Shown piece after piece: positions 1-64,000 of a stretch of DNA of 64,000 nt. The notes under the pieces are model-generated. The model made no database searches. It was not told where the DNA came from and saw only the letters and a list, made by a program, of their open reading frames with translations. This DNA comes from Bacteroidota bacterium (GTDB lineage: Bacteria > Bacteroidota > Bacteroidia > CAILMK01 > JAAYUY01), in assembly GCA_016776505.1 (NCBI GenBank), contig JADHTG010000004.1, forward strand, positions 1 through 64,000, read 5' to 3'. Made by a program: the position numbers and the translations under genes. Each line of letters begins with the position of its first letter. Within the stretch, counting starts at the first letter, position 1.

Positions 1-256
1 GAGTTCGGGATAAGATTTAACTCACAGAAAACTAATGGTGTATTAGATTTGGGCTTATAATCATGAAGTAATAGCATGCTATTTCATTGATTTTAAGTTC
101 AAAGATGATGTACCATTAGCTTTCCCATTCATGGGTTTCAATGATTAGCCCATATACTTCCTCAAATTTCCTTGAATTATCCGGATAATACTTCGAAAAT
201 TTGAGTTGTCTATGAACTAATCATCTGAAACTGTGAGCAAAGCTTATCCCGAACTC
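1..256. mobile_element. MITE-like element with terminal inverted repeats and two internal hairpins
   Basis: The ends are inverted repeats. Positions 1-14 (GAGTTCGGGATAAG) are exactly complementary to 243-256, and the match continues with a few mismatches to CTCACAG, giving arms of 1-27 and 231-256. The interior folds into two nested hairpins. The left one pairs 32-39 with 112-119 around a 14-bp palindrome at 70-83. The right one pairs 136-148 with 217-230 and 161-170 with 195-205 around a palindrome at 176-189. There is no ORF inside. It ends 3 bp after the nth stop codon. The size and structure fit a non-autonomous miniature element, but the left flank lies outside the window, so no target duplication can be seen. 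Confidence 0.6.
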
Positions 257-259
257 AGG

Positions 260-901
260 TTAATAGTTTTTTTTGAAATAATTACAATGAGCCACTATCG
301 GGCACATTTCACATTTTGGTTTCCGGGCCTGACAAATATACCTGCCATGCAATATTAACCAGTGGTGATAATCGTGCAGTTTTTCTTTTGGAATTATTTT
401 CACCAATTGCTCTTCCACCTGCAAGGCGGTTTTTGATTTTTTTGCCAGGCCAATTCGCTGAGCCACTCTAAAAACATGAGTATCAACTGGCATGGTGGGC
501 TGGTTAAATGCAACGGAAGCGACCACATTAGCCGTTTTTCGACCTACTCCAGGTAGTTTCTGCAGCTTTTCTATTGTTTCTGGTATCTTGCCCTTAAACT
601 TTTCCATGACAGTATTTGCCATTCCAACCAGGTGTTTCGCTTTATTATTAGGATAGCTGCAGCTTTTAATCAGGGCAAAAACCTCCTCCACTTCAGCATT
701 AGCGAGACTTTCAACAGTGGGGAAACAATCAAATAATGCGGGAGTAATCAGGTTCACTCGTTTATCAGTGCATTGTGCTGACAAAATCACGGAGACAATC
801 AACTCATATGGATTTACGAAGTCCAGTTCCGTTTCGGGTACAGGTTGGTATTTCTCAAAAATCTCCCCAATTTTTAAAGCCAGTTCTTTCCTTTTTTGCA
901 T
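260..901 (-). CDS. nth: Endonuclease III (DNA glycosylase/AP lyase)
   Basis: Base-excision repair enzyme that removes oxidised pyrimidines and nicks abasic sites. In the 213-residue form the helix-hairpin-helix motif LPGVGRKTA lies at 116-124 with the catalytic Lys122, the catalytic Asp is Asp140 (VDTHVFR), and the C-terminal [4Fe-4S] ligands are Cys190, 197, 200 and 206 (C-x6-C-x2-C-x5-C). An in-frame ATG at 922 would add seven residues, but that ATG lies in the terminator hairpin of the upstream gene and the family normally begins near MQKRKELAL, so 901 is the better start. Length and motifs are normal for an active enzyme. A hairpin-rich element lies 3 bp downstream. Confidence 0.95.
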   Translation of the reverse strand: MQKRKELALKIGEIFEKYQPVPETELDFVNPYELIVSVILSAQCTDKRVNLITPALFDCFPTVESLANAEVEEVFALIKSCSYPNNKAKHLVGMANTVMEKFKGKIPETIEKLQKLPGVGRKTANVVASVAFNQPTMPVDTHVFRVAQRIGLAKKSKTALQVEEQLVKIIPKEKLHDYHHWLILHGRYICQARKPKCEMCPIVAHCNYFKKNY

Positions 902-911
902 ATGCGAAAAT

Positions 912-941
912 AAAAAAGCCATCCCAATAACGAGATGGCTT
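912..941 (-). terminator. Rho-independent terminator after the T9SS cargo gene
   Basis: On the minus strand a 7-bp stem (AAGCCAT at 941-935 paired with ATGGCTT at 922-916, 12-nt loop) is followed by a run of T. It lies 21 bp downstream of the stop of the 962-2230 gene. It covers the upstream candidate start of nth, which argues for the shorter nth protein. Confidence 0.75.
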
Positions 942-961
942 CCTTAACAATTATATTCAAA

Positions 962-2230
962 CTACCGAATCATTATTCTTTGTGTGCTTGAATAATCTCC
1001 TACATTTACTTTCACAAAGTATATACCTGCATCGAAATCGTTCGTATTTAAATTGATGTGATGCTCTCCTGCACGTAAACTGGCGCTTTCGATGGCCCTG
1101 ACTGTTTGTCCAAGAGGATTTACCAGGTCTACACTTACTTTTGCAGTATTTTCCAGCTTAACAGTCACTTTTGACTTGCCAGCAGATGGATTGGGATAAA
1201 CCTCACCTACTTTGAAGTTCACGTTATCTTCATTAATGGCATCTACCCAATCAGCGTCATATGTGATTTTGAAAAGCATATAAGGATAATAACTGACTCC
1301 AAATGCACTTCCTGGCAAATAACTATAATTTAACACGGCCAGATTACCTGTAAGTAATCCATATCTCACTTCATAGTTCATTAACATGCCATTATTATAG
1401 TTTGCAATTGGACTTCCATCCGGATCATAAAACATCTGATGCCAGAAATTATTTAGCTTTTTATAGGGTGAATAAGGATCGGGACCATATAAAGTATCAT
1501 CCATTTGATGAGAATATGCGGGTTGGAAAGTAAAGGTCACAGCAATCGCCGGATGCGGTGCTTTAGGCACATCCATATCTACGGCAAATTCCAACCATTT
1601 GTATTGTCCACCTGACCAGTTAGCTGTATCATCATAGTCTAATTCGTAACGAATTTCCTTATCATAGTCTACACCGCTTAATGTATTTTGGTCAAACTTT
1701 ACAGTTACCCAAGGTTCCTGGGTACTCGTCCAGGTATACCTGTCCAGTTTACTGGAATTGTAAAACTGGATCACCAGTTCATCTTTCAGCGCAGCATCAT
1801 TGTACTTTTCATAAAGATAACGGAATGCTATGGAGTCCAATTTATAGGGTTGTCTATCTTCCAGCTGACCGTTTCCATAAAAGCCAAAAATTTCATCCCT
1901 GCCATCAAATGCCGCTCCCATTGAATGCCAGCGCACCCTAAATAACTCTCCATCCGAATTGATTCTCACTACCTGTGAATCAGGAAATATGGCATTGGTA
2001 TAATATAATAAGGTTCCTCCAAGATAATAGTCAACTGCGGATGTATAGGAATACCATTCTTCCTGAATATCTTCACGATACACGGATTGCGGAGACATCC
2101 AATCAGTACCTTTTATCAATTTCTGATTCTCAATCCTGTCCCCCTTAAACTGTTTTTTAACAACTGGTGTTTGTGCAAAAAGGCTCATGCAAAACAAGGC
2201 CAGTGTAAATAGTAAAGCTAATTTTTTCAT
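962..2230 (-). CDS. Secreted protein with T9SS type A sorting domain
   Basis: A 422-residue exported protein. The start is placed at MKKLALLFTLALFCMSLFAQ, a clear signal peptide; the longer reading frame to 2314 adds 28 residues with no export signal. The middle (about 30-340) is rich in aromatic residues and beta strands and matches no family I recognise. The last roughly 75 residues, from the YPNPSAGK motif to the closing STQRIMIR, are a type A C-terminal domain that directs type IX secretion to the cell surface or medium. The gene stands alone, with a terminator 21 bp past its stop. Function unknown beyond secretion. Confidence 0.85.
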   Translation of the reverse strand: MKKLALLFTLALFCMSLFAQTPVVKKQFKGDRIENQKLIKGTDWMSPQSVYREDIQEEWYSYTSAVDYYLGGTLLYYTNAIFPDSQVVRINSDGELFRVRWHSMGAAFDGRDEIFGFYGNGQLEDRQPYKLDSIAFRYLYEKYNDAALKDELVIQFYNSSKLDRYTWTSTQEPWVTVKFDQNTLSGVDYDKEIRYELDYDDTANWSGGQYKWLEFAVDMDVPKAPHPAIAVTFTFQPAYSHQMDDTLYGPDPYSPYKKLNNFWHQMFYDPDGSPIANYNNGMLMNYEVRYGLLTGNLAVLNYSYLPGSAFGVSYYPYMLFKITYDADWVDAINEDNVNFKVGEVYPNPSAGKSKVTVKLENTAKVSVDLVNPLGQTVRAIESASLRAGEHHINLNTNDFDAGIYFVKVNVGDYSSTQRIMIR

Positions 2231-2406
2231 AGGTTTAAATTTTAATTCTTTAATCTTTTTATATGTATTCTTTGTTTTTAACAAGTTGATTTTTAATGCA
2301 TATACAGAATACAAATTACATTGGAATTATAAACATGCACTAAATTAATCTCAAAATTAGTCAATTAATAGTATTGTCAAAGTATTTCAGCAAATAATAA
2401 TCAGGT

Positions 2407-2462
2407 AAAAAACTGGCCATTACCATGTTAGACGAGATTTTAGATCTAATGGTTGCACCAGT
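2407..2462 (-). terminator. Terminator after hpt
   Basis: On the minus strand, about 22 bp after the hpt stop, ACTGG pairs with CCAGT, and an inner ACCATTAG pairs imperfectly with CTAACATGGT. A T6 run follows. The form is that of an intrinsic terminator with a long, bulged stem. Confidence 0.55.
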
Positions 2463-2484
2463 CTTTTTCATTATAACCAGCGGA

Positions 2485-3027
2485 TTAATCTTCCTTCAAG
2501 ACATAAAGGGAAGGATGGTTTCTTCCTTGTTCATTATAATCCAATCCATAGCCCACCAGGAATTTGTCAGGAACCTCAAATCCCACGTAATCAGGATCAA
2601 TCTTTTCGATAAGTGCTTCCTTCTTGAAAAGCAAGGTAGCAATTTTAATACTCGCTGGATCATGCTCTGCCAATGAATTCAACATCTCTTTCATGGTTCT
2701 TCCTGAATCAACAATATCTTCCAGAATAATTACATTTTTATCTTTTAGGCTTTTCATCAGGCCGATTAATACTTTCACTTTACCTGATGAATTTAAACCT
2801 TGATAAGAAGCCAGTTTGACAAAAGACAGCTCACAATGGAGATGAATTTCTTTCAGAAGATCAGAAGTAAAAAAGAAACTTCCATTTAATATGGACAAAA
2901 AGAGGACCTCTTTGCCAGCATAATCCCTATTAATCTGGGAAGCAAGTTCTGAAACTCTTATTAATATTTTATCCTGCTCGATAAATAGTTCGAAATCTTT
3001 ATCAAAAACAGTAATATTCTCTGACAT
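2485..3027 (-). CDS. hpt: Hypoxanthine phosphoribosyltransferase
   Basis: Purine salvage enzyme in the cytoplasm that joins hypoxanthine or guanine to PRPP to give IMP or GMP. The 180-residue protein has the PRPP-binding loop VIILEDIVDSGRT at 99-111, the flexible-loop SYQG segment near 74-77, and the C-terminal VGYGLDYNEQGRN typical of bacterial HPRTs. Length is normal for the family. It is a single-gene unit with its own -7 box at 3086-3093 and a terminator downstream, and it is divergent from the 3150-3680 gene. Confidence 0.95.
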   Translation of the reverse strand: MSENITVFDKDFELFIEQDKILIRVSELASQINRDYAGKEVLFLSILNGSFFFTSDLLKEIHLHCELSFVKLASYQGLNSSGKVKVLIGLMKSLKDKNVIILEDIVDSGRTMKEMLNSLAEHDPASIKIATLLFKKEALIEKIDPDYVGFEVPDKFLVGYGLDYNEQGRNHPSLYVLKED

Positions 3028-3085
3028 GTTGATATCGCATTGATTTGCAATAGCGCGTGGTGTCGCACAATTTTAAACAATAGCA

Positions 3086-3093
3086 CAAATTTA
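3086..3093 (-). promoter_or_regulatory. -7 element for hpt
   Basis: TAAATTTG on the minus strand matches the Bacteroidota -7 consensus TAnnTTTG exactly. It lies about 60 bp before the hpt ATG. No clear -33 TTTG was seen. On the plus strand a weaker TAACTTCG at 3107-3114 could serve the divergent gene. Confidence 0.5.
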
Positions 3094-3149
3094 ATCGAAT
3101 AATATATAACTTCGTTCGTGTGCACATTTTAAATAATTGTTAATCACAT

Positions 3150-3680
3150 ATGGAAATGAATAAGGATGATCTGGTTTTTTTGGCAAGCTTTTTAAACGAG
3201 GGATTAATAATTGATAAGTATCTGGATCCATACGAAATAGAAGAAGAAAAAGAGGCTATTTCAAAAGTGGAAGAAGCCGAAGAAGCTTTTGTTTCTGATA
3301 TCCTTTTCAAAGGAAGTAATAGCTCCAAAGTGGCTGTCTGCGTTCAGTATTCGGATGAAGAATGGATAAGTGTCAAAGATCGATTATTCCTGGATAAAAT
3401 ACTAGTCGCTGTCGGTTTGAGTTTGGAATCGATCGCTTTGATCAATTTGCACAATACCCAGAAAAAAAATATTTCCCAGGTGGGTGAAAAACTCCCCGAA
3501 AACAAAATCATTGCGTTTGGTCTCTCTTCATCTCTTGTCCAGGATTTTCCAAAGAATAAAATCACTCACAAAAACGGACAGGATTATTTATGTGTTGACT
3601 GGAGTCTGACTGATATTGCTATGAGTAAAGAGAAGAAGAATGTGCTGTGGAAAAATTTGAAATCTCTTTTTGAATTGTGA
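3150..3680 (+). CDS. Uncharacterised 176-aa protein, possible DNA polymerase III psi (HolD)-like
   Basis: A soluble, acidic protein with no signal peptide. Residues 1-55 are helical and Glu-rich. The rest alternates strands and helices. Two stretches recall E. coli HolD: a central segment around LDKILVAVGLSLESIALINL, and the C-terminal end where SLTDIAMSKEKKNVLWKNL resembles HolD's ALTDL...ALWQQI. HolD has a uracil-DNA-glycosylase-like fold. This is my recall of distant similarity, not an alignment, so the function is unproven. The start could also be the ATG at 3156. The stop codon abuts the stop codon of convergent atpG with no base between. Confidence 0.5.
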   Translation: MEMNKDDLVFLASFLNEGLIIDKYLDPYEIEEEKEAISKVEEAEEAFVSDILFKGSNSSKVAVCVQYSDEEWISVKDRLFLDKILVAVGLSLESIALINLHNTQKKNISQVGEKLPENKIIAFGLSSSLVQDFPKNKITHKNGQDYLCVDWSLTDIAMSKEKKNVLWKNLKSLFEL

Positions 3681-4556
3681 TTACAGGGTTGTACCTCCTA
3701 CGATTTCAAGAATTTCTTTTGTAATGGAGGCCTGTCTTTCTTTATTGTAAGTCAATTTGAGTTCAGCCAGTAGCTCTTCAGCATTTTCTGTGGCTTTATC
3801 CATCGCGGTCATACGAGCCCCGTGTTCAGAAGCATTTGATTCAAGGATTGTTCTGAAGAATTTAATCTTTAGAGAAGTGGGGATCAGCTCGTTGATAATG
3901 ATTCGTTCAGATGGTTCGAAAATAAAATTATGCTGAAATTGTTTTGTGTCACCTGCTGGATTCTCTTTTTCTGACAGGGACTCAATGGGAAGAAATTTAT
4001 CATTTGTAATGGTATAAACAGCTGGGTTTGTAAATGCATTATAAATTAATCGGATTTCGTCATATTCTTTTTCAGCAAAGGCAGTTAATATGCTGTCGGC
4101 TATTTTTTCCACCTCATCATAACTAACATTTGATGTCAAATCAACATATTTATCAATAACATGATATCCTTTGGGTGATTTGGAAAAAAAATCATAGCTC
4201 TTTTTCCCCAGGCAAATCAGGTCAACCTGGGTGCCATAGGAATCTATTAATGCAACTGCTTCTCGCACTACGACACTATTGAATGATCCACACAAACCTT
4301 TGTCGGAAGTAATCGGTATGATTAAAACTTTGTTGATTTCCCTTTCCTGAAAATAGGGATTAAAAGAAAGGTCTTCCATTCCTTCTGCAATGGGTATAAT
4401 AACTTCATTTATTTTGTTTGCATAAGGACGGATTTTCAAAATAGCATCCTGCGCTTTCCTGAATTTAGCAGCTGAAACCATTTTCATTGCACGTGTGATC
4501 TGTTGTGTTGATTTTACAGATCCTATTCTTGTTCTTATTTCTTTCAGGTTTCCCAT
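3681..4556 (-). CDS. atpG: ATP synthase F1 subunit gamma
   Basis: Central rotor shaft of the F1Fo ATP synthase. The 291-residue protein begins with MGNLKEIRTRIGSVKSTQQI and ends with a conserved helix containing RQASITKEILEIVGG. These two long helices form the coiled-coil shaft in the family. The middle (about 70-210) is the Rossmann-like globular part with the SDKGLCGSFN motif. It is the last gene of the operon, 15 bp after atpA, and its TAA abuts the stop of the convergent gene on the plus strand. There is no room for a separate terminator between them. Confidence 0.97.
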   Translation of the reverse strand: MGNLKEIRTRIGSVKSTQQITRAMKMVSAAKFRKAQDAILKIRPYANKINEVIIPIAEGMEDLSFNPYFQEREINKVLIIPITSDKGLCGSFNSVVVREAVALIDSYGTQVDLICLGKKSYDFFSKSPKGYHVIDKYVDLTSNVSYDEVEKIADSILTAFAEKEYDEIRLIYNAFTNPAVYTITNDKFLPIESLSEKENPAGDTKQFQHNFIFEPSERIIINELIPTSLKIKFFRTILESNASEHGARMTAMDKATENAEELLAELKLTYNKERQASITKEILEIVGGTTL

Positions 4557-4571
4557 ATACTAAATCACCCT

Positions 4572-6155
4572 TTATTGTTTCAGGTATTTGGGTTCAATAC
4601 TTTTGGCTACCTCTCTTAAAAGGTCCCGTATCCTGTCATCAATTTTTCCTTGTTTCAATAATTCAAGAACATCTTTGTTTTTGCTCGCCAAAACTTCCAG
4701 GTACTCTTCTTCAAACTCAATCACATCTTTCACCTGGATCTTACTCAATAATCCGCTAGTCCCCAGGAAGATAATAGCAATTTGATTTTCTATTGAGACA
4801 GGGCTATAGCGGTTTTGCTTCAATATTTCAACATTTCGCTCTCCTTTTGCAATAACCGCCTTGGTGGATGAGTCCAGGTCAGACCCAAACTTGGCAAATG
4901 TTTCCAGCTCACGGTATTGGGCCTGGTCGAGCTTTAATGTTCCTGCTACTTTTTTCATCGCTTTTATCTGGGCATTTCCTCCCACCCTGGAAACAGAAAT
5001 ACCTACATTAATTGCCGGTCTGACTCCAGAATTAAAAAGATTTGACTCCAGAAAAATCTGTCCATCTGTAATGGAAATGACATTGGTGGGAATATAGGCT
5101 GAAACATCACCGGCCTGGGTTTCAATAATGGGTAATGCAGTTAAAGAACCCCCTCCCTTTACTTTGCCCTTAATGGAATCGGGAATATCGTTCATTTTAG
5201 AAGCTACTTCATCAGATGCAATGACCTTACATGCTCTTTCCAATAAACGGCTGTGTAGATAAAACACATCACCCGGGTATGCTTCACGCCCCGGGGGTCT
5301 TCTCAATAATAAGGACACCTCCCTGTAGGAGACTGCTTGTTTCGATAAATCATCATAAATCACTAGTGCAGGTCTTCCTGTATCACGAAAATATTCCCCG
5401 ATGGAGCAACCTGCATAAGGAGCATAAAATTGCAAAGGTGCAGGCTCTGCTGCAGAAGCAGCAACAATGACCGTGTAAGCCATTGCCCCAAATTCTTCCA
5501 GTGTTTTTACCAGTTTGGCTACATTGGATTCTTTTTGACCAATGGCCACATAGATACAAATAACTGGCTCCCCTTTTTCGTAATTTTCTCTTTGGTTAAT
5601 GATGGTATCAATTGCAATGGTTGATTTTCCGGTTTGCCGGTCTCCGATTATCAGTTCTCTTTGTCCCCTACCAATAGGAATCATTGCATCTATGGCTTTA
5701 ATTCCTGTTTGCAGGGGTTCAGAAACAGGTTGCCTGAAAATAACCCCGGGAGCTTTTCTTTCAAGTGGCATTTCAAATTTCTCTCCTCCTATCGGACCTT
5801 TATTGTCAATGGGTTCTCCCAGTGAATTAACCACTCTCCCAAGCATCTCTTCACTCACCATGACGGAAGCTATCCGTTCTGTTCTTCTAACGACATCACC
5901 CTCCCTGAGTCCGTCTGAAGAACCCATCATAACCACACCTACATTATCCTCATCCAGATTCAGAACCACGCCTTTAACTCCTGTTGAAAACTCTACCAAT
6001 TCACCAGCGGCTACAGAATTCAAACCATATACCCGGGAAATTCCATCTCCAATTTCGAGTATATAACCAACTTCTTCAAGTTCTGTTTTTGAATCAAATC
6101 CTGAAAGTTCCTTTCTCAGAATAGATGAAATTTCACTTGGATTTATATCTGCCAT
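4572..6155 (-). CDS. atpA: ATP synthase F1 subunit alpha
   Basis: Non-catalytic nucleotide-binding subunit of F1, alternating with beta in the hexamer. The 527-residue protein has the Walker A motif GDRQTGKST near 170, the [12 protein letters not shown] segment that binds the delta region, the PGREAYPGD motif and the SVSRVGG signature. Length is normal. It sits 14 bp after atpH. The partner catalytic subunit beta (atpD) is not in this window. Confidence 0.98.
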
Positions 6156-6169
6156 AAATGATTTTTTAC

Positions 6170-6709
6170 TTAATTAGATATTTCTTTTCGTATTCGATCC
6201 AGCTCATGCAAAACACTGGCATCCAGAAGTTTGTCATTATATTTTAACGAAAAACCTCCAATGATTTTCTCATCCACCTTGTTTTTCAGTTCTACTTGTT
6301 TATACCCACTGAGTTTGCTGATGAATGATTTAAGATTTTCAATAGTTCCCTCTTTTATTGGCACAGCTGTTACAATTTCAGCATCCACAATATGATGATG
6401 CTCAAAGAAAAGCTTATTAAATTGCTTGAAAATTTCAATGAGCAGGTTTTCCCTGCTATTTGCAACGATCAGGTGCATAAAAGCAAGTGTTTTCGACGAC
6501 ACATGCTTTTGAAAGACTTTATCAATTACTGCAGCTTTTTTATCTGCTTTTATTACCGGATTTTTTAAAAACACGGTCAATTCGCGATGGCCTGAAAAAA
6601 TCTCAAGTATCCGTTGTGCATCGGAATAAGCTTTATCTAAAAACGCTTCATCCTTTGCGAACATAAAAAAAGCTTCTGCATATCTTGATATTGCCCTGCT
6701 CTGTGTCAT
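6170..6709 (-). CDS. atpH: ATP synthase F1 subunit delta
   Basis: Stator subunit that joins the peripheral stalk to the top of the alpha/beta hexamer. The 179-residue protein has the all-helical N-terminal domain ([14 protein letters not shown] at 5-18) and the C-terminal sheet ending in [18 protein letters not shown], the characteristic end of the OSCP/delta family. It begins directly after the atpF stop codon (6709/6710), which suggests translational coupling. Confidence 0.96.
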
Positions 6710-7210
6710 TTATTGAAGCTCCTTAATTTTACTTTCAATGAGCTGCTGGTGCTCTTCCTTAAATGAAAGTTCTTTCTTTATAATGAGGGATGCTGTTTCG
6801 ATGACCAATGCACTAATTTCACTTTTAATATCCCGAACTGTTTGTTGTCGCTCTCTTTTGATCATTTCATTTGCATCATCAATAAGTCGTTTTCCCTCTT
6901 TCCTGGCATCTTCTTTGGCTTGATTGACAATTTCATCACTTCGCTCTTTCGCCTCCTTAATGATGGTATCCCGTTCTTTCTGCCCTTCTGCTATTAATTC
7001 AAAGTTCTTTGCCATGAGGGTGTCTACTTCTTCACGAGCTTTAACAGCTTGTTTCAAAGCTTCATCAATACTTTCCTCACGGGATTTCAACATTTCTGTG
7101 ATGGGTTTCCATGCAAACTTTTTCAGCAAAAAAAGCAAGATCAAAAAAATCACTATGGTCCAGAACATCAACCCGATGTTAGGGGTTAGCAATGCATTGA
7201 GTATTAACAT
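6710..7210 (-). CDS. atpF: ATP synthase Fo subunit b
   Basis: Peripheral-stalk subunit. One N-terminal membrane helix (about 10-28, LMFWTIVIFLILLFLLKKFAW) is followed by a long, charged coiled coil to residue 166 with the usual heptad pattern. Length is typical of a homodimeric b subunit. No second b or b' gene is present. It lies 81 bp after atpE, a longer gap than elsewhere in the operon. Confidence 0.96.
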   Translation of the reverse strand: MLILNALLTPNIGLMFWTIVIFLILLFLLKKFAWKPITEMLKSREESIDEALKQAVKAREEVDTLMAKNFELIAEGQKERDTIIKEAKERSDEIVNQAKEDARKEGKRLIDDANEMIKRERQQTVRDIKSEISALVIETASLIIKKELSFKEEHQQLIESKIKELQ

Positions 7211-7291
7211 GTGAATAAGTTTTATAATTTAATCACTCCATCACCTGTCTTTAAAAGTCCAGGTAAAGCAGCAATGCAATTTTTTCAAAAA

Positions 7292-7543
<252 letters not shown>

Positions 7544-8680
7544 TTAATGTTCAGTTTCGACAGCCTGTCCAATAAACAAGGCTGATAAAGTTGTAAAAAT
7601 ATATGCTTGTAATAATGCAATTAAAATCTCAATAAAGTCGATAAACAAGGCAAAAATTACTGAAATGAATGAAGTAGCCCATCCAGCCCCGGGCGACATT
7701 CCCATTTTTCCAAAAATAAAGATGAGTGAAATAAAGGATAAAATCACTAAATGCCCTGCAGTGATATTTGCAAACAAACGAATCATGAGAGCAAATGGTT
7801 TGGTAAATACACTTACAAACTCAACGACCAGCATGATGGGTTTTACAAATATGGGAACTCCGGGAAACCAAAAAATATGCTTCCAATAAGATCCTTTTGC
7901 ACTTAAATTGGTTGCAAAAAAAGTAATAAGTGCCAATGATGCTGTTACAGAAAAATTCCCTGTTACATTGCTCGAAAACGGGATCAATCCCATCATGTTC
8001 AAAATCCAAATAAAGAAAAAGAAGTTCAGTAATAATGGTAAATATCTTTCGTATTTATGGGGTATATAGGTTTTTGCAATTTCATCTCTGACAAACACAA
8101 TGATGGGCTCCAGGGCACTTTGTAAGCCCCGCGGTGCAGAATTTGGATTTTGTTTATATTTTTTTGCGACACTTATAAATATCCATAGTAATAAGATAGC
8201 GGCAAAGACCATAAATAACACATTCTTTGTAATCGAAAAATCCAGTGGCTTGGATTTGGTAATCAAAGCATTTAATTGTACTTCTAATTCTTTCTTTTTC
8301 AGAGAATCTTTTTCGAGATGAATATTGTCTGTTAATTCTTTCAACTCAAATTCAGCCCCGGGAATCAGCATTTTTCCATGTAAGGCTTCCGGATTATACA
8401 AATATTCCTCGACATATCCAGCTTCTTCAGCATGATGAGTAGAAGCAAAGATGTTCAGTTCTTTTTCTTTTAAATTAATAAAAACTCTGGGCAGCTGAAT
8501 ACCTACTTTACTTCCATCTTGTTTCTCATAAAAATCCCAGGAATAGGAATCAGCAATATGATGAAGTGCAAAATTAACCAGGTTAAAGTCTTTTGAGTTC
8601 TTTTCACCACCTGATGCTGTAAGTAAAAGCGGATTTGCAAGAATAAATGCAATTAATATTTGTCTTATTTTGATATACAT
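7544..8680 (-). CDS. atpB: ATP synthase Fo subunit a, long Bacteroidota form
   Basis: Forms the ion half-channels against the c ring. At 378 residues it is longer than the usual 240-270. Residues 1-25 look like a signal or anchor, and 26-150 form a hydrophilic, extracytoplasmic extension seen in Bacteroidota a subunits. The channel domain follows, with membrane helices from about 152 onward and the essential Arg301 in ALMIRLFANITAGH. It starts 2 bp after the small membrane protein gene upstream. Confidence 0.95.
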   Translation of the reverse strand: MYIKIRQILIAFILANPLLLTASGGEKNSKDFNLVNFALHHIADSYSWDFYEKQDGSKVGIQLPRVFINLKEKELNIFASTHHAEEAGYVEEYLYNPEALHGKMLIPGAEFELKELTDNIHLEKDSLKKKELEVQLNALITKSKPLDFSITKNVLFMVFAAILLLWIFISVAKKYKQNPNSAPRGLQSALEPIIVFVRDEIAKTYIPHKYERYLPLLLNFFFFIWILNMMGLIPFSSNVTGNFSVTASLALITFFATNLSAKGSYWKHIFWFPGVPIFVKPIMLVVEFVSVFTKPFALMIRLFANITAGHLVILSFISLIFIFGKMGMSPGAGWATSFISVIFALFIDFIEILIALLQAYIFTTLSALFIGQAVETEH

Positions 8681-8682
8681 GT

Positions 8683-9078
8683 TTAACTATCTACTGCTTT
8701 TTCAGTCTTTTTTCGCAAAAAACGCACTAAAAAAGAGACCTCGAAAATAGTAAATAACAGGTAACTGAGAAAAAAACTCCCGACAAATATTAATAGATCA
8801 TTTTTAAAGGTTTCAAACACGAAATAAAAATACACAATGGCTATCAACATTTTAATAAACATAGCAGCTAAAGTGTAGGTTTGAAAGTTCCTGCTGTCTT
8901 TCATCAGGACATAAAGTAAAATAAGTCCTGAGACCAGCACCAGTACAAAAAAAATCAGGTAATTGCCCAGTACGCCTAATTGTAGTTTGGGTTCGAGAAA
9001 GGCAACAACGGGTATGGATAACAAAATTCCTGCGATCAGGCTAAAGATGCTGAACCTTTTTAAAAAAACCAGGTACAT
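8683..9078 (-). CDS. Small four-helix membrane protein, AtpI-like position
   Basis: A 131-residue integral membrane protein with four predicted helices (about 10-30, 38-58, 68-90, 95-118) and a Lys-rich C-terminus. Its place immediately before atpB (2 bp gap) is that of ATP synthase protein I, a factor helping c-ring assembly or Mg2+ supply in other bacteria. Sequence similarity to AtpI is weak, so the assignment rests mainly on topology and position. Confidence 0.65.
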   Translation of the reverse strand: MYLVFLKRFSIFSLIAGILLSIPVVAFLEPKLQLGVLGNYLIFFVLVLVSGLILLYVLMKDSRNFQTYTLAAMFIKMLIAIVYFYFVFETFKNDLLIFVGSFFLSYLLFTIFEVSFLVRFLRKKTEKAVDS

Positions 9079-9176
9079 AAAAGATATGCTTATTAATGAT
9101 TTGAAAAAATGTGTTAATGAATTTGTTTAGCATATAATGGCAAAAATAATCGAAAAAAAATGCACTGAATCAATAA

Positions 9177-9383
9177 TTATTTTAAAAATGTACGAATCAG
9201 CTGAACCAAAGCTACGATAATCATCAGGCTTGAAAAAATAATTGTATACATGCTGTTATTGGTCATGAAGTGCCTGTCCAGCCACTGGCCAAGCAAAACA
9301 CCCAGTAGTACCGTGGCCAGTATTTGAACCCCAAGAGAAATATATTTTATGTAGAAGGGTTGCTTATTCTTGATTTTCCTCAA
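9177..9383 (-). CDS. AtpZ/AtpI-like two-helix membrane protein
   Basis: A 68-residue protein with a basic N-terminus and two membrane helices (about 13-32 and 42-64) joined by a loop with GQWLDRHF. That loop and the Gly-rich first helix (VLLGVLLGQWLD) match the AtpZ/AtpI family found ahead of ATP synthase genes. The start overlaps the end of the bactofilin gene by 20 bp, linking the cytoskeletal and ATP synthase parts of one transcript. A 98-bp gap follows it. Confidence 0.75.
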   Translation of the reverse strand: MRKIKNKQPFYIKYISLGVQILATVLLGVLLGQWLDRHFMTNNSMYTIIFSSLMIIVALVQLIRTFLK

Positions 9384-9786
9384 TTTTCTCAGTAGTTTTA
9401 GAAAATAAGCTGTTTTCTGGCTTTACTACATCATTAAGATTCATATTCTTGCCCATTTCACATCGACCTGAAAATACAGCACCATTTTCAACAATAAGCT
9501 TATTTGTAAAGATATCTCCTTTAATATTGGCCGTTGAATTAAGCTTCAAAAGGTCTTCAATATATAAGTTCCCTATAACCGTGCATGAAACATCAGCATT
9601 TTGAGAATTGATATTTCCTTTAATATACGCACTCTCACCTAATACTGTTTTTGCTTTCGATTGGATATTTCCCTCCACATTTCCGTCTATTCTCAAATCT
9701 GAGTCAGAATGAATTTCTCCAACAATTCTAGTAGATGCATTTATTGTACTAAATGAATTTGTATTTACTTCAACATTTCTTTTCAT
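9364..9786 (-). CDS. Bactofilin (polymer-forming cytoskeletal protein)
   Basis: A 140-residue bactofilin. Residues 15-110 are short beta strands with regular hydrophobic and glycine spacing (IVGEIHSDSDLRIDGNVEG), the right-handed beta-helix core that polymerises without nucleotide. The N- and C-terminal tails are disordered and the C-tail is acidic. In other bacteria bactofilins position M23 peptidases for cell shape and curvature. Here the M23 gene is directly upstream (24 bp), a conserved pairing. Membrane attachment is unclear because no hydrophobic N-terminus is present. Confidence 0.93.
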   Translation of the reverse strand: MKRNVEVNTNSFSTINASTRIVGEIHSDSDLRIDGNVEGNIQSKAKTVLGESAYIKGNINSQNADVSCTVIGNLYIEDLLKLNSTANIKGDIFTNKLIVENGAVFSGRCEMGKNMNLNDVVKPENSLFSKTTEKIEENQE

Positions 9787-9810
9787 CTGACAACTTGGTT
9801 TAATCTATTA

Positions 9811-10686
9811 TTAAAATGCAATATATTTTTCAGGATCAACAGGATTTCCATCATACCAAAGCTCAAAATGCAAATGAGGTCCCTGGCTCAATTCTCCAGA
9901 TTCCCCTATGATGGCTATTGTTTCTCCAGCTTGGACAAAATTACCAATTTTTTTTAATAACACAGAATTGTGCTTATAGACTGAAATGAGATTTTTTTTG
10001 TGCTGCATGACCACGGTGTATCCAGTATTTACATTCCAGTCAGAGTAAATCACTGTTCCTTCCAAAACGGCTTTTATGCCTGCACTGGGTGATGAGGCAA
10101 TGTCTACAGCCTGATGGCCATTTATTAAACTGAATTTTTCAGTAATAATTCCTCGAACAGGTGGAAAAAACAAAATGTTTTTGATGTTTTGATCAACTTG
10201 CTCATCTTCATCAAAAAACACATTAAAAGATTCGTCTTTTTCAAATTCTGCTCGCAATATGGAGTCCTCCTTTGATTTGGCCAATGGTTTTGTTCCTTCT
10301 TTAACATCCAGTGAATCTTTAAAACGATAATGCTCTTTGGAATATTCTTCCACATTGCCACTGAGAATATTGGCGAGTATTTGATTCTTCTCATATTGCT
10401 GATCAATAGTTTGTTCCAATGAATCAATTTTGTTTGCATTCACAGCAAACTCATTCCTTGTATCGAAATCTGCATAGCCGGGAACATATTCCCTTAATGA
10501 AGTAAAAGAAATTAAACTGTAAACACCAATTGAAACCAATAAAACCACAAGACTGCTCACTAATAATACATTGACCCTTGAAAGACTAAATGAGGCCCTT
10601 TCCTCCAGACTTTCTTCTGAAAGAACAACCAGTCGATATTTTCTTTTGAGCTTTTGAAGAAAACTTTTTTGTTTGGCCTTAATCAT
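9811..10686 (-). CDS. M23 family metallopeptidase (LytM domain), membrane anchored
   Basis: Periplasmic peptidoglycan endopeptidase or LytM activator. The 291-residue protein has a basic cytoplasmic N-terminus, one membrane helix at about 39-60, a coiled-coil stretch (about 85-125) and a C-terminal LytM domain. The zinc site is complete: His191 and Asp195 (HQAVD) and His273 in HLHFELW, with His239 and His271 as catalytic histidines. It is therefore probably active. It is the first gene of the bactofilin and ATP synthase operon, with a strong promoter upstream. Confidence 0.92.
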   Translation of the reverse strand: MIKAKQKSFLQKLKRKYRLVVLSEESLEERASFSLSRVNVLLVSSLVVLLVSIGVYSLISFTSLREYVPGYADFDTRNEFAVNANKIDSLEQTIDQQYEKNQILANILSGNVEEYSKEHYRFKDSLDVKEGTKPLAKSKEDSILRAEFEKDESFNVFFDEDEQVDQNIKNILFFPPVRGIITEKFSLINGHQAVDIASSPSAGIKAVLEGTVIYSDWNVNTGYTVVMQHKKNLISVYKHNSVLLKKIGNFVQAGETIAIIGESGELSQGPHLHFELWYDGNPVDPEKYIAF

Positions 10687-10721
10687 CTTGTCTTTTCGGT
10701 GACTTTTTGCTAAAATTAAAA

Positions 10722-10729
10722 TATTTTTG
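10722..10729 (+). promoter_or_regulatory. -7 element for the porW-like gene
   Basis: TATTTTTG matches TAnnTTTG exactly and lies 37 bp before the GTG start. A correctly spaced -33 TTTG is not evident. Confidence 0.45.
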
Positions 10730-10735
10730 CTGTTT

Positions 10736-10764
10736 CAAAGTTAGTTACTATTAACAAAATCAAA
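10736..10764 (-). promoter_or_regulatory. Promoter of the M23-bactofilin-ATP synthase operon
   Basis: On the minus strand a -33 TTTG (10764-10761) is separated by 17 bp from a perfect -7 TAACTTTG (10743-10736). Transcription would begin near 10729, about 43 bases before the ATG at 10686. It overlaps the divergent promoter of the porW-like gene, so the two may interfere with each other. Confidence 0.65.
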
Positions 10765-10766
10765 TT

Positions 10767-13460
10767 GTGCCAGTCCGATTTAAACAAATATTTTTTCTAA
10801 CACTTCCTTTTTTAGCAATCCTGCTAAGCGGTTGCCTTGCAGTACAGGACTCAGCAATGGCAAAATTCTTTCACAATCTAACTGCTCGTTACAATATTTA
10901 TTTCAATGCACATGAAAGATATTTATCTGTCATTCAGAATACAGAAGAATCTTACGTAGATGATTATAACCTGATTTTAAATGTGTTCAGGTTCCCAGAT
11001 GAAGCCATTGCAAAATCCAATGGTACTGATGCTGATGAAATCATAAAGAAGTGTACTAAAATCCTGGATAAGCACAAAATGAGTAACTGGATTGATGATA
11101 GTTACTATTTGATTGCACGCGCCTACTTTTATAAAGGAGACTATTTCTCGGCTATTGAAACTTTTCAATATGTTATGAGCGAATACGAAAATTCAGATTT
11201 AGCGTTTGAATCCATGGTATGGCTGGCAAAATGCAATTACCAATTAAAAAAATACGAACAGGCAATAGCCCTGGTTTCTCAAATTAAAAGCATGCAGGGC
11301 CTTCCTGGTAAATTAAAAAAAGATTTACACCTGCTGGAGGCTTACCTTAATATCAATCAAAAGGATTATGTATCGGCCATTAGCAATTTGGAAGAAGCCA
11401 TAATGATTGAAAAAAAGAAAGAATATAAAACCCGTTACTCTTTTATTCTAGCTCAGGTATTTCAAGCTTCAGGAGATTTTGATAAGGCCATCAAGAATTA
11501 TGAGAAAGTAATCAAAAAAAATCCCCCTTATGATATGGCTTTCAATGCAAAAATTGAAGTTTCCCGATGTTTTGAAGTCATTGATGAAAAAACCGCCAAA
11601 TCCATTAAGGCCCGTCTTTATAAGATGCTAAAAGATGATAAAAACATCCAGTATTTGGATCAAATATATTTTGAGATTGCATTAATTGATTTGAAAATTG
11701 GCAACACAAAAGCAGCTGAAGAAAATTTAAGGTTAAGCCTTAAATACAATAAAAATAATGACAATCAGAAAGCTTTTGCCTATTTGAAACTGGCAGAATT
11801 CTATTTTGATGAACCCAATTATTTGCTTTCAAAGGCCTATTACGATAGTTCTTCCACTTTTCTGAACGAAGATTATGCTGGATATGGTGATCTTAAAAAA
11901 ACCAGCATGGTTCTAAGCGAACTTGTTAAACACCTGGTAACTGTTGAAACAGAGGATAGCTTGCTTTATTTGGCTTCATTGTCCACAAAGTCCAGGGACA
12001 GCCTGATTAATTTAGTGTGGCAGGCTGAGGAAACCGCTAAGCGCGAAATAGCACTTGCAGCGCAACAGAAAAAAATACAGGAAGAGCAGGAAATGAGATA
12101 CAATCGGGATGTCATGATGGGTCAGAACAGAAACTTGATGCAGCCTCCGGGAATACCTGGAAGTCTTTCCACCTCCGGTGAGTGGTATTTTTATAATAAA
12201 TCTGCCGTAGAACTTGGAAAATCAGAGTTTGCTGTAAAATGGGGAAAGAGAAAACTGGAAGACGACTGGAGGAGAAAGAAAAAATTAGGGAATTTATCTG
12301 AAGAAGGCATCAGTGTGGATAGTTCTGAGATTGAAGAAGTTATCGAAGCCGTCTTGACGGAGGAAGAAAAGAAATTCATCGGTGAACAACTTAAAAGCAT
12401 TCCCAAACCAAAACAAAAATATTACATGGATATTCCTTTTACAGAAAGCCAGGTAGAAGCTTCACATAAAAGGATACTTGAGGCATTGAAAAAAATCGGA
12501 GACATTTATTTGGACCAATTAGCTGATACCAACAATTCTTCTGTGGCTTATGAAAATTTGATTGAAAGATATCCAAATTCAAAGTACGATGCTCAAACTC
12601 ATTACACACTTTTCAATATTTACAATTCCCCCCTTAATGCTTCATTAAAACAAGCCCACAAAGACACGATTTTGACGAAATACCCCAATAGTGATTATTC
12701 CATACTCGTTGAGGATCCCGATTATTTTACACGATTGGCAACCGTGAAAAGCAAAGAAATTAAAGAGCTATACAATGAAAGTTACCAGCTTTATCTGAAA
12801 GGAGATTGTGACAAATTAAGTAAAAATGTTGAGATCAGCAATAAGGAATACCCCGGCAATTTCAAGAATGCTCAATTTAATTACCTGGGGATTTTATGCT
12901 CAGGGAAAAGCAAATCAAATAAGGAGTTTATTGAATTATTGATAAATTTTCAAAAGACGAATAAAAACAAAGAAATTAATGATCATGCAGAAAATATGAT
13001 TAAATACTTAAATGGAGAGTTTTCGGTGACAGCTGTCCATGAAGAATCCGCTAAGAAAGAAACCATTATGGATTCTTTTATGTTAAAAACACCTTATGAA
13101 GAAAACACCAATTCACCTTATTATTTCGCCTACTTCTTTGATAGCAGAAAAGTGAATACCGGAAACTTAAAAACTGCTTTTTCAGATTATAACCTGGAAT
13201 ATTACAGTCTGCAAAATCTTTCAATCAATACGGTCATTTTAGATGAGCAGATCATGCTTTTACTTGTCCAGCAATTTGACGAAATTTCTGCGGCAATGAA
13301 ATATTATAATGGGATCAAGACTGATGCTTCTTTCCTGGTAAAAATTAAAAACAGAAATCCGGAAATAGCAGTTATTAGCCAGGAGAATTTCACGATTTTA
13401 TTAACAGAAAAGAATCAAAAAGATTATCTGAAATTCTTTATGAATTTATATTTCAAATAG
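10767..13460 (+). CDS. porW: T9SS accessory lipoprotein, PorW/SprE-like TPR protein
   Basis: Outer-membrane lipoprotein needed for type IX secretion and gliding in relatives. The 897-residue protein begins at a GTG codon. The lipobox LLSGC gives a lipidated Cys23, followed by the family signature FFHNLTARYNIYFNA. TPR-type helical repeats cover about 100-390 and 590-700, with a Gln/Glu-rich linker near 425-450. The C-terminal 150 residues are globular. In the family it bridges PorD and the PorKN ring; that role is assigned by homology. It fits the three T9SS cargo proteins in this window. Confidence 0.85.
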   Translation: MPVRFKQIFFLTLPFLAILLSGCLAVQDSAMAKFFHNLTARYNIYFNAHERYLSVIQNTEESYVDDYNLILNVFRFPDEAIAKSNGTDADEIIKKCTKILDKHKMSNWIDDSYYLIARAYFYKGDYFSAIETFQYVMSEYENSDLAFESMVWLAKCNYQLKKYEQAIALVSQIKSMQGLPGKLKKDLHLLEAYLNINQKDYVSAISNLEEAIMIEKKKEYKTRYSFILAQVFQASGDFDKAIKNYEKVIKKNPPYDMAFNAKIEVSRCFEVIDEKTAKSIKARLYKMLKDDKNIQYLDQIYFEIALIDLKIGNTKAAEENLRLSLKYNKNNDNQKAFAYLKLAEFYFDEPNYLLSKAYYDSSSTFLNEDYAGYGDLKKTSMVLSELVKHLVTVETEDSLLYLASLSTKSRDSLINLVWQAEETAKREIALAAQQKKIQEEQEMRYNRDVMMGQNRNLMQPPGIPGSLSTSGEWYFYNKSAVELGKSEFAVKWGKRKLEDDWRRKKKLGNLSEEGISVDSSEIEEVIEAVLTEEEKKFIGEQLKSIPKPKQKYYMDIPFTESQVEASHKRILEALKKIGDIYLDQLADTNNSSVAYENLIERYPNSKYDAQTHYTLFNIYNSPLNASLKQAHKDTILTKYPNSDYSILVEDPDYFTRLATVKSKEIKELYNESYQLYLKGDCDKLSKNVEISNKEYPGNFKNAQFNYLGILCSGKSKSNKEFIELLINFQKTNKNKEINDHAENMIKYLNGEFSVTAVHEESAKKETIMDSFMLKTPYEENTNSPYYFAYFFDSRKVNTGNLKTAFSDYNLEYYSLQNLSINTVILDEQIMLLLVQQFDEISAAMKYYNGIKTDASFLVKIKNRNPEIAVISQENFTILLTEKNQKDYLKFFMNLYFK

Positions 13461-13522
13461 TATTTCAATCCTACTCCCTGTGCCAGCGTTTTTAAAATCC
13501 TGTCGCTTACATTATATTTAAT

Positions 13523-13530
13523 TAATTTTG
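13523..13530 (+). promoter_or_regulatory. -7 element for the PBP1A-uvrC unit
   Basis: TAATTTTG matches TAnnTTTG and lies 32 bp before the ATG at 13563. The -33 region is not recognisable. Confidence 0.45.
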
Positions 13531-13562
13531 TAGGTGGAATTCAATAAAGTGCACAAAGACAA

Positions 13563-15782
13563 ATGAAAAAAAACGCCAAGAAAAAGAAAAGAAATTACAA
13601 ACATTTTGTTAAATGGTTTTGGGCAATCATCGGCTTTTTCTTTATCCTCTTTAATTTGTTTATCCTGGGTATTGTGATGGGTGTTTTCGGGAAACTTCCG
13701 GACGCTCATCAACTTGAAAATCCCGATTCTCCTCTTGCTACAGAAATCTATTCTTCAGATGGCGTTTTACTGGGGAAATTTTTTAATGAAAACCGGTCAA
13801 AAGTGGCCTATGATGAAATCAATCCTCTTGTTTTTAATGCATTAATAGCGACAGAAGACGTTCGTTTTAAAAAACATTCCGGAATAGATTTAAGAGGGAC
13901 TCTTTCTATCCCTTACTATTTAATACGTGGACAAAATCGCGGAGCAAGTACAATTTCCCAACAATTGGCTAAAAATCTATTTCATCGTAAATATTTTAAC
14001 ACACTATTTCAAAAAATAGTGCAGAAAATGAAGGAATGGGTAATTGCCGTTAGGCTTGAGCGTTACTACACCAAGCAGGAAATCATTACCATGTATCTAA
14101 ATACGGTTGATTTTGGCAGCCAGTCATGGGGTCTTAAAGCAGCTTCAAAAACTTATTTTAATAAACTTCCTGACTCACTGAATATTCAGGAAGCGGCTAC
14201 ACTGGTTGGTGTCCTAAAGGCTGTAACAAGGTATAATCCATATCTGAACCCTGAAAATTCAAAAAGCAGGAGAAATGTTGTATTGGGGCAGATGTATAAA
14301 TACGGATTTATAAAATCACAAACTGAATTTGATTCGCTTATTGATCTACCCATCAAACTGGATTATAAAGTTGAAAGTCATAACCGGGGCCTGGCCAGGT
14401 ATTTTAGGGAATTTTTAAGAATGGATCTGAGAGAATGGTGCTCGGAAAATGGCTACGATCTCTATTCAAGCGGCCTTAAAATATATACCACAATAGATAG
14501 TCGAATGCAAACTTATGCGGAAGAGGCTACGCATGAACATATGAAAAGTTTACAAGAGTCATTCTTTAAGCATTGGAAAGGACGTAAAAATGCACCATTT
14601 AGTCATTTGAGTGAAAAAGAAATTGAAATTATTATTCATAGAGCCATTAAACAAACCGACCGTTATCGTTCCCTCATTGCAGAGGGGAAAAGCTGGGAAG
14701 AGATACTGGAAAATTTCCATATCAAAAGAAAAATGAAGGTATTTTCTTATGATGGGGATATCGAAAAAGAAATGAGTGCCTGGGATTCTATCCACTATTA
14801 CAAATATTTCCTTAATCCTGGATTTATGGCCATGGACACCAGGAGCGGACAGATCAAAGCATGGGTTGGGGGAATTGACTATAGGTATTTCAAATATGAT
14901 CATGTAAATAAAAAAGCCAAAAGGCAGGTAGGCTCTACATTCAAACCCTTTGTATATACTGTAGGAATTATGGAGGCCTATTCCCCTTGCAGGAAGGTGC
15001 CGAATGTGCAATATGTATTCCCTGATTTTGACAACTGGAAACCTAAAAATTCGGATAATAAATACGGGGGCATGATGTCACTAAAAGAGGGTATGGCCAG
15101 GTCTGTCAACTGCATTACTGCTTTTGTAATGAAAGAAGTAGGGCCGGAAGCCGTTTTAAAGTTGATTTCCAATATGGGTATTGACATCAGCAACATGGAT
15201 CCTTATCCGTCCCTTAGCCTTGGCACGCCGGATGTTTCCGTATTTGAAATGGTAGGTGCATTTAATACTTATGGAAATAATGGAACCTGGGTTGAACCAA
15301 CCTTTATAACCAGGATTGAAGATAAAAACGGAAATACGATAAAAGAATATGTTGCTCGTGAAGTGGAAGTTTTGAAGAATACCTATAATTATGTGATGTT
15401 GGATATGTTGCAAGCAGTAACTCGGGGTTATGGAACAGGAGTGCGTTTGCGCTATCGTTATAATTTCACCAATCAAATCGGAGGTAAAACCGGTACCACA
15501 CAGAATAATTCAGATGGTTGGTTTATTGGGACCACTCCTGAAATTACAGCAGGATGCTGGGTTGGAGCTGAAGACAGAAGTGTTCACTTCAGGAGAACAG
15601 ATTTGGGCCAGGGTGCCAGCATGGCTCTTCCGGTTTGGGCCCTGTTTATGCAGAAAACATATGCCGATTCTACCCTGGGCTACAAGAAAAGTGATTTCGA
15701 CATACCAGAAGAAGAGCTGCCTGTAGAACTGGATTGCTCAAAATATGAGCAGGAAGAAGAATTTAATGGCCTGGTGGAATAA
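13563..15782 (+). CDS. Class A penicillin-binding protein (PBP1A type)
   Basis: Bifunctional peptidoglycan synthase. The 739-residue protein has a Lys-rich cytoplasmic tail and a membrane helix at about 18-42. The GT51 transglycosylase domain follows, with catalytic Glu98 in ATEDVRF and the RGASTISQQLAKNLF motif at 126-140. The transpeptidase domain carries the SxxK serine 458 (GSTFK), SVN at 514-516 and KTGTT at 642-646. All catalytic motifs are present. A Lys/Glu-rich insert (about 320-410) lies between the domains. Its TAA is immediately followed by the uvrC ATG. Confidence 0.96.
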   Translation: MKKNAKKKKRNYKHFVKWFWAIIGFFFILFNLFILGIVMGVFGKLPDAHQLENPDSPLATEIYSSDGVLLGKFFNENRSKVAYDEINPLVFNALIATEDVRFKKHSGIDLRGTLSIPYYLIRGQNRGASTISQQLAKNLFHRKYFNTLFQKIVQKMKEWVIAVRLERYYTKQEIITMYLNTVDFGSQSWGLKAASKTYFNKLPDSLNIQEAATLVGVLKAVTRYNPYLNPENSKSRRNVVLGQMYKYGFIKSQTEFDSLIDLPIKLDYKVESHNRGLARYFREFLRMDLREWCSENGYDLYSSGLKIYTTIDSRMQTYAEEATHEHMKSLQESFFKHWKGRKNAPFSHLSEKEIEIIIHRAIKQTDRYRSLIAEGKSWEEILENFHIKRKMKVFSYDGDIEKEMSAWDSIHYYKYFLNPGFMAMDTRSGQIKAWVGGIDYRYFKYDHVNKKAKRQVGSTFKPFVYTVGIMEAYSPCRKVPNVQYVFPDFDNWKPKNSDNKYGGMMSLKEGMARSVNCITAFVMKEVGPEAVLKLISNMGIDISNMDPYPSLSLGTPDVSVFEMVGAFNTYGNNGTWVEPTFITRIEDKNGNTIKEYVAREVEVLKNTYNYVMLDMLQAVTRGYGTGVRLRYRYNFTNQIGGKTGTTQNNSDGWFIGTTPEITAGCWVGAEDRSVHFRRTDLGQGASMALPVWALFMQKTYADSTLGYKKSDFDIPEEELPVELDCSKYEQEEEFNGLVE

Positions 15783-17582
15783 ATGCATGACTTCAATAAA
15801 CAAATAGAGCTGTTGCCAAACAAGCCTGGCATTTATAAGTTTTCAAACAAACTAAATGAAGTCATTTACATTGGAAAAGCAAAAAATCTTAAGAAAAGAG
15901 TCGCTTCCTATTTTACCACTAATGAAGGGCTAAGTGCCCGTATTAAGATATTGATCTCTCATATATTCCAGATAGATTATACGGTTGTTGAGAGTGAACA
16001 AGAAGCCCTATTGCTCGAGAATTCCCTCATTAAAAAATACCAGCCTAAATACAATGTGCTCTTGAAAGATGGTAAAACATTCCCTTTTATCGCGATTAAG
16101 AACGAACGCTTTCCCCGGGTTTTTTCAACCCGAACCATGCTGCGCGACGGCAGTGAATATTTTGGTCCATTCGTATCCGGCTTAAACAAAAATATCCTCC
16201 TGGAGCTTTTACAAAAACACTTTTATCTGAGGACATGCAAATTCAACCTGGCAGAAGAGCATATTCAATCCGGAAAATACAAAGTATGCTTAAGTTATCA
16301 CATTAATTTATGCAAAGGTCCATGTGAATCCTTTCAGAACGAAGAAGATTACTTGATCAATATTGATTGTGTCCGTCGAATTCTGAAAGGAAAAACCGCT
16401 TCTGTTATTGATTTTGTTAAAGAACAAATGAACGAAGTATCTTCTAATCTTGAATTTGAAAAAGCCAATCGACTAAAACAAACATTGGATGCATTGCAGT
16501 CTTATGAAGCCAGGTCAACAGTTGTTAATCCAAAATTGTCGAATATAGATGTGTTCTCCATATACTCTGCTGAAAATGTGGCTATTGTAAATTATCTTCG
16601 GATCACTAACGGGGCCATAATTCAAACGGACACAGTCGAGTATAAAAAGGCATTGGATGAAAGCAAGGAGGAAATATTAATGCTGGCCATTACAGAATTT
16701 CGTGAACGATTTGGAAGCGATTCAAAGCAAATTATAGTCCCCATTGAATTAGATTTTAAGGATCCTTCTTTAAAGTATCATGTTCCTAAAACCGGAGACA
16801 AGAAAAAACTACTGGAGTTATCCTATAAAAACGCATGGTTCTATTACAAGGATCTGCAGGAAAGAAAAATTCTTCAACAGGATAAAGGTCAACGCTCATT
16901 AGGCTTGTTAAAACAGGTGCAAAAAGATTTGATCCTGAAGAAAGTTCCCATTGTAATCGAGTGTTTCGATAACTCCAACATGCAGGGATCCTACCCGGTC
17001 GCAGCCCTTACTGTTTTTAAAAACGCAAAACCATTTAAAAGTGCTTATCGCCATTATAATATAAAAAGCGTGGAAGGTCCTGATGATTTTGCATCCATGG
17101 AAGAAGTAATTTACAGGAGGTACAGGCGGTTGCTGGATGAGGGAGAAAAACTACCTGATTTGATTGTTGTGGATGGAGGAAAGGGGCAGGTGAGTTCTGC
17201 TTATAAAAGCCTTGTCGCACTAGGAATTGAGGATCAGGTAGAAATGGTAGGTATTGCTAAAAAACTGGAAGAAATTTATAAAGTAGGTGATAGCCTGCCA
17301 CTTGGTATTGATAAAAAATCCCCAACAAACCGATTAATACAGCAACTAAGAAATGAATCCCATCGATTTAGTATCACTCATCACAGATCAAGAAGGGTTC
17401 GTGGTACATTAATCACGGAGCTTTCGAGTATTGAGGGCATTGGCAAGGTTACTTCACAAAAACTTTTAAGTCATTTCAAATCTGTAAAAGGTGTTAAAAA
17501 TTCCTCTTTTGAAGAATTGGTTTCCCTTGTTGGAAAGCAAAAAGCAGAATTATTGCAGTCTTACTTTAACAAAAACCCTTAA
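15783..17582 (+). CDS. uvrC: Excinuclease ABC subunit C
   Basis: Makes the two incisions in nucleotide excision repair with UvrAB. The 599-residue protein has the N-terminal GIY-YIG nuclease (PGIYKFSNKLNEVIYIGKAK), a Cys-containing central part, a UVR domain near 200-235 that binds UvrB, the RNase H-like C-terminal nuclease (ECFDNSNMQGSYPVAA) and paired helix-hairpin-helix motifs at the end (IEGIGKVTSQKLL). Length is normal. The ATG abuts the upstream stop codon, suggesting coupled translation with the PBP gene. Confidence 0.97.
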   Translation: MHDFNKQIELLPNKPGIYKFSNKLNEVIYIGKAKNLKKRVASYFTTNEGLSARIKILISHIFQIDYTVVESEQEALLLENSLIKKYQPKYNVLLKDGKTFPFIAIKNERFPRVFSTRTMLRDGSEYFGPFVSGLNKNILLELLQKHFYLRTCKFNLAEEHIQSGKYKVCLSYHINLCKGPCESFQNEEDYLINIDCVRRILKGKTASVIDFVKEQMNEVSSNLEFEKANRLKQTLDALQSYEARSTVVNPKLSNIDVFSIYSAENVAIVNYLRITNGAIIQTDTVEYKKALDESKEEILMLAITEFRERFGSDSKQIIVPIELDFKDPSLKYHVPKTGDKKKLLELSYKNAWFYYKDLQERKILQQDKGQRSLGLLKQVQKDLILKKVPIVIECFDNSNMQGSYPVAALTVFKNAKPFKSAYRHYNIKSVEGPDDFASMEEVIYRRYRRLLDEGEKLPDLIVVDGGKGQVSSAYKSLVALGIEDQVEMVGIAKKLEEIYKVGDSLPLGIDKKSPTNRLIQQLRNESHRFSITHHRSRRVRGTLITELSSIEGIGKVTSQKLLSHFKSVKGVKNSSFEELVSLVGKQKAELLQSYFNKNP

Positions 17583-17668
17583 ATAATTAGTTAATCAGAA
17601 TTATTAACGAATTTTGATATGTTAAAATTTGGCATTCAAATTGACTAAACTGCCAAAAATAATTGAAA

Positions 17669-18463
17669 ATGAAAACAATTCTTAAAATTACACCTTTATT
17701 ATTTATTGTAGTTGTATTCTTTACCAATTGCAATAAAGACGAACCCATTAATATTTTTACAGTGGAGGATGATAAAACACTTGGCTTGCAGGTGAAAGAC
17801 GAAATAGAAAGTGATCCGGCCACTTACCCAATCCTCAGCGAAACAGCTTATCCTGATGCATATAAACACCTGAGAAGAATAAGAGACACCATCCTTGCAT
17901 CCGGAAAAGTGGGCTATGCAGACGAATTTAATTGGGAATGCAAATTAATTAATGATGATGTGTTAAATGCATTTTGCGCACCCGGTGGTTATATTTATGT
18001 GTACACTGGTTTAATTAACTACCTGGACAATGAAGCTCAATTTGCAGGTGTTCTGGGACATGAAATGGCACATGCCGCACGAAGACATTCAACCAGCCAA
18101 TTGACAAAAGCATATGGAGTTTCCGTTTTGCTTTCACTTATTACAGGTAATGATCCAGGACTAATTGCACAGGTAACAGCCTCCCTCCTGGTCCTTGCAT
18201 TCAGCCGAAGCAATGAAAATGATGCAGATGCCTATTCAGTTGTCTATCTCAATCCATCTCATTATGATGCACGTGGTGTAGCAGGATTTTTTGAAAAATT
18301 ACATGAGGGGGACAGCAGTGGAACGAACATTCCTTTTTTAAGCACCCACCCCTCTGATGCAAACCGAATCGAAAACATAAATAATAAATGGATGGATCTG
18401 GGTTCTGTTGAAGGAGATTGGGATTCTTTGAGCTATATTTCATTCAAGAACAGTTTACCATAA
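17669..18463 (+). CDS. M48 family metallopeptidase lipoprotein
   Basis: Extracytoplasmic zinc protease related to BepA/LoiP, probably tied to outer-membrane quality control. The ATG at 17669 is preferred over a TTG six bases earlier. A signal peptide ends in the lipobox FFTNC with lipidated Cys21. The zinc site is HEMAH at 131-135, with Glu183 in NENDADA as third ligand, so it is likely active. No TPR domain follows, unlike BepA; the 264-residue length matches the short lipoprotein form. A terminator hairpin lies 8 bp after the stop. Confidence 0.9.
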   Translation: MKTILKITPLLFIVVVFFTNCNKDEPINIFTVEDDKTLGLQVKDEIESDPATYPILSETAYPDAYKHLRRIRDTILASGKVGYADEFNWECKLINDDVLNAFCAPGGYIYVYTGLINYLDNEAQFAGVLGHEMAHAARRHSTSQLTKAYGVSVLLSLITGNDPGLIAQVTASLLVLAFSRSNENDADAYSVVYLNPSHYDARGVAGFFEKLHEGDSSGTNIPFLSTHPSDANRIENINNKWMDLGSVEGDWDSLSYISFKNSLP

Positions 18464-18471
18464 ATGATAAG

Positions 18472-18504
18472 CCTGACAGGGTTCGGAACCCTGTCAGGGT
18501 TTTG
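18472..18504 (+). terminator. Strong hairpin terminator between M48 gene and thiL
   Basis: A perfect 12-bp stem (CCTGACAGGGTT at 18472-18483 paired with 18487-18498, loop CGG) is followed by GTTTT. It lies inside the long open frame running into thiL, so it argues for a thiL start further downstream. Confidence 0.8.
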
Positions 18505-18512
18505 TATCTTTG
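18505..18512 (+). promoter_or_regulatory. -7 element for thiL
   Basis: TATCTTTG, an exact TAnnTTTG, starts at the foot of the terminator and lies 15 bp before the GTG at 18527. Transcription starting just after it would leave a leader of under 10 bases. Confidence 0.5.
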
Positions 18513-18526
18513 CCCAAAAATTAATT

Positions 18527-19570
18527 GTGAGCGAAATCAACTTTACCCCCATTAATGAACTTGGTGAATTTGGCCTGATAGACAGGCTTACTGAACAAAT
18601 TAAGATCAGCAATTCCTCGACTTTGAAAGCTGGAGGTGACGATTGTGCTGTAATTGATTATAAAAATAAGCAAACACTGGTTTCAACAGATATGCTGGTG
18701 AGCAATGTTCACTTTGACTTGCTTTATACTCCTCTTCAGCATTTAGGATATAAATCTATTGTTGCAGGCATTTCAGACATTTACGGGATGAATGGAATGG
18801 CTGGGCAGGTATTGGTTTCGGTTGCCATAAGTAATCATTTTTCAATTGAAATGCTGGATTTATTATTCAGTGGCATGCTGGCTGCCTGTGAGTATTATAG
18901 CGTTGATTTTGTCGGGGGTGATACCACCACCATAGGAAGTGGACTAGTGATTAATGTAACTGCTATGGGGCATGCTTCCAAAAAAGATATCGTTTACAGA
19001 AACGGAGCAAAAAAGAATGATGTCCTATGCGTTACAGGAGACCTTGGAGCGGCATATACCGGACTTCTTATCCTGGAACGTGAAAAACATGTTTACCTGG
19101 AAGATAAAAAAATGCAACCCAAACTGGAGGGTTATGACTATGTTCTACAAAGACATCTCAGGCCGGAAGCCCGCATGGATATCGTGAAAAATTTCAGGGA
19201 ATTACATATTAAACCCACAGCAATGATAGATATTTCTGACGGTTTAAGTTCTGAAATACTTCACATTAGTAAACAGTCTAAACTGGGTTGCAAGCTGTTC
19301 GAGGATAAAATACCAATTGATCCATCCACATACCATACCGCACGAGAACTTAATCTGGATCCCACTACCTGTTCATTAAGTGGAGGGGAAGATTATGAGT
19401 TGCTATTTACCCTGCCGGTCGAAGAATTTGAGAAAATTAAGGATCATCCGGATTTTACACCAATTGGTCATATGACCGATGAGGATTTTGGATGTAAGCT
19501 GATTTCCAAATCAGGAGGCGAACATGAATTAAAAGCGCAGGGATGGAAAGTATTTGGTGGAGAGGAATGA
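18527..19570 (+). CDS. thiL: Thiamine-monophosphate kinase
   Basis: Phosphorylates thiamine monophosphate to the active diphosphate. The 347-residue form begins at a GTG giving SEINFTPINELGEFGLIDRL, the normal family start; a longer frame from 18464 would translate through a terminator hairpin. ATP and Mg2+ motifs are visible: GGDDCAVID near 37-45, STDMLVSNVHF, the VGGDTT motif, ISDGLSSEI and SGGEDYELLF. The secondary thiamine-phosphate synthase homologue YjbQ is also in this window, at 26855, but on a separate unit. Confidence 0.93.
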   Translation: MSEINFTPINELGEFGLIDRLTEQIKISNSSTLKAGGDDCAVIDYKNKQTLVSTDMLVSNVHFDLLYTPLQHLGYKSIVAGISDIYGMNGMAGQVLVSVAISNHFSIEMLDLLFSGMLAACEYYSVDFVGGDTTTIGSGLVINVTAMGHASKKDIVYRNGAKKNDVLCVTGDLGAAYTGLLILEREKHVYLEDKKMQPKLEGYDYVLQRHLRPEARMDIVKNFRELHIKPTAMIDISDGLSSEILHISKQSKLGCKLFEDKIPIDPSTYHTARELNLDPTTCSLSGGEDYELLFTLPVEEFEKIKDHPDFTPIGHMTDEDFGCKLISKSGGEHELKAQGWKVFGGEE

Positions 19571-19572
19571 AA

Positions 19573-19614
19573 GTGAAAAGTTAAAGGTTAAAAGTTATAA
19601 GTGGACAGTTGAAT
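19573..19614 (+). repeat. Six 7-bp tandem units ending at the amidase start codon
   Basis: Six degenerate heptamers all starting with GT (GTTAAAA, GTTAAAG and variants) run without interruption. The seventh heptamer contains the ATG at 19616. The whole spacer between thiL and the amidase gene is this array. It is purine-rich on the coding strand. Confidence 0.75.
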
Positions 19615-19615
19615 A

Positions 19616-20902
19616 ATGATAAAAGGGATATTTAGAATAGCGTGTTTTTTGTTTTTTCCATTGGGTTTATTTGCGCAGCAATTAACTCATCTCGAATCAA
19701 AAGGGGATTATTTTCATGTGTATTCCCTTGAAATTGACAGCGGAAAACTCACGACCATTCTACTTCCCCTGTCCATAACAGGAATGTCTTTCCAACTTGA
19801 ACTGGATGAAAGCTTTGAAGGAACATATATCCTTAACGGACATGACAGGAAAGATATTCATCCCAATACACACGATAAAGAAACCAAATATGAAGGCTTG
19901 TACCTGGTTTCAGAATTGATATTATTTGACCCGGCCATTTCAAGCTTTCAGCTTTATACAACTCTTTCTTCAGGTAAAATGATGCTGCATTTTTACCATG
20001 CTGGAAGTCCCGCTAAGCCTCAAAAAAAAAAGCACGCAAATGCCGATTCTTCAGATTGTTCAAAACCAATAAGCATTGACCAGAGTGCCTGGAGAGCGGG
20101 CTTACCCGCTCCAACAGTATTACCCACCTATACAGAAACCGACCATATTGTAATTCATCATACAGCAGGATCGAACAGCAACACCGATCCTTTATCCGCT
20201 ATACGGACCATTTATATTTACCATACAGAAACCAATGGATGGGACGATATTGGTTATAACTATGTGATTGCAAGGGATGGGAGTTTGTATGATGGCCGGG
20301 ACGGACAGGGACAGGTGGAAGAAGATTTTGTAAAAGGAGCTCATTTTTGTGCGAAAAACTCAAACACCATGGGAATTGCCATCATGGGAACTTATACGGA
20401 TGAGGCTCCTCCTGACACAGCAGTCGAAACAGGGATCAGACTTTTAAGCTGGAAGTTACATAAAGATGGTCTTAATCCCCTGGACAGTTCAATTCATCCG
20501 AGAGGGACAACAAACTACCTTCCAGTTATTTGCGGCCACCGTGATGGCTGTGCTACTGAATGTCCGGGAGAGTTTTTATTTGATATGTTTCTTGATATCC
20601 GGCAGGAGGTTTGGCAGATAATCCAAAATTGCCCACCTCTTTCAGTTACTGAAGCAAAAACTGGTTTTTCCTTTTCGTTCTATCCTCAGCCTGCAATGAA
20701 CCTGATTTACATTCAATTTTCTGATGAATTGAATCAACCAGCCCGGGTTGAAATACATGATCTGAATGGAAAGTTGCAATTGGATGAATTTCTAGATCAT
20801 TCGAACTCCAGCATGGATGTGGGTATTTTGCACAGCGGACTGTTTGTTTTTAGTATTTGGCGTGGCGGACATGTTTATCGGCAATTAATGATTAAGCTTT
20901 AA
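19616..20902 (+). CDS. Secreted N-acetylmuramoyl-L-alanine amidase (PGRP type) with T9SS sorting domain
   Basis: Peptidoglycan amidase exported by type IX secretion. The signal peptide ends near FAQQ (residue 21). An N-terminal beta domain spans 22-140. The amidase_2/PGRP domain covers about 150-335. Its zinc ligands are His181 or 182 (HHTAG), His308 (GHRDG) and Cys316 (ATECPG), and Tyr214 is the likely catalytic tyrosine, so it should be active. The last 80 residues, from YPQPAMN to RQLMIKL, are a type A sorting domain. A surface or released amidase may attack other bacteria or remodel the wall; which one is not shown. Confidence 0.9.
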   Translation: MIKGIFRIACFLFFPLGLFAQQLTHLESKGDYFHVYSLEIDSGKLTTILLPLSITGMSFQLELDESFEGTYILNGHDRKDIHPNTHDKETKYEGLYLVSELILFDPAISSFQLYTTLSSGKMMLHFYHAGSPAKPQKKKHANADSSDCSKPISIDQSAWRAGLPAPTVLPTYTETDHIVIHHTAGSNSNTDPLSAIRTIYIYHTETNGWDDIGYNYVIARDGSLYDGRDGQGQVEEDFVKGAHFCAKNSNTMGIAIMGTYTDEAPPDTAVETGIRLLSWKLHKDGLNPLDSSIHPRGTTNYLPVICGHRDGCATECPGEFLFDMFLDIRQEVWQIIQNCPPLSVTEAKTGFSFSFYPQPAMNLIYIQFSDELNQPARVEIHDLNGKLQLDEFLDHSNSSMDVGILHSGLFVFSIWRGGHVYRQLMIKL

Positions 20903-20984
20903 CCGGACCGTTATTTTGTAAATCGGGCTTCCTTATTGAAGAAAAACGAACAAGGATTTTAAGGAATCTTGCTGGTCAGGATGC

Positions 20985-21006
20985 GATTCCTGCTTGCGCA
21001 GGAATC
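20985..21006. terminator. Hairpin in the convergent spacer
   Basis: GATTCCTGC at 20985-20993 pairs with GCAGGAATC at 20998-21006 around a TTGC loop. It sits in the 197-bp spacer between the convergent amidase and 21100-21621 genes. No T-run follows on either strand, so a terminator role is only suggested by position. Confidence 0.4.
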
Positions 21007-21099
21007 ACGCCTATGTGGAAGGTTGTTGCAGGAATGAGGATAGGTTAAAGTTGAAGAAACTCTCGACTGCCTTACTGTTTTTTGTGATTTAACTCAACC

Positions 21100-21621
21100 C
21101 TACTCTTCCGGGTTTACCATTTCTGTTAAAGAAGAATGAATTTCCATGGCTTGTTTTAGTTCTATTATAATGTTTTCACAGCTGCTCCGGGCCGATCCGA
21201 ATTTCAAAAGGAGAGAGGTCAGATCTGTTGCTGTCATGGCATCGCTTAAATAGGAAAACAAACTATTAGAATAGGATTGTGCAAGCAGGCACTTGTCTTC
21301 CATCTCTCCGGCCATAAGTTTAATGTCAATGCCACCCTTGTCATCTGGTATTTTATTAATATCCAATAATTCATCCTGAGCATATCCCACTGATGCTTGT
21401 AAATTCTCAAGCTCATAAGTGCTTTGCTCCACGTACAGGCGAGCTTCACCATGATCCACGGCATTCAAGGCATCTTCAATGTTTTCCAGCATATTTTCAG
21501 CATTTGAAAGAGCATGCTCTGTATATTTTCCTGCCTCTTTGATGTCTTTTATCAATGACTTATCTTGTGCTGAGGCGAAAATGAACAGGCTCGATAAGAT
21601 GGTTGTTAAAATGAATTTCAT
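21100..21621 (-). CDS. Small periplasmic helical protein, unknown function
   Basis: A 173-residue exported protein. The signal peptide (MKFILTTILSSLFIFASAQ) is followed by an acidic, almost wholly helical protein with heptad-like patterns, especially 30-75 and 115-160. Two cysteines (near 110 and 148) could form a disulfide. No family recognised. Its ATG overlaps the S9 peptidase stop as ATGA, so it is translated with that gene and is the last of a five-gene minus-strand run. A role linked to the peptidase is possible from context only. Confidence 0.75.
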   Translation of the reverse strand: MKFILTTILSSLFIFASAQDKSLIKDIKEAGKYTEHALSNAENMLENIEDALNAVDHGEARLYVEQSTYELENLQASVGYAQDELLDINKIPDDKGGIDIKLMAGEMEDKCLLAQSYSNSLFSYLSDAMTATDLTSLLLKFGSARSSCENIIIELKQAMEIHSSLTEMVNPEE

Positions 21622-24458
21622 GGTTCTTTTTTTATAAGTTCATATCCCGATTTCTTTCCTTTCTTAGTAGCAGGAATTCCTTCAATCATCCATTCCGGGG
21701 GGGCTTGATCCTTCAGGTAATGATCAAAAAACTGGCTCATTCGTATACTTAGATCCATCCTGTTAGGCCATTTTCGCAAATTGTGTGCCTCCTTGTTGTA
21801 GGTAAGCATCCATGCCGGTTTTTCCAGCCTCCTGAGAGCTACAAAGAATTCAATACCCTGGTACCAGGGTACTGCTCCATCCTTGTCGTTATGCATCAGT
21901 AAAACAGGAGTGTTCACCTGGTCTGCATAAAACAATGGAGAATTTTCAATATACAGGTCGAGGTTTTCCCAAATAGATGAGCCAATTCGGCTTTGCCCTG
22001 CCTCATACTGGAACATCCTGCTCCTGCCGGATTCCCATCGAATACCACCAAATGCAGAGGTCATGTTGCTGACAACGGCACCTGCCATCGCACAGGCAAA
22101 TAAATTGGTTTGAGTGACAATATAAGCAGTTTGATACCCACCCCAACTTTGACCCTGTAAACCCAATTTATCTTTATCTACAAATCCTGATTCCAGGAGG
22201 TAATTTGTTCCGCTAAGTACGGTTTTTAAGGCTGATTTTCCGGGATATCCCTTAGTATAATGAATATCCGGAATAAAAACCAGGTAGCCATTGCTGGTAA
22301 ACAAGGGAAAAGATATCACGGAATGACTGGGTTTTGGAGGATAATAATTGTGAAGACCATCCGTATAGCGCTCATAATAATAAACTATCATCGGGTATTT
22401 TTTTTGCGGATCAAAATTCTCCGGCTTATAAAGCAAGCCCTGGTTTTCAACTCCATCATCCATTTCCCATTTGATAATCTCTACACTTCCCCACAAATAA
22501 TCATCCTGCTGAGGATTGGCATCGCTTAGTTTTAGAATTGTTTTGAAATGATCCAGGCTTATATAAATTTCAGGACATTCTGTAAATGAACTTTTATACC
22601 AGCAGTAGGTATTTGCCTTCCCGGATCTCTTTAAATAGCTGATCTTATAATCATCAAAAATCAAGATCTCCGGATCAGATTCTTCCATTCCTTGAAGTTG
22701 AAAATAACCGGATTTCTTACTTTCTTCATCGAAAGCAGACAACACCAAATCCTGACCCTGGATCAAATAATCCTCCTCTTTATCCAGTTTTACATATCTT
22801 AATCTTGTTTTGTTATTTCTTCCAAAAGAATTGCATAGGTTGGATGCATTATGAGGATGTATTGGATTGATTTTCCACATATCAAAGCGATCATAAATCA
22901 ATATAAATTCATCGTTTTCAGTCCAGGATGCTATTCCATAAGGACGAGGATTTGAGGGCACATCATGAATTTCCTGATATACAGGAAATGGTATTGCAGC
23001 AGACAATTTTGTTTTAATGCCTTTTTGAATAAGGTATGCATACCACGAACTGTCGCTGGCCGCATACCAATAAACATATTTTCCTGCAGGAGAAATTGAA
23101 ATGCTGGATTCTTCCTTTTCAAGAATGAGCGTTCTTTTTCCTGTTTTCAGATCAATCAAATACCCATCAAAATAATGACTTCCGCTCCAGGAGTATGCCT
23201 TTTGGTATTTGGTGCGAGAATATCCCAGAGCATATCTTCCATTCCCGTGATCGAAGATTCCTACCCTCTCCACATCTTCTGTGGCCAGCTGGAGCATTTT
23301 CTTTTTATCGGTAAAATAAACAGCTCTGTAGTTTTTTTTCAGATCTTTTTCAAGACTCTTGATTTGCTGGCTTTGCAATCTTTTGTCCTGCCAATGCCAG
23401 ATGTCCACACTATATTTTTCTTCAACCAGCAGACTGTCTTCAGGCTCAGCAGGAAGAATGGGTACTGTCTCAAAGAAAATACGCTTGGCATTCCTTGAAA
23501 AACTGAGGTTACTGTGCTCGCTGACATTCCAGCCTTCAGGCATGTGCTTATTATTCACATCCACAATTTTCTTAGCTTTTTTATCAGCACTGGCAGCTGC
23601 ATAGTATAAGCTATAATTTTTTATCTCTGATGTATCTTCTGACATAATAAAGGCCACTTGCTTACCCATTTCATCCACAGCAAAATCCTTAATATCTCCT
23701 GCTGTCTTAATTAACTCATGACTTGAGACATTTAGGCTATTAAAAATGATGATCGAAAGGCTGTCCACCGAGTCTTTAATCATTGTTTTGACAAGAAAAA
23801 TGGTTCCGTTTTTTGAAACCGAATAGTCCTTCACATGTTTAAAAATAACTTCTTCCGATGTAAGTGGATTTAAAATATGCAGGTGGGTGTTCAACTGTTT
23901 CTTGAGTTTTTTATTTAATTTTTTCAGTTCTTCCTTTTCAGCTTTGCTGAGCAGACTGTCTGCTTTTTCAGATTGTATTTCTTTTGGTTCTGTTTTCTCC
24001 AGCAAATAGGCAATCCATGAAGAACCTTCTTCTGCCATTTTAAAAGACTTCAGATCGGCAATTTTTATTAAACTGTCTATTGAAAAAATATAAATTCCGA
24101 GGCTATCTTTAGGAAGTTTGTCCTTTTTTACTTTTGCGAATTTCATTTTCCGTATAGTGTCGGATTGGGGATTAATTCGGAACGCAATTAAGTCAGACTG
24201 GTAGGAAAACCTGGCATTGTTGGCCCTCGGGAATTGAATTGTATGGTCTTTTTCCGTTCGATAAAGGTACAAAGCTCCATCACCCTGCTGGGGATTTATT
24301 TCCCATGAAACAAAAGCACCATCGCTGGAAATTACACTTTTACTTACACTCTTCCAGTCTTTATAAACGGAATGATCCAGGGTTTTTTTATTGGGATTTT
24401 GCGCTAAAACTGAATAAAATACGGCAGTAAACAAAAATAAGTATGTCAGTCTTTTCAT
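21618..24458 (-). CDS. S9 family serine peptidase (prolyl oligopeptidase/DPP type), exported
   Basis: Periplasmic peptidase of the DPP-IV/acylaminoacyl group. The start is set at MKRLTYLFLFTAVFYSVLAQ, a signal peptide; the frame extends 18 residues upstream without one. The first ~650 residues form an N-terminal beta-propeller with a Lys/Glu-rich insert near 170-200. The C-terminal alpha/beta hydrolase has the nucleophile serine in GQSWGGYQ, an Asp in HNDKDGAVPW and a His in KEAHNL, a complete triad. It follows the MFS gene by 55 bp and overlaps the next gene by 4 bp. It probably feeds peptides to the cell. Confidence 0.92.
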   Translation of the reverse strand: MKRLTYLFLFTAVFYSVLAQNPNKKTLDHSVYKDWKSVSKSVISSDGAFVSWEINPQQGDGALYLYRTEKDHTIQFPRANNARFSYQSDLIAFRINPQSDTIRKMKFAKVKKDKLPKDSLGIYIFSIDSLIKIADLKSFKMAEEGSSWIAYLLEKTEPKEIQSEKADSLLSKAEKEELKKLNKKLKKQLNTHLHILNPLTSEEVIFKHVKDYSVSKNGTIFLVKTMIKDSVDSLSIIIFNSLNVSSHELIKTAGDIKDFAVDEMGKQVAFIMSEDTSEIKNYSLYYAAASADKKAKKIVDVNNKHMPEGWNVSEHSNLSFSRNAKRIFFETVPILPAEPEDSLLVEEKYSVDIWHWQDKRLQSQQIKSLEKDLKKNYRAVYFTDKKKMLQLATEDVERVGIFDHGNGRYALGYSRTKYQKAYSWSGSHYFDGYLIDLKTGKRTLILEKEESSISISPAGKYVYWYAASDSSWYAYLIQKGIKTKLSAAIPFPVYQEIHDVPSNPRPYGIASWTENDEFILIYDRFDMWKINPIHPHNASNLCNSFGRNNKTRLRYVKLDKEEDYLIQGQDLVLSAFDEESKKSGYFQLQGMEESDPEILIFDDYKISYLKRSGKANTYCWYKSSFTECPEIYISLDHFKTILKLSDANPQQDDYLWGSVEIIKWEMDDGVENQGLLYKPENFDPQKKYPMIVYYYERYTDGLHNYYPPKPSHSVISFPLFTSNGYLVFIPDIHYTKGYPGKSALKTVLSGTNYLLESGFVDKDKLGLQGQSWGGYQTAYIVTQTNLFACAMAGAVVSNMTSAFGGIRWESGRSRMFQYEAGQSRIGSSIWENLDLYIENSPLFYADQVNTPVLLMHNDKDGAVPWYQGIEFFVALRRLEKPAWMLTYNKEAHNLRKWPNRMDLSIRMSQFFDHYLKDQAPPEWMIEGIPATKKGKKSGYELIKKEP

Positions 24459-24513
24459 ATATGGCATATTTCGAAATAGAAAACGAAAATAAGTGTTTTT
24501 TGTTAATCCCAAT

Positions 24514-25719
24514 TTAGCTTTTAGTTTTAGGTATTTTCAGAAAAAAGACAATTGGAATTCCTCCCATTGCTATATAAGCAGTGAATTTATAGGTGGTTTC
24601 CAGGCCAAAATTCTCTGCCAGCAATCCGACAAAAAATGCTGCTAATGCAGCTATTCCAAACGAAATAGTCATGAAAATACTATTCAGGAATGCAGGCCGC
24701 TTACCTGGTATTTCCTGAACCATGGCCAATAAAACAGGAGCTGTTGCAAAATGGAAAAAGCCAATCAATGCCAAGAGGGCAAACATAATGATCTTTTGGT
24801 CAAACCAAATAAACAGCCACATCAGAAAGGGGCTTATTGTGGCAATAATTAACAGGGTTGTTTTTCTGCCAATTTTGTCTGAAAAAGTACCTGAGAAATA
24901 AGTGCCAAACACACTTCCCACCTGTAATATGGACAATGCTGCAGCACTCAGCCACAAGCTGCCTCCCTTTAAAATGATGAAGGTGGGTAAAAAAACCGTC
25001 AGTGCAGATTTCATAACACCCCGACAAGCCATATAGGCTGTAAGCATTCCAAAAAATGGTATCAATGGTTTTAATGTTTTTACGACGCCTACTTGTTTTT
25101 CCTTGGTGAAATCCTGTGAGATTTTTACTTTTCCCAGGCGAAAATATAAAAATACTGATGAAAGTATCCCAAATGGAATAAGCCTGTATGTTCCTTCCAA
25201 ACCCCAGAAGGAAACAGCCCCAACAATAATTATAGGGCCTAATGTTCTGGCCACCTCTCCTCCAATCATATAATAACTCATGCCTTTTCCAACCCGGTCT
25301 CCGGCCACTTTTTTCATCATAACAGGGGTAGGAATATGGTAAAATGCGGAGCTCATTCCTGCAATTAAAATCAAAACTACCAAAAAAGTATAGGAAGGGG
25401 CCAAACCCAGCAAACTCATGGCAGTGGAAGTGATTGCCGGAGTTATGATAACCATATACCTCATTTTAATTTTATCAGCGAAGGAACCAATGACAGGATT
25501 TAATAATGCCGGTAATGCTTGCATAGAACCCAACAAGCCGGCATAGGTATAACTAAGGCTAAACTTTGAAATGAGTAAGGGTAACACAGGAGATAAAAAT
25601 GAACTGTAAATATCATGCAGCAGATGACTGAATGCTACTAATACAACATTGGCCAGTTGGAACTTTTTATTCTCGTTTAAAGATCCATTTTCTTTAGTTA
25701 CTGCTTGACTGTCAGTCAC
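24514..25719 (-). CDS. MFS transporter, fosmidomycin-resistance (Fsr)-like
   Basis: A 401-residue, 12-helix major facilitator. The N-terminal SHLLHDIYSSFLSPVLPLL and the following GxxADK loop (IGSFADKIKMRY) are typical of the Fsr group of drug and metabolite exporters. The substrate cannot be named from sequence. Its start overlaps the end of the 25712-26845 gene by 8 bp, and the S9 peptidase follows, so it belongs to one transcript with them. Confidence 0.88.
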   Translation of the reverse strand: MTDSQAVTKENGSLNENKKFQLANVVLVAFSHLLHDIYSSFLSPVLPLLISKFSLSYTYAGLLGSMQALPALLNPVIGSFADKIKMRYMVIITPAITSTAMSLLGLAPSYTFLVVLILIAGMSSAFYHIPTPVMMKKVAGDRVGKGMSYYMIGGEVARTLGPIIIVGAVSFWGLEGTYRLIPFGILSSVFLYFRLGKVKISQDFTKEKQVGVVKTLKPLIPFFGMLTAYMACRGVMKSALTVFLPTFIILKGGSLWLSAAALSILQVGSVFGTYFSGTFSDKIGRKTTLLIIATISPFLMWLFIWFDQKIIMFALLALIGFFHFATAPVLLAMVQEIPGKRPAFLNSIFMTISFGIAALAAFFVGLLAENFGLETTYKFTAYIAMGGIPIVFFLKIPKTKS

Positions 25720-26845
25720 TTAAGACCCCCTTGTAATATTCATGTAAATTAAAATTCATCATCCCGACCATTTCAAAAATATTCCGGCTACCCATGAAGA
25801 ATTCATCACGCTTTACATAAAATGGGAAGGGCCGTTTCAGCTGAACAAAATTCTTGTCCATAATGACAAGCGCTTCAATACCTGTGGATGTTTGTCCTAC
25901 ATCATTGGCCTGTAAAGTACTAATCTCAGCCAGGAAATAATTTGTTGTCCGGCAGGTAATAGTTGTGTCCGGTTGCAGGTCATCATTGAGGAAAATATTT
26001 TTAACTAAGCCTGCTCTTACCTTTTCCGAATCATAACTATTAAAAAAGTATACTTCAGAAAAGCTATAATACTTTCTGAAAGCAGCTATCATTTCTTTGT
26101 TTTCCTCATCACGTTTGACTTTAAGACTCCCGGCTTCTTCAAACCGACCTTCTTTTTCCAGGTTTTCAATCACTTGACGATAGGTTTTTAAACGCACGAG
26201 TATAGCTCCTTCCTGCAGCTCTATGATTTGCCTGTCAGCCAATTCTTCATCTAAATTCACCTTTTTTTCAAACGGATTTTGCTTAATCGGCACATTTAAA
26301 AGAATTTGCATATTGTGAAAACTCACATCATTTAGTGGAAAATAATAACGGAAGCCAAGCGAAATGTTGTTTTGAATATAGAATTGCAAACCTGCAAATA
26401 ATTCCAATTCTCTTTTATACTTATCAACTGGCAATGCAAACAAATTATTGGCATCCACACCATCCTGAAACATAGCTTGCAAAACAATCTCTGTCTGAAA
26501 GCCAAATTCAATTTTTAAAGGATCTATTAATTGATAAGCGGGATTGATCACCACATCCAGGTATTTGTATTTATATTTTACAAATGGAACGCTGACCCTT
26601 GAATTTCTCATTGAATAATTAAGCCCGAGACGTAGATCCCAGCTTTCATCTAACTTTTTTTCTGCAAAAAGTCCGATAAACGGCACGCTGCTGCCTTCAA
26701 TTTCCAAGCTGTCAGTTTTGAATTTTGATATATTCATGCCCATATTGATCCCCGGATCAACATATTTCCAGATACCTGTTTTTTCAACTTGTGCAATTGA
26801 AAATAAATGCCATACAGTAAACATCAGAAGCCATACAATTCTCAT
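25712..26845 (-). CDS. Exported protein with beta-barrel-like N-terminus, unknown function
   Basis: A 377-residue protein with a signal peptide (MRIVWLLMFTVWHLFSIAQ). Residues 30-190 alternate short amphipathic strands (LRLGLNYSMRNSR, LGFRYYFPLNDVSF) like a small outer-membrane barrel. At 215-255 there is a charged helical pair (ENLEKEGRFEEAGSLKVKRDEE) with UVR-like spacing. The final 120 residues are a mixed domain. No named family recognised. It lies 9 bp after yjbQ and overlaps the MFS gene. Confidence 0.7.
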   Translation of the reverse strand: MRIVWLLMFTVWHLFSIAQVEKTGIWKYVDPGINMGMNISKFKTDSLEIEGSSVPFIGLFAEKKLDESWDLRLGLNYSMRNSRVSVPFVKYKYKYLDVVINPAYQLIDPLKIEFGFQTEIVLQAMFQDGVDANNLFALPVDKYKRELELFAGLQFYIQNNISLGFRYYFPLNDVSFHNMQILLNVPIKQNPFEKKVNLDEELADRQIIELQEGAILVRLKTYRQVIENLEKEGRFEEAGSLKVKRDEENKEMIAAFRKYYSFSEVYFFNSYDSEKVRAGLVKNIFLNDDLQPDTTITCRTTNYFLAEISTLQANDVGQTSTGIEALVIMDKNFVQLKRPFPFYVKRDEFFMGSRNIFEMVGMMNFNLHEYYKGVLSD

Positions 26846-26854
26846 ATATCTCTT

Positions 26855-27271
26855 TTATTCTCCAATGATCTTAACCAAAGCCCTTTTTCTTCGTTTGCCA
26901 TCAAATTCTCCATAAAATATTTGTTCCCAGGGGCCAAAATCCAGTTTTCCATTGGTGATTGCCACGATCACTTCCCGACCCATAACAGTTCTTTTCAAAT
27001 GAGCATCTGCATTGTCCTCGAAACTATTGTGCCTGTATTGTGAATGCGGCTTTTCCGGTGCCAGTTTTTCCAGCCAGACTTCAAAATCCTGGTGTAATCC
27101 CGCTTCATCATCATTGATAAAAACACTGGCAGTAATATGCATGGCATTTACTAGTATCAATCCTTCCTGCACACCGCTTTCATCAATGCATTGTTGCACC
27201 AGATGGGTTATATTTATCAGCTCTCGCCTTGCACTGATTTCAAACCAAAGTTCTTTTCTGAATGATTTCAT
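26855..27271 (-). CDS. yjbQ: YjbQ/UPF0047 family protein (secondary thiamine-phosphate synthase)
   Basis: A 138-residue trimeric enzyme family with weak thiamine-phosphate synthase activity in E. coli. The signature is intact: [12 protein letters not shown] (near 46-57), the [16 protein letters not shown] segment with conserved His residues, and the C-terminal [18 protein letters not shown]. The native role in most bacteria is unsettled. First gene of the minus-strand run down to 21100, with a -7 box 22 bp upstream. Confidence 0.93.
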
Positions 27272-27292
27272 AATTGAATCCTTTTGTGATTA

Positions 27293-27300
27293 CAAAAATA
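27293..27300 (-). promoter_or_regulatory. -7 element for the yjbQ operon
   Basis: TATTTTTG on the minus strand is an exact TAnnTTTG and lies 22 bp before the yjbQ ATG at 27271. Confidence 0.45.
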
Positions 27301-27505
27301 CATAAGTCTGCAGGAGTTTTAATTACTTGAATTAAAAGAGCTTTTGATCCGGGGATATATGTTCCTCCATAGTTGTTTTGATATAACAAACAAATGACAC
27401 AATCATCAGGGATTTGTTTTAGAGATTAGCATCTATAGTAATTTAACTTCAGTTTTATAAAATCAGTATTATTCCATACCTAATTTGAATATGTTATTTA
27501 CAAGT

Positions 27506-27535
27506 TTTGGACTTGCACCTCTTTTTGTATATTTA
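27506..27535 (+). promoter_or_regulatory. Promoter of propeller gene P1
   Basis: A -33 TTTG at 27506-27509 is followed after 18 bp by TATATTTA at 27528-27535, one base from the TAnnTTTG consensus. The leader would be about 50 bases. The other plus-strand propeller gene has the same spacing and the same final A. Confidence 0.55.
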
Positions 27536-27590
27536 CCTTCCCTTAATCAGTACGATAAATTGATTGAAATCAAATAACAATAATTGATAT

Positions 27591-28826
27591 ATGAAAATCT
27601 CGCTCATTACAACTTTACTCATTGTGTTATTTTTAATTCTTCCCAGGCCATTGATATGGGCTCAACATGATGATCTGCATTCATGGACCCAGTTCAGGGG
27701 CAATGAACGAAATGGGATTTCTGCAGAAAGAGATCTTTTAGACATATGGCCAGAACAAGGTCCTGAGCTTATCTGGAAAAAAGAAATTGGGACTTCATTT
27801 TCTGAATTGCTGATTTCCGATAAGCGGGTATATACTATCACTGGTGAAAAAGTTGATTCTGCAAGGGGTTACGAATATGCCATTGCTTTTGATGCAGCTA
27901 CAGGAAATAAAATCTGGAAAACAAAAATTGATTCCATTTTTATAGACATTGATGGCTGGGGAGATGGTGCCCGGTCAACACCTGCAATTAATGATGATCA
28001 TATGTATTGTTTAAGTGGTTTTGGTAAGCTGAAAGCCTTGTCATTGATAGATGGAAAAGAAATTTGGCAGGTGGATTTGGTAATTGATTTTGGAATTCCT
28101 GTACCCCGCTGGGGATTTTCAACATCTCCCTTAATAATGGAAGATGTGCTGATTTTAGAATTAGGTGGAAAAGATGAAAATGCCTTTGGCGCTTTTAATC
28201 CACAGGACGGTAAACTTTTATGGAAAGTAGCAAATGGTCAGCCCTCATACTGCTCTCCTATTATTGCTAACATAGATGGTCAGGAGCAGATGATTTTTGC
28301 AAATGACAATACGCTGTTTTCATTTAATTCCAAAGGGGAAAGCTTATGGACCTATAGCATGCCAATAAGGAGGCCCACTGCCACACCTGTTTTTATTGAA
28401 CCAAACAAAATATTTGTTTCAGCGGTAAGTGCAACTGGATGCTTTATTATCGAAATCAAAGAAAATAAGGCCCTGGAAACTATGAATAATTCCAGCATGC
28501 AAAATCACTGGAGCTCATCATGCTATCACAATGGATATATCTATGGATTTAATGTGGCGGCTTTGCAGTGTATTTCTGCTCTGGATGGAAATAAAAAATG
28601 GACTAAGAGGGGATATGGAAAAGGCAGCCTCATTATGGCTGACGATAAGTTGATCGTTTTATCAGATAAAGGTAAAATGGTATTGGTTGAAGCTAGTCCA
28701 GAGGCCTTTGTTGAACTAAGCTCTTTCCAGGCATTGAATGGAAAATCATGGACCGCACCTTCGTTTTCCAATGGGAAAGTCTACCTGCGGAATCTCACGC
28801 AAATGGCCTGTTATCAATTGAAATAA
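27591..28826 (+). CDS. Secreted PQQ-like beta-propeller protein (P1)
   Basis: A 411-residue periplasmic protein. The signal peptide ends near LIWAQH (about residue 25). It is followed by the N-terminal signature QFRGNERNGI...LLDIWPEQGPELIW shared with P6 and P7, then repeated blades of the form G...W...SP with DGKxLWK-type turns (EIWQVDL, LLWKVAN). That is the PQQ-like/BamB eight-bladed fold. I see no vicinal cysteine pair typical of quinoprotein dehydrogenases, so PQQ need not be bound. The next gene follows after 42 bp. Confidence 0.85.
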   Translation: MKISLITTLLIVLFLILPRPLIWAQHDDLHSWTQFRGNERNGISAERDLLDIWPEQGPELIWKKEIGTSFSELLISDKRVYTITGEKVDSARGYEYAIAFDAATGNKIWKTKIDSIFIDIDGWGDGARSTPAINDDHMYCLSGFGKLKALSLIDGKEIWQVDLVIDFGIPVPRWGFSTSPLIMEDVLILELGGKDENAFGAFNPQDGKLLWKVANGQPSYCSPIIANIDGQEQMIFANDNTLFSFNSKGESLWTYSMPIRRPTATPVFIEPNKIFVSAVSATGCFIIEIKENKALETMNNSSMQNHWSSSCYHNGYIYGFNVAALQCISALDGNKKWTKRGYGKGSLIMADDKLIVLSDKGKMVLVEASPEAFVELSSFQALNGKSWTAPSFSNGKVYLRNLTQMACYQLK

Positions 28827-28868
28827 CTATTTCAATGGTTTTCACTTTAAAATTATTATTAAAACACT

Positions 28869-30053
28869 ATGAAGAAAATAAAAATCATCAGTCTCACAGT
28901 CCTGTTGGTTTCAGCCCTTTTTTTCAGCATTGCGCAGAATGCTGAAGAAATTATTACAAAACATCAGAACGCCCATGGAGGAGCTGAAAAATGGGAATCT
29001 TTTCAGACTATGAAGATCAGTGGTAAATTTACCGGCTTCAGTATTGAAAAGGATTTTATTTGTATTAAAGCCAGACCTGCCTATTATTATAGTGAATATT
29101 ACCTGGGTAAATATCCGATTACCGAGTCTTTCAATGGTGTTTCCGGATGGATTCTGGATTACTGGCAAGATATTGATTTCCCGAGACATACAAATAAAGC
29201 TGAAAATAATGCATTGAGGCAAAAATCTGAATTCTGCACACCTTTTTTCAATTATAAAGAACTGGGAAGCTCCGTTGAATTGATGGGGAAAGAAAATGTG
29301 GATGGTGTGGATGTATACGTCTTAAAACTCAGCAGGGCAGATGGCTTTATTGAAACCTGGTTTCTAAATGCTGAAACTTATCTGGAATACAAATGCGAGA
29401 GCCCCTGGGTCGATTTTGCCTATCCTGTGAAAAGTGAAGTGTACTTCGATGATTTCAGAAGGTTTCAGGGTGTTGTTCTTCCTTATTATATCGAGAGATC
29501 ATTTGGCAGCAGGAACAGGATTATTGAAATTGATGAAATTGAATTCAATGTGAATTTTGATGAAGGCAAAACGCAAATGCCACGAAGTCCAGAGATGGAA
29601 AAGCTGGCATTTTTAGAAGGTAAATGGGCAGTCAATGTGGAAACCATGTCAAGAAGAGGAAATTGGTATGCTGTTGATTCAACAAATTCTAAAATTGCTT
29701 TTAGCAGCACAAATCTTTTAGAGGAAAAGATCTCCTATGAAAGAATGTTTCCCATGGTAAATTCTAACAACTACAGTTATAACAGTAATACCAAAAAATA
29801 TCGCCTGGCCGTCTACCATGAATTTATGTCCGGCCTGGAGCTATTTGAAGGAGATTTTAAGGATGGTAAGCTGGTGTTTGACAATTGCCATATCAGTTAT
29901 GGAAATGAAGCTGAAATAAGCCAAGCCTTTATCCAATATACTTTCAGCAAAATAACATCTGAAAGTTTTATACTTGAAATAAAAGGATCTACAGACAAAG
30001 GGATCACATGGACTGACCAGGAAAAATTCACCTATACGAGAATTGTTGATTAG
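28869..30053 (+). CDS. Exported LolA-like protein with C-terminal lipocalin-like (DUF1579-type) domain
   Basis: A 394-residue protein with a signal peptide (MKKIKIISLTVLLVSALFFSIAQ). Residues 25-240 resemble LolA/outer-membrane lipoprotein sorting proteins: the opening EEIITKHQNAHGGAEKWESFQTMKISGKF is the usual start of that fold. After about 245 a second domain begins (LAFLEGKWAVNVE), with strands like the DUF1579 lipocalin-like group. The combination suggests binding of a lipid or other hydrophobic ligand. It lies between two propeller genes on the same strand, probably with P1 in one transcript. Confidence 0.7.
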   Translation: MKKIKIISLTVLLVSALFFSIAQNAEEIITKHQNAHGGAEKWESFQTMKISGKFTGFSIEKDFICIKARPAYYYSEYYLGKYPITESFNGVSGWILDYWQDIDFPRHTNKAENNALRQKSEFCTPFFNYKELGSSVELMGKENVDGVDVYVLKLSRADGFIETWFLNAETYLEYKCESPWVDFAYPVKSEVYFDDFRRFQGVVLPYYIERSFGSRNRIIEIDEIEFNVNFDEGKTQMPRSPEMEKLAFLEGKWAVNVETMSRRGNWYAVDSTNSKIAFSSTNLLEEKISYERMFPMVNSNNYSYNSNTKKYRLAVYHEFMSGLELFEGDFKDGKLVFDNCHISYGNEAEISQAFIQYTFSKITSESFILEIKGSTDKGITWTDQEKFTYTRIVD

Positions 30054-30106
30054 GTGTAATTACATGAATCTGTTTCTTTTCAACTTTTCGTGAAATGAAT
30101 GTCTTC

Positions 30107-30131
30107 AGCCGTTTATTCCAAATAAATGGCT
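30107..30131 (+). terminator. Hairpin after the LolA-like gene
   Basis: An 11-bp stem with one G-T pair (30107-30117 with 30121-30131, CCA loop) lies 54 bp past the stop at 30053. No long T-run follows, so it may be a weak terminator or an mRNA end. Confidence 0.4.
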
Positions 30132-30135
30132 GTTA

Positions 30136-30164
30136 TTGTTATCTCTAATTTTTTCCTATTTTTA
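30136..30164 (+). promoter_or_regulatory. Promoter of propeller gene P2
   Basis: TTG at 30136-30138 is followed after 18 bp by TATTTTTA at 30157-30164. This is the same layout as the P1 promoter, and a short leader follows to the ATG at 30186. Confidence 0.45.
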
Positions 30165-30185
30165 CCCTGATAAATCAATGAACCA

Positions 30186-31541
30186 ATGAAATTAAAAAAC
30201 ACATTCCTGCTATTCATAGCTATAGTACTGATTTCTCACGGACTTGGAGCTCAAAATACAGGCGGCCAATGGCCCGGCTACAGAGGGTATTATGCAAGTG
30301 GAGTTTTGGATCATGCCAATTTACCAGGCAGTTGGGATATTAATAAAGGGACCAACATCAAGTGGAAAGTGAAGATCCCGGGTTTGGGATTATCGAGTCC
30401 TGTTATTTGGAATGAACAGCTTTTCATCACTACAGCCATCAGTGAAAAAGACAAGGAGGGACTTAAAGTCGGTATTTATGGAAATGTAGAATCTGTGGAC
30501 GATGAATCAGAACATGAATGGAAAGTATTATGCATCAATAAATATACAGGTCAAACAATCTGGGAAAGAACTTCATGCAAAGGAGTCCCACAGATCAAAC
30601 GACATTCCAAATCTTCTCATGCCAATAGCAGTATAGCCACTGACGGGCAGTATGTGGTTGCTTTTTTTGGTTCAGAAGGATTGTTTTGCTATGACATGCA
30701 TGGGGAGTTGATCTGGACTAAAAATTTTGGAAAGCTTAAATCGGTATTTTTTGCTGCTGAATCCGCTGAATGGGAATTTGCCAGTTCTCCGATCATTCAT
30801 AAAGGAATTTTGATCATTCAATGCGATGTGATGGAAAAATCTTTCGTAGCTGCATTTGATATCACAAACGGAAAAGAAATCTGGAAGAAAAAAAGAGATG
30901 AATACCCGGGCTGGTGTACCCCGAACATTTATACCGATAACGAACAAACCAGGGTTGTGGTAAATGGGTACAAGCACCGGGGTGCTTATGATTTTGAAAG
31001 CGGGAAGGAAATCTGGAAAATGTCGGGGGGAGGAGATATTCCAATTCCCACGCCCATCATTGGCGGTGAACTCATTTATTTTAACAGCGCCCATGGTAAG
31101 AGCTCCCCAATTTTAGCCGTTAAAAAATCTGCTGTTGGAGATATCAGCTTAAAGAAAGAAGAAACTTCTAATGAATATATCGCATGGAGCAAGGCCAGGG
31201 GTGGAGCCTATATGCAAAGCATGCTTTTATACCAGGATTATTTATATAATTTCAGATGGAATGGAACTGTTTATTGTTTAAATGCCATCACAGGAGAAGA
31301 GCTTTACAAGGAAAAATTAGGCAAAGCGTCCAGTTTTACAGCTTCACCTGTGGTTTCTGACAATAAAATCTATGTAGCAGAAGATAATGGACGAGTATAT
31401 GTGGTCCAGGCGGGACCTGAGTTCAAATTATTGGCTACAAATTATTTAAGGGATATCTGTATGGTCACCCCAGCCATCACAGAAGGAATTATTTATTTCA
31501 GAACATCCAAATATTTAATCGCTATTTCAAAAGATGAGTAA
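30186..31541 (+). CDS. Secreted PQQ-like beta-propeller protein (P2)
   Basis: A 451-residue exported propeller. The signal peptide ends near GLGAQN. The entry motif is the variant GYRGYYASGV...NIKWKVKIPGLGLSSPVIW, closest to membrane propeller P4 (NIKWKLKIPLQGYSSPIVW), not to P1. Blades with W-K/R turns follow (EIWKKKRDEY, EIWKMSGGGD). The stop overlaps the start of the glutathione peroxidase gene by 8 bp, so the two are translated together. No enzymatic site was identified. Confidence 0.85.
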   Translation: MKLKNTFLLFIAIVLISHGLGAQNTGGQWPGYRGYYASGVLDHANLPGSWDINKGTNIKWKVKIPGLGLSSPVIWNEQLFITTAISEKDKEGLKVGIYGNVESVDDESEHEWKVLCINKYTGQTIWERTSCKGVPQIKRHSKSSHANSSIATDGQYVVAFFGSEGLFCYDMHGELIWTKNFGKLKSVFFAAESAEWEFASSPIIHKGILIIQCDVMEKSFVAAFDITNGKEIWKKKRDEYPGWCTPNIYTDNEQTRVVVNGYKHRGAYDFESGKEIWKMSGGGDIPIPTPIIGGELIYFNSAHGKSSPILAVKKSAVGDISLKKEETSNEYIAWSKARGGAYMQSMLLYQDYLYNFRWNGTVYCLNAITGEELYKEKLGKASSFTASPVVSDNKIYVAEDNGRVYVVQAGPEFKLLATNYLRDICMVTPAITEGIIYFRTSKYLIAISKDE

Positions 31542-32100
31542 ACTGTATTTTATTTCGATATTAATCCTTTTGCCTTTCAGCAATTTTTGCCAGGACCTGC
31601 AGGAAGAAAGCAGCTCCGTTAAAAGCCTATATCAATATGCTGCTTTGGATATTGATGGAGATAGCTTTTATTTCTCCAGCCTGAAAGGGAAGAAATTGAT
31701 CCTGATAAACACGGCAACCAAATGCATGTTTGCTCCCCAGATTAGTGAACTGCAGAAATTGTATGAATCTTACCAGGACAAGGGTGTCGTTGTGGTGGCA
31801 TTTCCCTGCAATGATTTTGCAAACCGGGAGCCCAAAGGGAATAATTCTGTCAAGAAGTTGTGTTTAAAAAAATACGGTGTCACTTTTCCATTGATGTCAA
31901 AGGTTTCAGTAAAAGGAGATGACATGCATCCGGTTTATCAATATCTCACGCAAAAAGAACTCAATGGCTTTTCAAACAATAAAGTGGAATGGAATTTTCA
32001 AAAATTCCTGGTCAATGAGAAAGGTTATTTGGTAATGATTATATCCCCCAGGAAATCCCCTTTTTGTGATGAGATTGTTGAATGGATTGAAAATGAATAA
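31534..32100 (+). CDS. Glutathione peroxidase family protein, exported, with altered active site
   Basis: Thioredoxin-fold thiol peroxidase, 188 residues, with a signal peptide (cleavage near FSNFCQD). The peroxidatic Cys64 is present in INTATKCMFAPQ, and Trp153-Asn154 are kept in VEWNFQKFLV. The glutamine normally in FPCNQF is Asp94 (FPCNDFANREP), so one member of the Cys-Gln-Trp-Asn tetrad is changed. It could still reduce peroxides with thioredoxin-like donors or could have a different redox role. It is coupled to propeller P2 by an 8-bp overlap, which suggests that they act in the same compartment. Confidence 0.88.
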   Translation: MSKLYFISILILLPFSNFCQDLQEESSSVKSLYQYAALDIDGDSFYFSSLKGKKLILINTATKCMFAPQISELQKLYESYQDKGVVVVAFPCNDFANREPKGNNSVKKLCLKKYGVTFPLMSKVSVKGDDMHPVYQYLTQKELNGFSNNKVEWNFQKFLVNEKGYLVMIISPRKSPFCDEIVEWIENE

Positions 32101-32190
32101 TCTTTGTACCGCTTCGCGTTAGCTTTTTGGGGCCTTGAAGGTTCCCGAAGAAAATGAAGCTGCCCGAATTCAGGTGGTGTTTCACGAAGA

Positions 32191-35100
32191 TTATTCCGAT
32201 CTCAAATGGATCAAATAGTTCCTTTTTAAAGCAGCTTTTGCGGTGATGAAAATGCTTAAAAATCCAACCAGCAGAATGGCTGCAATCAAAACAAAAACAT
32301 ATCCAAGCGGTAAAGTAAAAGCGGGAGATAGAAGTGATGGTAATATGCCTATAAAAGCGGAAATTATGCCTGTTAACAGGCCCAGGCAAAGAATTAGCAG
32401 GTTTTCAGAAATGATCAAACTGAAAATTTGCTTCCTTGTATAGCCCAGTGCTTTAAGCAGTGCCAGTTCATATTTCATGTCCAGCAGATTTCTTAATAAT
32501 ACAATTCCCAAGCCAATCGTGCCAATTAAAATTCCCAAACCTCCAAGCATCATAAAAACAGTGAGATAAGAATTAGTTACCGAGTTGAATTCTGCCAATC
32601 GCTGTGATGTTGGAGAAATTTCCATTCCCAAATCAACAAATTGATCCTTCAGCATTTGATAGATTACATCCTGTCTCTCTTCCGGACCATCCACTAAAAT
32701 TACTTTGGTGCCGTTAACCGATGGAAAATGCTTTTCAAATACCCTATTTGAAACTAAGATGTTTCCCTGGAAGATGGAGTTCTCAAGACCGGCTAAAAGG
32801 ATGAATCCAACATGCTTTCCAAATTCATCTGTATAAAAAAGGGTATCCCCGACTTCTTTCATGAGTCCCCATCTGATCACTGTTTGGTCTGCAATTGCGT
32901 AATAGATGTTGTCATCACTTGAATAATTTAAATCCAACCATGGTGATTTCGACCTGGATTGATCAGAAACTTGGGTAAAAGAAAATGAACTTCTCATTTC
33001 AAACAAGGCAGGATCACAGCCTAAAATAGTTGGATTTTGAACCAGGTTCAGGTTTAAACAACTGGCATCATTGCTTTCAAGCTCATACAATTGTGCAAAT
33101 TCCAATGAGCTGAATAATTCTGTATCAATCCCATAACTTTCCCTGCCTTCTTTCGTGTCCAGGTCATGAAGAATGGGCATACTGCTTTCTGCCCAATATA
33201 AATAGCCACCTGTTCCGGATTGATTGTCATTTTCAACGCCATAAAAGGTTTTCCTGTTTGCCCCAGTAATGATTACAGAGAAGGTGCCCAGTGCTAATAA
33301 AGAAATACTTGCCATATTTCTTTTGTGGTGTAATCCAAGGTTTTTGTAAATCAGGCTTGTAAATGAGATTTTCGAATTCTGTTTTATATTCCCTTTTTTC
33401 TGAATGCTACGACTTATGGTCAGGACAAGGTCAAGCAAGATCAAAAATCCCGCTGCCAGAAAAGCGGATGAATTTTCATCAGGACCATCCATTATGGAGT
33501 AAATTACAAGTCCAATAGCACCTGCAAATGCAGCCCAACTTATCCAAACAGACCATTTAAATCCGGGAGCTTTTGATTTTTCAAGTTCTTTAAGTGATGC
33601 TGCTAATTGTTGTTTTAGCTGATTCCTGCTCACAAAGTAGATGGATAAAAAGGACATAATTAAGCCGGCAAAACCTCCAATAATAAGTGTAGACGGTTTT
33701 AAACTGAGAGACAGCATATCCGTTTTGACTGCATCCTGCCATACAGAATTCAGTCCTGCAAGCAAAAGTTGATTATAAAGGATCCCCATTCCAACTCCAA
33801 TTATTGATCCCAACACAATTACAACTGAAGATTCTGCCAGGCGGATTTTCAGTATCCTTTTTGGTGTAAATCCGATAGAAGCGAGGATAGCTGTTTCCTT
33901 ACTCCTGGACACTGTGTTCAGGCTGTGCAACAAGATCGTCAAAAGCAAGCCGGCAAGAATGACAAAAAAACTAAGACTTAAAAATAATTCTCCAAAATCA
34001 ATGGAATTTTCAGCTGCATTTTCCCCTTCTGACCGTGCATCAACAAAAGACAAATTCAAATCTTTTGGGTTCAATTCATTTAAAATATTTTGTTCCAGGT
34101 CCGACATGTCTGTCGTGTTTTGATCAAACCTGAAAGAGGTGTATTGCCCAAATTTGTTGCTCCACAGCTCCTGCCCTTTATCCAGGGAAATAATTGCTTT
34201 GGGTGTGCCTTTATATTCATCCCAGTAATCTTCATCCCGTTCACTTATTTTGTCTAAATCGATCGGTATGCCTGTATTCCAGTCACTACAACTGCCTGCA
34301 TCCGTTAAGCCCGGGAATTCAGGCATGAGGCTTTTCCGGAAATAACCAGAGCCTATATTCTGGATTTCACTTACCACAAAAGTATCTTGCTTTTCAATCA
34401 ATTCTCTCAATGGCCCAATTGTGAAATAAGAAATGGGAAGTGAGTCACCAGGCCGGATTTGTAAAGCATCAGCCAGCCAGTTGTTTACAGTTATTTCATT
34501 TTTAAGGGACTTTGTTTCTGAGATGGCACTCACAAAAGAATAGGGGACTTTCAGGCTGTCATTACTAATTGAATTGACCAGGTAGCTTAATACTTTTTCT
34601 GAAGGATTCAATTTATTCAGAAGCTGGGAAATGGGTTCGTCAATAAATATCCTTTCTGATTGTACTTCAATTCTATCTTCATCCTCCAGCTTTTTTACAG
34701 TGAGGCTTGCATCGGCCAGCTTCCAATTCTTTTTCAGGCTTTTGTCAATAATAATCTTATCTATATCATCATTTCCTGCTAAAAGAATCGTGTTAACTAA
34801 ACCTTTTAACTCTAGCTTTTTAGCCAGTTCCTTTTGATTCAGGAATACATTGTAAGGTGCTTTTTGATCAGATTTTAAAGAGTATCTGCCCTGTTCATCA
34901 TCAGTCAGAATTTTTTTTATTTTTAGTCTGAAAGAAACCGTAGCCATTTTTTCTTCGGCAAAAGGAGCATTGAGAGGAATGATGCCTGCATTTGCAACCC
35001 GCAAAAGGAATTCATCATACCACTTCAGATTGAGTTTTTCAGCCAAATTTTCACTGATAAATGCTTCGTCTTCCAACAGTTCAGGGATCTTTAATCCCGA

Positions 35101-35454
35101 TAAGGACCAGAAGGATTGATCGATTCCCAATACCTGGACTTTATTGATCCTTTCCTGTTTAAGCGGATCAATGGCCATTCCAATCAATTGTAAAACAGAT
35201 GCCGACCCGATCTCTAAATCTTTAGCAATTTTTGTTGATAAACCTGATGTCACGAATCGATCTCCTGTTTGAAGTACGTATTCAGCATCACCCAGTCGAT
35301 TATCAACCAGGGAGCCTAAGCTGTCTCGGACTGAATCTCCAATGATCAAAGCTCCTGTCAATACCGCCGTACTGATGATGGTGCCTGCCAACAATGCTAG
35401 ATGTTGTTTTTTGTAGAACTTCAGGCTGTTATAGATCAGCTTGGAAATTTTCAT
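32191..35454 (-). CDS. ABC transporter permease with two FtsX domains
   Basis: A 1087-residue inner-membrane protein. The N-terminal helix (about 18-40) is followed by a large periplasmic domain (about 45-480). The first FtsX module has three helices (about 490-620, with the cytoplasmic ETAILASIGFTPKRI coupling loop). A central helix pair follows (about 640-690), then a second periplasmic domain and a C-terminal FtsX module with LALLKALGYTRKQIF. Such permeases act with a LolD/MacB-type ATPase in lipoprotein or macromolecule handling. The ATPase gene is 137 bp upstream. Substrate unknown. Confidence 0.88.
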   Translation of the reverse strand: MKISKLIYNSLKFYKKQHLALLAGTIISTAVLTGALIIGDSVRDSLGSLVDNRLGDAEYVLQTGDRFVTSGLSTKIAKDLEIGSASVLQLIGMAIDPLKQERINKVQVLGIDQSFWSLSGLKIPELLEDEAFISENLAEKLNLKWYDEFLLRVANAGIIPLNAPFAEEKMATVSFRLKIKKILTDDEQGRYSLKSDQKAPYNVFLNQKELAKKLELKGLVNTILLAGNDDIDKIIIDKSLKKNWKLADASLTVKKLEDEDRIEVQSERIFIDEPISQLLNKLNPSEKVLSYLVNSISNDSLKVPYSFVSAISETKSLKNEITVNNWLADALQIRPGDSLPISYFTIGPLRELIEKQDTFVVSEIQNIGSGYFRKSLMPEFPGLTDAGSCSDWNTGIPIDLDKISERDEDYWDEYKGTPKAIISLDKGQELWSNKFGQYTSFRFDQNTTDMSDLEQNILNELNPKDLNLSFVDARSEGENAAENSIDFGELFLSLSFFVILAGLLLTILLHSLNTVSRSKETAILASIGFTPKRILKIRLAESSVVIVLGSIIGVGMGILYNQLLLAGLNSVWQDAVKTDMLSLSLKPSTLIIGGFAGLIMSFLSIYFVSRNQLKQQLAASLKELEKSKAPGFKWSVWISWAAFAGAIGLVIYSIMDGPDENSSAFLAAGFLILLDLVLTISRSIQKKGNIKQNSKISFTSLIYKNLGLHHKRNMASISLLALGTFSVIITGANRKTFYGVENDNQSGTGGYLYWAESSMPILHDLDTKEGRESYGIDTELFSSLEFAQLYELESNDASCLNLNLVQNPTILGCDPALFEMRSSFSFTQVSDQSRSKSPWLDLNYSSDDNIYYAIADQTVIRWGLMKEVGDTLFYTDEFGKHVGFILLAGLENSIFQGNILVSNRVFEKHFPSVNGTKVILVDGPEERQDVIYQMLKDQFVDLGMEISPTSQRLAEFNSVTNSYLTVFMMLGGLGILIGTIGLGIVLLRNLLDMKYELALLKALGYTRKQIFSLIISENLLILCLGLLTGIISAFIGILPSLLSPAFTLPLGYVFVLIAAILLVGFLSIFITAKAALKRNYLIHLRSE

Positions 35455-35591
35455 GCTAAATAATTGATAATTAGGTATTTAATCTCAAATTGAAGACATC
35501 GCTTTAGGTGTAAATTTCAAATTGTCTTGCCACTGATGTTATTGTTTGAATTTTTATCATTGTGCTTTATTTGTTCTTAGTCTTTTGGAAT

Positions 35592-36269
35592 TTATAGTTG
35601 TTCCAGTTTTTTATTCGAAAGCCTGTAAATTTTCTTCATTTTTTTTGCTAATTCCATGGAGTGTGTCACCATTATTAAAGTGCTCTTTTGTTCCCGATTG
35701 AGTTCTGCCAATAAATTCACCAAATCATTTGCTGATTGCTCGTCAAGAGAACCTGTTGGTTCGTCTGCCAGAACCACTTTGGGTTGATTAATCAATGCTC
35801 TGACGACCGCCACTCGCTGACATTCGCCCACAGAACACTGTCCCGGTAGCTGATCCGTTTTATCAGTTAAGCCGACTGCTTCCATGAGCTTCTCCGCTCT
35901 TTTTTTTGCTTCATCGGTCCGTTTTGCAGATTTCAGCGGAAGAACGGCTAACAGGATATTTTCCAGCAGGCTAAGCTGAGGCAGCAAATGATGTTGCTGA
36001 AACACAAATCCAATTTCGGTATTCCTGATTCCAGGATACTCTTTCTCGCTTAATTGTCCCAAATCCTTTTCATTGAGCAAAACAGAACCAGAGGTGGCCC
36101 TGTCAAGTGTTCCGAGAATGTTCAGCAAGCTGCTTTTCCCGGATCCCGAGGGACCAACAATCGCAATGGATTCACCTTGTTCAATATTCAGATCAATTCC
36201 TTCAAGTACGACTTGTATAATGCCTGATGCATTTTCATATTGCTTGCTAAGGTTTTGTATTTTTATCAT
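35592..36269 (-). CDS. ABC transporter ATPase (LolD/MacB type) with atypical signature motif
   Basis: A 225-residue ATPase. The start is set at MIKIQNLSKQY; the frame opens 23 codons earlier without a conserved sequence. Walker A is GPSGSGKS at 39-46, the Q-loop is Gln91, Walker B is VVLADEP at 165-171 and the switch is His203. The family signature LSGGEQQR reads CSVGECQR (145-152), so the first residue of LSGGQ is Cys and one glycine is Val. It is probably still active because other motifs are complete. It pairs with the FtsX-type permease and follows the glycosyltransferase by 61 bp. Confidence 0.9.
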   Translation of the reverse strand: MIKIQNLSKQYENASGIIQVVLEGIDLNIEQGESIAIVGPSGSGKSSLLNILGTLDRATSGSVLLNEKDLGQLSEKEYPGIRNTEIGFVFQQHHLLPQLSLLENILLAVLPLKSAKRTDEAKKRAEKLMEAVGLTDKTDQLPGQCSVGECQRVAVVRALINQPKVVLADEPTGSLDEQSANDLVNLLAELNREQKSTLIMVTHSMELAKKMKKIYRLSNKKLEQL

Positions 36270-36330
36270 ATTTTGGATTTCCTGGAATCTTTGAGTATTC
36301 ATAGCATTATTCTTTTTGACTTTTCGGAAT

Positions 36331-37617
36331 CTATTCAAGAATCTGTTTATAAATCCTAAGCATGTTTTCTGTCAATGTCAAAATATTAAACTTTTCTTCA
36401 ACTGCTTTTCTGCCTGCCATGCTCATTTCATTTATTTTTTCATGATCAGAAAGTATTTCTTCCCACTTTTGAGCAAGAGCGTCTGAATTATTAGGATGAA
36501 AAGTAACGCCTCCTTTTGTGATATTAACTATTTCAGGAAATGCACCCAGATCAGGTTGTACAATTGGAATTCCTGATGACAAAGATTCAAGTTGATACAA
36601 TCCAAAAGCTTCACCAGATAGCACAGGAACTGACAACAAAGTCAGGGATTTAAAGAATTCTTCAAGCTTTTCATGCCTGTAATCCTCAATAAATTCAACA
36701 TCCTTAACAAAATCGTGCTTTTCCAATTTTCTTATTTGCTTGTTAATGAATCGTTTGTCATCTCCGGTTTTACCACCAGTAACTTTTAAATTCACATTTT
36801 TAAATCCAGGTTTTTGTTTGAGCTTAATGAAGGCATCTACCAATACTTCAAATCCATTTTCCTTATTTATTCTTGATAAATATCCAATTGTTGGAGTTGC
36901 AAGATTCGGATTGTGATATTTATAATTAGCCGGATTGACACCAATATGAACGACATGAAGCTGGTCTTTGCGAATCGACATTTTCTTTTTCATCAATTCA
37001 GCATAATAATGACTTACAGCGACAAAAGCATCCACATCTTTAGCCTTTTGGCTCATTAATTTCCATACTTTGTCTTTATAGTTTTCAGACATTGCATCCA
37101 CCCAGACATCTTCATCTTGCAATGAACAAACGACAGAAATATTCAGTTCATGCTTTATCTTATAAGCCAATCCTAAAAGCAATGCATTTGATAAATGCAC
37201 CATATCCGGTTTTTCGGCTTTAAGAAATTCAATTAAATGGTTGAGTTCTTCCCTCTGGTATCCTTCATGTCCTTTTAACATAGAAATGGTCATTCCTTCA
37301 AGCCCTTTTGCGCGTGTTGAGCCCGCTTTCTTAGCAGCATATCTTAGAAATATCCTGGAATTGAAGAATTTTTCCATCCATTCCGGCATTTTCCTGAGAA
37401 AAGGAATTTGCTGTTCCAAATAGATATTTATTGCTCCATAAAAAACGGGTGTTTCCCTATTTAAAAGTCCATTATCGGTCCTAAGGGGCAAATAAATCGG
37501 AAGGCTAATGGCTTCATGTCCCAATCCATCAAGCGTTTTGATGTAAGCACTGTCCCTGAGACAATTTCCACAATAAAATGTACCTCCAAATCCCGGCACT
37601 ATGTTGATTATTTTCAT
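36331..37617 (-). CDS. Glycosyltransferase family 4-like (GT-B fold)
   Basis: A 428-residue cytoplasmic glycosyltransferase. The N-terminal domain opens with KIINIVPGFGGTFYCGNCLRD, with an unusual CGNC pair near residue 16. The C-terminal donor-binding domain has TIGYLSRINKENGF and the EAFGLYQLESLSSGIPIV segment (E-x7-E), typical of GT4. Acceptor and sugar are unknown. The ABC exporter genes follow it closely. Six heptamer repeats precede its start codon. Confidence 0.88.
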   Translation of the reverse strand: MKIINIVPGFGGTFYCGNCLRDSAYIKTLDGLGHEAISLPIYLPLRTDNGLLNRETPVFYGAINIYLEQQIPFLRKMPEWMEKFFNSRIFLRYAAKKAGSTRAKGLEGMTISMLKGHEGYQREELNHLIEFLKAEKPDMVHLSNALLLGLAYKIKHELNISVVCSLQDEDVWVDAMSENYKDKVWKLMSQKAKDVDAFVAVSHYYAELMKKKMSIRKDQLHVVHIGVNPANYKYHNPNLATPTIGYLSRINKENGFEVLVDAFIKLKQKPGFKNVNLKVTGGKTGDDKRFINKQIRKLEKHDFVKDVEFIEDYRHEKLEEFFKSLTLLSVPVLSGEAFGLYQLESLSSGIPIVQPDLGAFPEIVNITKGGVTFHPNNSDALAQKWEEILSDHEKINEMSMAGRKAVEEKFNILTLTENMLRIYKQILE

Positions 37618-37621
37618 ATTT

Positions 37622-37663
37622 CTTGTTACTGGCTTCTCGTTACTTGTTGCTTGTTGCTCGTTA
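37622..37663 (-). repeat. Six 7-bp tandem units ending at the glycosyltransferase start codon
   Basis: Read on the minus strand, six heptamers such as TAACGAG and CAACAAG run from 37663 to 37622. The next heptamer (37621-37615) holds the ATG. The array is purine-rich and in exact 7-bp phase with the start codon, as in the amidase and P4 genes. Confidence 0.75.
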
Positions 37664-37702
37664 ATTGGTGTTAATCGTAAGATTCTACAATTTTAACTCA
37701 TT

Positions 37703-38806
37703 TCATTGTTTCCCAAAACAATATACATTGCCATCACTCGCACTTACAACAATCATGTCTTTAATGACTGCTATTGTGCTCTGGATCGGGCTGCCAATTT
37801 CATAGGACCATTTTTTATTTCCTGACTTCAAATCAATTAAATAAATCCTTCCGTCCCCGGATCCAATTAAAACCTCATTTCCTGCAATAACAGGAGAACC
37901 TTCAATTTTCCCTAGTGTTTTGAATTTCCACTCGACTGCTCCTGATTTTTTATTAAAACAATATAAAATCCTGTTTTGTGAACCAATAAGAATTTTTTCT
38001 TCTGAAACTGAAGGTGATGAAACGAATGCCCCGGCATCCTTATAATTCCAGATGATGTTTTGTGTTTCCAGGTCAATGCAATAAAATTCTCCATCATAGT
38101 TCCCGAAATAGGCTTTTCCATTTTCAATAGCAGGAGAAGCTGCAATATACGTTTCAATATCTATTTTATTATTCAGTTCACCATTGTGAACATTCACTGA
38201 GTAAAGGAATCCATCACAACCTCCAAATACAGTGCTATTTATATTAATTGCAGGACAACCATTAATGAAATTATCTGTTTCATATTTCCAGTTTAAAACT
38301 CCTTTTTTAGCGTCCAGGCAATACAGGTAAAAATCATAACTGCCGAATAAAACTTGTTTTTTCTTTTTATCCAATGAATAGCTCCAGTTAGCTGCTCCCG
38401 AGATTTGTCCTTCCGACTGGAATTTCCAGCTAAGATCTCCATTCTTCGCATTTATTGCCAATAAATCACCACCTAGTGAACCCACATATATAATCCCATT
38501 TAAATAGAGTGGTGTTGCCTCGATAGAGGATGCAGCATCGTATTTCCAATTGAGTTTCCCCTCTTTAGACAAGCAATATAAGTAGCCATCATCAGATCCT
38601 ACAAAAATACTTTTGCCACAAAAAACCGGGGAGGATTTAATGACATCGCCCGTCCTGAAAGACCATAGCAATTTGAGCTCCTTTGGGACCTGAATTCTCG
38701 ATTTTCCATGCAATGAACTATTTCCCCGTTCGGATGGCCAGCAAGTGGAACTCTGTGCATTCAGTAAATCTGAAAAGAGGATCCCTATGATTAAAAGGAT
38801 TAGCAT
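37703..38806 (-). CDS. Secreted PQQ-like beta-propeller protein (P3), regular BamB-like repeats
   Basis: About 367 residues when started at MLILLIIGILFSDLLNAQSS, a signal peptide. The frame continues 35 codons upstream through an inverted repeat and is unlikely to be translated there. The propeller has very regular blades of about 40 residues, each with a strand like SPVFCGKSIFVGSDDGYLYCL and a turn like GKLNWKY. The entry motif is weaker (SERGNSSLHGKSR...LKLLWSF). It is the most BamB-like of the seven paralogues. Last gene of the redox cluster. Confidence 0.85.
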   Translation of the reverse strand: MLILLIIGILFSDLLNAQSSTCWPSERGNSSLHGKSRIQVPKELKLLWSFRTGDVIKSSPVFCGKSIFVGSDDGYLYCLSKEGKLNWKYDAASSIEATPLYLNGIIYVGSLGGDLLAINAKNGDLSWKFQSEGQISGAANWSYSLDKKKKQVLFGSYDFYLYCLDAKKGVLNWKYETDNFINGCPAININSTVFGGCDGFLYSVNVHNGELNNKIDIETYIAASPAIENGKAYFGNYDGEFYCIDLETQNIIWNYKDAGAFVSSPSVSEEKILIGSQNRILYCFNKKSGAVEWKFKTLGKIEGSPVIAGNEVLIGSGDGRIYLIDLKSGNKKWSYEIGSPIQSTIAVIKDMIVVSASDGNVYCFGKQ

Positions 38807-38808
38807 TC

Positions 38809-38899
38809 GTTTTTTGCCACGAAGACACGAAGACCCGATAGAACACAAAGGATTCACATTTTTAGTGAAACTTCGTATCTTGGTGTCTTTGTAGCAAAA
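38809..38899. repeat. Inverted repeat built of 8-bp CACGAAGA-type units
   Basis: The left arm (from about 38813) contains CACGAAGACACGAAGA. The right arm (to about 38899) is its imperfect complement (CTTCGTATCTTGGTGTC), leaving a loop of about 40 bases. This type of sequence recurs between genes in many Bacteroidota genomes, from general knowledge. It lies just upstream of the P3 start. Confidence 0.6.
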
Positions 38900-38920
38900 T
38901 ATTTTCTTCATGTCTTCATA

Positions 38921-40453
38921 CTATTTAAAAGCCAAAGCCCCGGTTGGACAGGCTTCCACACATTTCTTTTCTGTTTTAGTCAAAGCTTTACTCATCGGAT
39001 AATTAAAAGGAACCTGCATCCTTACATCAAAACCGCGACCGATGAAAGTCAAGCCTGTGTGTTCCTTGTCCTTTGTTGTAATATCTATGCATAAACCACA
39101 CCTGATGCATTTTTCAGTTTCATAGATGACAAATTCATGCTGGATATTTTTTTTAATTTCATTTCGTTTTCCAAAAAGGTATTTTTTCTGACTTGCTTTA
39201 TACTGCTCTGAATAATTTCTCAAATCACAATTCAACCTGTCACGACAATCACAGTGCATGCACCTTTTGGCTTCAGCAATGGCATCATCCATATTGAATA
39301 ATCCGATTTTTCCGTTTTCAGGTGTATACCTGTCATCTCTTGTAGATTCTTTCAGGTATTCATCAAATTCGGAAGCCAATAGTTTTCCAAATTTTGAGTT
39401 GAACCTTTTCTCTTTATTGGTAAAAGATTTGCCATTTAGAAATTCATTGATCGACCTGGCTGCTTCTTTCCCTTGAGCGACACAGCGAATGGCCATTTTT
39501 TCTTTCCTCACTATTGATCCGGCAGCAAAAACTCCCTCCAGGTTTGTTGTGTAAGTCTGTTTATCAAATTGATTTATACTGAATTGATTGCTGTTTTCAC
39601 TTCCGGTTGCTAATAGGATAGCATGAAAATCCTTTTTTAAATCATTGAATGCTTCCTGTTTAACATGTTTATTAAGCTGAACTTTTAATCCAAAATCCTT
39701 CAAGTAATCTATTTCCGAGTACAAAGCTTCGACAGGAAGCGTATGATCATGGACTGCCTTTATCAAAGATCCTCCTGCTTCTGCATGCTTGTCAAAAATC
39801 ATCACCTCATGCCCGAACCTAGTCAAATAAAAAGCTGCTGATAAAGCCGTTGGACCGCTACCTATTACTGCTGCTTTTTTGTTGCTTGGTGTATTCTTTT
39901 CAGGAAAATAAATTTTTTTCGAATCCAGATCAAATTTTGCCACAAATTTCTTGAGCTGACAAATTGAAACTGCATCGTCAACTTGTTTTCTGTGACAGGC
40001 ATGTTCACATGGAGCAGTGCAGATGTATCCTAAAATCAATGGCAGTGCAATATCTTCTTTCACTACTTGCAATGCTTCCTGATGACTTCCTTCCATGATC
40101 AAGCGATTCATTAAAGGAATGTCCATATGGGCAGGACAGCTCAATTTGCATGGAGCCTCACAATCGCCTACATGATCGCTTAATAAAAGCTCAAGTGTAT
40201 CTTTTCTTGCTTCTATAATTTCTTCATCTTCCGTGATGATATTCATTCCATTCATAACAGGCATGGCACATGATGGAAGCAGCTTCCTGGTATTCTGGTC
40301 CTTAACTACGCAAATCATACAGGATGGATGGTTGCTGTATCGCTCCATAAAGCACATGTTAGGGATTTCAATACCAAGACTTTCAGCAGCCTTAAGTATG
40401 GTTGTACCTTCTTCGGCCTGAATAGATTTATTATTTATTTTTAGCTCTATCAT
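38921..40453 (-). CDS. [2Fe-2S]/GltD-like FAD/4Fe-4S fusion flavoprotein lacking the NAD(P)H domain
   Basis: A 510-residue cytoplasmic protein of several redox modules. First comes a NuoG-type [2Fe-2S] domain with Cys34, 45, 48 and 62. A GltD-type N-terminal Fe-S region follows (Cys98, 102, 106, 145, 149, 153), then an FAD domain with GSGPTALSA at 198-206. The chain then goes from LATG (281-284) to LEGVFAAGS (305-313) in about 22 residues, so the NAD(P)H domain of about 120 residues found in GltD/NfnB is absent. The FAD aspartate of AAGD is Ser313. C-terminal Cys motifs (399-409, 449-455, 498-502) suggest more clusters. Probable partner of the NuoEF protein. Confidence 0.85.
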   Translation of the reverse strand: MIELKINNKSIQAEEGTTILKAAESLGIEIPNMCFMERYSNHPSCMICVVKDQNTRKLLPSCAMPVMNGMNIITEDEEIIEARKDTLELLLSDHVGDCEAPCKLSCPAHMDIPLMNRLIMEGSHQEALQVVKEDIALPLILGYICTAPCEHACHRKQVDDAVSICQLKKFVAKFDLDSKKIYFPEKNTPSNKKAAVIGSGPTALSAAFYLTRFGHEVMIFDKHAEAGGSLIKAVHDHTLPVEALYSEIDYLKDFGLKVQLNKHVKQEAFNDLKKDFHAILLATGSENSNQFSINQFDKQTYTTNLEGVFAAGSIVRKEKMAIRCVAQGKEAARSINEFLNGKSFTNKEKRFNSKFGKLLASEFDEYLKESTRDDRYTPENGKIGLFNMDDAIAEAKRCMHCDCRDRLNCDLRNYSEQYKASQKKYLFGKRNEIKKNIQHEFVIYETEKCIRCGLCIDITTKDKEHTGLTFIGRGFDVRMQVPFNYPMSKALTKTEKKCVEACPTGALAFK

Positions 40454-40642
40454 TTAATAATTATAAAATACAAATTCTAATTTTCAAATAAATACCAAAA
40501 GCCAAATTTCAATTATTCAAACGTTGTAATTTGATTTATTGAATATTGTGATATATTTTATTTTTGTTTTTGAACATTGTTTTTCATCTAATCGTCATTG
40601 TCTAACTTATTTGTATGCAGGAAAGCAAAGCGCGGCAATCTG

Positions 40643-43054
40643 TTAATTTGAAACGGATTGCTTCAATCGTTCCCCTTTCGCAATGACCTTATTCCGTAAA
40701 ATATTACTCCTGGTAATCACTGCCCCGCTCGGACAAACTTGCTTACATGAATCACATTTTATACAGACATCTATATCAATTTCATGTTTTTCATAGGGTT
40801 TAAATTCAATGGCATCCACAGGACAGGACTGCGAACATTTGGTACAACCAATGCAGTCGTCGGTGATATCATATTGAATTAAAGCCTGGCATTTCCCGGT
40901 CGGACAGTTGCCATGGATATGTTCTATGTATTCATCCCTGAAATACGTTAAAGTGGACAAAACCGGATTGGGCGCTGTTTTACCCAATCCGCAAATACTT
41001 CCTTTCTTTGTTTTTTCAGAGAGCTCTGCCAGTTGGGAAAGGTCATTTTCATTTCCTTCACCTGAACAAATTTTTTCCAGAATATCCAGCATTCGTTTAG
41101 TTCCTATCCTGCAAAAAGTACAACGACCACAGGATTGATCCTGGGAGAATTTAAGAAAATATCGTGCAATATCCACCATGCAATCGTCTTCGTCAAGCAC
41201 TACCAATCCACCAGAACCCATCATGGCTCCAACTCCCTCCAATGATTCAAAATCAACAGGGGTGTCAGCCAATGAAGCAGGAATGCAGGCTCCTGAAGGT
41301 CCCCCTATCTGAACTGCCTTAAAGGATTTTTCTCCTGCCATTCCGCCACCGATTTTATCAACTATCTGCCGGATGGAAATACCCATTGGAACCTCGATCA
41401 ATCCACCTCTTTTAATTTTTCCGGCTAGTGAGAAGACCTTTGTCCCTTTGCTGTTTTCACTTCCAATTTGATTGAATTGCTCTGCACTATTCTTAATGAT
41501 CCATGGAACCATGGCATAGGTTTCGGTATTGTTAACTAATGTAGGCTTATTCCAGAGTCCTTGATGAGCAGGAAAAGGAGGTCGCGGCACCGGCATTCCT
41601 CGTCTTCCCTCAAGCGAGGCGATCAGGGCTGTTTCTTCACCACAGACAAATGCTCCTGCACCTTCAAAAACATCAAGCTCCAATGAAAATCCACTATTTA
41701 AAATGTTACTCCCTATTAATCCTTCATTTCTGCAGATTTTCAAGGCTTCCCTGATTCGCTCCACTGCTAAAGGATATTCTGCACGAATGTAAAAAAGGCC
41801 TTTTTGGGCTCCGGTAGCAAAAGCAGCAATGAGAATTCCCTCAATAACACGGAAGGGATAGGACTCCAGTAGCATCCTGTCCATAAATGCTCCAGGATCT
41901 CCCTCATCTCCGTTGCAAATAATATATTTTATATCTGATTTTTCATTTTTAACCAATTTCCACTTTTTAGAAGTAGGGAAACCCGCACCTCCCCGGCCTC
42001 GCAATCCACTTTTTTCAATTTGATCTATAATTTCATCAGGAGAAAGTTCTTTCATAGCCCTGTTAAAAGCTGAAAATCCTCCCAACTTTTTGTATTCTTC
42101 AATATCGGTGGGGCCTAATACTCCCCTGAATTCTGTGGCTATGTTGATTTGCCCGTCTAAAAATTCGGTAATTGGGGATTCCTTAATATTTGACGAATAT
42201 CGCTTTAAGGATATGCTATCCTGATTGGAAGCAATTCGATCAAAGAAATTAAAAAAATTCGTTTTTAGTCTGTCCCGTTTTCTTTGTGGTCTGAAATGTT
42301 CATGAACGACCTCTTTAATTTCACCCACTTTAATTTTGGAATAAAAAACAGGATGTTCGTTTTTCTTGTGAATTTCCAGCAAGGGCACCTGGTTACAAAC
42401 TCCTACACAGCCCACTTGTTTGACATCTACATTCAATTTGCTTTTTTGTATTGTTTTTTCCAGTTCTTCCCTGACCCCCTCACTGCCACTTGCAACACAG
42501 CAGGAACCCAATCCTATTCTGATCTCTCCCTGAATTTCATGAAAATTTTCAGAAGCATTTTTAACTTTTTCTACTGACTGGCCATTTTGATTCAGGAAAT
42601 CATCTAAGATTTCCGCAACCTGGTCTATTTTAACATGTCCGTAAGTAATCTGATCTATTTGGACAACCGGTGCAATTGTGCAACATCCAAGGCAAGCCAC
42701 TTTTTCAATGGTAAAAAGTCCTTTTGAATCAGTTTCCTGCCTTTCGTCCAGTTTTAATTCTCTTTTAAAAGATTCTAAAACCTGCATGGAGCCTTTTACA
42801 TGACAGGCTGTACCCACACAAACTTTGATTATATGTTTGCCTATTTTCTGATGTCTGAACTGGCTGTAAAAACTTGAAACTCCATAGACCTGTGATGGAG
42901 TAATTTCAGAAAGTTCACACAATTGACTGAGGGCTTCTTCCGGCAAATAATTGAATTCTTTTTGAATGGCATGTAGAATAGGAATCAATTTCTCAGGCTG
43001 GCCTCCATATGTTTGAAGGATTTGGTTTATTCTGTTTGTTATTTCTGTCGTCAT
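40643..43054 (-). CDS. NuoE-NuoF fusion, NADH-oxidising diaphorase subunit
   Basis: An 803-residue cytoplasmic NADH:acceptor subunit. NuoE-like [2Fe-2S] domain 1-155 (Cys79, 84, 121, 125). A second thioredoxin-like Fe-S domain spans 175-235 (Cys216, 220). The NuoF FMN/NADH domain begins at GRGGAGFPTSKKW. The SLBB region leads to the [4Fe-4S] motif SCGRCTFCRIGT. A two-cluster ferredoxin closes the protein (CIGCTKCSQSCP, CIKCDSCKQVCP). This is the layout of HydB/HndC and of the StnB/StnC parts of the Sporomusa-type Nfn. No hydrogenase, formate dehydrogenase or complex I genes are near. Its ATG abuts the P4 stop, so it is tied to a periplasmic propeller. Confidence 0.92.
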   Translation of the reverse strand: MTTEITNRINQILQTYGGQPEKLIPILHAIQKEFNYLPEEALSQLCELSEITPSQVYGVSSFYSQFRHQKIGKHIIKVCVGTACHVKGSMQVLESFKRELKLDERQETDSKGLFTIEKVACLGCCTIAPVVQIDQITYGHVKIDQVAEILDDFLNQNGQSVEKVKNASENFHEIQGEIRIGLGSCCVASGSEGVREELEKTIQKSKLNVDVKQVGCVGVCNQVPLLEIHKKNEHPVFYSKIKVGEIKEVVHEHFRPQRKRDRLKTNFFNFFDRIASNQDSISLKRYSSNIKESPITEFLDGQINIATEFRGVLGPTDIEEYKKLGGFSAFNRAMKELSPDEIIDQIEKSGLRGRGGAGFPTSKKWKLVKNEKSDIKYIICNGDEGDPGAFMDRMLLESYPFRVIEGILIAAFATGAQKGLFYIRAEYPLAVERIREALKICRNEGLIGSNILNSGFSLELDVFEGAGAFVCGEETALIASLEGRRGMPVPRPPFPAHQGLWNKPTLVNNTETYAMVPWIIKNSAEQFNQIGSENSKGTKVFSLAGKIKRGGLIEVPMGISIRQIVDKIGGGMAGEKSFKAVQIGGPSGACIPASLADTPVDFESLEGVGAMMGSGGLVVLDEDDCMVDIARYFLKFSQDQSCGRCTFCRIGTKRMLDILEKICSGEGNENDLSQLAELSEKTKKGSICGLGKTAPNPVLSTLTYFRDEYIEHIHGNCPTGKCQALIQYDITDDCIGCTKCSQSCPVDAIEFKPYEKHEIDIDVCIKCDSCKQVCPSGAVITRSNILRNKVIAKGERLKQSVSN

Positions 43055-44860
43055 TTATTTGCCTATACAATACAATAAATCTCCTGCCCTGATATAAATA
43101 TGCCCATCAGCAAAAGCAGGCGTACAATCTGATCTTTCTCCCAATTTCGGCTCAGCAATCAATTCAAATTTTCCGGATGCTTTGATTATCTGCATAGTCC
43201 CTTTTCGATCCAAAAGATATATTTTTCCATCTACCTTAATTGGTGAAGAATAAAAACCATTATCAAATTCATGCTCCCATAGCAGATCCCCGCTTTTAGC
43301 ATCGTAACAAACCACAATACCGTATACTGTCGGAATAATCACCATATCATCAAATGCAAGAGGACTGGGAACTTCTGATAAATATTCATTGTCTTCCCAT
43401 AAAATTTTCTGTGTTTTGACATCTATGGCTACCAAAGATGCATATTCATTCATGGCGAATACAATTCCATTGGCATAGGCTGCTGAGGGGCCCACCTCAC
43501 CTGACATGCATTCCACTTTCCAAAGCTCTTTTCCGTTTTGAGGATCATATGAAGCCACATAGGGATCGGAGCTTAGAATAATCTCATTTCTGTTTCCGGT
43601 GTGGACCACTATGGGTGATGCCCATGAAATATTAACTTTTCTTTCTGTGCTCCAAATAATGGATCCGTCTTCAGCAGATAAAGCCATTAGTTTTGCACTC
43701 CTTCGCTGATCATATTGTACAATCAACTTATTCTCAAACATGACAAGGGAAGAAGAGTGCCCATAATGATTAACCGGCATTCCCAGATTTTTAGACCATT
43801 TCAGTTTCCCATTCAAATCTACTGCGATGATGTCTCCATTGCCAAATATGGCATATATATGAGTCCCATCTGTTGTTGGGGTAGGCGCAGCAAGCCCTGT
43901 ATCATCTGAAGTTTCAGGTGATTTTGGAGGTGAACCCGGAATGTTTTCAGCTCTCGAAGTCCATAGTATTTTGCCTGAATTTTTGTCTATGCAATACAAT
44001 TCGCGATTGTTATTACTTGCAGCTGTTATAAATACTTTATCATCCCAAACAATGGGGGAACTATAACCCTGCAAGGGGATTTTTAATTTCCATTTTATAT
44101 TTTGATTGCCGGGCCCATCCCACTGAACAGGTATATTTTTTTGATAGGATATACCGTTGCTGCCCGGTCCCCGAAATGAAGGGAAGTTTTGTTTTATTAA
44201 TGCCCATGAGGGAAATGTATATTTTTCATTAATTATGATTTCATTCATTGTATCCAAAATCACAGAATCTGATTCAGGCTTTGGTAATTCATCCTGTTTT
44301 TCTGTAAACATTTGCTCTCCTTTTTCATCTCGATCTGTTGATCTGCCAGCTGCCTGCGTGAACTGATTTTCCAGTTCAGAATTGGACAGATATGCTGCAA
44401 TGAGCGCTGCTGCAACAATTACGATTCCTCCTGTCATCATCCAAAAACGGGCATTTTTATTATGTAGAATTATATTTTCCGGTTTTTCATCCGAAATAAC
44501 AACTGCCTTTTTTTTGTTAAGACTTATAATTTGTAATGAAATAACAACAACTGCAATTCCAATTAAAAGCAAATAGCCTCCGATCCTTACTTGCCAGGTA
44601 TTGGTGAAATAGGCTTTTCTGCTGACGTGATCAAATGTTCTTATTTCTTCCCTTAAAGCTTCATCTTGTGGATTATCATTCAGGCGCTCTATTAATGCAT
44701 TCAGGGTGTTTTGTTCAATAGGATCTACCTTTTTCATTTGCAGAAAATTGGCAATCAGGAGAATGCAAATGATGAAGGAGAAGATCCCGGCCACGTAGGA
44801 TATTGATATCCATGGTTGCTGGCTGCCAGTTACTCGTATCTCATTTCTCGTTTCTCGCAT
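43055..44860 (-). CDS. Membrane-anchored PQQ-like beta-propeller protein (P4)
   Basis: A 601-residue protein with three membrane helices (about 19-41, 92-113, 140-159) and a soluble propeller from about 226. With the N-terminus in the cytoplasm the propeller is periplasmic. The entry motif is SFRGPGSNGI...NIKWKLKIPLQGYSSPIVW, closest to P2. Blades end in turns such as ILWTSRA and ELWKVEC. The first 15 residues are encoded by a heptamer repeat that includes the start codon. It starts 19 bp after the NapH-like gene and runs directly into NuoEF, so it belongs to the core of the redox operon. Confidence 0.85.
   Translation of the reverse strand: MRETRNEIRVTGSQQPWISISYVAGIFSFIICILLIANFLQMKKVDPIEQNTLNALIERLNDNPQDEALREEIRTFDHVSRKAYFTNTWQVRIGGYLLLIGIAVVVISLQIISLNKKKAVVISDEKPENIILHNKNARFWMMTGGIVIVAAALIAAYLSNSELENQFTQAAGRSTDRDEKGEQMFTEKQDELPKPESDSVILDTMNEIIINEKYTFPSWALIKQNFPSFRGPGSNGISYQKNIPVQWDGPGNQNIKWKLKIPLQGYSSPIVWDDKVFITAASNNNRELYCIDKNSGKILWTSRAENIPGSPPKSPETSDDTGLAAPTPTTDGTHIYAIFGNGDIIAVDLNGKLKWSKNLGMPVNHYGHSSSLVMFENKLIVQYDQRRSAKLMALSAEDGSIIWSTERKVNISWASPIVVHTGNRNEIILSSDPYVASYDPQNGKELWKVECMSGEVGPSAAYANGIVFAMNEYASLVAIDVKTQKILWEDNEYLSEVPSPLAFDDMVIIPTVYGIVVCYDAKSGDLLWEHEFDNGFYSSPIKVDGKIYLLDRKGTMQIIKASGKFELIAEPKLGERSDCTPAFADGHIYIRAGDLLYCIGK
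44819..44860 (-). repeat. Heptamer repeat spanning the P4 start codon
   Basis: On the minus strand the ATG is the start of the first heptamer (ATGCGAG). It is followed by AAACGAG, AAATGAG and three weaker units. The array is translated as the P4 N-terminus (MRETRNEIRVTGSQQ). It resembles the array ahead of the glycosyltransferase. Confidence 0.7.
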
Positions 44861-44879
44861 CTTTATTTCAATTCAATTA

Positions 44880-46199
44880 CTATTTAAACCTCACAGGTTT
44901 TCTAAATCCTGCAAACAGAAGCCTGTGAGGTTTTTCTTCTTCAGGCATGGGACAATAATCCATGCATCTTGCACAGCTTAAACAACTTCCCCTGTCTGGT
45001 TCATAATCGATCCTGTGCTTATTAATCGATAATCCTGCCAGGCTTAGCCCAAATACCAATCCTATAAATCCTCCTAATATCCACGCACCCACATGAAACT
45101 CTCTGATTATGGAAGCCGCTTCAACATAAAGATCCTCCTCCGATTTTCCAAGACTTTTGTAGGTAGTTAATTCAAGACTGGGCTCCAATTCGCTGCTTTC
45201 ATTAAAAGTCATTAATTCTTCTGCAAGCTGAACCCGGGGGTGAACACTGGCTAAATTCTCATGAAATTGAGATCCAACCCATCCTCCTGCCAATATCAAT
45301 AAAGGCAAAATAAAGCTAAGAATTATAAATCTTCTGACAGCTATTTGCCTGTCTTCCTTTTTCTTGTCCAGTGTCGGTTCATTGATAGCACCAAAAGGAC
45401 ATGAGTTTTCACAAAGCTTGCATTGTATACAAGTTGTTGGAGTTATGGTCATGTGTTTCCATGATATCCTGCTGACCAGGTTTAATAAAACACCATAGGG
45501 ACAAAAAAACCTGCAGTAAGGACGGGCTACAAATACTCCGACGAGCAGAAATGTAGCACCAAGGACAAACATGCTGAATTTAGCATCAAACCTGTAAATT
45601 CCAATAAAGGGATCGTATCGGCAAATGATAAAATCCGTTGCTGTGGCAGCATATAGCAGCGCAAATCCCAAATATAAATATGGAATGATACCCAATACGG
45701 TTTGCAACCAGGATTTCAGTTTCAAGGGTCGGAATGCTATTATATCCTGTATAGCTCCCAGAGGACAGATTCCTGCACAAAATGTACGACCGAAAAAGAG
45801 GGTGAAGAGCAAAGGAATAACAAAAAATGCGATGACTGTGATGGGTATTTTATATCCCGGGTTGAATAATGCCAGTGCAATGTTTTGAACCGATCCTACT
45901 GAACAAACGCATCCTTCTTTTATAAATCCAAAATATACAATGGAGAAAACTGACATGCCAAGAGCTCCCCACCTGGACCGTTTTTTTAATATGAACCAGC
46001 TAATTAATGACAAGCTAACCAGCAGAACAAAAACATCCAGGTATTCCATGAATTGAGATCGAGCATCCGGTGCAATAGTAGGTGGCTGCTGATGCCCATA
46101 TTCAAATTCCGGTTTGGGAAATCGCTGAACAGGAGAAGCCTGAACAAAGGAAATCGTAAAGAAAACAAAAATCAATATGAATGTGATCTTTTTACTCAT
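44880..46199 (-). CDS. NapH/NosR-like membrane polyferredoxin
   Basis: A 439-residue inner-membrane electron-transfer protein. A signal-like N-terminus is followed by several membrane helices. Between them are the paired cysteine motifs of NapH/NosR/CcoG proteins (GCVCSVG, FCAGICPLGAIQD, YCRFFCPYGVL), then two [4Fe-4S] motifs: CIQCKLCENSCPFGAI near 255 and CLSCARCMDYCP near the C-terminus. It has no FMN-binding domain like that of NosR. It probably passes electrons between quinol or cytosolic donors and the exported ferredoxin next to it. The ATG overlaps the upstream stop as TAATG. Confidence 0.9.
   Translation of the reverse strand: MSKKITFILIFVFFTISFVQASPVQRFPKPEFEYGHQQPPTIAPDARSQFMEYLDVFVLLVSLSLISWFILKKRSRWGALGMSVFSIVYFGFIKEGCVCSVGSVQNIALALFNPGYKIPITVIAFFVIPLLFTLFFGRTFCAGICPLGAIQDIIAFRPLKLKSWLQTVLGIIPYLYLGFALLYAATATDFIICRYDPFIGIYRFDAKFSMFVLGATFLLVGVFVARPYCRFFCPYGVLLNLVSRISWKHMTITPTTCIQCKLCENSCPFGAINEPTLDKKKEDRQIAVRRFIILSFILPLLILAGGWVGSQFHENLASVHPRVQLAEELMTFNESSELEPSLELTTYKSLGKSEEDLYVEAASIIREFHVGAWILGGFIGLVFGLSLAGLSINKHRIDYEPDRGSCLSCARCMDYCPMPEEEKPHRLLFAGFRKPVRFK
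44886..44933. terminator. Terminator-like inverted repeat within the last codons of the NapH-like gene
   Basis: AAACCTCACAGG at 44886-44897 is fully complementary to 44922-44933, with a 24-base loop. It encodes the last 16 or so residues of the NapH-like protein (KPHR...KPVRFK). The stem may attenuate transcription into P4, but it carries no T-run on the minus strand. Confidence 0.5.
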
Positions 46200-46792
46200 T
46201 ATCCCTTTTGCTTTTGATAATCCTTTTCTTCAATTCCTTGAAATAAATAGGCACTCTTGGCGGGAACTCTCGAATAAGCTTCAGATGGGCAATCACGGGC
46301 AATAGAACACTGGTTGCAATTATCACATAGTTTATGATGAACCTGAAGCTGAAGAGAACCATTACCGAAAGCACCGCAACCAGCCACACATTTGGCGCAT
46401 CCTATGCATAAATCCTGGTCAATGTCATATTCAAAAAAAGGATCTTCTATAAACTTTCGTTTGATGGCATTCGTAGGACACAATTGATTTTCAGCTGCTG
46501 TGGTTAAATTCTTAGTTTCTGGTCTGAAATAACCACCACATAAATCACAGTAACCACACAAAGCATATACATGAAAACACTTCACAGCAGAGGGTGTTTT
46601 TACACAGGAGGTCGCACATCGACCACATTGCCGGCATTTAGACGGATCCAATTGCCAAACCATTTCCTGGCTGCTTAATTTTGTCCATGCAGCAACGCCA
46701 ATGGCCCCAATGCCTAATCCCACTGTGTATCGCAAGCCTTTATTTAAAAAGTCCCTGCGATTGAGCTTATTTTTTTTGGATGAATCAGTCAT
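46199..46792 (-). CDS. NapG-like Tat-exported ferredoxin with about four [4Fe-4S] clusters
   Basis: A 197-residue protein. The start is set at MTDSSKKNKLNRRDFL; the frame runs 39 codons further up but overlaps another gene. A twin-arginine signal (NRRDFLNKG, then a hydrophobic stretch) points to folded export. Four cysteine groups follow: CRQCGRCATSC, CGYCDLC with a later CPT, CIGCAKCVAGC and CDNCNQC...CPSEA. This is the NapG/MauM pattern. It would act in the periplasm as electron acceptor of the NapH-like protein. It overlaps the small Tat gene by 8 bp and shares one base with napH-like. Confidence 0.9.
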   Translation of the reverse strand: MTDSSKKNKLNRRDFLNKGLRYTVGLGIGAIGVAAWTKLSSQEMVWQLDPSKCRQCGRCATSCVKTPSAVKCFHVYALCGYCDLCGGYFRPETKNLTTAAENQLCPTNAIKRKFIEDPFFEYDIDQDLCIGCAKCVAGCGAFGNGSLQLQVHHKLCDNCNQCSIARDCPSEAYSRVPAKSAYLFQGIEEKDYQKQKG

Positions 46793-47006
46793 TTTGAGGG
46801 TTTTTAGCTTGTTGCTCGTATTGGTACAGAGCAGCTTCAGGCAATAGACAATGGTTGATTTTTCTGCAATTCTTACAGGCGAAATTAAAACTGCAGTCAG
46901 AAACAACATTCTTCTTGTTTCGTACTATAAAAACAGTGCTCATTGCTGCTAACCCAGAAAATACAGAGCCCCTGATTATATTATTTATGAATTTTCGTCT
47001 GTTCAT
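46785..47006 (-). CDS. Small Tat-signal protein with four conserved-looking cysteines
   Basis: A 73-residue protein starting at MNRRKFINNIIRG (an alternative start lies 6 codons earlier). The twin arginine is followed by a hydrophobic helix (about 16-28), then a short soluble tail with C-x5-C-x2-C-x5-C, close to an Nth-type [4Fe-4S] ligand pattern, then LPEAALYQYEQQ. I do not recognise the family. The stop overlaps the ferredoxin start by 8 bp (ATGACTGA), so it is certainly translated with it. It may be a single-cluster exported subunit or a membrane-tethered partner. Confidence 0.7.
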   Translation of the reverse strand: MNRRKFINNIIRGSVFSGLAAMSTVFIVRNKKNVVSDCSFNFACKNCRKINHCLLPEAALYQYEQQAKNPQND

Positions 47007-47036
47007 AATTAAATTTTTCGTCATCCATCTTTGAAT

Positions 47037-47240
47037 TATTTATTCGTGACATGAAGACTCATGGAGGCCACACGAAGATATGTGAAGGCTTTCCGTATAT
47101 ATTTTCAGTCCTTGCTTTAGCATTTTCACATAAAAGTTAATCAGCAAACCTATCTTTTTTACTGAAAATTTCATATCAGTTCATACTTGTGCTTTGTGCA
47201 TCTTCTTCATCTTCGTGTAATACACAAGGAGCGCGAAGAT
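47037..47240. repeat. Degenerate CACGAAGA-type repeats between the NHL and small Tat genes
   Basis: This spacer holds CACGAAGATATGTGAAG-like sequence at about 47072 and the opposite orientation (CTTCTTCATCTTCGTGT) at about 47201-47217. A 9-bp inverted repeat (ATTTTCAGT at 47101-47109 with 47161-47169) and a short CTTCG/CGAAG hairpin at about 47211-47239 are also present. These are remnants of the same repeat class as at 38809-38899. No ORF is present. Confidence 0.5.
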
Positions 47241-47242
47241 TT

Positions 47243-48205
47243 TTAGAGTTTTTCATAAATTCTCACATTTCCGTTATAGGGATCCAATAAAATGATCCTG
47301 TCTTTCGAATCTACCGCCAAATCGATCCCTTTTGTTCCTTCATCAAAACTTTCAGGCCCGGCTACCAGGCAATCATAATCACCAGACGGCAAATGTATTT
47401 TTACCCTTTCCAGTCCCTTTTCACTTGTAACAAATGAGCCATTGGATAATATGGCCATGTGGGTTGGATTACAACAACCACTAAAACCTTCTATGCTCAT
47501 GGATGTTCGTTCCCAGGAAGAAATAAGCGATCCTGTAAAATCATAAGCCTCAAATGCGTGCCTCCCTGAATTGACAACCCATAATTCATCATCCCGTCCG
47601 ATGGCCAAATCAAAGAAAGGGCTGGGAATAATGAAACCAGGAATCCCTTTCAAAGAGTCTTTTCTCCCAATTTCATTCATAAGTTCCCCTTGCGTATTGT
47701 AATGATAAACGATCTTATTTCCTGCATCTGCCACGAACACATCCGTTTCGGAAGCGTCTATACTAGTGAATATGGCTTTATCGTTCGGGCTATCCCAGCT
47801 ATCCTGAAGAACTCCCATGCTATCCAATACCTCCACATGATCGTTCATGGCAAGATATATTTTAGCATCCGGGCTTATTTTAATAGCAGAGGCATCTTCC
47901 TTTAATTCAATGGTTTCTAATAAATTTCCATTGGATTCGTACACCAGAATTTTTTCGTTTCCAGCAATGTATATCCTGTCTTTATTATCTGTTGCAATGG
48001 CATATAAATTATCTGATTCAGGCAATATCCTTGAAACTTCACGATAACAGATCTGGGATGAGTCGGTTTCTTTAAGATTACTCAAATCGTATTCATACTG
48101 GTTTTCCTTATTTTTGTTTTTTTCATAAAAGAAATCCCTGCCAATAAAAAACAAGGCTGCCAAAAGCAGGAGAACGGATGATACAATGATGATTTTTTGT
48201 TTCAT
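47243..48205 (-). CDS. Membrane-anchored NHL-type beta-propeller with CCNPTH motif
   Basis: A 320-residue protein with an N-terminal anchor (about 5-22) and a six-bladed NHL-like propeller outside the membrane. Blades are seen at about 65-100, 105-140, 145-180, 195-230, 245-285 and 290-320 (patterns like DRIYIAG, ADAGNKIVYHYNTQGE). The sequence FSGCCNPTHMAIL at 241-253 has a vicinal Cys244-Cys245 pair and His249, unusual in NHL domains and possibly a metal or heme site. It lies upstream of the exported ferredoxin genes on the same strand. Confidence 0.8.
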   Translation of the reverse strand: MKQKIIIVSSVLLLLAALFFIGRDFFYEKNKNKENQYEYDLSNLKETDSSQICYREVSRILPESDNLYAIATDNKDRIYIAGNEKILVYESNGNLLETIELKEDASAIKISPDAKIYLAMNDHVEVLDSMGVLQDSWDSPNDKAIFTSIDASETDVFVADAGNKIVYHYNTQGELMNEIGRKDSLKGIPGFIIPSPFFDLAIGRDDELWVVNSGRHAFEAYDFTGSLISSWERTSMSIEGFSGCCNPTHMAILSNGSFVTSEKGLERVKIHLPSGDYDCLVAGPESFDEGTKGIDLAVDSKDRIILLDPYNGNVRIYEKL

Positions 48206-48284
48206 TTTGTTGATTAAAGATTAGAAAATTCCATAACAATTTTGTGATTTCATCTGCGAACAAAATTACAATTTGATCATCTTG

Positions 48285-48300
48285 CCTGTCGGCAGACAGG
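48285..48300. terminator. Short CCTGTC/GACAGG hairpin
   Basis: A 6-bp stem (48285-48290 with 48295-48300, GGCA loop) in the 112-bp spacer between P5 and the NHL gene. No T-run is seen. It may be an intergenic palindrome and not a true terminator. Confidence 0.35.
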
Positions 48301-48317
48301 TTATGCAATTTGTCAAT

Positions 48318-49742
48318 TTATTCAGCTTTCATATTAAGGCAAATCATTTTTTTTGAATCTCTCATTATAAGATATCCGTCGGCAATTGCAATCGGTCCCC
48401 AGGCATCCTGTCCGTCCATTACTTTGAATTTATCAAGTAACTTGAAACCGGAAGTGCTCAGCCGGGCAATAGTGACTGTCCCCTCATCATTCAAAATAAA
48501 GAATTTTCCATCAGCCATAATATAGGGTCCTAAACCGAATCGTTCAGTTTGACCACTTGTCCATACCGCTGTTTGTAAATTGTCTTTGTTATAACAAACG
48601 AACTGGTTTCTGTCAGGCCCGGCATCTTTAGGCAATATCCCAAACAGATGATCCTGATAAAAGATGGGGGTTTGCTGTTCTGAAGCCATTCCCTCTTTAG
48701 CTTTATATTTTTTAAGAATTTTAACATCATATTCATTCACATCCCTGACTATTTTAAAAAGCATCGCTCCGGCTCCATAACCTGCGGTAATAAATATTTT
48801 TCCATCATCTAATACCTGCGGTGATGGGGCTACTACAGATGGAGCAAATTCATTGGTTTTCCATAATATTTGTCCCACATCTTCTCCTTCAGCAGATATT
48901 CCACAAATTCCACCAATAGCGGCATAAATATACATTTTTTTTCCTTCTATTGTCATAGGCATAATAGAAGAATGTGACATTTTCCATTGACCAGGATTGG
49001 GTGTTTTCCAAAGCACTTTTCCTGTTGCACAATCCAGCCCGATGATTAATGAAGAGCCTGCAGGGGCAATAATTGCTATGTCATTTTCTATCATCGGGCA
49101 TTGTCCTGTATACCAAAAAGGCATTTCGGATCCATATTCCTTGACTAAATCAATTCCCCAGAGAAAATCTCCTGTTTGTGAATTTGTGCACATGACATGA
49201 CAACGCGGACCTATTGTGACGACAAAACTGTCGTTTACAGCAGGGATTGTTCTTGACATCCCGTGATTTCTTTTCACATGAACCTTATAGGATCTTTTCC
49301 ACAATTCTGTTCCATTTTCGAGAGCAAAGCAGCGCAAAGCGTCCTCTTTTGTTTCTTCATCATAATCGAGGATATAGACTTTGCCATTGTAAATGGCCGG
49401 AGCAGCATGTCCTTCCCCTAATTCCACTTCCCATAGTATATCAGCTGTTTTTCCACCAAAACTACTTATTAATCCGATTTTCTCCTTATTGATATTATCC
49501 CTGTCCGGACCCCTGAAAACATTCCATTTTCCTCTTAAATTGGAGGAATAATCAGCATATTTAATGAATTGTTCTCCTATTTGTATTTTTTCGCTGAGTG
49601 CTGAATCCATATCAATTCGCTGATCCATTCCCGGTACCCTTTTAGTTATATTTTCTGAAGGATTGTAGATAAACCAGAATACCAGTGAGGCTATTCCTAT
49701 TATGATCAGGGAGACAAATATGGATTTGGATAGTCCGTGCAT
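48318..49742 (-). CDS. Membrane-anchored PQQ-like beta-propeller protein (P5)
   Basis: A 474-residue protein with one N-terminal helix (about 8-25) and an extracytoplasmic propeller. Residues 26-70 are a linker. The entry motif is VFRGPDRDNI...ADILWEVELGEGHAAPAIY. Blades carry ELWKRSY and VLWKTPN turns and a region with CHVMCTNSQTGDFLW. It is the most divergent paralogue of the group and does not join the P1/P6/P7 or P2/P4 subgroups. It precedes the NHL gene by 112 bp. Confidence 0.84.
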   Translation of the reverse strand: MHGLSKSIFVSLIIIGIASLVFWFIYNPSENITKRVPGMDQRIDMDSALSEKIQIGEQFIKYADYSSNLRGKWNVFRGPDRDNINKEKIGLISSFGGKTADILWEVELGEGHAAPAIYNGKVYILDYDEETKEDALRCFALENGTELWKRSYKVHVKRNHGMSRTIPAVNDSFVVTIGPRCHVMCTNSQTGDFLWGIDLVKEYGSEMPFWYTGQCPMIENDIAIIAPAGSSLIIGLDCATGKVLWKTPNPGQWKMSHSSIMPMTIEGKKMYIYAAIGGICGISAEGEDVGQILWKTNEFAPSVVAPSPQVLDDGKIFITAGYGAGAMLFKIVRDVNEYDVKILKKYKAKEGMASEQQTPIFYQDHLFGILPKDAGPDRNQFVCYNKDNLQTAVWTSGQTERFGLGPYIMADGKFFILNDEGTVTIARLSTSGFKLLDKFKVMDGQDAWGPIAIADGYLIMRDSKKMICLNMKAE

Positions 49743-49898
49743 TATTACTTATTAAATCTAAACAACATCATTACCAGCAGATAATCGGTTAATTTGGAGA
49801 TGTTTCCACCCTGGGTACAATTTCTTTTAGCAGGGGTTTTTCTTAAAGTTCGCTAATTCACTGTCAGGCTTTGTAAAGAACAATAAAACTTAAATCTT

Positions 49899-51137
49899 CT
49901 ATTTTTCTTTTATATCAAAAGCCATTAAGGCATTTCCATGTCTCACATATAAAATCCCATCTTTAATCACCAAATGGGACCAGTGAGGTCCGTTACCTAA
50001 ATTTATTTTAAACGAACTTATTATTTTGAACTCTTTGGGATCCGCTTTTACCAATGCGATATTTCCTGTTTTTTCTTCATAACAATAGAGCATTCCTTCT
50101 GCAGAAATAATAGATCCTTTATTAATCCATTCCTCATTATACATCATTTCTCCGCTTTCCCAATCCAGGCAAATCCAATGGCCCATTCTATTCCCCATCC
50201 AATTGGCGCCATATATATAATCCCCTACTTTAACCACTCCTCCGTGATGTACGTCCAGTACTTCGTCTGACCATACAAAAGAAACGGAATTCCCATTTTT
50301 TGAAAGTTCAAGCATCACTCCTTTATGATCGTAGCCACTGGTAACATACAATTTACCATTGTAATACAATGGAGTGTTGGTCTGATTATTCCATCCTTTT
50401 TCATTTGAATAGGACTTGAAATTGAATTTCCAGAGAATTTTGCCGTTTTCAGGAAGTACGCCTATAACATAACTCGCAGTTGTATTGACAATTATTTTTT
50501 TGTTATGATGATTTATCAGCAAGGGGGAAGTATAGGAAGGAGCATCGTCTATACTTTCAGATTTCCAGATCAAATCACCTGTTTTTTTATCGAGTGCAAT
50601 CATGGTGGTTTCTTTTCCACCGGGTGTAAAAAATACCTTGTCTTCATAGATTAACAGGGACTCAGCCAATCCCCACCTGCCAAAAGTACCATTTAGGGTT
50701 TTGCTGGCCTCAACTTTCCAGATAATTGAGCCATCCAGGGCATTGAGACAGGCCACATCACCTGATCCGCTGGAAACATATAAACGATCATTTTCCAGTG
50801 TAGGCGTGCTCCTGCTTTCTGGATAAGTAGCATCCCAGGCACGGCCATACGCAGTTTTCCATTTGAATTTTCCCGCTTTATCAATTGCAATGACTGCATC
50901 CATCGTATCAACTTTTCCCGTGCAATAAATGAGGCCATTACCTAATGAAACTGATGAATATCCTTTAGGAAGATCTTCATAAGCCCAAAGCATCTCCGGA
51001 CCCTCTTCCGGCCATTGTTTTAACAGCCCAATTTCGCTATAAACACCCGTTCTGTCTGGCCCGCGCCATTCACTTATATTTTGAGCACTTAATTGAATCG
51101 ATAAGATTACAATCCAGCTTAATACTATAATTTTCAT
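49899..51137 (-). CDS. Secreted PQQ-like beta-propeller protein (P6)
   Basis: A 412-residue protein with a signal peptide ending near LSAQN. The entry motif EWRGPDRTGVYSE...LLKQWPEEGPEMLW is the clearest of the family. Eight blades are plausible, with SIIWKVE, DLIWKSE and ILWKFNF turns. It is closest to P7, whose gene ends 11 bp upstream, so the pair looks like a tandem duplication. It lacks cysteines arranged as in quinoprotein alcohol dehydrogenases. Role unknown. Confidence 0.86.
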   Translation of the reverse strand: MKIIVLSWIVILSIQLSAQNISEWRGPDRTGVYSEIGLLKQWPEEGPEMLWAYEDLPKGYSSVSLGNGLIYCTGKVDTMDAVIAIDKAGKFKWKTAYGRAWDATYPESRSTPTLENDRLYVSSGSGDVACLNALDGSIIWKVEASKTLNGTFGRWGLAESLLIYEDKVFFTPGGKETTMIALDKKTGDLIWKSESIDDAPSYTSPLLINHHNKKIIVNTTASYVIGVLPENGKILWKFNFKSYSNEKGWNNQTNTPLYYNGKLYVTSGYDHKGVMLELSKNGNSVSFVWSDEVLDVHHGGVVKVGDYIYGANWMGNRMGHWICLDWESGEMMYNEEWINKGSIISAEGMLYCYEEKTGNIALVKADPKEFKIISSFKINLGNGPHWSHLVIKDGILYVRHGNALMAFDIKEK

Positions 51138-51148
51138 TTGGGTTTTAA

Positions 51149-52369
51149 TTAATAGGTTTCAGAAATATCATATACCATCAAAGATTCTCCATGTCGTAGG
51201 TAAAGCTTTTTATTATTTATGACCAGGTGTGCCCAATGTTGTTTGCTGCCATAAGGAACAGGAAACCGGCTGATGATATTGAAAGAATTCCCTGTCACAT
51301 TTGCCAGGGCCACCTGACCTGTTTCAGAATACAAATACAACATCCCATCAGCATATATGATATTTCCTTTTTTGAATTCTGTTGATGAGTGTAATACTTT
51401 TCCTGTTTTCCAGTCCAGGCAATACCAAAGTTTGCTAAAATCACCTGATCCATATATTTTTCCATTAATAACAACAAATCCTCCCATACGATTATCAAAA
51501 TCATGGTTTTCCCATAGTTTCTTTATACTTAAACCGTCAGTCGACAGTTTTAGCATGACACAGCCTTTCCCATATCCACTCATACAAAATAATTGTCCGT
51601 TTTGAAACAGTGGAGTATTTGCATGTACCGAGTATTTGTTTGTGAATTCATATTTCCACAATAATTTTCCATCAGAAGCATCGATACCTAAAATATGCCT
51701 TTGAGTGTGAGTAACCAATATTTTCCTTGCAGCTAATTTGATCAGTGTTGGAGAACAATATGCACTTAGCTCCCCATTTCCTTTGCTTTTCCAGATCAGT
51801 TTTCCAGTATCTTTATTCAAAGCTATCACATTGGCTTCAGCTCCTCCCGGGCTGCAAAAAAGTATGTTTCCATCAATCAGTAAATTTTCAGTCATGCCCC
51901 ATTTGATATTTTTCGCTGCATATTCCCTCACTAAATCAACGGTCCAGTTTATTTTTCCATCCTGAGCATTCATGCAATTCACTTTTCCATAACCACTCAT
52001 GATATAGACTTTTCCTGCATAAACCATGGGAGTAGAGCGAACGCCATCCCAGCTTTCAACCCATTCTTTGCCATAAAACCTTTTCCACAGTTGTTTTCCA
52101 CTATGGTCCAGTGCTATTACAAATCCATTCTCTCCGGAAGTGCCAGCTGTAAATATCCTGTTTGAGGTGACAGCAGCAGAAGCATGCCCTGCGCCCAATT
52201 CATCGAAATGCCATAACAGTTTAGGGCCCTTTTCAGGCCATTTTTTAAGGAGCTTTGTTTCGTGATAAATTCCATCGCGGTTTTTCCCCCTCCATTGGGC
52301 ATTGTTTTGTGAAAATATATGGGAACCGATTAGAATTGTCAATAAAGTGAGTGTGATCCTGGGCATCAT
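51149..52369 (-). CDS. Secreted PQQ-like beta-propeller protein (P7)
   Basis: A 406-residue protein; the start could be either of two adjacent ATGs. The signal peptide ends near HIFSQN. The entry motif QWRGKNRDGIYHE...LLKKWPEKGPKLLW matches P6 and P1. Blades repeat INWTVDL, LIWKSKG, LLWKYEF. It is the first gene of the propeller and ferredoxin cluster in the transcription direction, 11 bp before P6. No catalytic residues recognised. Confidence 0.86.
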   Translation of the reverse strand: MMPRITLTLLTILIGSHIFSQNNAQWRGKNRDGIYHETKLLKKWPEKGPKLLWHFDELGAGHASAAVTSNRIFTAGTSGENGFVIALDHSGKQLWKRFYGKEWVESWDGVRSTPMVYAGKVYIMSGYGKVNCMNAQDGKINWTVDLVREYAAKNIKWGMTENLLIDGNILFCSPGGAEANVIALNKDTGKLIWKSKGNGELSAYCSPTLIKLAARKILVTHTQRHILGIDASDGKLLWKYEFTNKYSVHANTPLFQNGQLFCMSGYGKGCVMLKLSTDGLSIKKLWENHDFDNRMGGFVVINGKIYGSGDFSKLWYCLDWKTGKVLHSSTEFKKGNIIYADGMLYLYSETGQVALANVTGNSFNIISRFPVPYGSKQHWAHLVINNKKLYLRHGESLMVYDISETY

Positions 52370-52473
52370 TATTCAGTTTTATGTTTATTAGGCAGCATGT
52401 TTTTTTACTTAATAGTATACAAGTATATTGATTTTTAAATGATATTCAAAATAGAAAATCCTAAATGAAGTCT

Positions 52474-52506
52474 GGATTAATATCAACTATTAATTGATAT
52501 TAATCC
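52474..52506. terminator. Hairpin after rtcB
   Basis: A perfect 13-bp stem (GGATTAATATCAA at 52474-52486 with 52494-52506, 7-base loop) lies 31 bp past the rtcB stop. It is AT-rich with no T-run. It separates the rtcB unit from propeller P7. Confidence 0.5.
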
Positions 52507-52537
52507 CACATCATTCTCCGGCAAGCAAAATATGTAT

Positions 52538-53842
52538 TCAATCTCCTGCCTTAATATTTAATACCGGTTTTATTTTATACAAAACCTCAGCTGTTGGCTG
52601 TATGAGTCGTTCAATGAGTTTCGCATTTTTATACACCATGGGGCTTTCGTCCAGGGTGTTTTTGTTAATACAAGTAGAATAAATCCCCTGCATTGATTTT
52701 TTGTAATCTTCAATGTCCACTGTTTTTTTTGCTTTCGATCGTGACATAATCCGACCTGCTCCATGCGGGGCAGAAAAATTCCATTCCTCATTGCTTTTTC
52801 CTTCACAAATCAGGATTCCATCGCGCATATTAAAAGGAATAATCATTTTCTCCGTTTTATAGGAACGGATAGCACCTTTGCGTATTACCAGATCCTCAAA
52901 ATCTATGAAATTATGCACTGATTCGATGATTTCTCCACTAAAAGCAACTTTGATGTTTTCCAATATGATACGAAGCATGCTATGCCTGTTGAGAGAGGCG
53001 TATTGCTGCGCAAATACCATGTCACTTAAATAAGCCATCATATCATGTCCATCCAGTGGGGCCAGGTCCTTATCCTTAATTACAGGATTTTTTCGATTAA
53101 TTTCCCTGATCTTCTTATTGAGCTGTTTACCTTTAATTCCCTTTTTTTGAAGTCTGGCTATTTGATCAGCCATTTGCTCATTAGCAGGCTCCTGTTTTGA
53201 CTTTGCTTTATGCTGCCAATATTCTGCGATCCGGGCTCCAAAATGGCGGGACCCGCTATGTACAGTGATATAATAATTTCCATCGCTTATTCCTATTTCA
53301 ATGAAGTGATTTCCGCCCCCTAAAGTCCCAATGGAATGATAAAAGCGTTTTGGATCTATTCCAATTTGGAGGAGTTTCTTTTTAAGCCAGTCCTTGTTGT
53401 ACTCTGGCATTTCGTAATTGGTTCCAAACTGCTGATTATAGTTTAGGATGAAGGTCTGAGCTGTTTTGTTTGCTGATTCAAAATCCAGGGTTTCGGCCTG
53501 CGAATGTGGGTGAATGCTCGTGCTCATAGGAATAGAGCTTTGTATTTTCCTGTCCAGTTTTTCCAGTTTTTCAGGAAGATCAGGTCCCAGCTTTGCAGAT
53601 ATCATCCCACATCCAATATCTACGCCTATTATGTTTGGGATCAACAAGTCTGTTATGGGCATGGTAAATCCAATAACCGAGCCCTTTCCGGCATGAGTGT
53701 CTGGCATAATAACCACCTGTTTGCTGAACACTGGGTGGTTGATCATACGTGTGATTTGTGACATACATTCGGGCTCCACATCATCGATCATGATGTTTGC
53801 TGTTGTGTATTTTCCGTTGAGCTGGAGCATGGAATTATTCAT
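52538..53842 (-). CDS. rtcB: RtcB family RNA ligase
   Basis: GTP- and Mn2+-dependent ligase joining 2',3'-cyclic phosphate or 3'-phosphate RNA ends to 5'-OH ends. The 434-residue protein has the motifs IMPDTHAGKGSVIGF, GVDIGCGMIS (metal Cys), the VHSGSRHFGA segment and HGAGRIMSR with the guanylated histidine. Length matches the short bacterial form. A second ATG four codons in is possible. No archease gene is adjacent. The SRAP gene lies 29 bp upstream, so both may belong to a nucleic-acid repair unit. Confidence 0.93.
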   Translation of the reverse strand: MNNSMLQLNGKYTTANIMIDDVEPECMSQITRMINHPVFSKQVVIMPDTHAGKGSVIGFTMPITDLLIPNIIGVDIGCGMISAKLGPDLPEKLEKLDRKIQSSIPMSTSIHPHSQAETLDFESANKTAQTFILNYNQQFGTNYEMPEYNKDWLKKKLLQIGIDPKRFYHSIGTLGGGNHFIEIGISDGNYYITVHSGSRHFGARIAEYWQHKAKSKQEPANEQMADQIARLQKKGIKGKQLNKKIREINRKNPVIKDKDLAPLDGHDMMAYLSDMVFAQQYASLNRHSMLRIILENIKVAFSGEIIESVHNFIDFEDLVIRKGAIRSYKTEKMIIPFNMRDGILICEGKSNEEWNFSAPHGAGRIMSRSKAKKTVDIEDYKKSMQGIYSTCINKNTLDESPMVYKNAKLIERLIQPTAEVLYKIKPVLNIKAGD

Positions 53843-53871
53843 TTCTGGCCAAAGCGATTAATCCAGTCTTT

Positions 53872-54534
53872 TTATACGACTGGTAATATAATCTCTTCAA
53901 AATTATTTCCTGGTGAGTTCACAAGCTTTGATACCTCGTAAGAATGCATTAATTCAGTGTGATAAGGACTCAGAATTCGCTTTGCATCTTCTGATTTAAA
54001 ATTATCATCCAACCACAGCTTTTCATCTTCTTTTCTCAAAATGACCGGCATGCGATTGTGGATTGGTGACATCAATTGGTTGGGTTCGCAAGTAATAATC
54101 GTAAATGTTTGCACTATTTTACCTTCAGCATCTTTCCATTGATCCCATAAGCCTGCATATGCGAACAATTCATTGTCTTTTAGCCGAATGCATTGGGGGA
54201 TTTTTTTTTCGGCTGTTTTTTGCCATTCATAAAAACCATCTGACAATACCAAACATCGCTTGCTTTTAAGCAGGTTTTTAAAGGAGGGTTTCTCCGATAG
54301 GGTTTCTGAACGGGCATTAATCATTTTGTTCCCTATGGCCGGATCTTTAGCCCAGAATGGAATTAGTCCCCAGCGAAAAAAACTCAATTTTTCTGAATCC
54401 CTATTGCTAATAACCGGCAGCTGCTGTGTGGGTGAGGCATTGTATACCGGGCGATATTTGTCCTCATCAACAACCACATGAAAGCGCTCTGTGATTTCAT
54501 CCACTTTTTTTGTTATCATGAAACGTCCGCACAT
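53872..54534 (-). CDS. SRAP domain protein (YedK/HMCES family)
   Basis: Crosslinks to abasic sites in single-stranded DNA through its N-terminal cysteine to shield them. The 220-residue protein starts MCGRF, so Cys2 is exposed after Met removal. The other conserved residues are seen: Asn in YNASPTQQLPV, NARSETL, Glu in SDGFYEW and His in HNRMPVIL. It is a complete domain of usual length. It precedes rtcB by 29 bp on the same strand. Confidence 0.95.
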   Translation of the reverse strand: MCGRFMITKKVDEITERFHVVVDEDKYRPVYNASPTQQLPVISNRDSEKLSFFRWGLIPFWAKDPAIGNKMINARSETLSEKPSFKNLLKSKRCLVLSDGFYEWQKTAEKKIPQCIRLKDNELFAYAGLWDQWKDAEGKIVQTFTIITCEPNQLMSPIHNRMPVILRKEDEKLWLDDNFKSEDAKRILSPYHTELMHSYEVSKLVNSPGNNFEEIILPVV

Positions 54535-54713
54535 CGTTTTGTTATCCCCTTTTTAATCTGATTTTAATCATTCAGCAATTTAGCAATTATAATTTACACA
54601 TAAAAAACATCCACCTTTTTAAATATTCGGTTTGAGATCAGATGAGTGAGAAGATCACAATTAGCTCCAGGATTCTATTAATCCCTGACTATTTCTTCTC
54701 CCGGTCAAAACCC

Positions 54714-54980
54714 TTACTTCAGCAGGTAGCCATACCAGTAGCCGGTATGATAATTACCATCTTTAGCAATAAAGATCATATTGTTTGCATGGGAAAGTGA
54801 AAATCCAAAACTTCCATGGGAATAATCAAAGGTTTTAAGCAAGGTGACATCAAAACAAATATGAGCATTATGGGTGCCCGTGTGTTCCGCAAAAGTTTTT
54901 TGCGGTTGTAAAACCTGTGCGTCAACGGGCAAAATAGTCGCTATCCAGATTGGCGTTATAACTATACTTTTTACATTCAT
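54714..54980 (-). CDS. Small exported protein or gene remnant, unknown
   Basis: An 88-residue frame starting at the second of two adjacent ATGs. A plausible signal peptide (MNVKSIVITPIWIATILPVDAQ) is followed by about 65 residues with several histidines and aromatic residues, ending YWYGYLLK. I recognise no family, and it could be the remains of a longer gene. It lies 23 bp after the GNAT gene on the same strand. Coding status is uncertain. Confidence 0.4.
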   Translation of the reverse strand: MNVKSIVITPIWIATILPVDAQVLQPQKTFAEHTGTHNAHICFDVTLLKTFDYSHGSFGFSLSHANNMIFIAKDGNYHTGYWYGYLLK

Positions 54981-55003
54981 CATCCCAATTTATAAAATTG
55001 TTA

Positions 55004-55459
55004 TTACTCTGGGAACCACTCAAACAAATCATATTGGTGGGCATTCATTCCAATCGCCTTGTAGACTTTAATCGCATGGGAATTTGTTTTATCGACATAA
55101 AGCCTCAAGCCCCTTACATCATTGGAATTTAATACCATCTCTCTTAAAAAAGTAAACATTTTTTTGAAGATCTTTTGTTCCCTGAATTCGGGCTGAATGA
55201 ATACAGATTGTATCCACCAAACTATCCCATTTCTCCAGTCACTCCACTCATAAGTAATTAATAAAGAGCCAACAACCTTTTGATCATGTTCAGCCACATA
55301 ATAGCTTCCCAGGTTCTTATTTTTAAACACATTTTTTACCCCCGGATGGATAATGTTCTTGTTCAGCACAAGTCCCTCAGTCTCCCGGGCCATTTCCACC
55401 TGGAACAAGACTATTTTTTCAATATCCCGGCTGTCGGCATTTCTAATTATTAAACTCAT
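55004..55459 (-). CDS. GNAT family N-acetyltransferase
   Basis: A 151-residue acetyl-CoA-dependent acetyltransferase. The fold is recognisable: LIIRNADSRDIEKI at the start, KVVGSLLITYEWSDWRNG as strands 3-4, VFIQPEFREQKIFKKMF (the motif A position, though the usual Q/RxxGxG/A reads REQKIF) and the closing NSHAIKVYKAIGMN. The acetyl-CoA loop is atypical. Substrate unknown. Confidence 0.88.
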   Translation of the reverse strand: MSLIIRNADSRDIEKIVLFQVEMARETEGLVLNKNIIHPGVKNVFKNKNLGSYYVAEHDQKVVGSLLITYEWSDWRNGIVWWIQSVFIQPEFREQKIFKKMFTFLREMVLNSNDVRGLRLYVDKTNSHAIKVYKAIGMNAHQYDLFEWFPE

Positions 55460-55475
55460 AATGTTTGTATTTGTG

Positions 55476-55483
55476 CAAATTTA
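55476..55483 (-). promoter_or_regulatory. -7 element for the GNAT gene
   Basis: TAAATTTG on the minus strand matches TAnnTTTG and lies 16 bp before the ATG at 55459. Confidence 0.45.
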
Positions 55484-55544
55484 ATATGTTTAGTAATACC
55501 CACACCTGCATCATCCTTATGATAAGGAATCAATTATAATAATC

Positions 55545-55552
55545 TAAATTTG
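55545..55552 (+). promoter_or_regulatory. -7 element for the OmpA-like gene
   Basis: TAAATTTG, an exact consensus, lies 51 bp before the ATG at 55604. A 6-bp stem with a 5-base loop (55557-55573, TCCTAA/TTAGGA) follows it at the start of the leader. Confidence 0.45.
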
Positions 55553-55603
55553 AAGGTCCTAATTGTCTTAGGATATGACCATTAACAAAACCATGATAAG
55601 CAG

Positions 55604-56572
55604 ATGATTTATTTTAACAGAACACTATTAATGTTTCTCGTTTTATTGGTACTTACATCTTGTGTTACCAAGAAAAAATACCTGTATCTGGAGAGAAAGT
55701 ATTATAATGCATATGATGAAAATAAGATACTGGGCAAGGAAGTTGGTGAAATAAGCGCACAAAACAAGGATTATTTGACGCTTATTGAATCACTCAAAAA
55801 AGAGGTCGAAGAGTTAAAGACTGACACGGCTGAATCAGGAAAATCCCTGCGTGGCTTAGAGGAACGATATGAACAGCTTTACCATACCTATGTGTTGCTT
55901 GAAAAAACAAGTAAAAAAGCCATCGAGGGAACTACTGCAGAAATATTCACTGTTCAGAATGAGTTGATTGAAACGCAAAAAGCATTGCAAGAAAGGGAAA
56001 ACAAGCTGAACCAGACTGCCATTGAGCTAAAAGATAAGGAGACTAAACTTGCCGAGTTGCAGGATGTTCTTGACAAGCAGAAAAAAGTGGTTGGAGAGCT
56101 AAAGCAAAAAGTTTCAGCAGCTTTATTGGGATTTGAAAACCATGGACTGACTGTGGATATCAAAAATGGGAAAGTTTATGTGAGCCTGGAGGAAAAATTA
56201 TTGTTCGCCACAGGCAGTACAAAGGTGGATGCAAATGGGGAAGAAGCATTGAAAAAACTGGCCATCATGCTGCAGAACAATAAGGATATTAATGTTTTAA
56301 TCGAAGGACATACAGACAATGTACCCTATACATCCAGCGCAGGTTGTATTAAAGACAATTGGGATTTGAGTGTTTTAAGGGCCACATCCATCGTACGGAT
56401 ATTGATCAAACACGGGGAAATTGATCCGGTTCGCCTGATCCCGGCCGGTCGGGGAGAATTTTTACCCATAGATCCCGCTGATACAAATGAGGCAAGAGCC
56501 AAAAACAGGAGGATAGAGATCATTCTGACTCCAAAACTGGATGAACTTTTTCAAATTATAGGAAGTCATTAA
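55604..56572 (+). CDS. OmpA family lipoprotein with coiled coil
   Basis: A 322-residue outer-membrane lipoprotein binding peptidoglycan. The signal ends in LTSC, giving lipidated Cys20. A long coiled coil covers about 45-170. The C-terminal OmpA domain (about 200-310) has LIEGHTDNVPY and the NRRIEIILTP motif with the diaminopimelate-binding Arg, so wall attachment is likely. Its last four bases overlap the convergent gene at 56569. Confidence 0.92.
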   Translation: MIYFNRTLLMFLVLLVLTSCVTKKKYLYLERKYYNAYDENKILGKEVGEISAQNKDYLTLIESLKKEVEELKTDTAESGKSLRGLEERYEQLYHTYVLLEKTSKKAIEGTTAEIFTVQNELIETQKALQERENKLNQTAIELKDKETKLAELQDVLDKQKKVVGELKQKVSAALLGFENHGLTVDIKNGKVYVSLEEKLLFATGSTKVDANGEEALKKLAIMLQNNKDINVLIEGHTDNVPYTSSAGCIKDNWDLSVLRATSIVRILIKHGEIDPVRLIPAGRGEFLPIDPADTNEARAKNRRIEIILTPKLDELFQIIGSH

Positions 56573-57858
56573 TTCATTCGGTAAAATTTCTTTGGGGAAT
56601 AGCCATCCAGGTACAATCCATCTACTACATCATTTTCATTTAATACAAAATGAAACGTAATTCCTTTCACTGCTATTTTAAAAGTATTATTTCCAATGGG
56701 GTAACAAATATGTGATTCTTCTCCATTAAAATATGCAATCAGAAAATTCCCTTCTTTGAGAATACTAATTACTTCTTCACCATTCCAGCTATATTCTCCA
56801 ACATATTTGTTTATCTTAATGTTTTTGATATCGGAAGCGGATACAGATTGAAGGTTTTCATTCATCATCATATGCCAGGCTATATCGTCCAATGGAATTT
56901 CAGATTTTGACGCTATGACGATCGCTTTTTGTTGTATGGGTTCAAAAATCATAAAAACACTGATTTTTTTTCTCTCGCTTTGCTGATAATAAAAAACCGC
57001 TCTATCTGACTGATATACAAACCATCCTGGGCAAACCAGGCTTTTATCAAAGCGGGTTTCCTTGACATATTTTCTTAATTCCTGCAAACTGCTGTGGAAT
57101 TTCTTCTTCTTTTGACCCAATTGGATCCTCATCAGGCAACTTAGATCTTTGACATTTGAAATGAGTATTCCTTTTTCATCAAATTCTTCAATACCCGGAA
57201 TTTCCAACCCGTCGACAATAAGTGTTTTTGACAAATTCAAATTCCTAAATAAATTGTCATTGAAATAGAGTTCGCAAGGAAGTCCGTATTTAGCAAGTAA
57301 TAAATTAGATAAGTAGATCAAGTCCAAATTATGTTGGCAATAAACAGATCCTGGATTAAAACTAAAACTTCTTTTGGAAAAATTGAGCTGATTCATTTTT
57401 TCCTCCTGGCAAACTTTTCGATCATCCTCAGAATTTTTTGTATCCGATAAGCCTGAGGTATTCAGGGCTAGCTGCGATAGCATTAATCCTTTTGATTGTT
57501 TTCCTTTTATCCTGTTTTCTTTTTCAAGTAATTCGTTTACCGGGGTTTTCGGATGTATTCCATTATCCATCATATCAGCGAATTGCAGGGATACTATTAA
57601 GGGATAAAGTCCCGAAACATCTATTAAGGAAGAAGGCGAGAGTTTTTCATCCGGACCATTCATGACTAAAAACTCTTCGTTCTGGCCATCTATCACTACC
57701 AGGATCATGGAATGATAAACACCGGAATTAATTCTGTCGTTTATTATCCTTCGCAAACCTGGAGAAATATGGCTGGTCTGGGAATACAAATGATAATCTG
57801 TACACATTATCATTAATAACAAGAATAGGATGAATCCTTTACTAAAAGAATACCTCAA
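56569..57858 (-). CDS. Exported class C beta-lactamase-fold protein, probably catalytically dead
   Basis: A 429-residue exported protein (signal near residues 8-26). The fold is shown by the LSQLALNTSGLSD stretch (128-139), matching the HTSGL box of serine beta-lactamase/DD-peptidase families. The catalytic SxxK position reads SGLY (82-85), so the lysine is missing. The YxN motif reads YCQ (173-175). The last 90 residues resemble the lipocalin-like domain common at the end of this family. It lies 2 bp after a TonB receptor gene and is co-transcribed with it. It may have become a binding protein. Confidence 0.75.
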   Translation of the reverse strand: MRYSFSKGFILFLLLMIMCTDYHLYSQTSHISPGLRRIINDRINSGVYHSMILVVIDGQNEEFLVMNGPDEKLSPSSLIDVSGLYPLIVSLQFADMMDNGIHPKTPVNELLEKENRIKGKQSKGLMLSQLALNTSGLSDTKNSEDDRKVCQEEKMNQLNFSKRSFSFNPGSVYCQHNLDLIYLSNLLLAKYGLPCELYFNDNLFRNLNLSKTLIVDGLEIPGIEEFDEKGILISNVKDLSCLMRIQLGQKKKKFHSSLQELRKYVKETRFDKSLVCPGWFVYQSDRAVFYYQQSERKKISVFMIFEPIQQKAIVIASKSEIPLDDIAWHMMMNENLQSVSASDIKNIKINKYVGEYSWNGEEVISILKEGNFLIAYFNGEESHICYPIGNNTFKIAVKGITFHFVLNENDVVDGLYLDGYSPKKFYRMN

Positions 57859-57860
57859 GT

Positions 57861-60176
57861 CTATAGCTTTATTGAATATTGAATCCCATAATTAATCGGT
57901 TCTCTCACATCGCCCGGGCGAATCATATATTCCCTGTTTAGTAAATTTTTGATCACAAAAAGCAATTTGTGTTTTTCCTTTAAAGTATATGACAGGAAAA
58001 AATCAAAGACAATGTCCCCTTTATTATGTTCTTCCCTGTAATTTTTAATTCCCGGAAGTATTATTCCAATTCCAATTCCATTCGGGTAACTCGGGTTAGG
58101 GGGAGTTCGTATGGAATCTTCAAATGCTTTATCTATATTTATCATATGACTATGATAATCAGCATCTAAGCCCATGCTTAAACCCTTGTGTTCTACGCTT
58201 AACGAAGCTTTTGCACTATGATAAAAACGATATTTCAGGATATTGTGGTCCGTTGAATATCCGGCCTTGTTCTCCTCAAATTTCAGATCAAGCGGCTTGT
58301 TGTAGGTATAGCCTAATGAATAATTAATCGGAATTTTATGGATCATTCCATTGCCACTCAGGACGATGTCTATTCCATAGATTTGGGCGTTTGAAATATT
58401 GAAAGCTTTGAAACCGGTATAATCAATAAAGTCCCACAATGTGGGATTCTTAAGTTCAGGAGGATAGTGCTGGCCAAAATTAAACTCTATCATGTCCTTG
58501 TATTCAGAAACAAAGCCTGCAAAATCAATATACCCAAGCCAGTTTTTAATCCTGAATGCTTGAAGCAGACCCAGTTCTGCCGACCAGCCTCTTTCTGCAC
58601 TGAGGTTTTCATTAGGAAATATTTTCAGGCTTCCAACCTGGGTTACCGTATACTTTTCTGCTACTGTCGGATACCTGAATCCCTGTCCAAAAGAGGCCCT
58701 GATATATGTTTGCTGTGCAAGATGATAATTAATCCCTGCCCGAAAAACGGGTTTTGAATCAGGTTGATCCTCATTGATACTGAACCGATCCCATCTTCCG
58801 CCAAGCGATATAGTCAACTTATCAAACTTTTTATCAAGTTGACTATATATGCCCACATTATTTCCGGAATGACTGGTGTCTCCAAAAATTTCAGATTTGG
58901 TTTGCATGTGAGAGCCTGACAATCCACTTGTCCAGACCAGGCCTTTTTTCGCATAGAATTGAAATTTATAATCCGCGTAGAACAGTTTATCCAGATTATT
59001 CTGATAGGTATTGTTTGTATTTTGAATTCTGTAAAACCTGGTCCTAAGGCTGTGTTTGGTTTTCTTATTATTGAAAAAGGTGATATAGGGATCTATATTA
59101 AAGCGGCTTAGTTTGAAGGATTGATCATAATCTGGTGAAGCCATGTACACACCCGTATCTCCGTCTTTCCATAGCAAAAAAAGATTTCCTCTTTCCTTCA
59201 TGAAAGAGCTTTTCACGCCAAATGTCAATCCTTTGATCTTTTTTGAAGCGTATTGTGTTCCAATAGTAAAGCGGACATTCTGTTCATTATCATTTTGCCT
59301 AAAACCATCATTGCTTAAGACGGAGGCTCCAAAAATTAAATCCAGGTTTCCAAGTTTTCGGGAATGAAAAAATTGCAAATTGTTTTTAAATTTCAGCGTG
59401 TCTCCCCACCATTGAATTTCTTTTCTCCTGGGGCTTCCGTAAAGCGTTGTTGATATTTGAAGTTTCGTTTGTGCTTTTTCTTTCGGAAAAGCTGTTCTAA
59501 TGTTAATTATTCCGTTCAGTGCTGATGAGCCAAACAGGGAAGAGGAGGCTCCTTTGATTATTTCAACCTGTTCTAAGCTTTCTAGCGGAACATAATCCCA
59601 TACAATTTCTCCCGATGCACCTGTTAACATCGGTAAATCGTCAATCAACAACAACACCCTGCTTCCCGCTCCATAGCTGTAACCACTCCCACCCCTGATA
59701 CTAATTTGCTTATCAACTACCATGACACCCGGAATCTTTTGAACGACACTTTCAAGTGTGGTGGCATTGTTGTTTTGTATTGCCTGTGGTTTTACCACCA
59801 CCATGGAAACTGTCACATCCGAAATTTTTTGTTCAAATTTTCCTGCACTCACCACCACTTCGTCCAGCAACCTGCTTTGAATTTGTAATTCAACATCCAG
59901 CCGTATGAGCTTGTTTTTTACAACTGTTATCTCTTTTGAGATTTTTTCATATCCAATGTAGCTAAAGTAAAGAGTGTGGTCTCCGGGTTCCAGGGAAAGC
60001 AAAAATGAGCCCTTCTCATCTGTAGCTATTCCATGGCTATTTGATGTATATACATTAACCCCGGCTAGTAATTCTTTGGTGTTATTATCTTTTATAATTC
60101 CAAAAACACCGGTATTTTGTGCACTGGTCCATATTGTGGAGAATAAAAGAAGCAGGATGCTGAATATTCTGAGCAT
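57861..60176 (-). CDS. TonB-dependent outer-membrane receptor
   Basis: A 771-residue receptor. The signal peptide (MLRIFSILLLLFSTIWTSAQ) is followed by a carboxypeptidase-regulatory-like domain at 21-100, the plug with its RGGSGYSYGAG and LFGSSALNGIINIRT motifs (about 125-240) and a beta-barrel ending YSIKL. No SusD partner is adjacent, so a metal-chelate or vitamin substrate is more likely than a glycan, but this is inference. The degenerate beta-lactamase-like gene follows after 2 bp. Confidence 0.93.
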   Translation of the reverse strand: MLRIFSILLLLFSTIWTSAQNTGVFGIIKDNNTKELLAGVNVYTSNSHGIATDEKGSFLLSLEPGDHTLYFSYIGYEKISKEITVVKNKLIRLDVELQIQSRLLDEVVVSAGKFEQKISDVTVSMVVVKPQAIQNNNATTLESVVQKIPGVMVVDKQISIRGGSGYSYGAGSRVLLLIDDLPMLTGASGEIVWDYVPLESLEQVEIIKGASSSLFGSSALNGIINIRTAFPKEKAQTKLQISTTLYGSPRRKEIQWWGDTLKFKNNLQFFHSRKLGNLDLIFGASVLSNDGFRQNDNEQNVRFTIGTQYASKKIKGLTFGVKSSFMKERGNLFLLWKDGDTGVYMASPDYDQSFKLSRFNIDPYITFFNNKKTKHSLRTRFYRIQNTNNTYQNNLDKLFYADYKFQFYAKKGLVWTSGLSGSHMQTKSEIFGDTSHSGNNVGIYSQLDKKFDKLTISLGGRWDRFSINEDQPDSKPVFRAGINYHLAQQTYIRASFGQGFRYPTVAEKYTVTQVGSLKIFPNENLSAERGWSAELGLLQAFRIKNWLGYIDFAGFVSEYKDMIEFNFGQHYPPELKNPTLWDFIDYTGFKAFNISNAQIYGIDIVLSGNGMIHKIPINYSLGYTYNKPLDLKFEENKAGYSTDHNILKYRFYHSAKASLSVEHKGLSMGLDADYHSHMINIDKAFEDSIRTPPNPSYPNGIGIGIILPGIKNYREEHNKGDIVFDFFLSYTLKEKHKLLFVIKNLLNREYMIRPGDVREPINYGIQYSIKL

Positions 60177-60265
60177 TTGGTTTTTTTGAACATATAAAAT
60201 TAATACAATGTTTTAAATATTATGCCTAATTTCGACAAACGTTCACTTCATTTAAATTTAAACGT

Positions 60266-60997
60266 ATGAAAATCAACAGATATCTTTATTCAGTACTACT
60301 GGGATTAATGCTTAGTCATTTTTCATTTGGGCAGTGCGTTCCGGATACCACAAATTCCAACCCGGGAATATACCCTGACACCCTCATAAATCTTGATACA
60401 TCTTTTGTAGGAGACAATTATGAAATGGTCATGACTGCCATAGTGCCAGAAGACACAATGGTTTTTGGAAGCCCGATTCCTATTGATTCCATAGGGATTT
60501 TAAAATTTGAAGGCCTTCCGGCAGGATTCACAGTGATAGCAAACACTTCTTCTGCCTATTGGAAGGGAGGTAGTTCAGGTTGCATTTTAATAACAGGAGC
60601 TCCAACCATTACTGATGTAGGTGTTTATCCCCTTACAATTCAGGTTATTGCAGTAGTTGCCGGAACTCCAGCCCCTTATGATGTTCCCGGATATCGCCTG
60701 GTTATTTCCGGGACTTCCGGATTTTCTGATATTGAATCATCTCCTACAACAGCTTTTGCTTTTCCGAATCCCTTTCGCGATAAAATAAATATACAATTCA
60801 CGAGTCCTTATTCAGAATTATGTGTTTTCCAGGTGTTCAACTCGAAGGGTAGTCTCATACACTCATCCAATCAACAATTGGATATCGGCACCAATACAAT
60901 TCTTTTTAATAATGTGCATTTTGCTGAGGGATTGTATTTCTATTCCCTGTCGTCTGAGCATCTGCACATGGCAAATAAAATCTTTCTAAAGTATTAA
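60266..60997 (+). CDS. Small secreted Ig-like protein with T9SS sorting domain
   Basis: A 243-residue exported protein. The signal peptide ends near FGQC. Residues 25-150 form a beta-rich, Ig-like domain (strands around ILKFEGLPAGFTVIA and VGVYPLTIQVIAVV). The C-terminal 75 residues, from FPNPFRDKINIQF to MANKIFLKY, are a type A T9SS sorting domain. Function is unknown. A near-consensus -7 box (TAATTTCG, 60227-60234) lies upstream. Confidence 0.82.
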   Translation: MKINRYLYSVLLGLMLSHFSFGQCVPDTTNSNPGIYPDTLINLDTSFVGDNYEMVMTAIVPEDTMVFGSPIPIDSIGILKFEGLPAGFTVIANTSSAYWKGGSSGCILITGAPTITDVGVYPLTIQVIAVVAGTPAPYDVPGYRLVISGTSGFSDIESSPTTAFAFPNPFRDKINIQFTSPYSELCVFQVFNSKGSLIHSSNQQLDIGTNTILFNNVHFAEGLYFYSLSSEHLHMANKIFLKY

Positions 60998-61058
60998 TTT
61001 ACAGTGTGCCCTATTAATTAATGTATATTAATAGTTTAAGCCTGTCGTTTCTTATTTG

Positions 61059-61088
61059 TTTGTTTGAAATTTAAAGAGTGTAATTTTG
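61059..61088 (+). promoter_or_regulatory. Promoter of the U32 gene
   Basis: TTTG at 61059-61062, an 18-bp spacer and a perfect -7 TAATTTTG at 61081-61088. It lies downstream of the TTG that could open the long frame at 61064, so the protein must start later. Confidence 0.65.
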
Positions 61089-61105
61089 CACCTTTAATGT
61101 TTCAA

Positions 61106-62335
61106 ATGGAAATTCTCGCACCAGCCGGTTCTTATGAATCCCTGATAGCTGCCATACAATCAGGGGCCCATTCCGTTTATTTTGGAATTGATAAACTAAA
61201 TATGCGATCTCGGTCCAGTTTTAATTTTACTTTAAAAGATCTCTCTAAAATTTCCAGCATTTGTAAGGATCATGGAGTTCTTTCTTATATTACACTGAAC
61301 ACCGTCATGTATGATGATGATTTAACAACTATAGGCGAAATTGTAGATGCTGCGATAGAAAATAAAATCGACGCTATAATAGCTTCCGACCAGTCAGTTA
61401 TTAATTATGTACATGGAAAAGATATTGCCCTTCACTTATCTACCCAATTAAATGTTTCAAATTTTGAGTCCGTTCGGTTTTATTCAAATTTTGCTGATGT
61501 CATTGTTTTAGCAAGAGAGTTGAGTTTGATTCAAATTCAAAAAATCATTCAACAAATTCGTTCAAATAAAACTTCAGGACCTTCGGGAAATTTAATCAGA
61601 ATTGAAGTTTTTGGTCATGGAGCACTTTGTATGGCTGTGTCGGGTAAATGCTTTTTAAGTGAACATCTTCATGCTGCATCGGCAAACAGGGGGGAATGCT
61701 ACCAGGTTTGCAGGCGCGAATTCCAGGTGCAGGATGAACAGGGAAGGGAATTAGTGCTGGATAATCAATATATTCTGTCTCCAAAAGATTTGTGTACTAT
61801 TGGTTTTTTGGACCAACTGGCAGATGCCGGAATTGCTATCCTTAAAATTGAAGGTCGGGGTCGATCTCCTGAATATGTTAAAACAGTTGTGAGTGCTTAT
61901 AAAGAAGGACTTGAGGCTGTCAGTAAGGGATTTTATTCAAAAGATTTAGTGGATAAGCTTAACAAAAAACTGGGTAGCGTATTCAATCGTGGATTTTGGG
62001 AAGGTCATTATCTTGGGGATCTAATATCTAACTGGAACACGAACATCCATGGCTCAAAAGCAACTTACAAAAAAGAATATATTGGAAAGGGGGTAAATTA
62101 TTTTAAAAAAATAGAGGTTGCAGAGTTTTTGGTAGAAAGTGGATTTCTTGAAGTCGGCGATTCGGTTTTTGTCACAGGGCCAACAACAGGGGTTCTTGAG
62201 TTTGCTATTCAGGATTTATGGCTTGATGACAAAAGTGTTTCACGTGTAACGAAAGGGGATCGCTTTTCTATTAAAACAGATGCCATTATTAGAAATTCTG
62301 ACAGGCTTTATAAAATGGTTAAAGTTATTCGCTAA
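61106..62335 (+). CDS. U32 family protein (TrhP/RlhA type RNA hydroxylation factor)
   Basis: A 409-residue protein beginning MEILAPAGSYESL, the usual U32 start; the ATG at 61097 is a close alternative. The family was named as peptidases, but the characterised members TrhP and RlhA hydroxylate tRNA or rRNA. Four cysteines in GALCMAVSGKC and ANRGECYQVCRREF are the likely Fe-S ligands. The KIEGRGRSPEYVKTVVSAYK motif is also present. Closer to TrhP by pattern, but not certain. Its stop overlaps the convergent lipoprotein stop. Confidence 0.88.
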   Translation: MEILAPAGSYESLIAAIQSGAHSVYFGIDKLNMRSRSSFNFTLKDLSKISSICKDHGVLSYITLNTVMYDDDLTTIGEIVDAAIENKIDAIIASDQSVINYVHGKDIALHLSTQLNVSNFESVRFYSNFADVIVLARELSLIQIQKIIQQIRSNKTSGPSGNLIRIEVFGHGALCMAVSGKCFLSEHLHAASANRGECYQVCRREFQVQDEQGRELVLDNQYILSPKDLCTIGFLDQLADAGIAILKIEGRGRSPEYVKTVVSAYKEGLEAVSKGFYSKDLVDKLNKKLGSVFNRGFWEGHYLGDLISNWNTNIHGSKATYKKEYIGKGVNYFKKIEVAEFLVESGFLEVGDSVFVTGPTTGVLEFAIQDLWLDDKSVSRVTKGDRFSIKTDAIIRNSDRLYKMVKVIR

Positions 62336-63945
62336 TTCTCTGAAAAGTCAAATTTCAGATCCAGTATTTCCCAGTTCGCTTTTAGTTCAATAGGTTTAGA
62401 TAGATAGTGAATCCTTTCGGGTAATCTTCGTAATTCTATATTGCCACTATCCCATATTCCATTATTATTCTCATCCAGTACGAATCGGAAATTATATTTC
62501 CCTGGCAGGAGTTCATTAAAAATGACATTCTCTTCTTTTCCTGCATCGGAAATTTTCCTTCTTACTGCTTTGTTTTTTGAATTCAACAATTCAATAATAA
62601 TTCTTCCCTTTCCATCAATACTGTCTGAATTAATTTTAATTGCAATAGAGCCCAGGTCCTTGTTTGCTTTCATCAAAAAACTGATCATGATAGAGTCGTT
62701 TTTTCTTCCTGAAATACCAGTTAACACATTTTTGTTTATAAAAAACCTGTATGATTTACCAGGCAGAAAATCACTTTTAATATCCAGCAACAAAGGATTC
62801 ACTCTGTTTCTGCTGAACCTGAATCGGTTGATGATCTTGTTTGTGTCCTCGTAAACTATAATGCCCGTGGTGTCAAGTTCTGTGATCGGTTCAGAGCTTA
62901 ATATTGAAAAAGACCTGCTAAGACCGTAGTAATTGTTTCTTTTGTCGATCTCAATAACCGGCAACTGGCTCTCTTTTTTATTTGCATATTTTACACTGAC
63001 GGTATCTGTTTGTCCTGGTTCCACATCAATAAAAAAAACACTTGTGTCATTATTATAGTTTGGTATCCAGGCAATTAACGAATCCCTGGTGATAGAATAT
63101 CTATAAAACAGAGAATCTTGTTGCATTGGGTTTAGCAGGGAAATTTTTGCCTGGCTTATGGCTTTGTTGTAGATAAATATGGATTTACCAGGCCGTATTC
63201 CCTGGGATCCTAATAATCTGTATTTTTCTTCCTGATTATTAAATAACATGAGACTAAATCCAAAACTATCGCTTTTAAGCCTTATAGGATCTTTGTAAAA
63301 AGCCACCTGTTCTCCCTGGTTATAATAATAGTTCCTGTTTTTATCGTCTACTGCAAATAATAGATAATTTCCTGCTTTCAGGTTTTGGAATTTGTAATCC
63401 CCATTTTTATTTGACCTGGCAAAATACCTTGCTTTGTGTTTAAATATGCCTGTATCACAGGATTCCTCGTACAATAAAACATTTATATCATCGACCTCCT
63501 TAAGCGTAAAGGCGTCAAATACTTTTCCCGATAAAACCAATGAATCAATCTCTCCTCCAGTTGAAAAAACATATTGGTAATCTTTCAAAATATTTCCTTT
63601 TGTAATATCTGCTATGGCATTTCCAAATTGTACGGTATAGGTGGTGCTATCCTGTAATTCTGAATTCAGCTTTATGATTACTTTCTTTCCTTTTAATTTT
63701 ATGGTCAATTCCTGATCCATGGGTGGTGAGATTATGATCTCCTGGGCAGGGTTTTTTAAACTGACAAATTCATCCATTTCTATGCTGATCTCTTTGCCTG
63801 TAAACCATTTTTTTTCATTTTCCGGAAATTCTTCTATGACCCTGGGAGGAGTGTTGTCTTCCGGGCCGCCACTTGGTATGCTTTGTATAGCACAGGCGGT
63901 AAGCAGCCACAATACAGAGATATAAAAATAATTCCTGATTTTCAT
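62332..63945 (-). CDS. Ig-like domain lipoprotein
   Basis: A 537-residue lipoprotein. The signal ends in LLTAC (Cys18) and is followed by IPSGGPEDNTPPRV, the typical opening of Bacteroidota SbsA-like (Big_5) Ig proteins. The first Ig-like domain spans about 33-130. After about 140 a carboxypeptidase-regulatory-like domain (LSGKVFDAFTLKEVDDINVLLY) follows, then further beta-rich regions. Location is probably the outer membrane; role unknown. It follows mnmG by 4 bp and is convergent with the U32 gene. Confidence 0.82.
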   Translation of the reverse strand: MKIRNYFYISVLWLLTACAIQSIPSGGPEDNTPPRVIEEFPENEKKWFTGKEISIEMDEFVSLKNPAQEIIISPPMDQELTIKLKGKKVIIKLNSELQDSTTYTVQFGNAIADITKGNILKDYQYVFSTGGEIDSLVLSGKVFDAFTLKEVDDINVLLYEESCDTGIFKHKARYFARSNKNGDYKFQNLKAGNYLLFAVDDKNRNYYYNQGEQVAFYKDPIRLKSDSFGFSLMLFNNQEEKYRLLGSQGIRPGKSIFIYNKAISQAKISLLNPMQQDSLFYRYSITRDSLIAWIPNYNNDTSVFFIDVEPGQTDTVSVKYANKKESQLPVIEIDKRNNYYGLSRSFSILSSEPITELDTTGIIVYEDTNKIINRFRFSRNRVNPLLLDIKSDFLPGKSYRFFINKNVLTGISGRKNDSIMISFLMKANKDLGSIAIKINSDSIDGKGRIIIELLNSKNKAVRRKISDAGKEENVIFNELLPGKYNFRFVLDENNNGIWDSGNIELRRLPERIHYLSKPIELKANWEILDLKFDFSEN

Positions 63946-63949
63946 TCCT

Positions 63950-64000
63950 TTATCTTCCTAAATGTACCAGCAAAATGGAAACATCAGCGGGTGTGACACC
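63950..64000 (-). CDS. mnmG: mnmG (gidA), C-terminal fragment at window edge
   Basis: Sixteen codons and a TAA read GVTPADVSILLVHLGR. This is the conserved end of MnmG, the tRNA wobble-uridine modification enzyme (compare GVTPAAISILLVWL in E. coli). The rest of the gene lies outside the window. The next gene starts 4 bp after this stop. Confidence 0.8.
   Translation of the reverse strand, partial: GVTPADVSILLVHLGR

Follow-up and report, generated by a model that had tools for sequence, protein, structure and literature searches.

What becomes of a GltD-like flavoprotein from which the domain that receives NADPH has been deleted? The question is raised by one open reading frame in a window of 64,000 nucleotides from a Bacteroidota bacterium (assembly GCA_016776505.1, contig JADHTG010000004.1, positions 1 to 64,000). 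A preliminary description of its product, made from the sequence alone, had proposed a GltD-like protein without its NAD(P)H domain and with a NuoG-type [2Fe-2S] domain fused in front, whose FAD may pass electrons to a ferredoxin or membrane partner instead. It had also named structure prediction with superposition, and a search for homologues with the same deletion, as checks. The protein (named GLTDX) and its parts are as follows.

38921..40453 (-), GLTDX, a StnC/BfuA-like protein of 510 aa, predicted to be NADPH-blind (open reading frame, Pfam, NCBIfam, PDB relatives, structure model and Foldseek)
40160..40453 (-), N-terminal NuoG/HydA-type [2Fe-2S] domain, residues 1-98, with Cys 34/45/48/62 (Cys conservation)
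39929..40162 (-), Fer4_20 cluster domain, residues 98-175 (Pfam and residue counts)
39434..39886 (-), residual FAD-type Rossmann domain, residues 190-340 (residue conservation)
39536..39601 (-), deletion joint, residues 285-306, the site of the NADP(H)-binding domain in intact relatives
38924..39406 (-), C-terminal Fe-S region, residues 350-510 (CxxCxC-5x-C at 398-409 and CxxCxxC...C at 449-502)

Domain layout and the NADP(H) deletion

Pfam placed Fer2_4 at residues 1-75, Fer4_20 at 98-175 and, weakly, an Nqo3-type Fe-S domain at 442-507. Pyr_redox_2 was aligned from protein residues 193-308 to profile positions 2-270 with the middle of the profile unmatched; of the two Rossmann domains (FAD and NADP(H)) by which GltD and NfnB are recognised, the FAD domain alone was found by Pfam and Foldseek. 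The best NCBIfam model was PRK12814, at 376.9 bits against a cut-off of 916, and a name carried over from that family (NADPH-dependent glutamate synthase small subunit) would misdescribe GLTDX. The front [2Fe-2S] domain is present as described (Cys 34, 45, 48 and 62 invariant in all counted homologues and in intact relatives), in an arrangement that is that of StnC and PRK12814 and not a recent fusion. Two C-terminal Fe-S motifs in region 350-510, absent from the preliminary description, were invariant in all full homologues (C398/401/403/409 and C449/452/455/C502) and were retained in Phycisphaerae with the single exception C455F.

The open reading frame was reread: LATG occupies residues 281-284 and GVFAAGS residues 307-313, so that 22 residues separate G284 from residue 307, as the preliminary description had counted. 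In 57 homologues the same link measured 27-35 residues; the 23 intact relatives, of PRK12814 type (family f22) and StnC type, have 179-193 there and also served for the residue counts below. This is in keeping with the earlier statement that over 100 residues normally sit there. The domain replaced by the link is an NADP(H) subdomain of about 150-170 aa. The phmmer alignment of GLTDX with StnC-type chains falls into two parts, query 2-289/290 and 295/300-507, and skips about 165 residues of the target (~292-455). The closest solved chains were the StnC-type 9bov_A, 8oh5_C (StnC) and 9n5u_A. An AlphaFold model built from 42 homologues (pLDDT 87, pTM 0.83) was matched best to the same chains by Foldseek (TMq 0.84-0.86; TM 0.85 on 8oh5_C), with the NADP(H) domain missing. 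For the 510 residues the alignments took 678-713 columns, which shows that the chain does not carry the missing domain at another place. Relocation of a complete nucleotide domain, which would have overturned the deletion, was thereby ruled out.

Homologues were sought in 84,980 species genomes. The scan returned 69 loci, nearly all in Bacteroidota, with one in Kiritimatiellae and two in Phycisphaerae; full-length homologues were mostly 480-545 aa. Among sampled Phycisphaerae genomes, 51 of 198 carried a homologue, mostly of 500-570 aa, retaining the FAD domain and showing this gap; 13 of these were examined full-length. The gap was common to every full-length homologue found (about 60 from Bacteroidota and Kiritimatiellae, and about 40 of about 550 aa from Phycisphaerae). 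A deletion introduced by assembly or sequencing into an intact stnC/gltD-like gene, which would have undone the preliminary description, could be argued while the gap was known from one window only; its recurrence in dozens of independent genomes, among them those of cultured Marinifilum and Perlabentimonas, rules out such an artefact and leaves it a negligible probability. GLTDX is an old conserved family, not a single odd protein. Gapped and FAD-less forms made up one clade against NADPH-type relatives (support 99/97), with PRK12814-type proteins as its sister group.

Erosion of the FAD domain

In the residual Rossmann domain GxGPxxL, Asp221 and Gly227-Gly228 are kept, and the RYGIPxxR loop and Asp313 are lost. 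Among 58 homologues of the window's branch, G198, G200, G227 and G228 were invariant and Asp/Glu221 was present in 56; the flavin-side Arg231, RYGIPxxR loop, Arg238 (equivalent to StnC Arg239) and Asp313 were not conserved. The window itself has T238 and S313, against Arg238 and Asp313 in 23/23 intact relatives. The serine pointed out earlier at the FAD aspartate of AAGD was read correctly, and the 58 homologues carry S (27), N (25), H (5) or E (1) at this position. The statement that Asp313 is never kept in the family is true for the Bacteroidota/Kiritimatiellae set and false in Phycisphaerae, where the residue was present in 8 of 13 homologues.

The FAD domain is the fastest-changing part of GLTDX, with a mean pairwise identity of 0.44 against 0.54 for the 2Fe-2S domain; in intact families the same two-domain comparison gave 0.63/0.63 and 0.61/0.60, so that the FAD domain did not lag. 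The GVFAAG strand was missing in three Bacteroidota members (L073, L076 and L085), and 11 Phycisphaerae proteins of about 340-385 aa had no FAD domain at all. Deletion of the NADP(H) domain came first and erosion of the FAD domain followed. The best tree required five changes for the FAD-less forms and one origin was not rejected (p-AU 0.055); several independent losses in Phycisphaerae are likely.

In StnC the FAD-proximal cluster C7 is ligated by three Cys and Lys170 (PMC10482914). The corresponding set in GLTDX is Cys106/145/149/165 with Lys168 (StnC Lys170), within which we infer the assignment of individual Cys. This set was invariant in the 58 Bacteroidota/Kiritimatiellae homologues and often lost in FAD-less Phycisphaerae, in which the 2Fe-2S site and three other cluster sites were hardly altered; His94/Cys98/Cys102/Cys153 of the Fer4_20 domain were always retained. 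The reverse of the usual loss order was seen in one Phycisphaerae protein (L154, G482:C50:79373-80851), in which the FAD fold is kept and Cys106, 145, 149, 165 and Lys168 are lost. Judging from the residues kept, the leftover FAD domain of Bacteroidota probably still binds an adenine dinucleotide yet would be inessential to the electron route.

The NuoEF partner and the membrane gene cluster

The neighbouring genes are as follows.

32191..36338 (-), LolD-like ABC ATPase and ADOP-type FtsX permease (1087 aa), often in the same conserved neighbourhood
37703..38911 (-), beta-propeller downstream of GLTDX, 402 aa
40643..43054 (-), fused NuoE+NuoF protein (BfuC-BfuB core), 803 aa (Pfam, NCBIfam, PDB relatives and ligand counts)
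43055..44860 (-), membrane-anchored beta-propeller with PQQ_2 repeats (propeller43), 601 aa (Pfam, hydrophobic segments and cluster conservation)
44880..46199 (-), NapH-like polytopic Fe-S membrane protein, 439 aa (Pfam Fer4_5, TIGR02163 and topology)
46199..46909 (-), Fe-S protein with a Tat-type RRDFLN signal and about four 4-Cys clusters (open reading frame, Pfam and Cys counts)
47243..48205 (-), NHL-repeat propeller with a conserved GCCNP motif and a signal-anchor N-terminus
48318..49742 (-), exported beta-propeller (propeller48), 474 aa, conserved in the cluster

StnC proved to be the nearest characterised relative of GLTDX and a NuoEF-like partner is the next gene, so the earlier choice of Stn as the system to compare was apt. 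By sequence, the NuoEF fusion has sites for NAD(H)/FMN, the [2Fe-2S] sites, B1, B2 with His712 and two C-terminal [4Fe-4S] clusters. Pfam recovered the FMN/NADH 51 kDa domain, NADH_4Fe-4S and C-terminal 4Fe-4S dicluster expected of BfuB, and the thioredoxin-like 2Fe-2S domain expected of BfuC. The best solved relatives were the B subunits of 9bov, 9n5u and 8oh5 and those of bifurcating NiFe and FeFe hydrogenases. According to PMC9304861, bifurcating BfuBC are told apart from non-bifurcating ones by B2 with His and the two C-terminal [4Fe-4S] sites. The B2 ligands C625, H712, C717 and C722, the eight C-terminal Cys and the BfuC Cys were conserved in 52/52 homologues, and the fifth B2 position, 663, was Cys or Thr in most. 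All four B1 ligands are present in the window (C642, C645, C648 and C688); Cys648 was replaced by Gly in 7/53 proteins. Judged on these ligands and domains, the fusion answers to the Bfu description of an electron-bifurcating core. By analogy with Bfu enzymes, the most likely contact site for ferredoxin is formed by the C-terminal clusters of NuoEF, not by the GltD remnant, where the preliminary description had sought a ferredoxin acceptor.

Of 61 loci that could be judged, 55 had NuoEF upstream of GLTDX. Where enough upstream sequence was available (49 loci), 45 carried the NapH-like gene and 43 the gene for the Tat Fe-S protein. The order propeller48 - NHL - Fe-S(Tat) - NapH-like - propeller43 - NuoEF - GLTDX recurred in Bacteroidota and in Phycisphaerae, with FAD-containing or FAD-less GLTDX; in the 11 FAD-less Phycisphaerae the upstream NuoEF was kept in most, and the NapH, Fe-S and propeller genes were present where the cluster was retrieved. 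The propeller at 37703..38911 is conserved in Bacteroidota (present at 48 of 52 loci) and was not detected in Phycisphaerae. The LolD-like ATPase and ADOP/FtsX permease adjoin the cluster in Bacteroidota and stand on its other side in several Phycisphaerae. About seven genes for PQQ-type beta-propellers surround the cluster in the window (27591-31541, 37703-38911, 43055-44860 and 48318-52369), and sulfatase-like and ThuA-like genes lie close to it in some genomes (L090:11943-13313, L056:11583-12542).

All 15 Cys of the NapH-like protein were invariant in 44 homologues, among them those of two CxxxCP motifs (Fer4_5; C141/C145 and C229/C233) and of a 4Fe-4S ferredoxin motif (C257-C267). Its K/R-rich Fe-S loops were predicted to be cytosolic from their positive charge. 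It scored 55.2 bits with TIGR02163, below the curated cut-off of 213; no FMN-binding domain was detected by Pfam, and a structure model (pLDDT 73) searched against the PDB gave no useful match. The true start of the Tat-signal Fe-S protein is probably about 46792, and its sequence suggests a NapG-like role. An apparent fusion of the Fe-S protein to NapH in L090, L166 and L167 was resolved by tblastn into neighbouring genes in different frames. At six Prolixibacteraceae-type loci (L046, L051, L054, L056, L064 and L074) the GLTDX gene follows heme-biosynthesis-like genes (hemC/D/B/L/E/N/Y or hemN/Y/H, named from the look of their sequences) in place of NuoEF; 4 of the 6 genomes have a full NuoEF elsewhere, adjoining propeller43.

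Proposed role and comparison with known systems

With moderate confidence we read GLTDX as the BfuA subunit, through which electrons enter or leave, of a Bfu-type NADH/ferredoxin complex, serving as an NADPH-blind Fe-S wire to a NapGH-like membrane module. Its ancestor would have been an NADPH-dependent subunit resembling StnC and PRK12814, from which the NADP(H) domain was lost in a single deletion. In Stn the electron path is NADPH - FAD - C7 - C6 - C5 - C4 - C3 - B1 - FMN (PMC10482914). In the GLTDX family the NADPH end is cut off, sometimes with FAD and C7, and the C6-C3 ligands and NuoEF core are fixed. GLTDX would thus no longer bind NADPH and would act as a wire in the order C6-C5-C4-C3 to B1-FMN, as in Stn. 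The NapH-like/Tat Fe-S pair is the obvious candidate for the redox protein at the old NADPH end; gene order points to docking of GLTDX/NuoEF with this module, in which the former NADPH-FAD input end would meet the cytosolic Fe-S loops of the NapH-like protein. The conserved ligands likewise suggest coupling to ferredoxin. NADH, probably joined by reduced ferredoxin, would supply electrons that enter the membrane and leave to quinone or, by way of the exported Fe-S protein, to a periplasmic acceptor. In this direction, from NADH (with ferredoxin) to quinone or periplasm, flow would be downhill and the reverse would need energy; we infer the flow direction, FAD occupancy and final partner. The genome has a separate NfnAB-like pair, HydABC-like sets and RnfC, and so other routes for NADPH and Fd/NAD exchange. 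A broader reading, an unrecognised Bfu class of Bacteroidales, Kiritimatiellae and Phycisphaerae that would move electrons from cytosolic NADH and ferredoxin through the NapGH-like module to periplasmic beta-propeller proteins, is put forward only tentatively.

Some observations weigh against this reading. The GxGPxG and GG motifs and C7 ligands invariant in Bacteroidota imply selection on the FAD/C7 site, which may have a catalytic role there; six loci have the gene beside heme genes, with NuoEF elsewhere in four of the genomes; and Gly replaces the B1 ligand Cys648 in 7 of 53 NuoEF proteins. The first of these would suit an FAD that is retained and working, its flavin face opened by loss of the NADPH domain and exchanging electrons with flavodoxin, ferredoxin or quinone. 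Such an FAD is also favoured by the near-invariant Asp/Glu221 and by Asp313 in 8/13 Phycisphaerae forms, but the unconserved Arg231, RYGIPxxR loop, Arg238 and Asp313 of the window's branch, the strand missing in three Bacteroidota members and the whole domain missing in 11 Phycisphaerae with the same cluster where retrieved make it rather unlikely. The suggestion that the FAD hands electrons to a membrane partner fares similarly: a NapH-like partner does stand in the conserved cluster, and the part given to FAD is weakened because the same cluster occurs with members that lack the FAD domain and often the FAD-proximal cluster. Taken further, the erosion pattern would agree with a remnant that is purely structural, or an ADP/NAD-binding regulator, in a plain NADH:quinone dehydrogenase that does not bifurcate to ferredoxin, and non-bifurcating NuoEF relatives are described in PMC9304861; the bifurcating-core ligands conserved in 52/52, including His712 and the C-terminal dicluster, render this improbable.

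The family records, with living intermediates, the stepwise dismantling of a catalytic flavoprotein domain: the NADPH domain went first, the contacts to the flavin next, and finally the FAD domain in its entirety, in some members along with the proximal cluster, the iron-sulfur wire staying fixed throughout. If the broader reading is true, a transhydrogenase subunit stripped of its NADPH domain and then of its flavin domain has yielded a core with an extracytoplasmic third substrate. To our knowledge, no earlier bifurcating or confurcating core with such a substrate is known. The cluster is real and conserved, and we propose it as a new variant within the Bfu/Stn family, with a specific candidate mechanism. 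Bfu enzymes share one core and differ in their third substrate, and 17 BfuB clades were without assigned function in the 2022 survey (PMC9304861); the cluster is a concrete, conserved and testable case in which that substrate looks like a membrane/periplasmic electron module.

The closest likeness is to Stn (8oh5/8oh9; PMC10482914, PMC7483475) and extends to the Caldicellulosiruptor NfnABC (9bov) and Thermococcus sibiricus NfnA (9n5u) structures (TM 0.84-0.86). GLTDX shares the order 2Fe-2S, Fer4_20, FAD Rossmann and C-terminal Fe-S, the Lys170 equivalent (K168), the cluster ligands along the electron route (which do not vary in the window's branch) and the pairing with NuoE/NuoF-like subunits. 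It differs from StnC in lacking the NADP(H) domain and the FdhF-like C-terminal domain, which is needed for the Stn tetramer and was absent by Foldseek from a chain that ends at 510; in lacking, in the window's branch, conserved Arg239 and the FAD Asp; and in an extra Cys165. NuoE and NuoF are fused and a membrane module stands in the cluster, unlike in Stn. With NADP(H) domain, Arg239, FAD Asp and FdhF-like domain all wanting, the system is not a Stn transhydrogenase. PRK12814/NF009454 proteins, about 660 aa long and annotated as a putative NADPH-dependent glutamate synthase small subunit, have the layout of GLTDX apart from the NADP(H) domain, which they retain together with Arg238 and Asp313; Cys165 and Lys168 are common to both. 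Four genomes were examined for this family (f22), and in them it stood beside an IspH/LytB-like gene with no NuoEF nearby.

The Bfu family, as laid out in PMC9304861, combines a BfuBC core with a variable BfuA, its membrane members being Mbh- and Nuo-type. The BfuBC ligand set is found in the fused NuoEF and GLTDX fits BfuA; in the main text of that survey there is no BfuA whose GltD remnant lacks the NADP(H) domain, nor any mention of a NapH-like partner or a fused core. An open-access literature search found no paper on this gene cluster. At a contig end of one genome (L132, G000:C81), a 752-aa protein that combines stretches resembling NuoF and GltD lies next to a NuoG-like protein of 232 aa and is possibly another unusual Bfu-type enzyme. 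NapH-like modules are trans-membrane electron carriers of many respiratory systems (PMC8238504). No NosZ-like or FMN-binding domain was found among the cluster proteins scanned; the combination of NapH-like protein, ABC genes and propellers is reminiscent of Nos in organisation. With NapGH, NosR and PceC (PMC8238504) the cluster shares the CxxxCP motifs, the cytosolic ferredoxin motif and a Tat-exported Fe-S partner, and it differs from NapH in the extra conserved Cys97/Cys99, a C-terminal cluster and the link to a Bfu-type NADH module.
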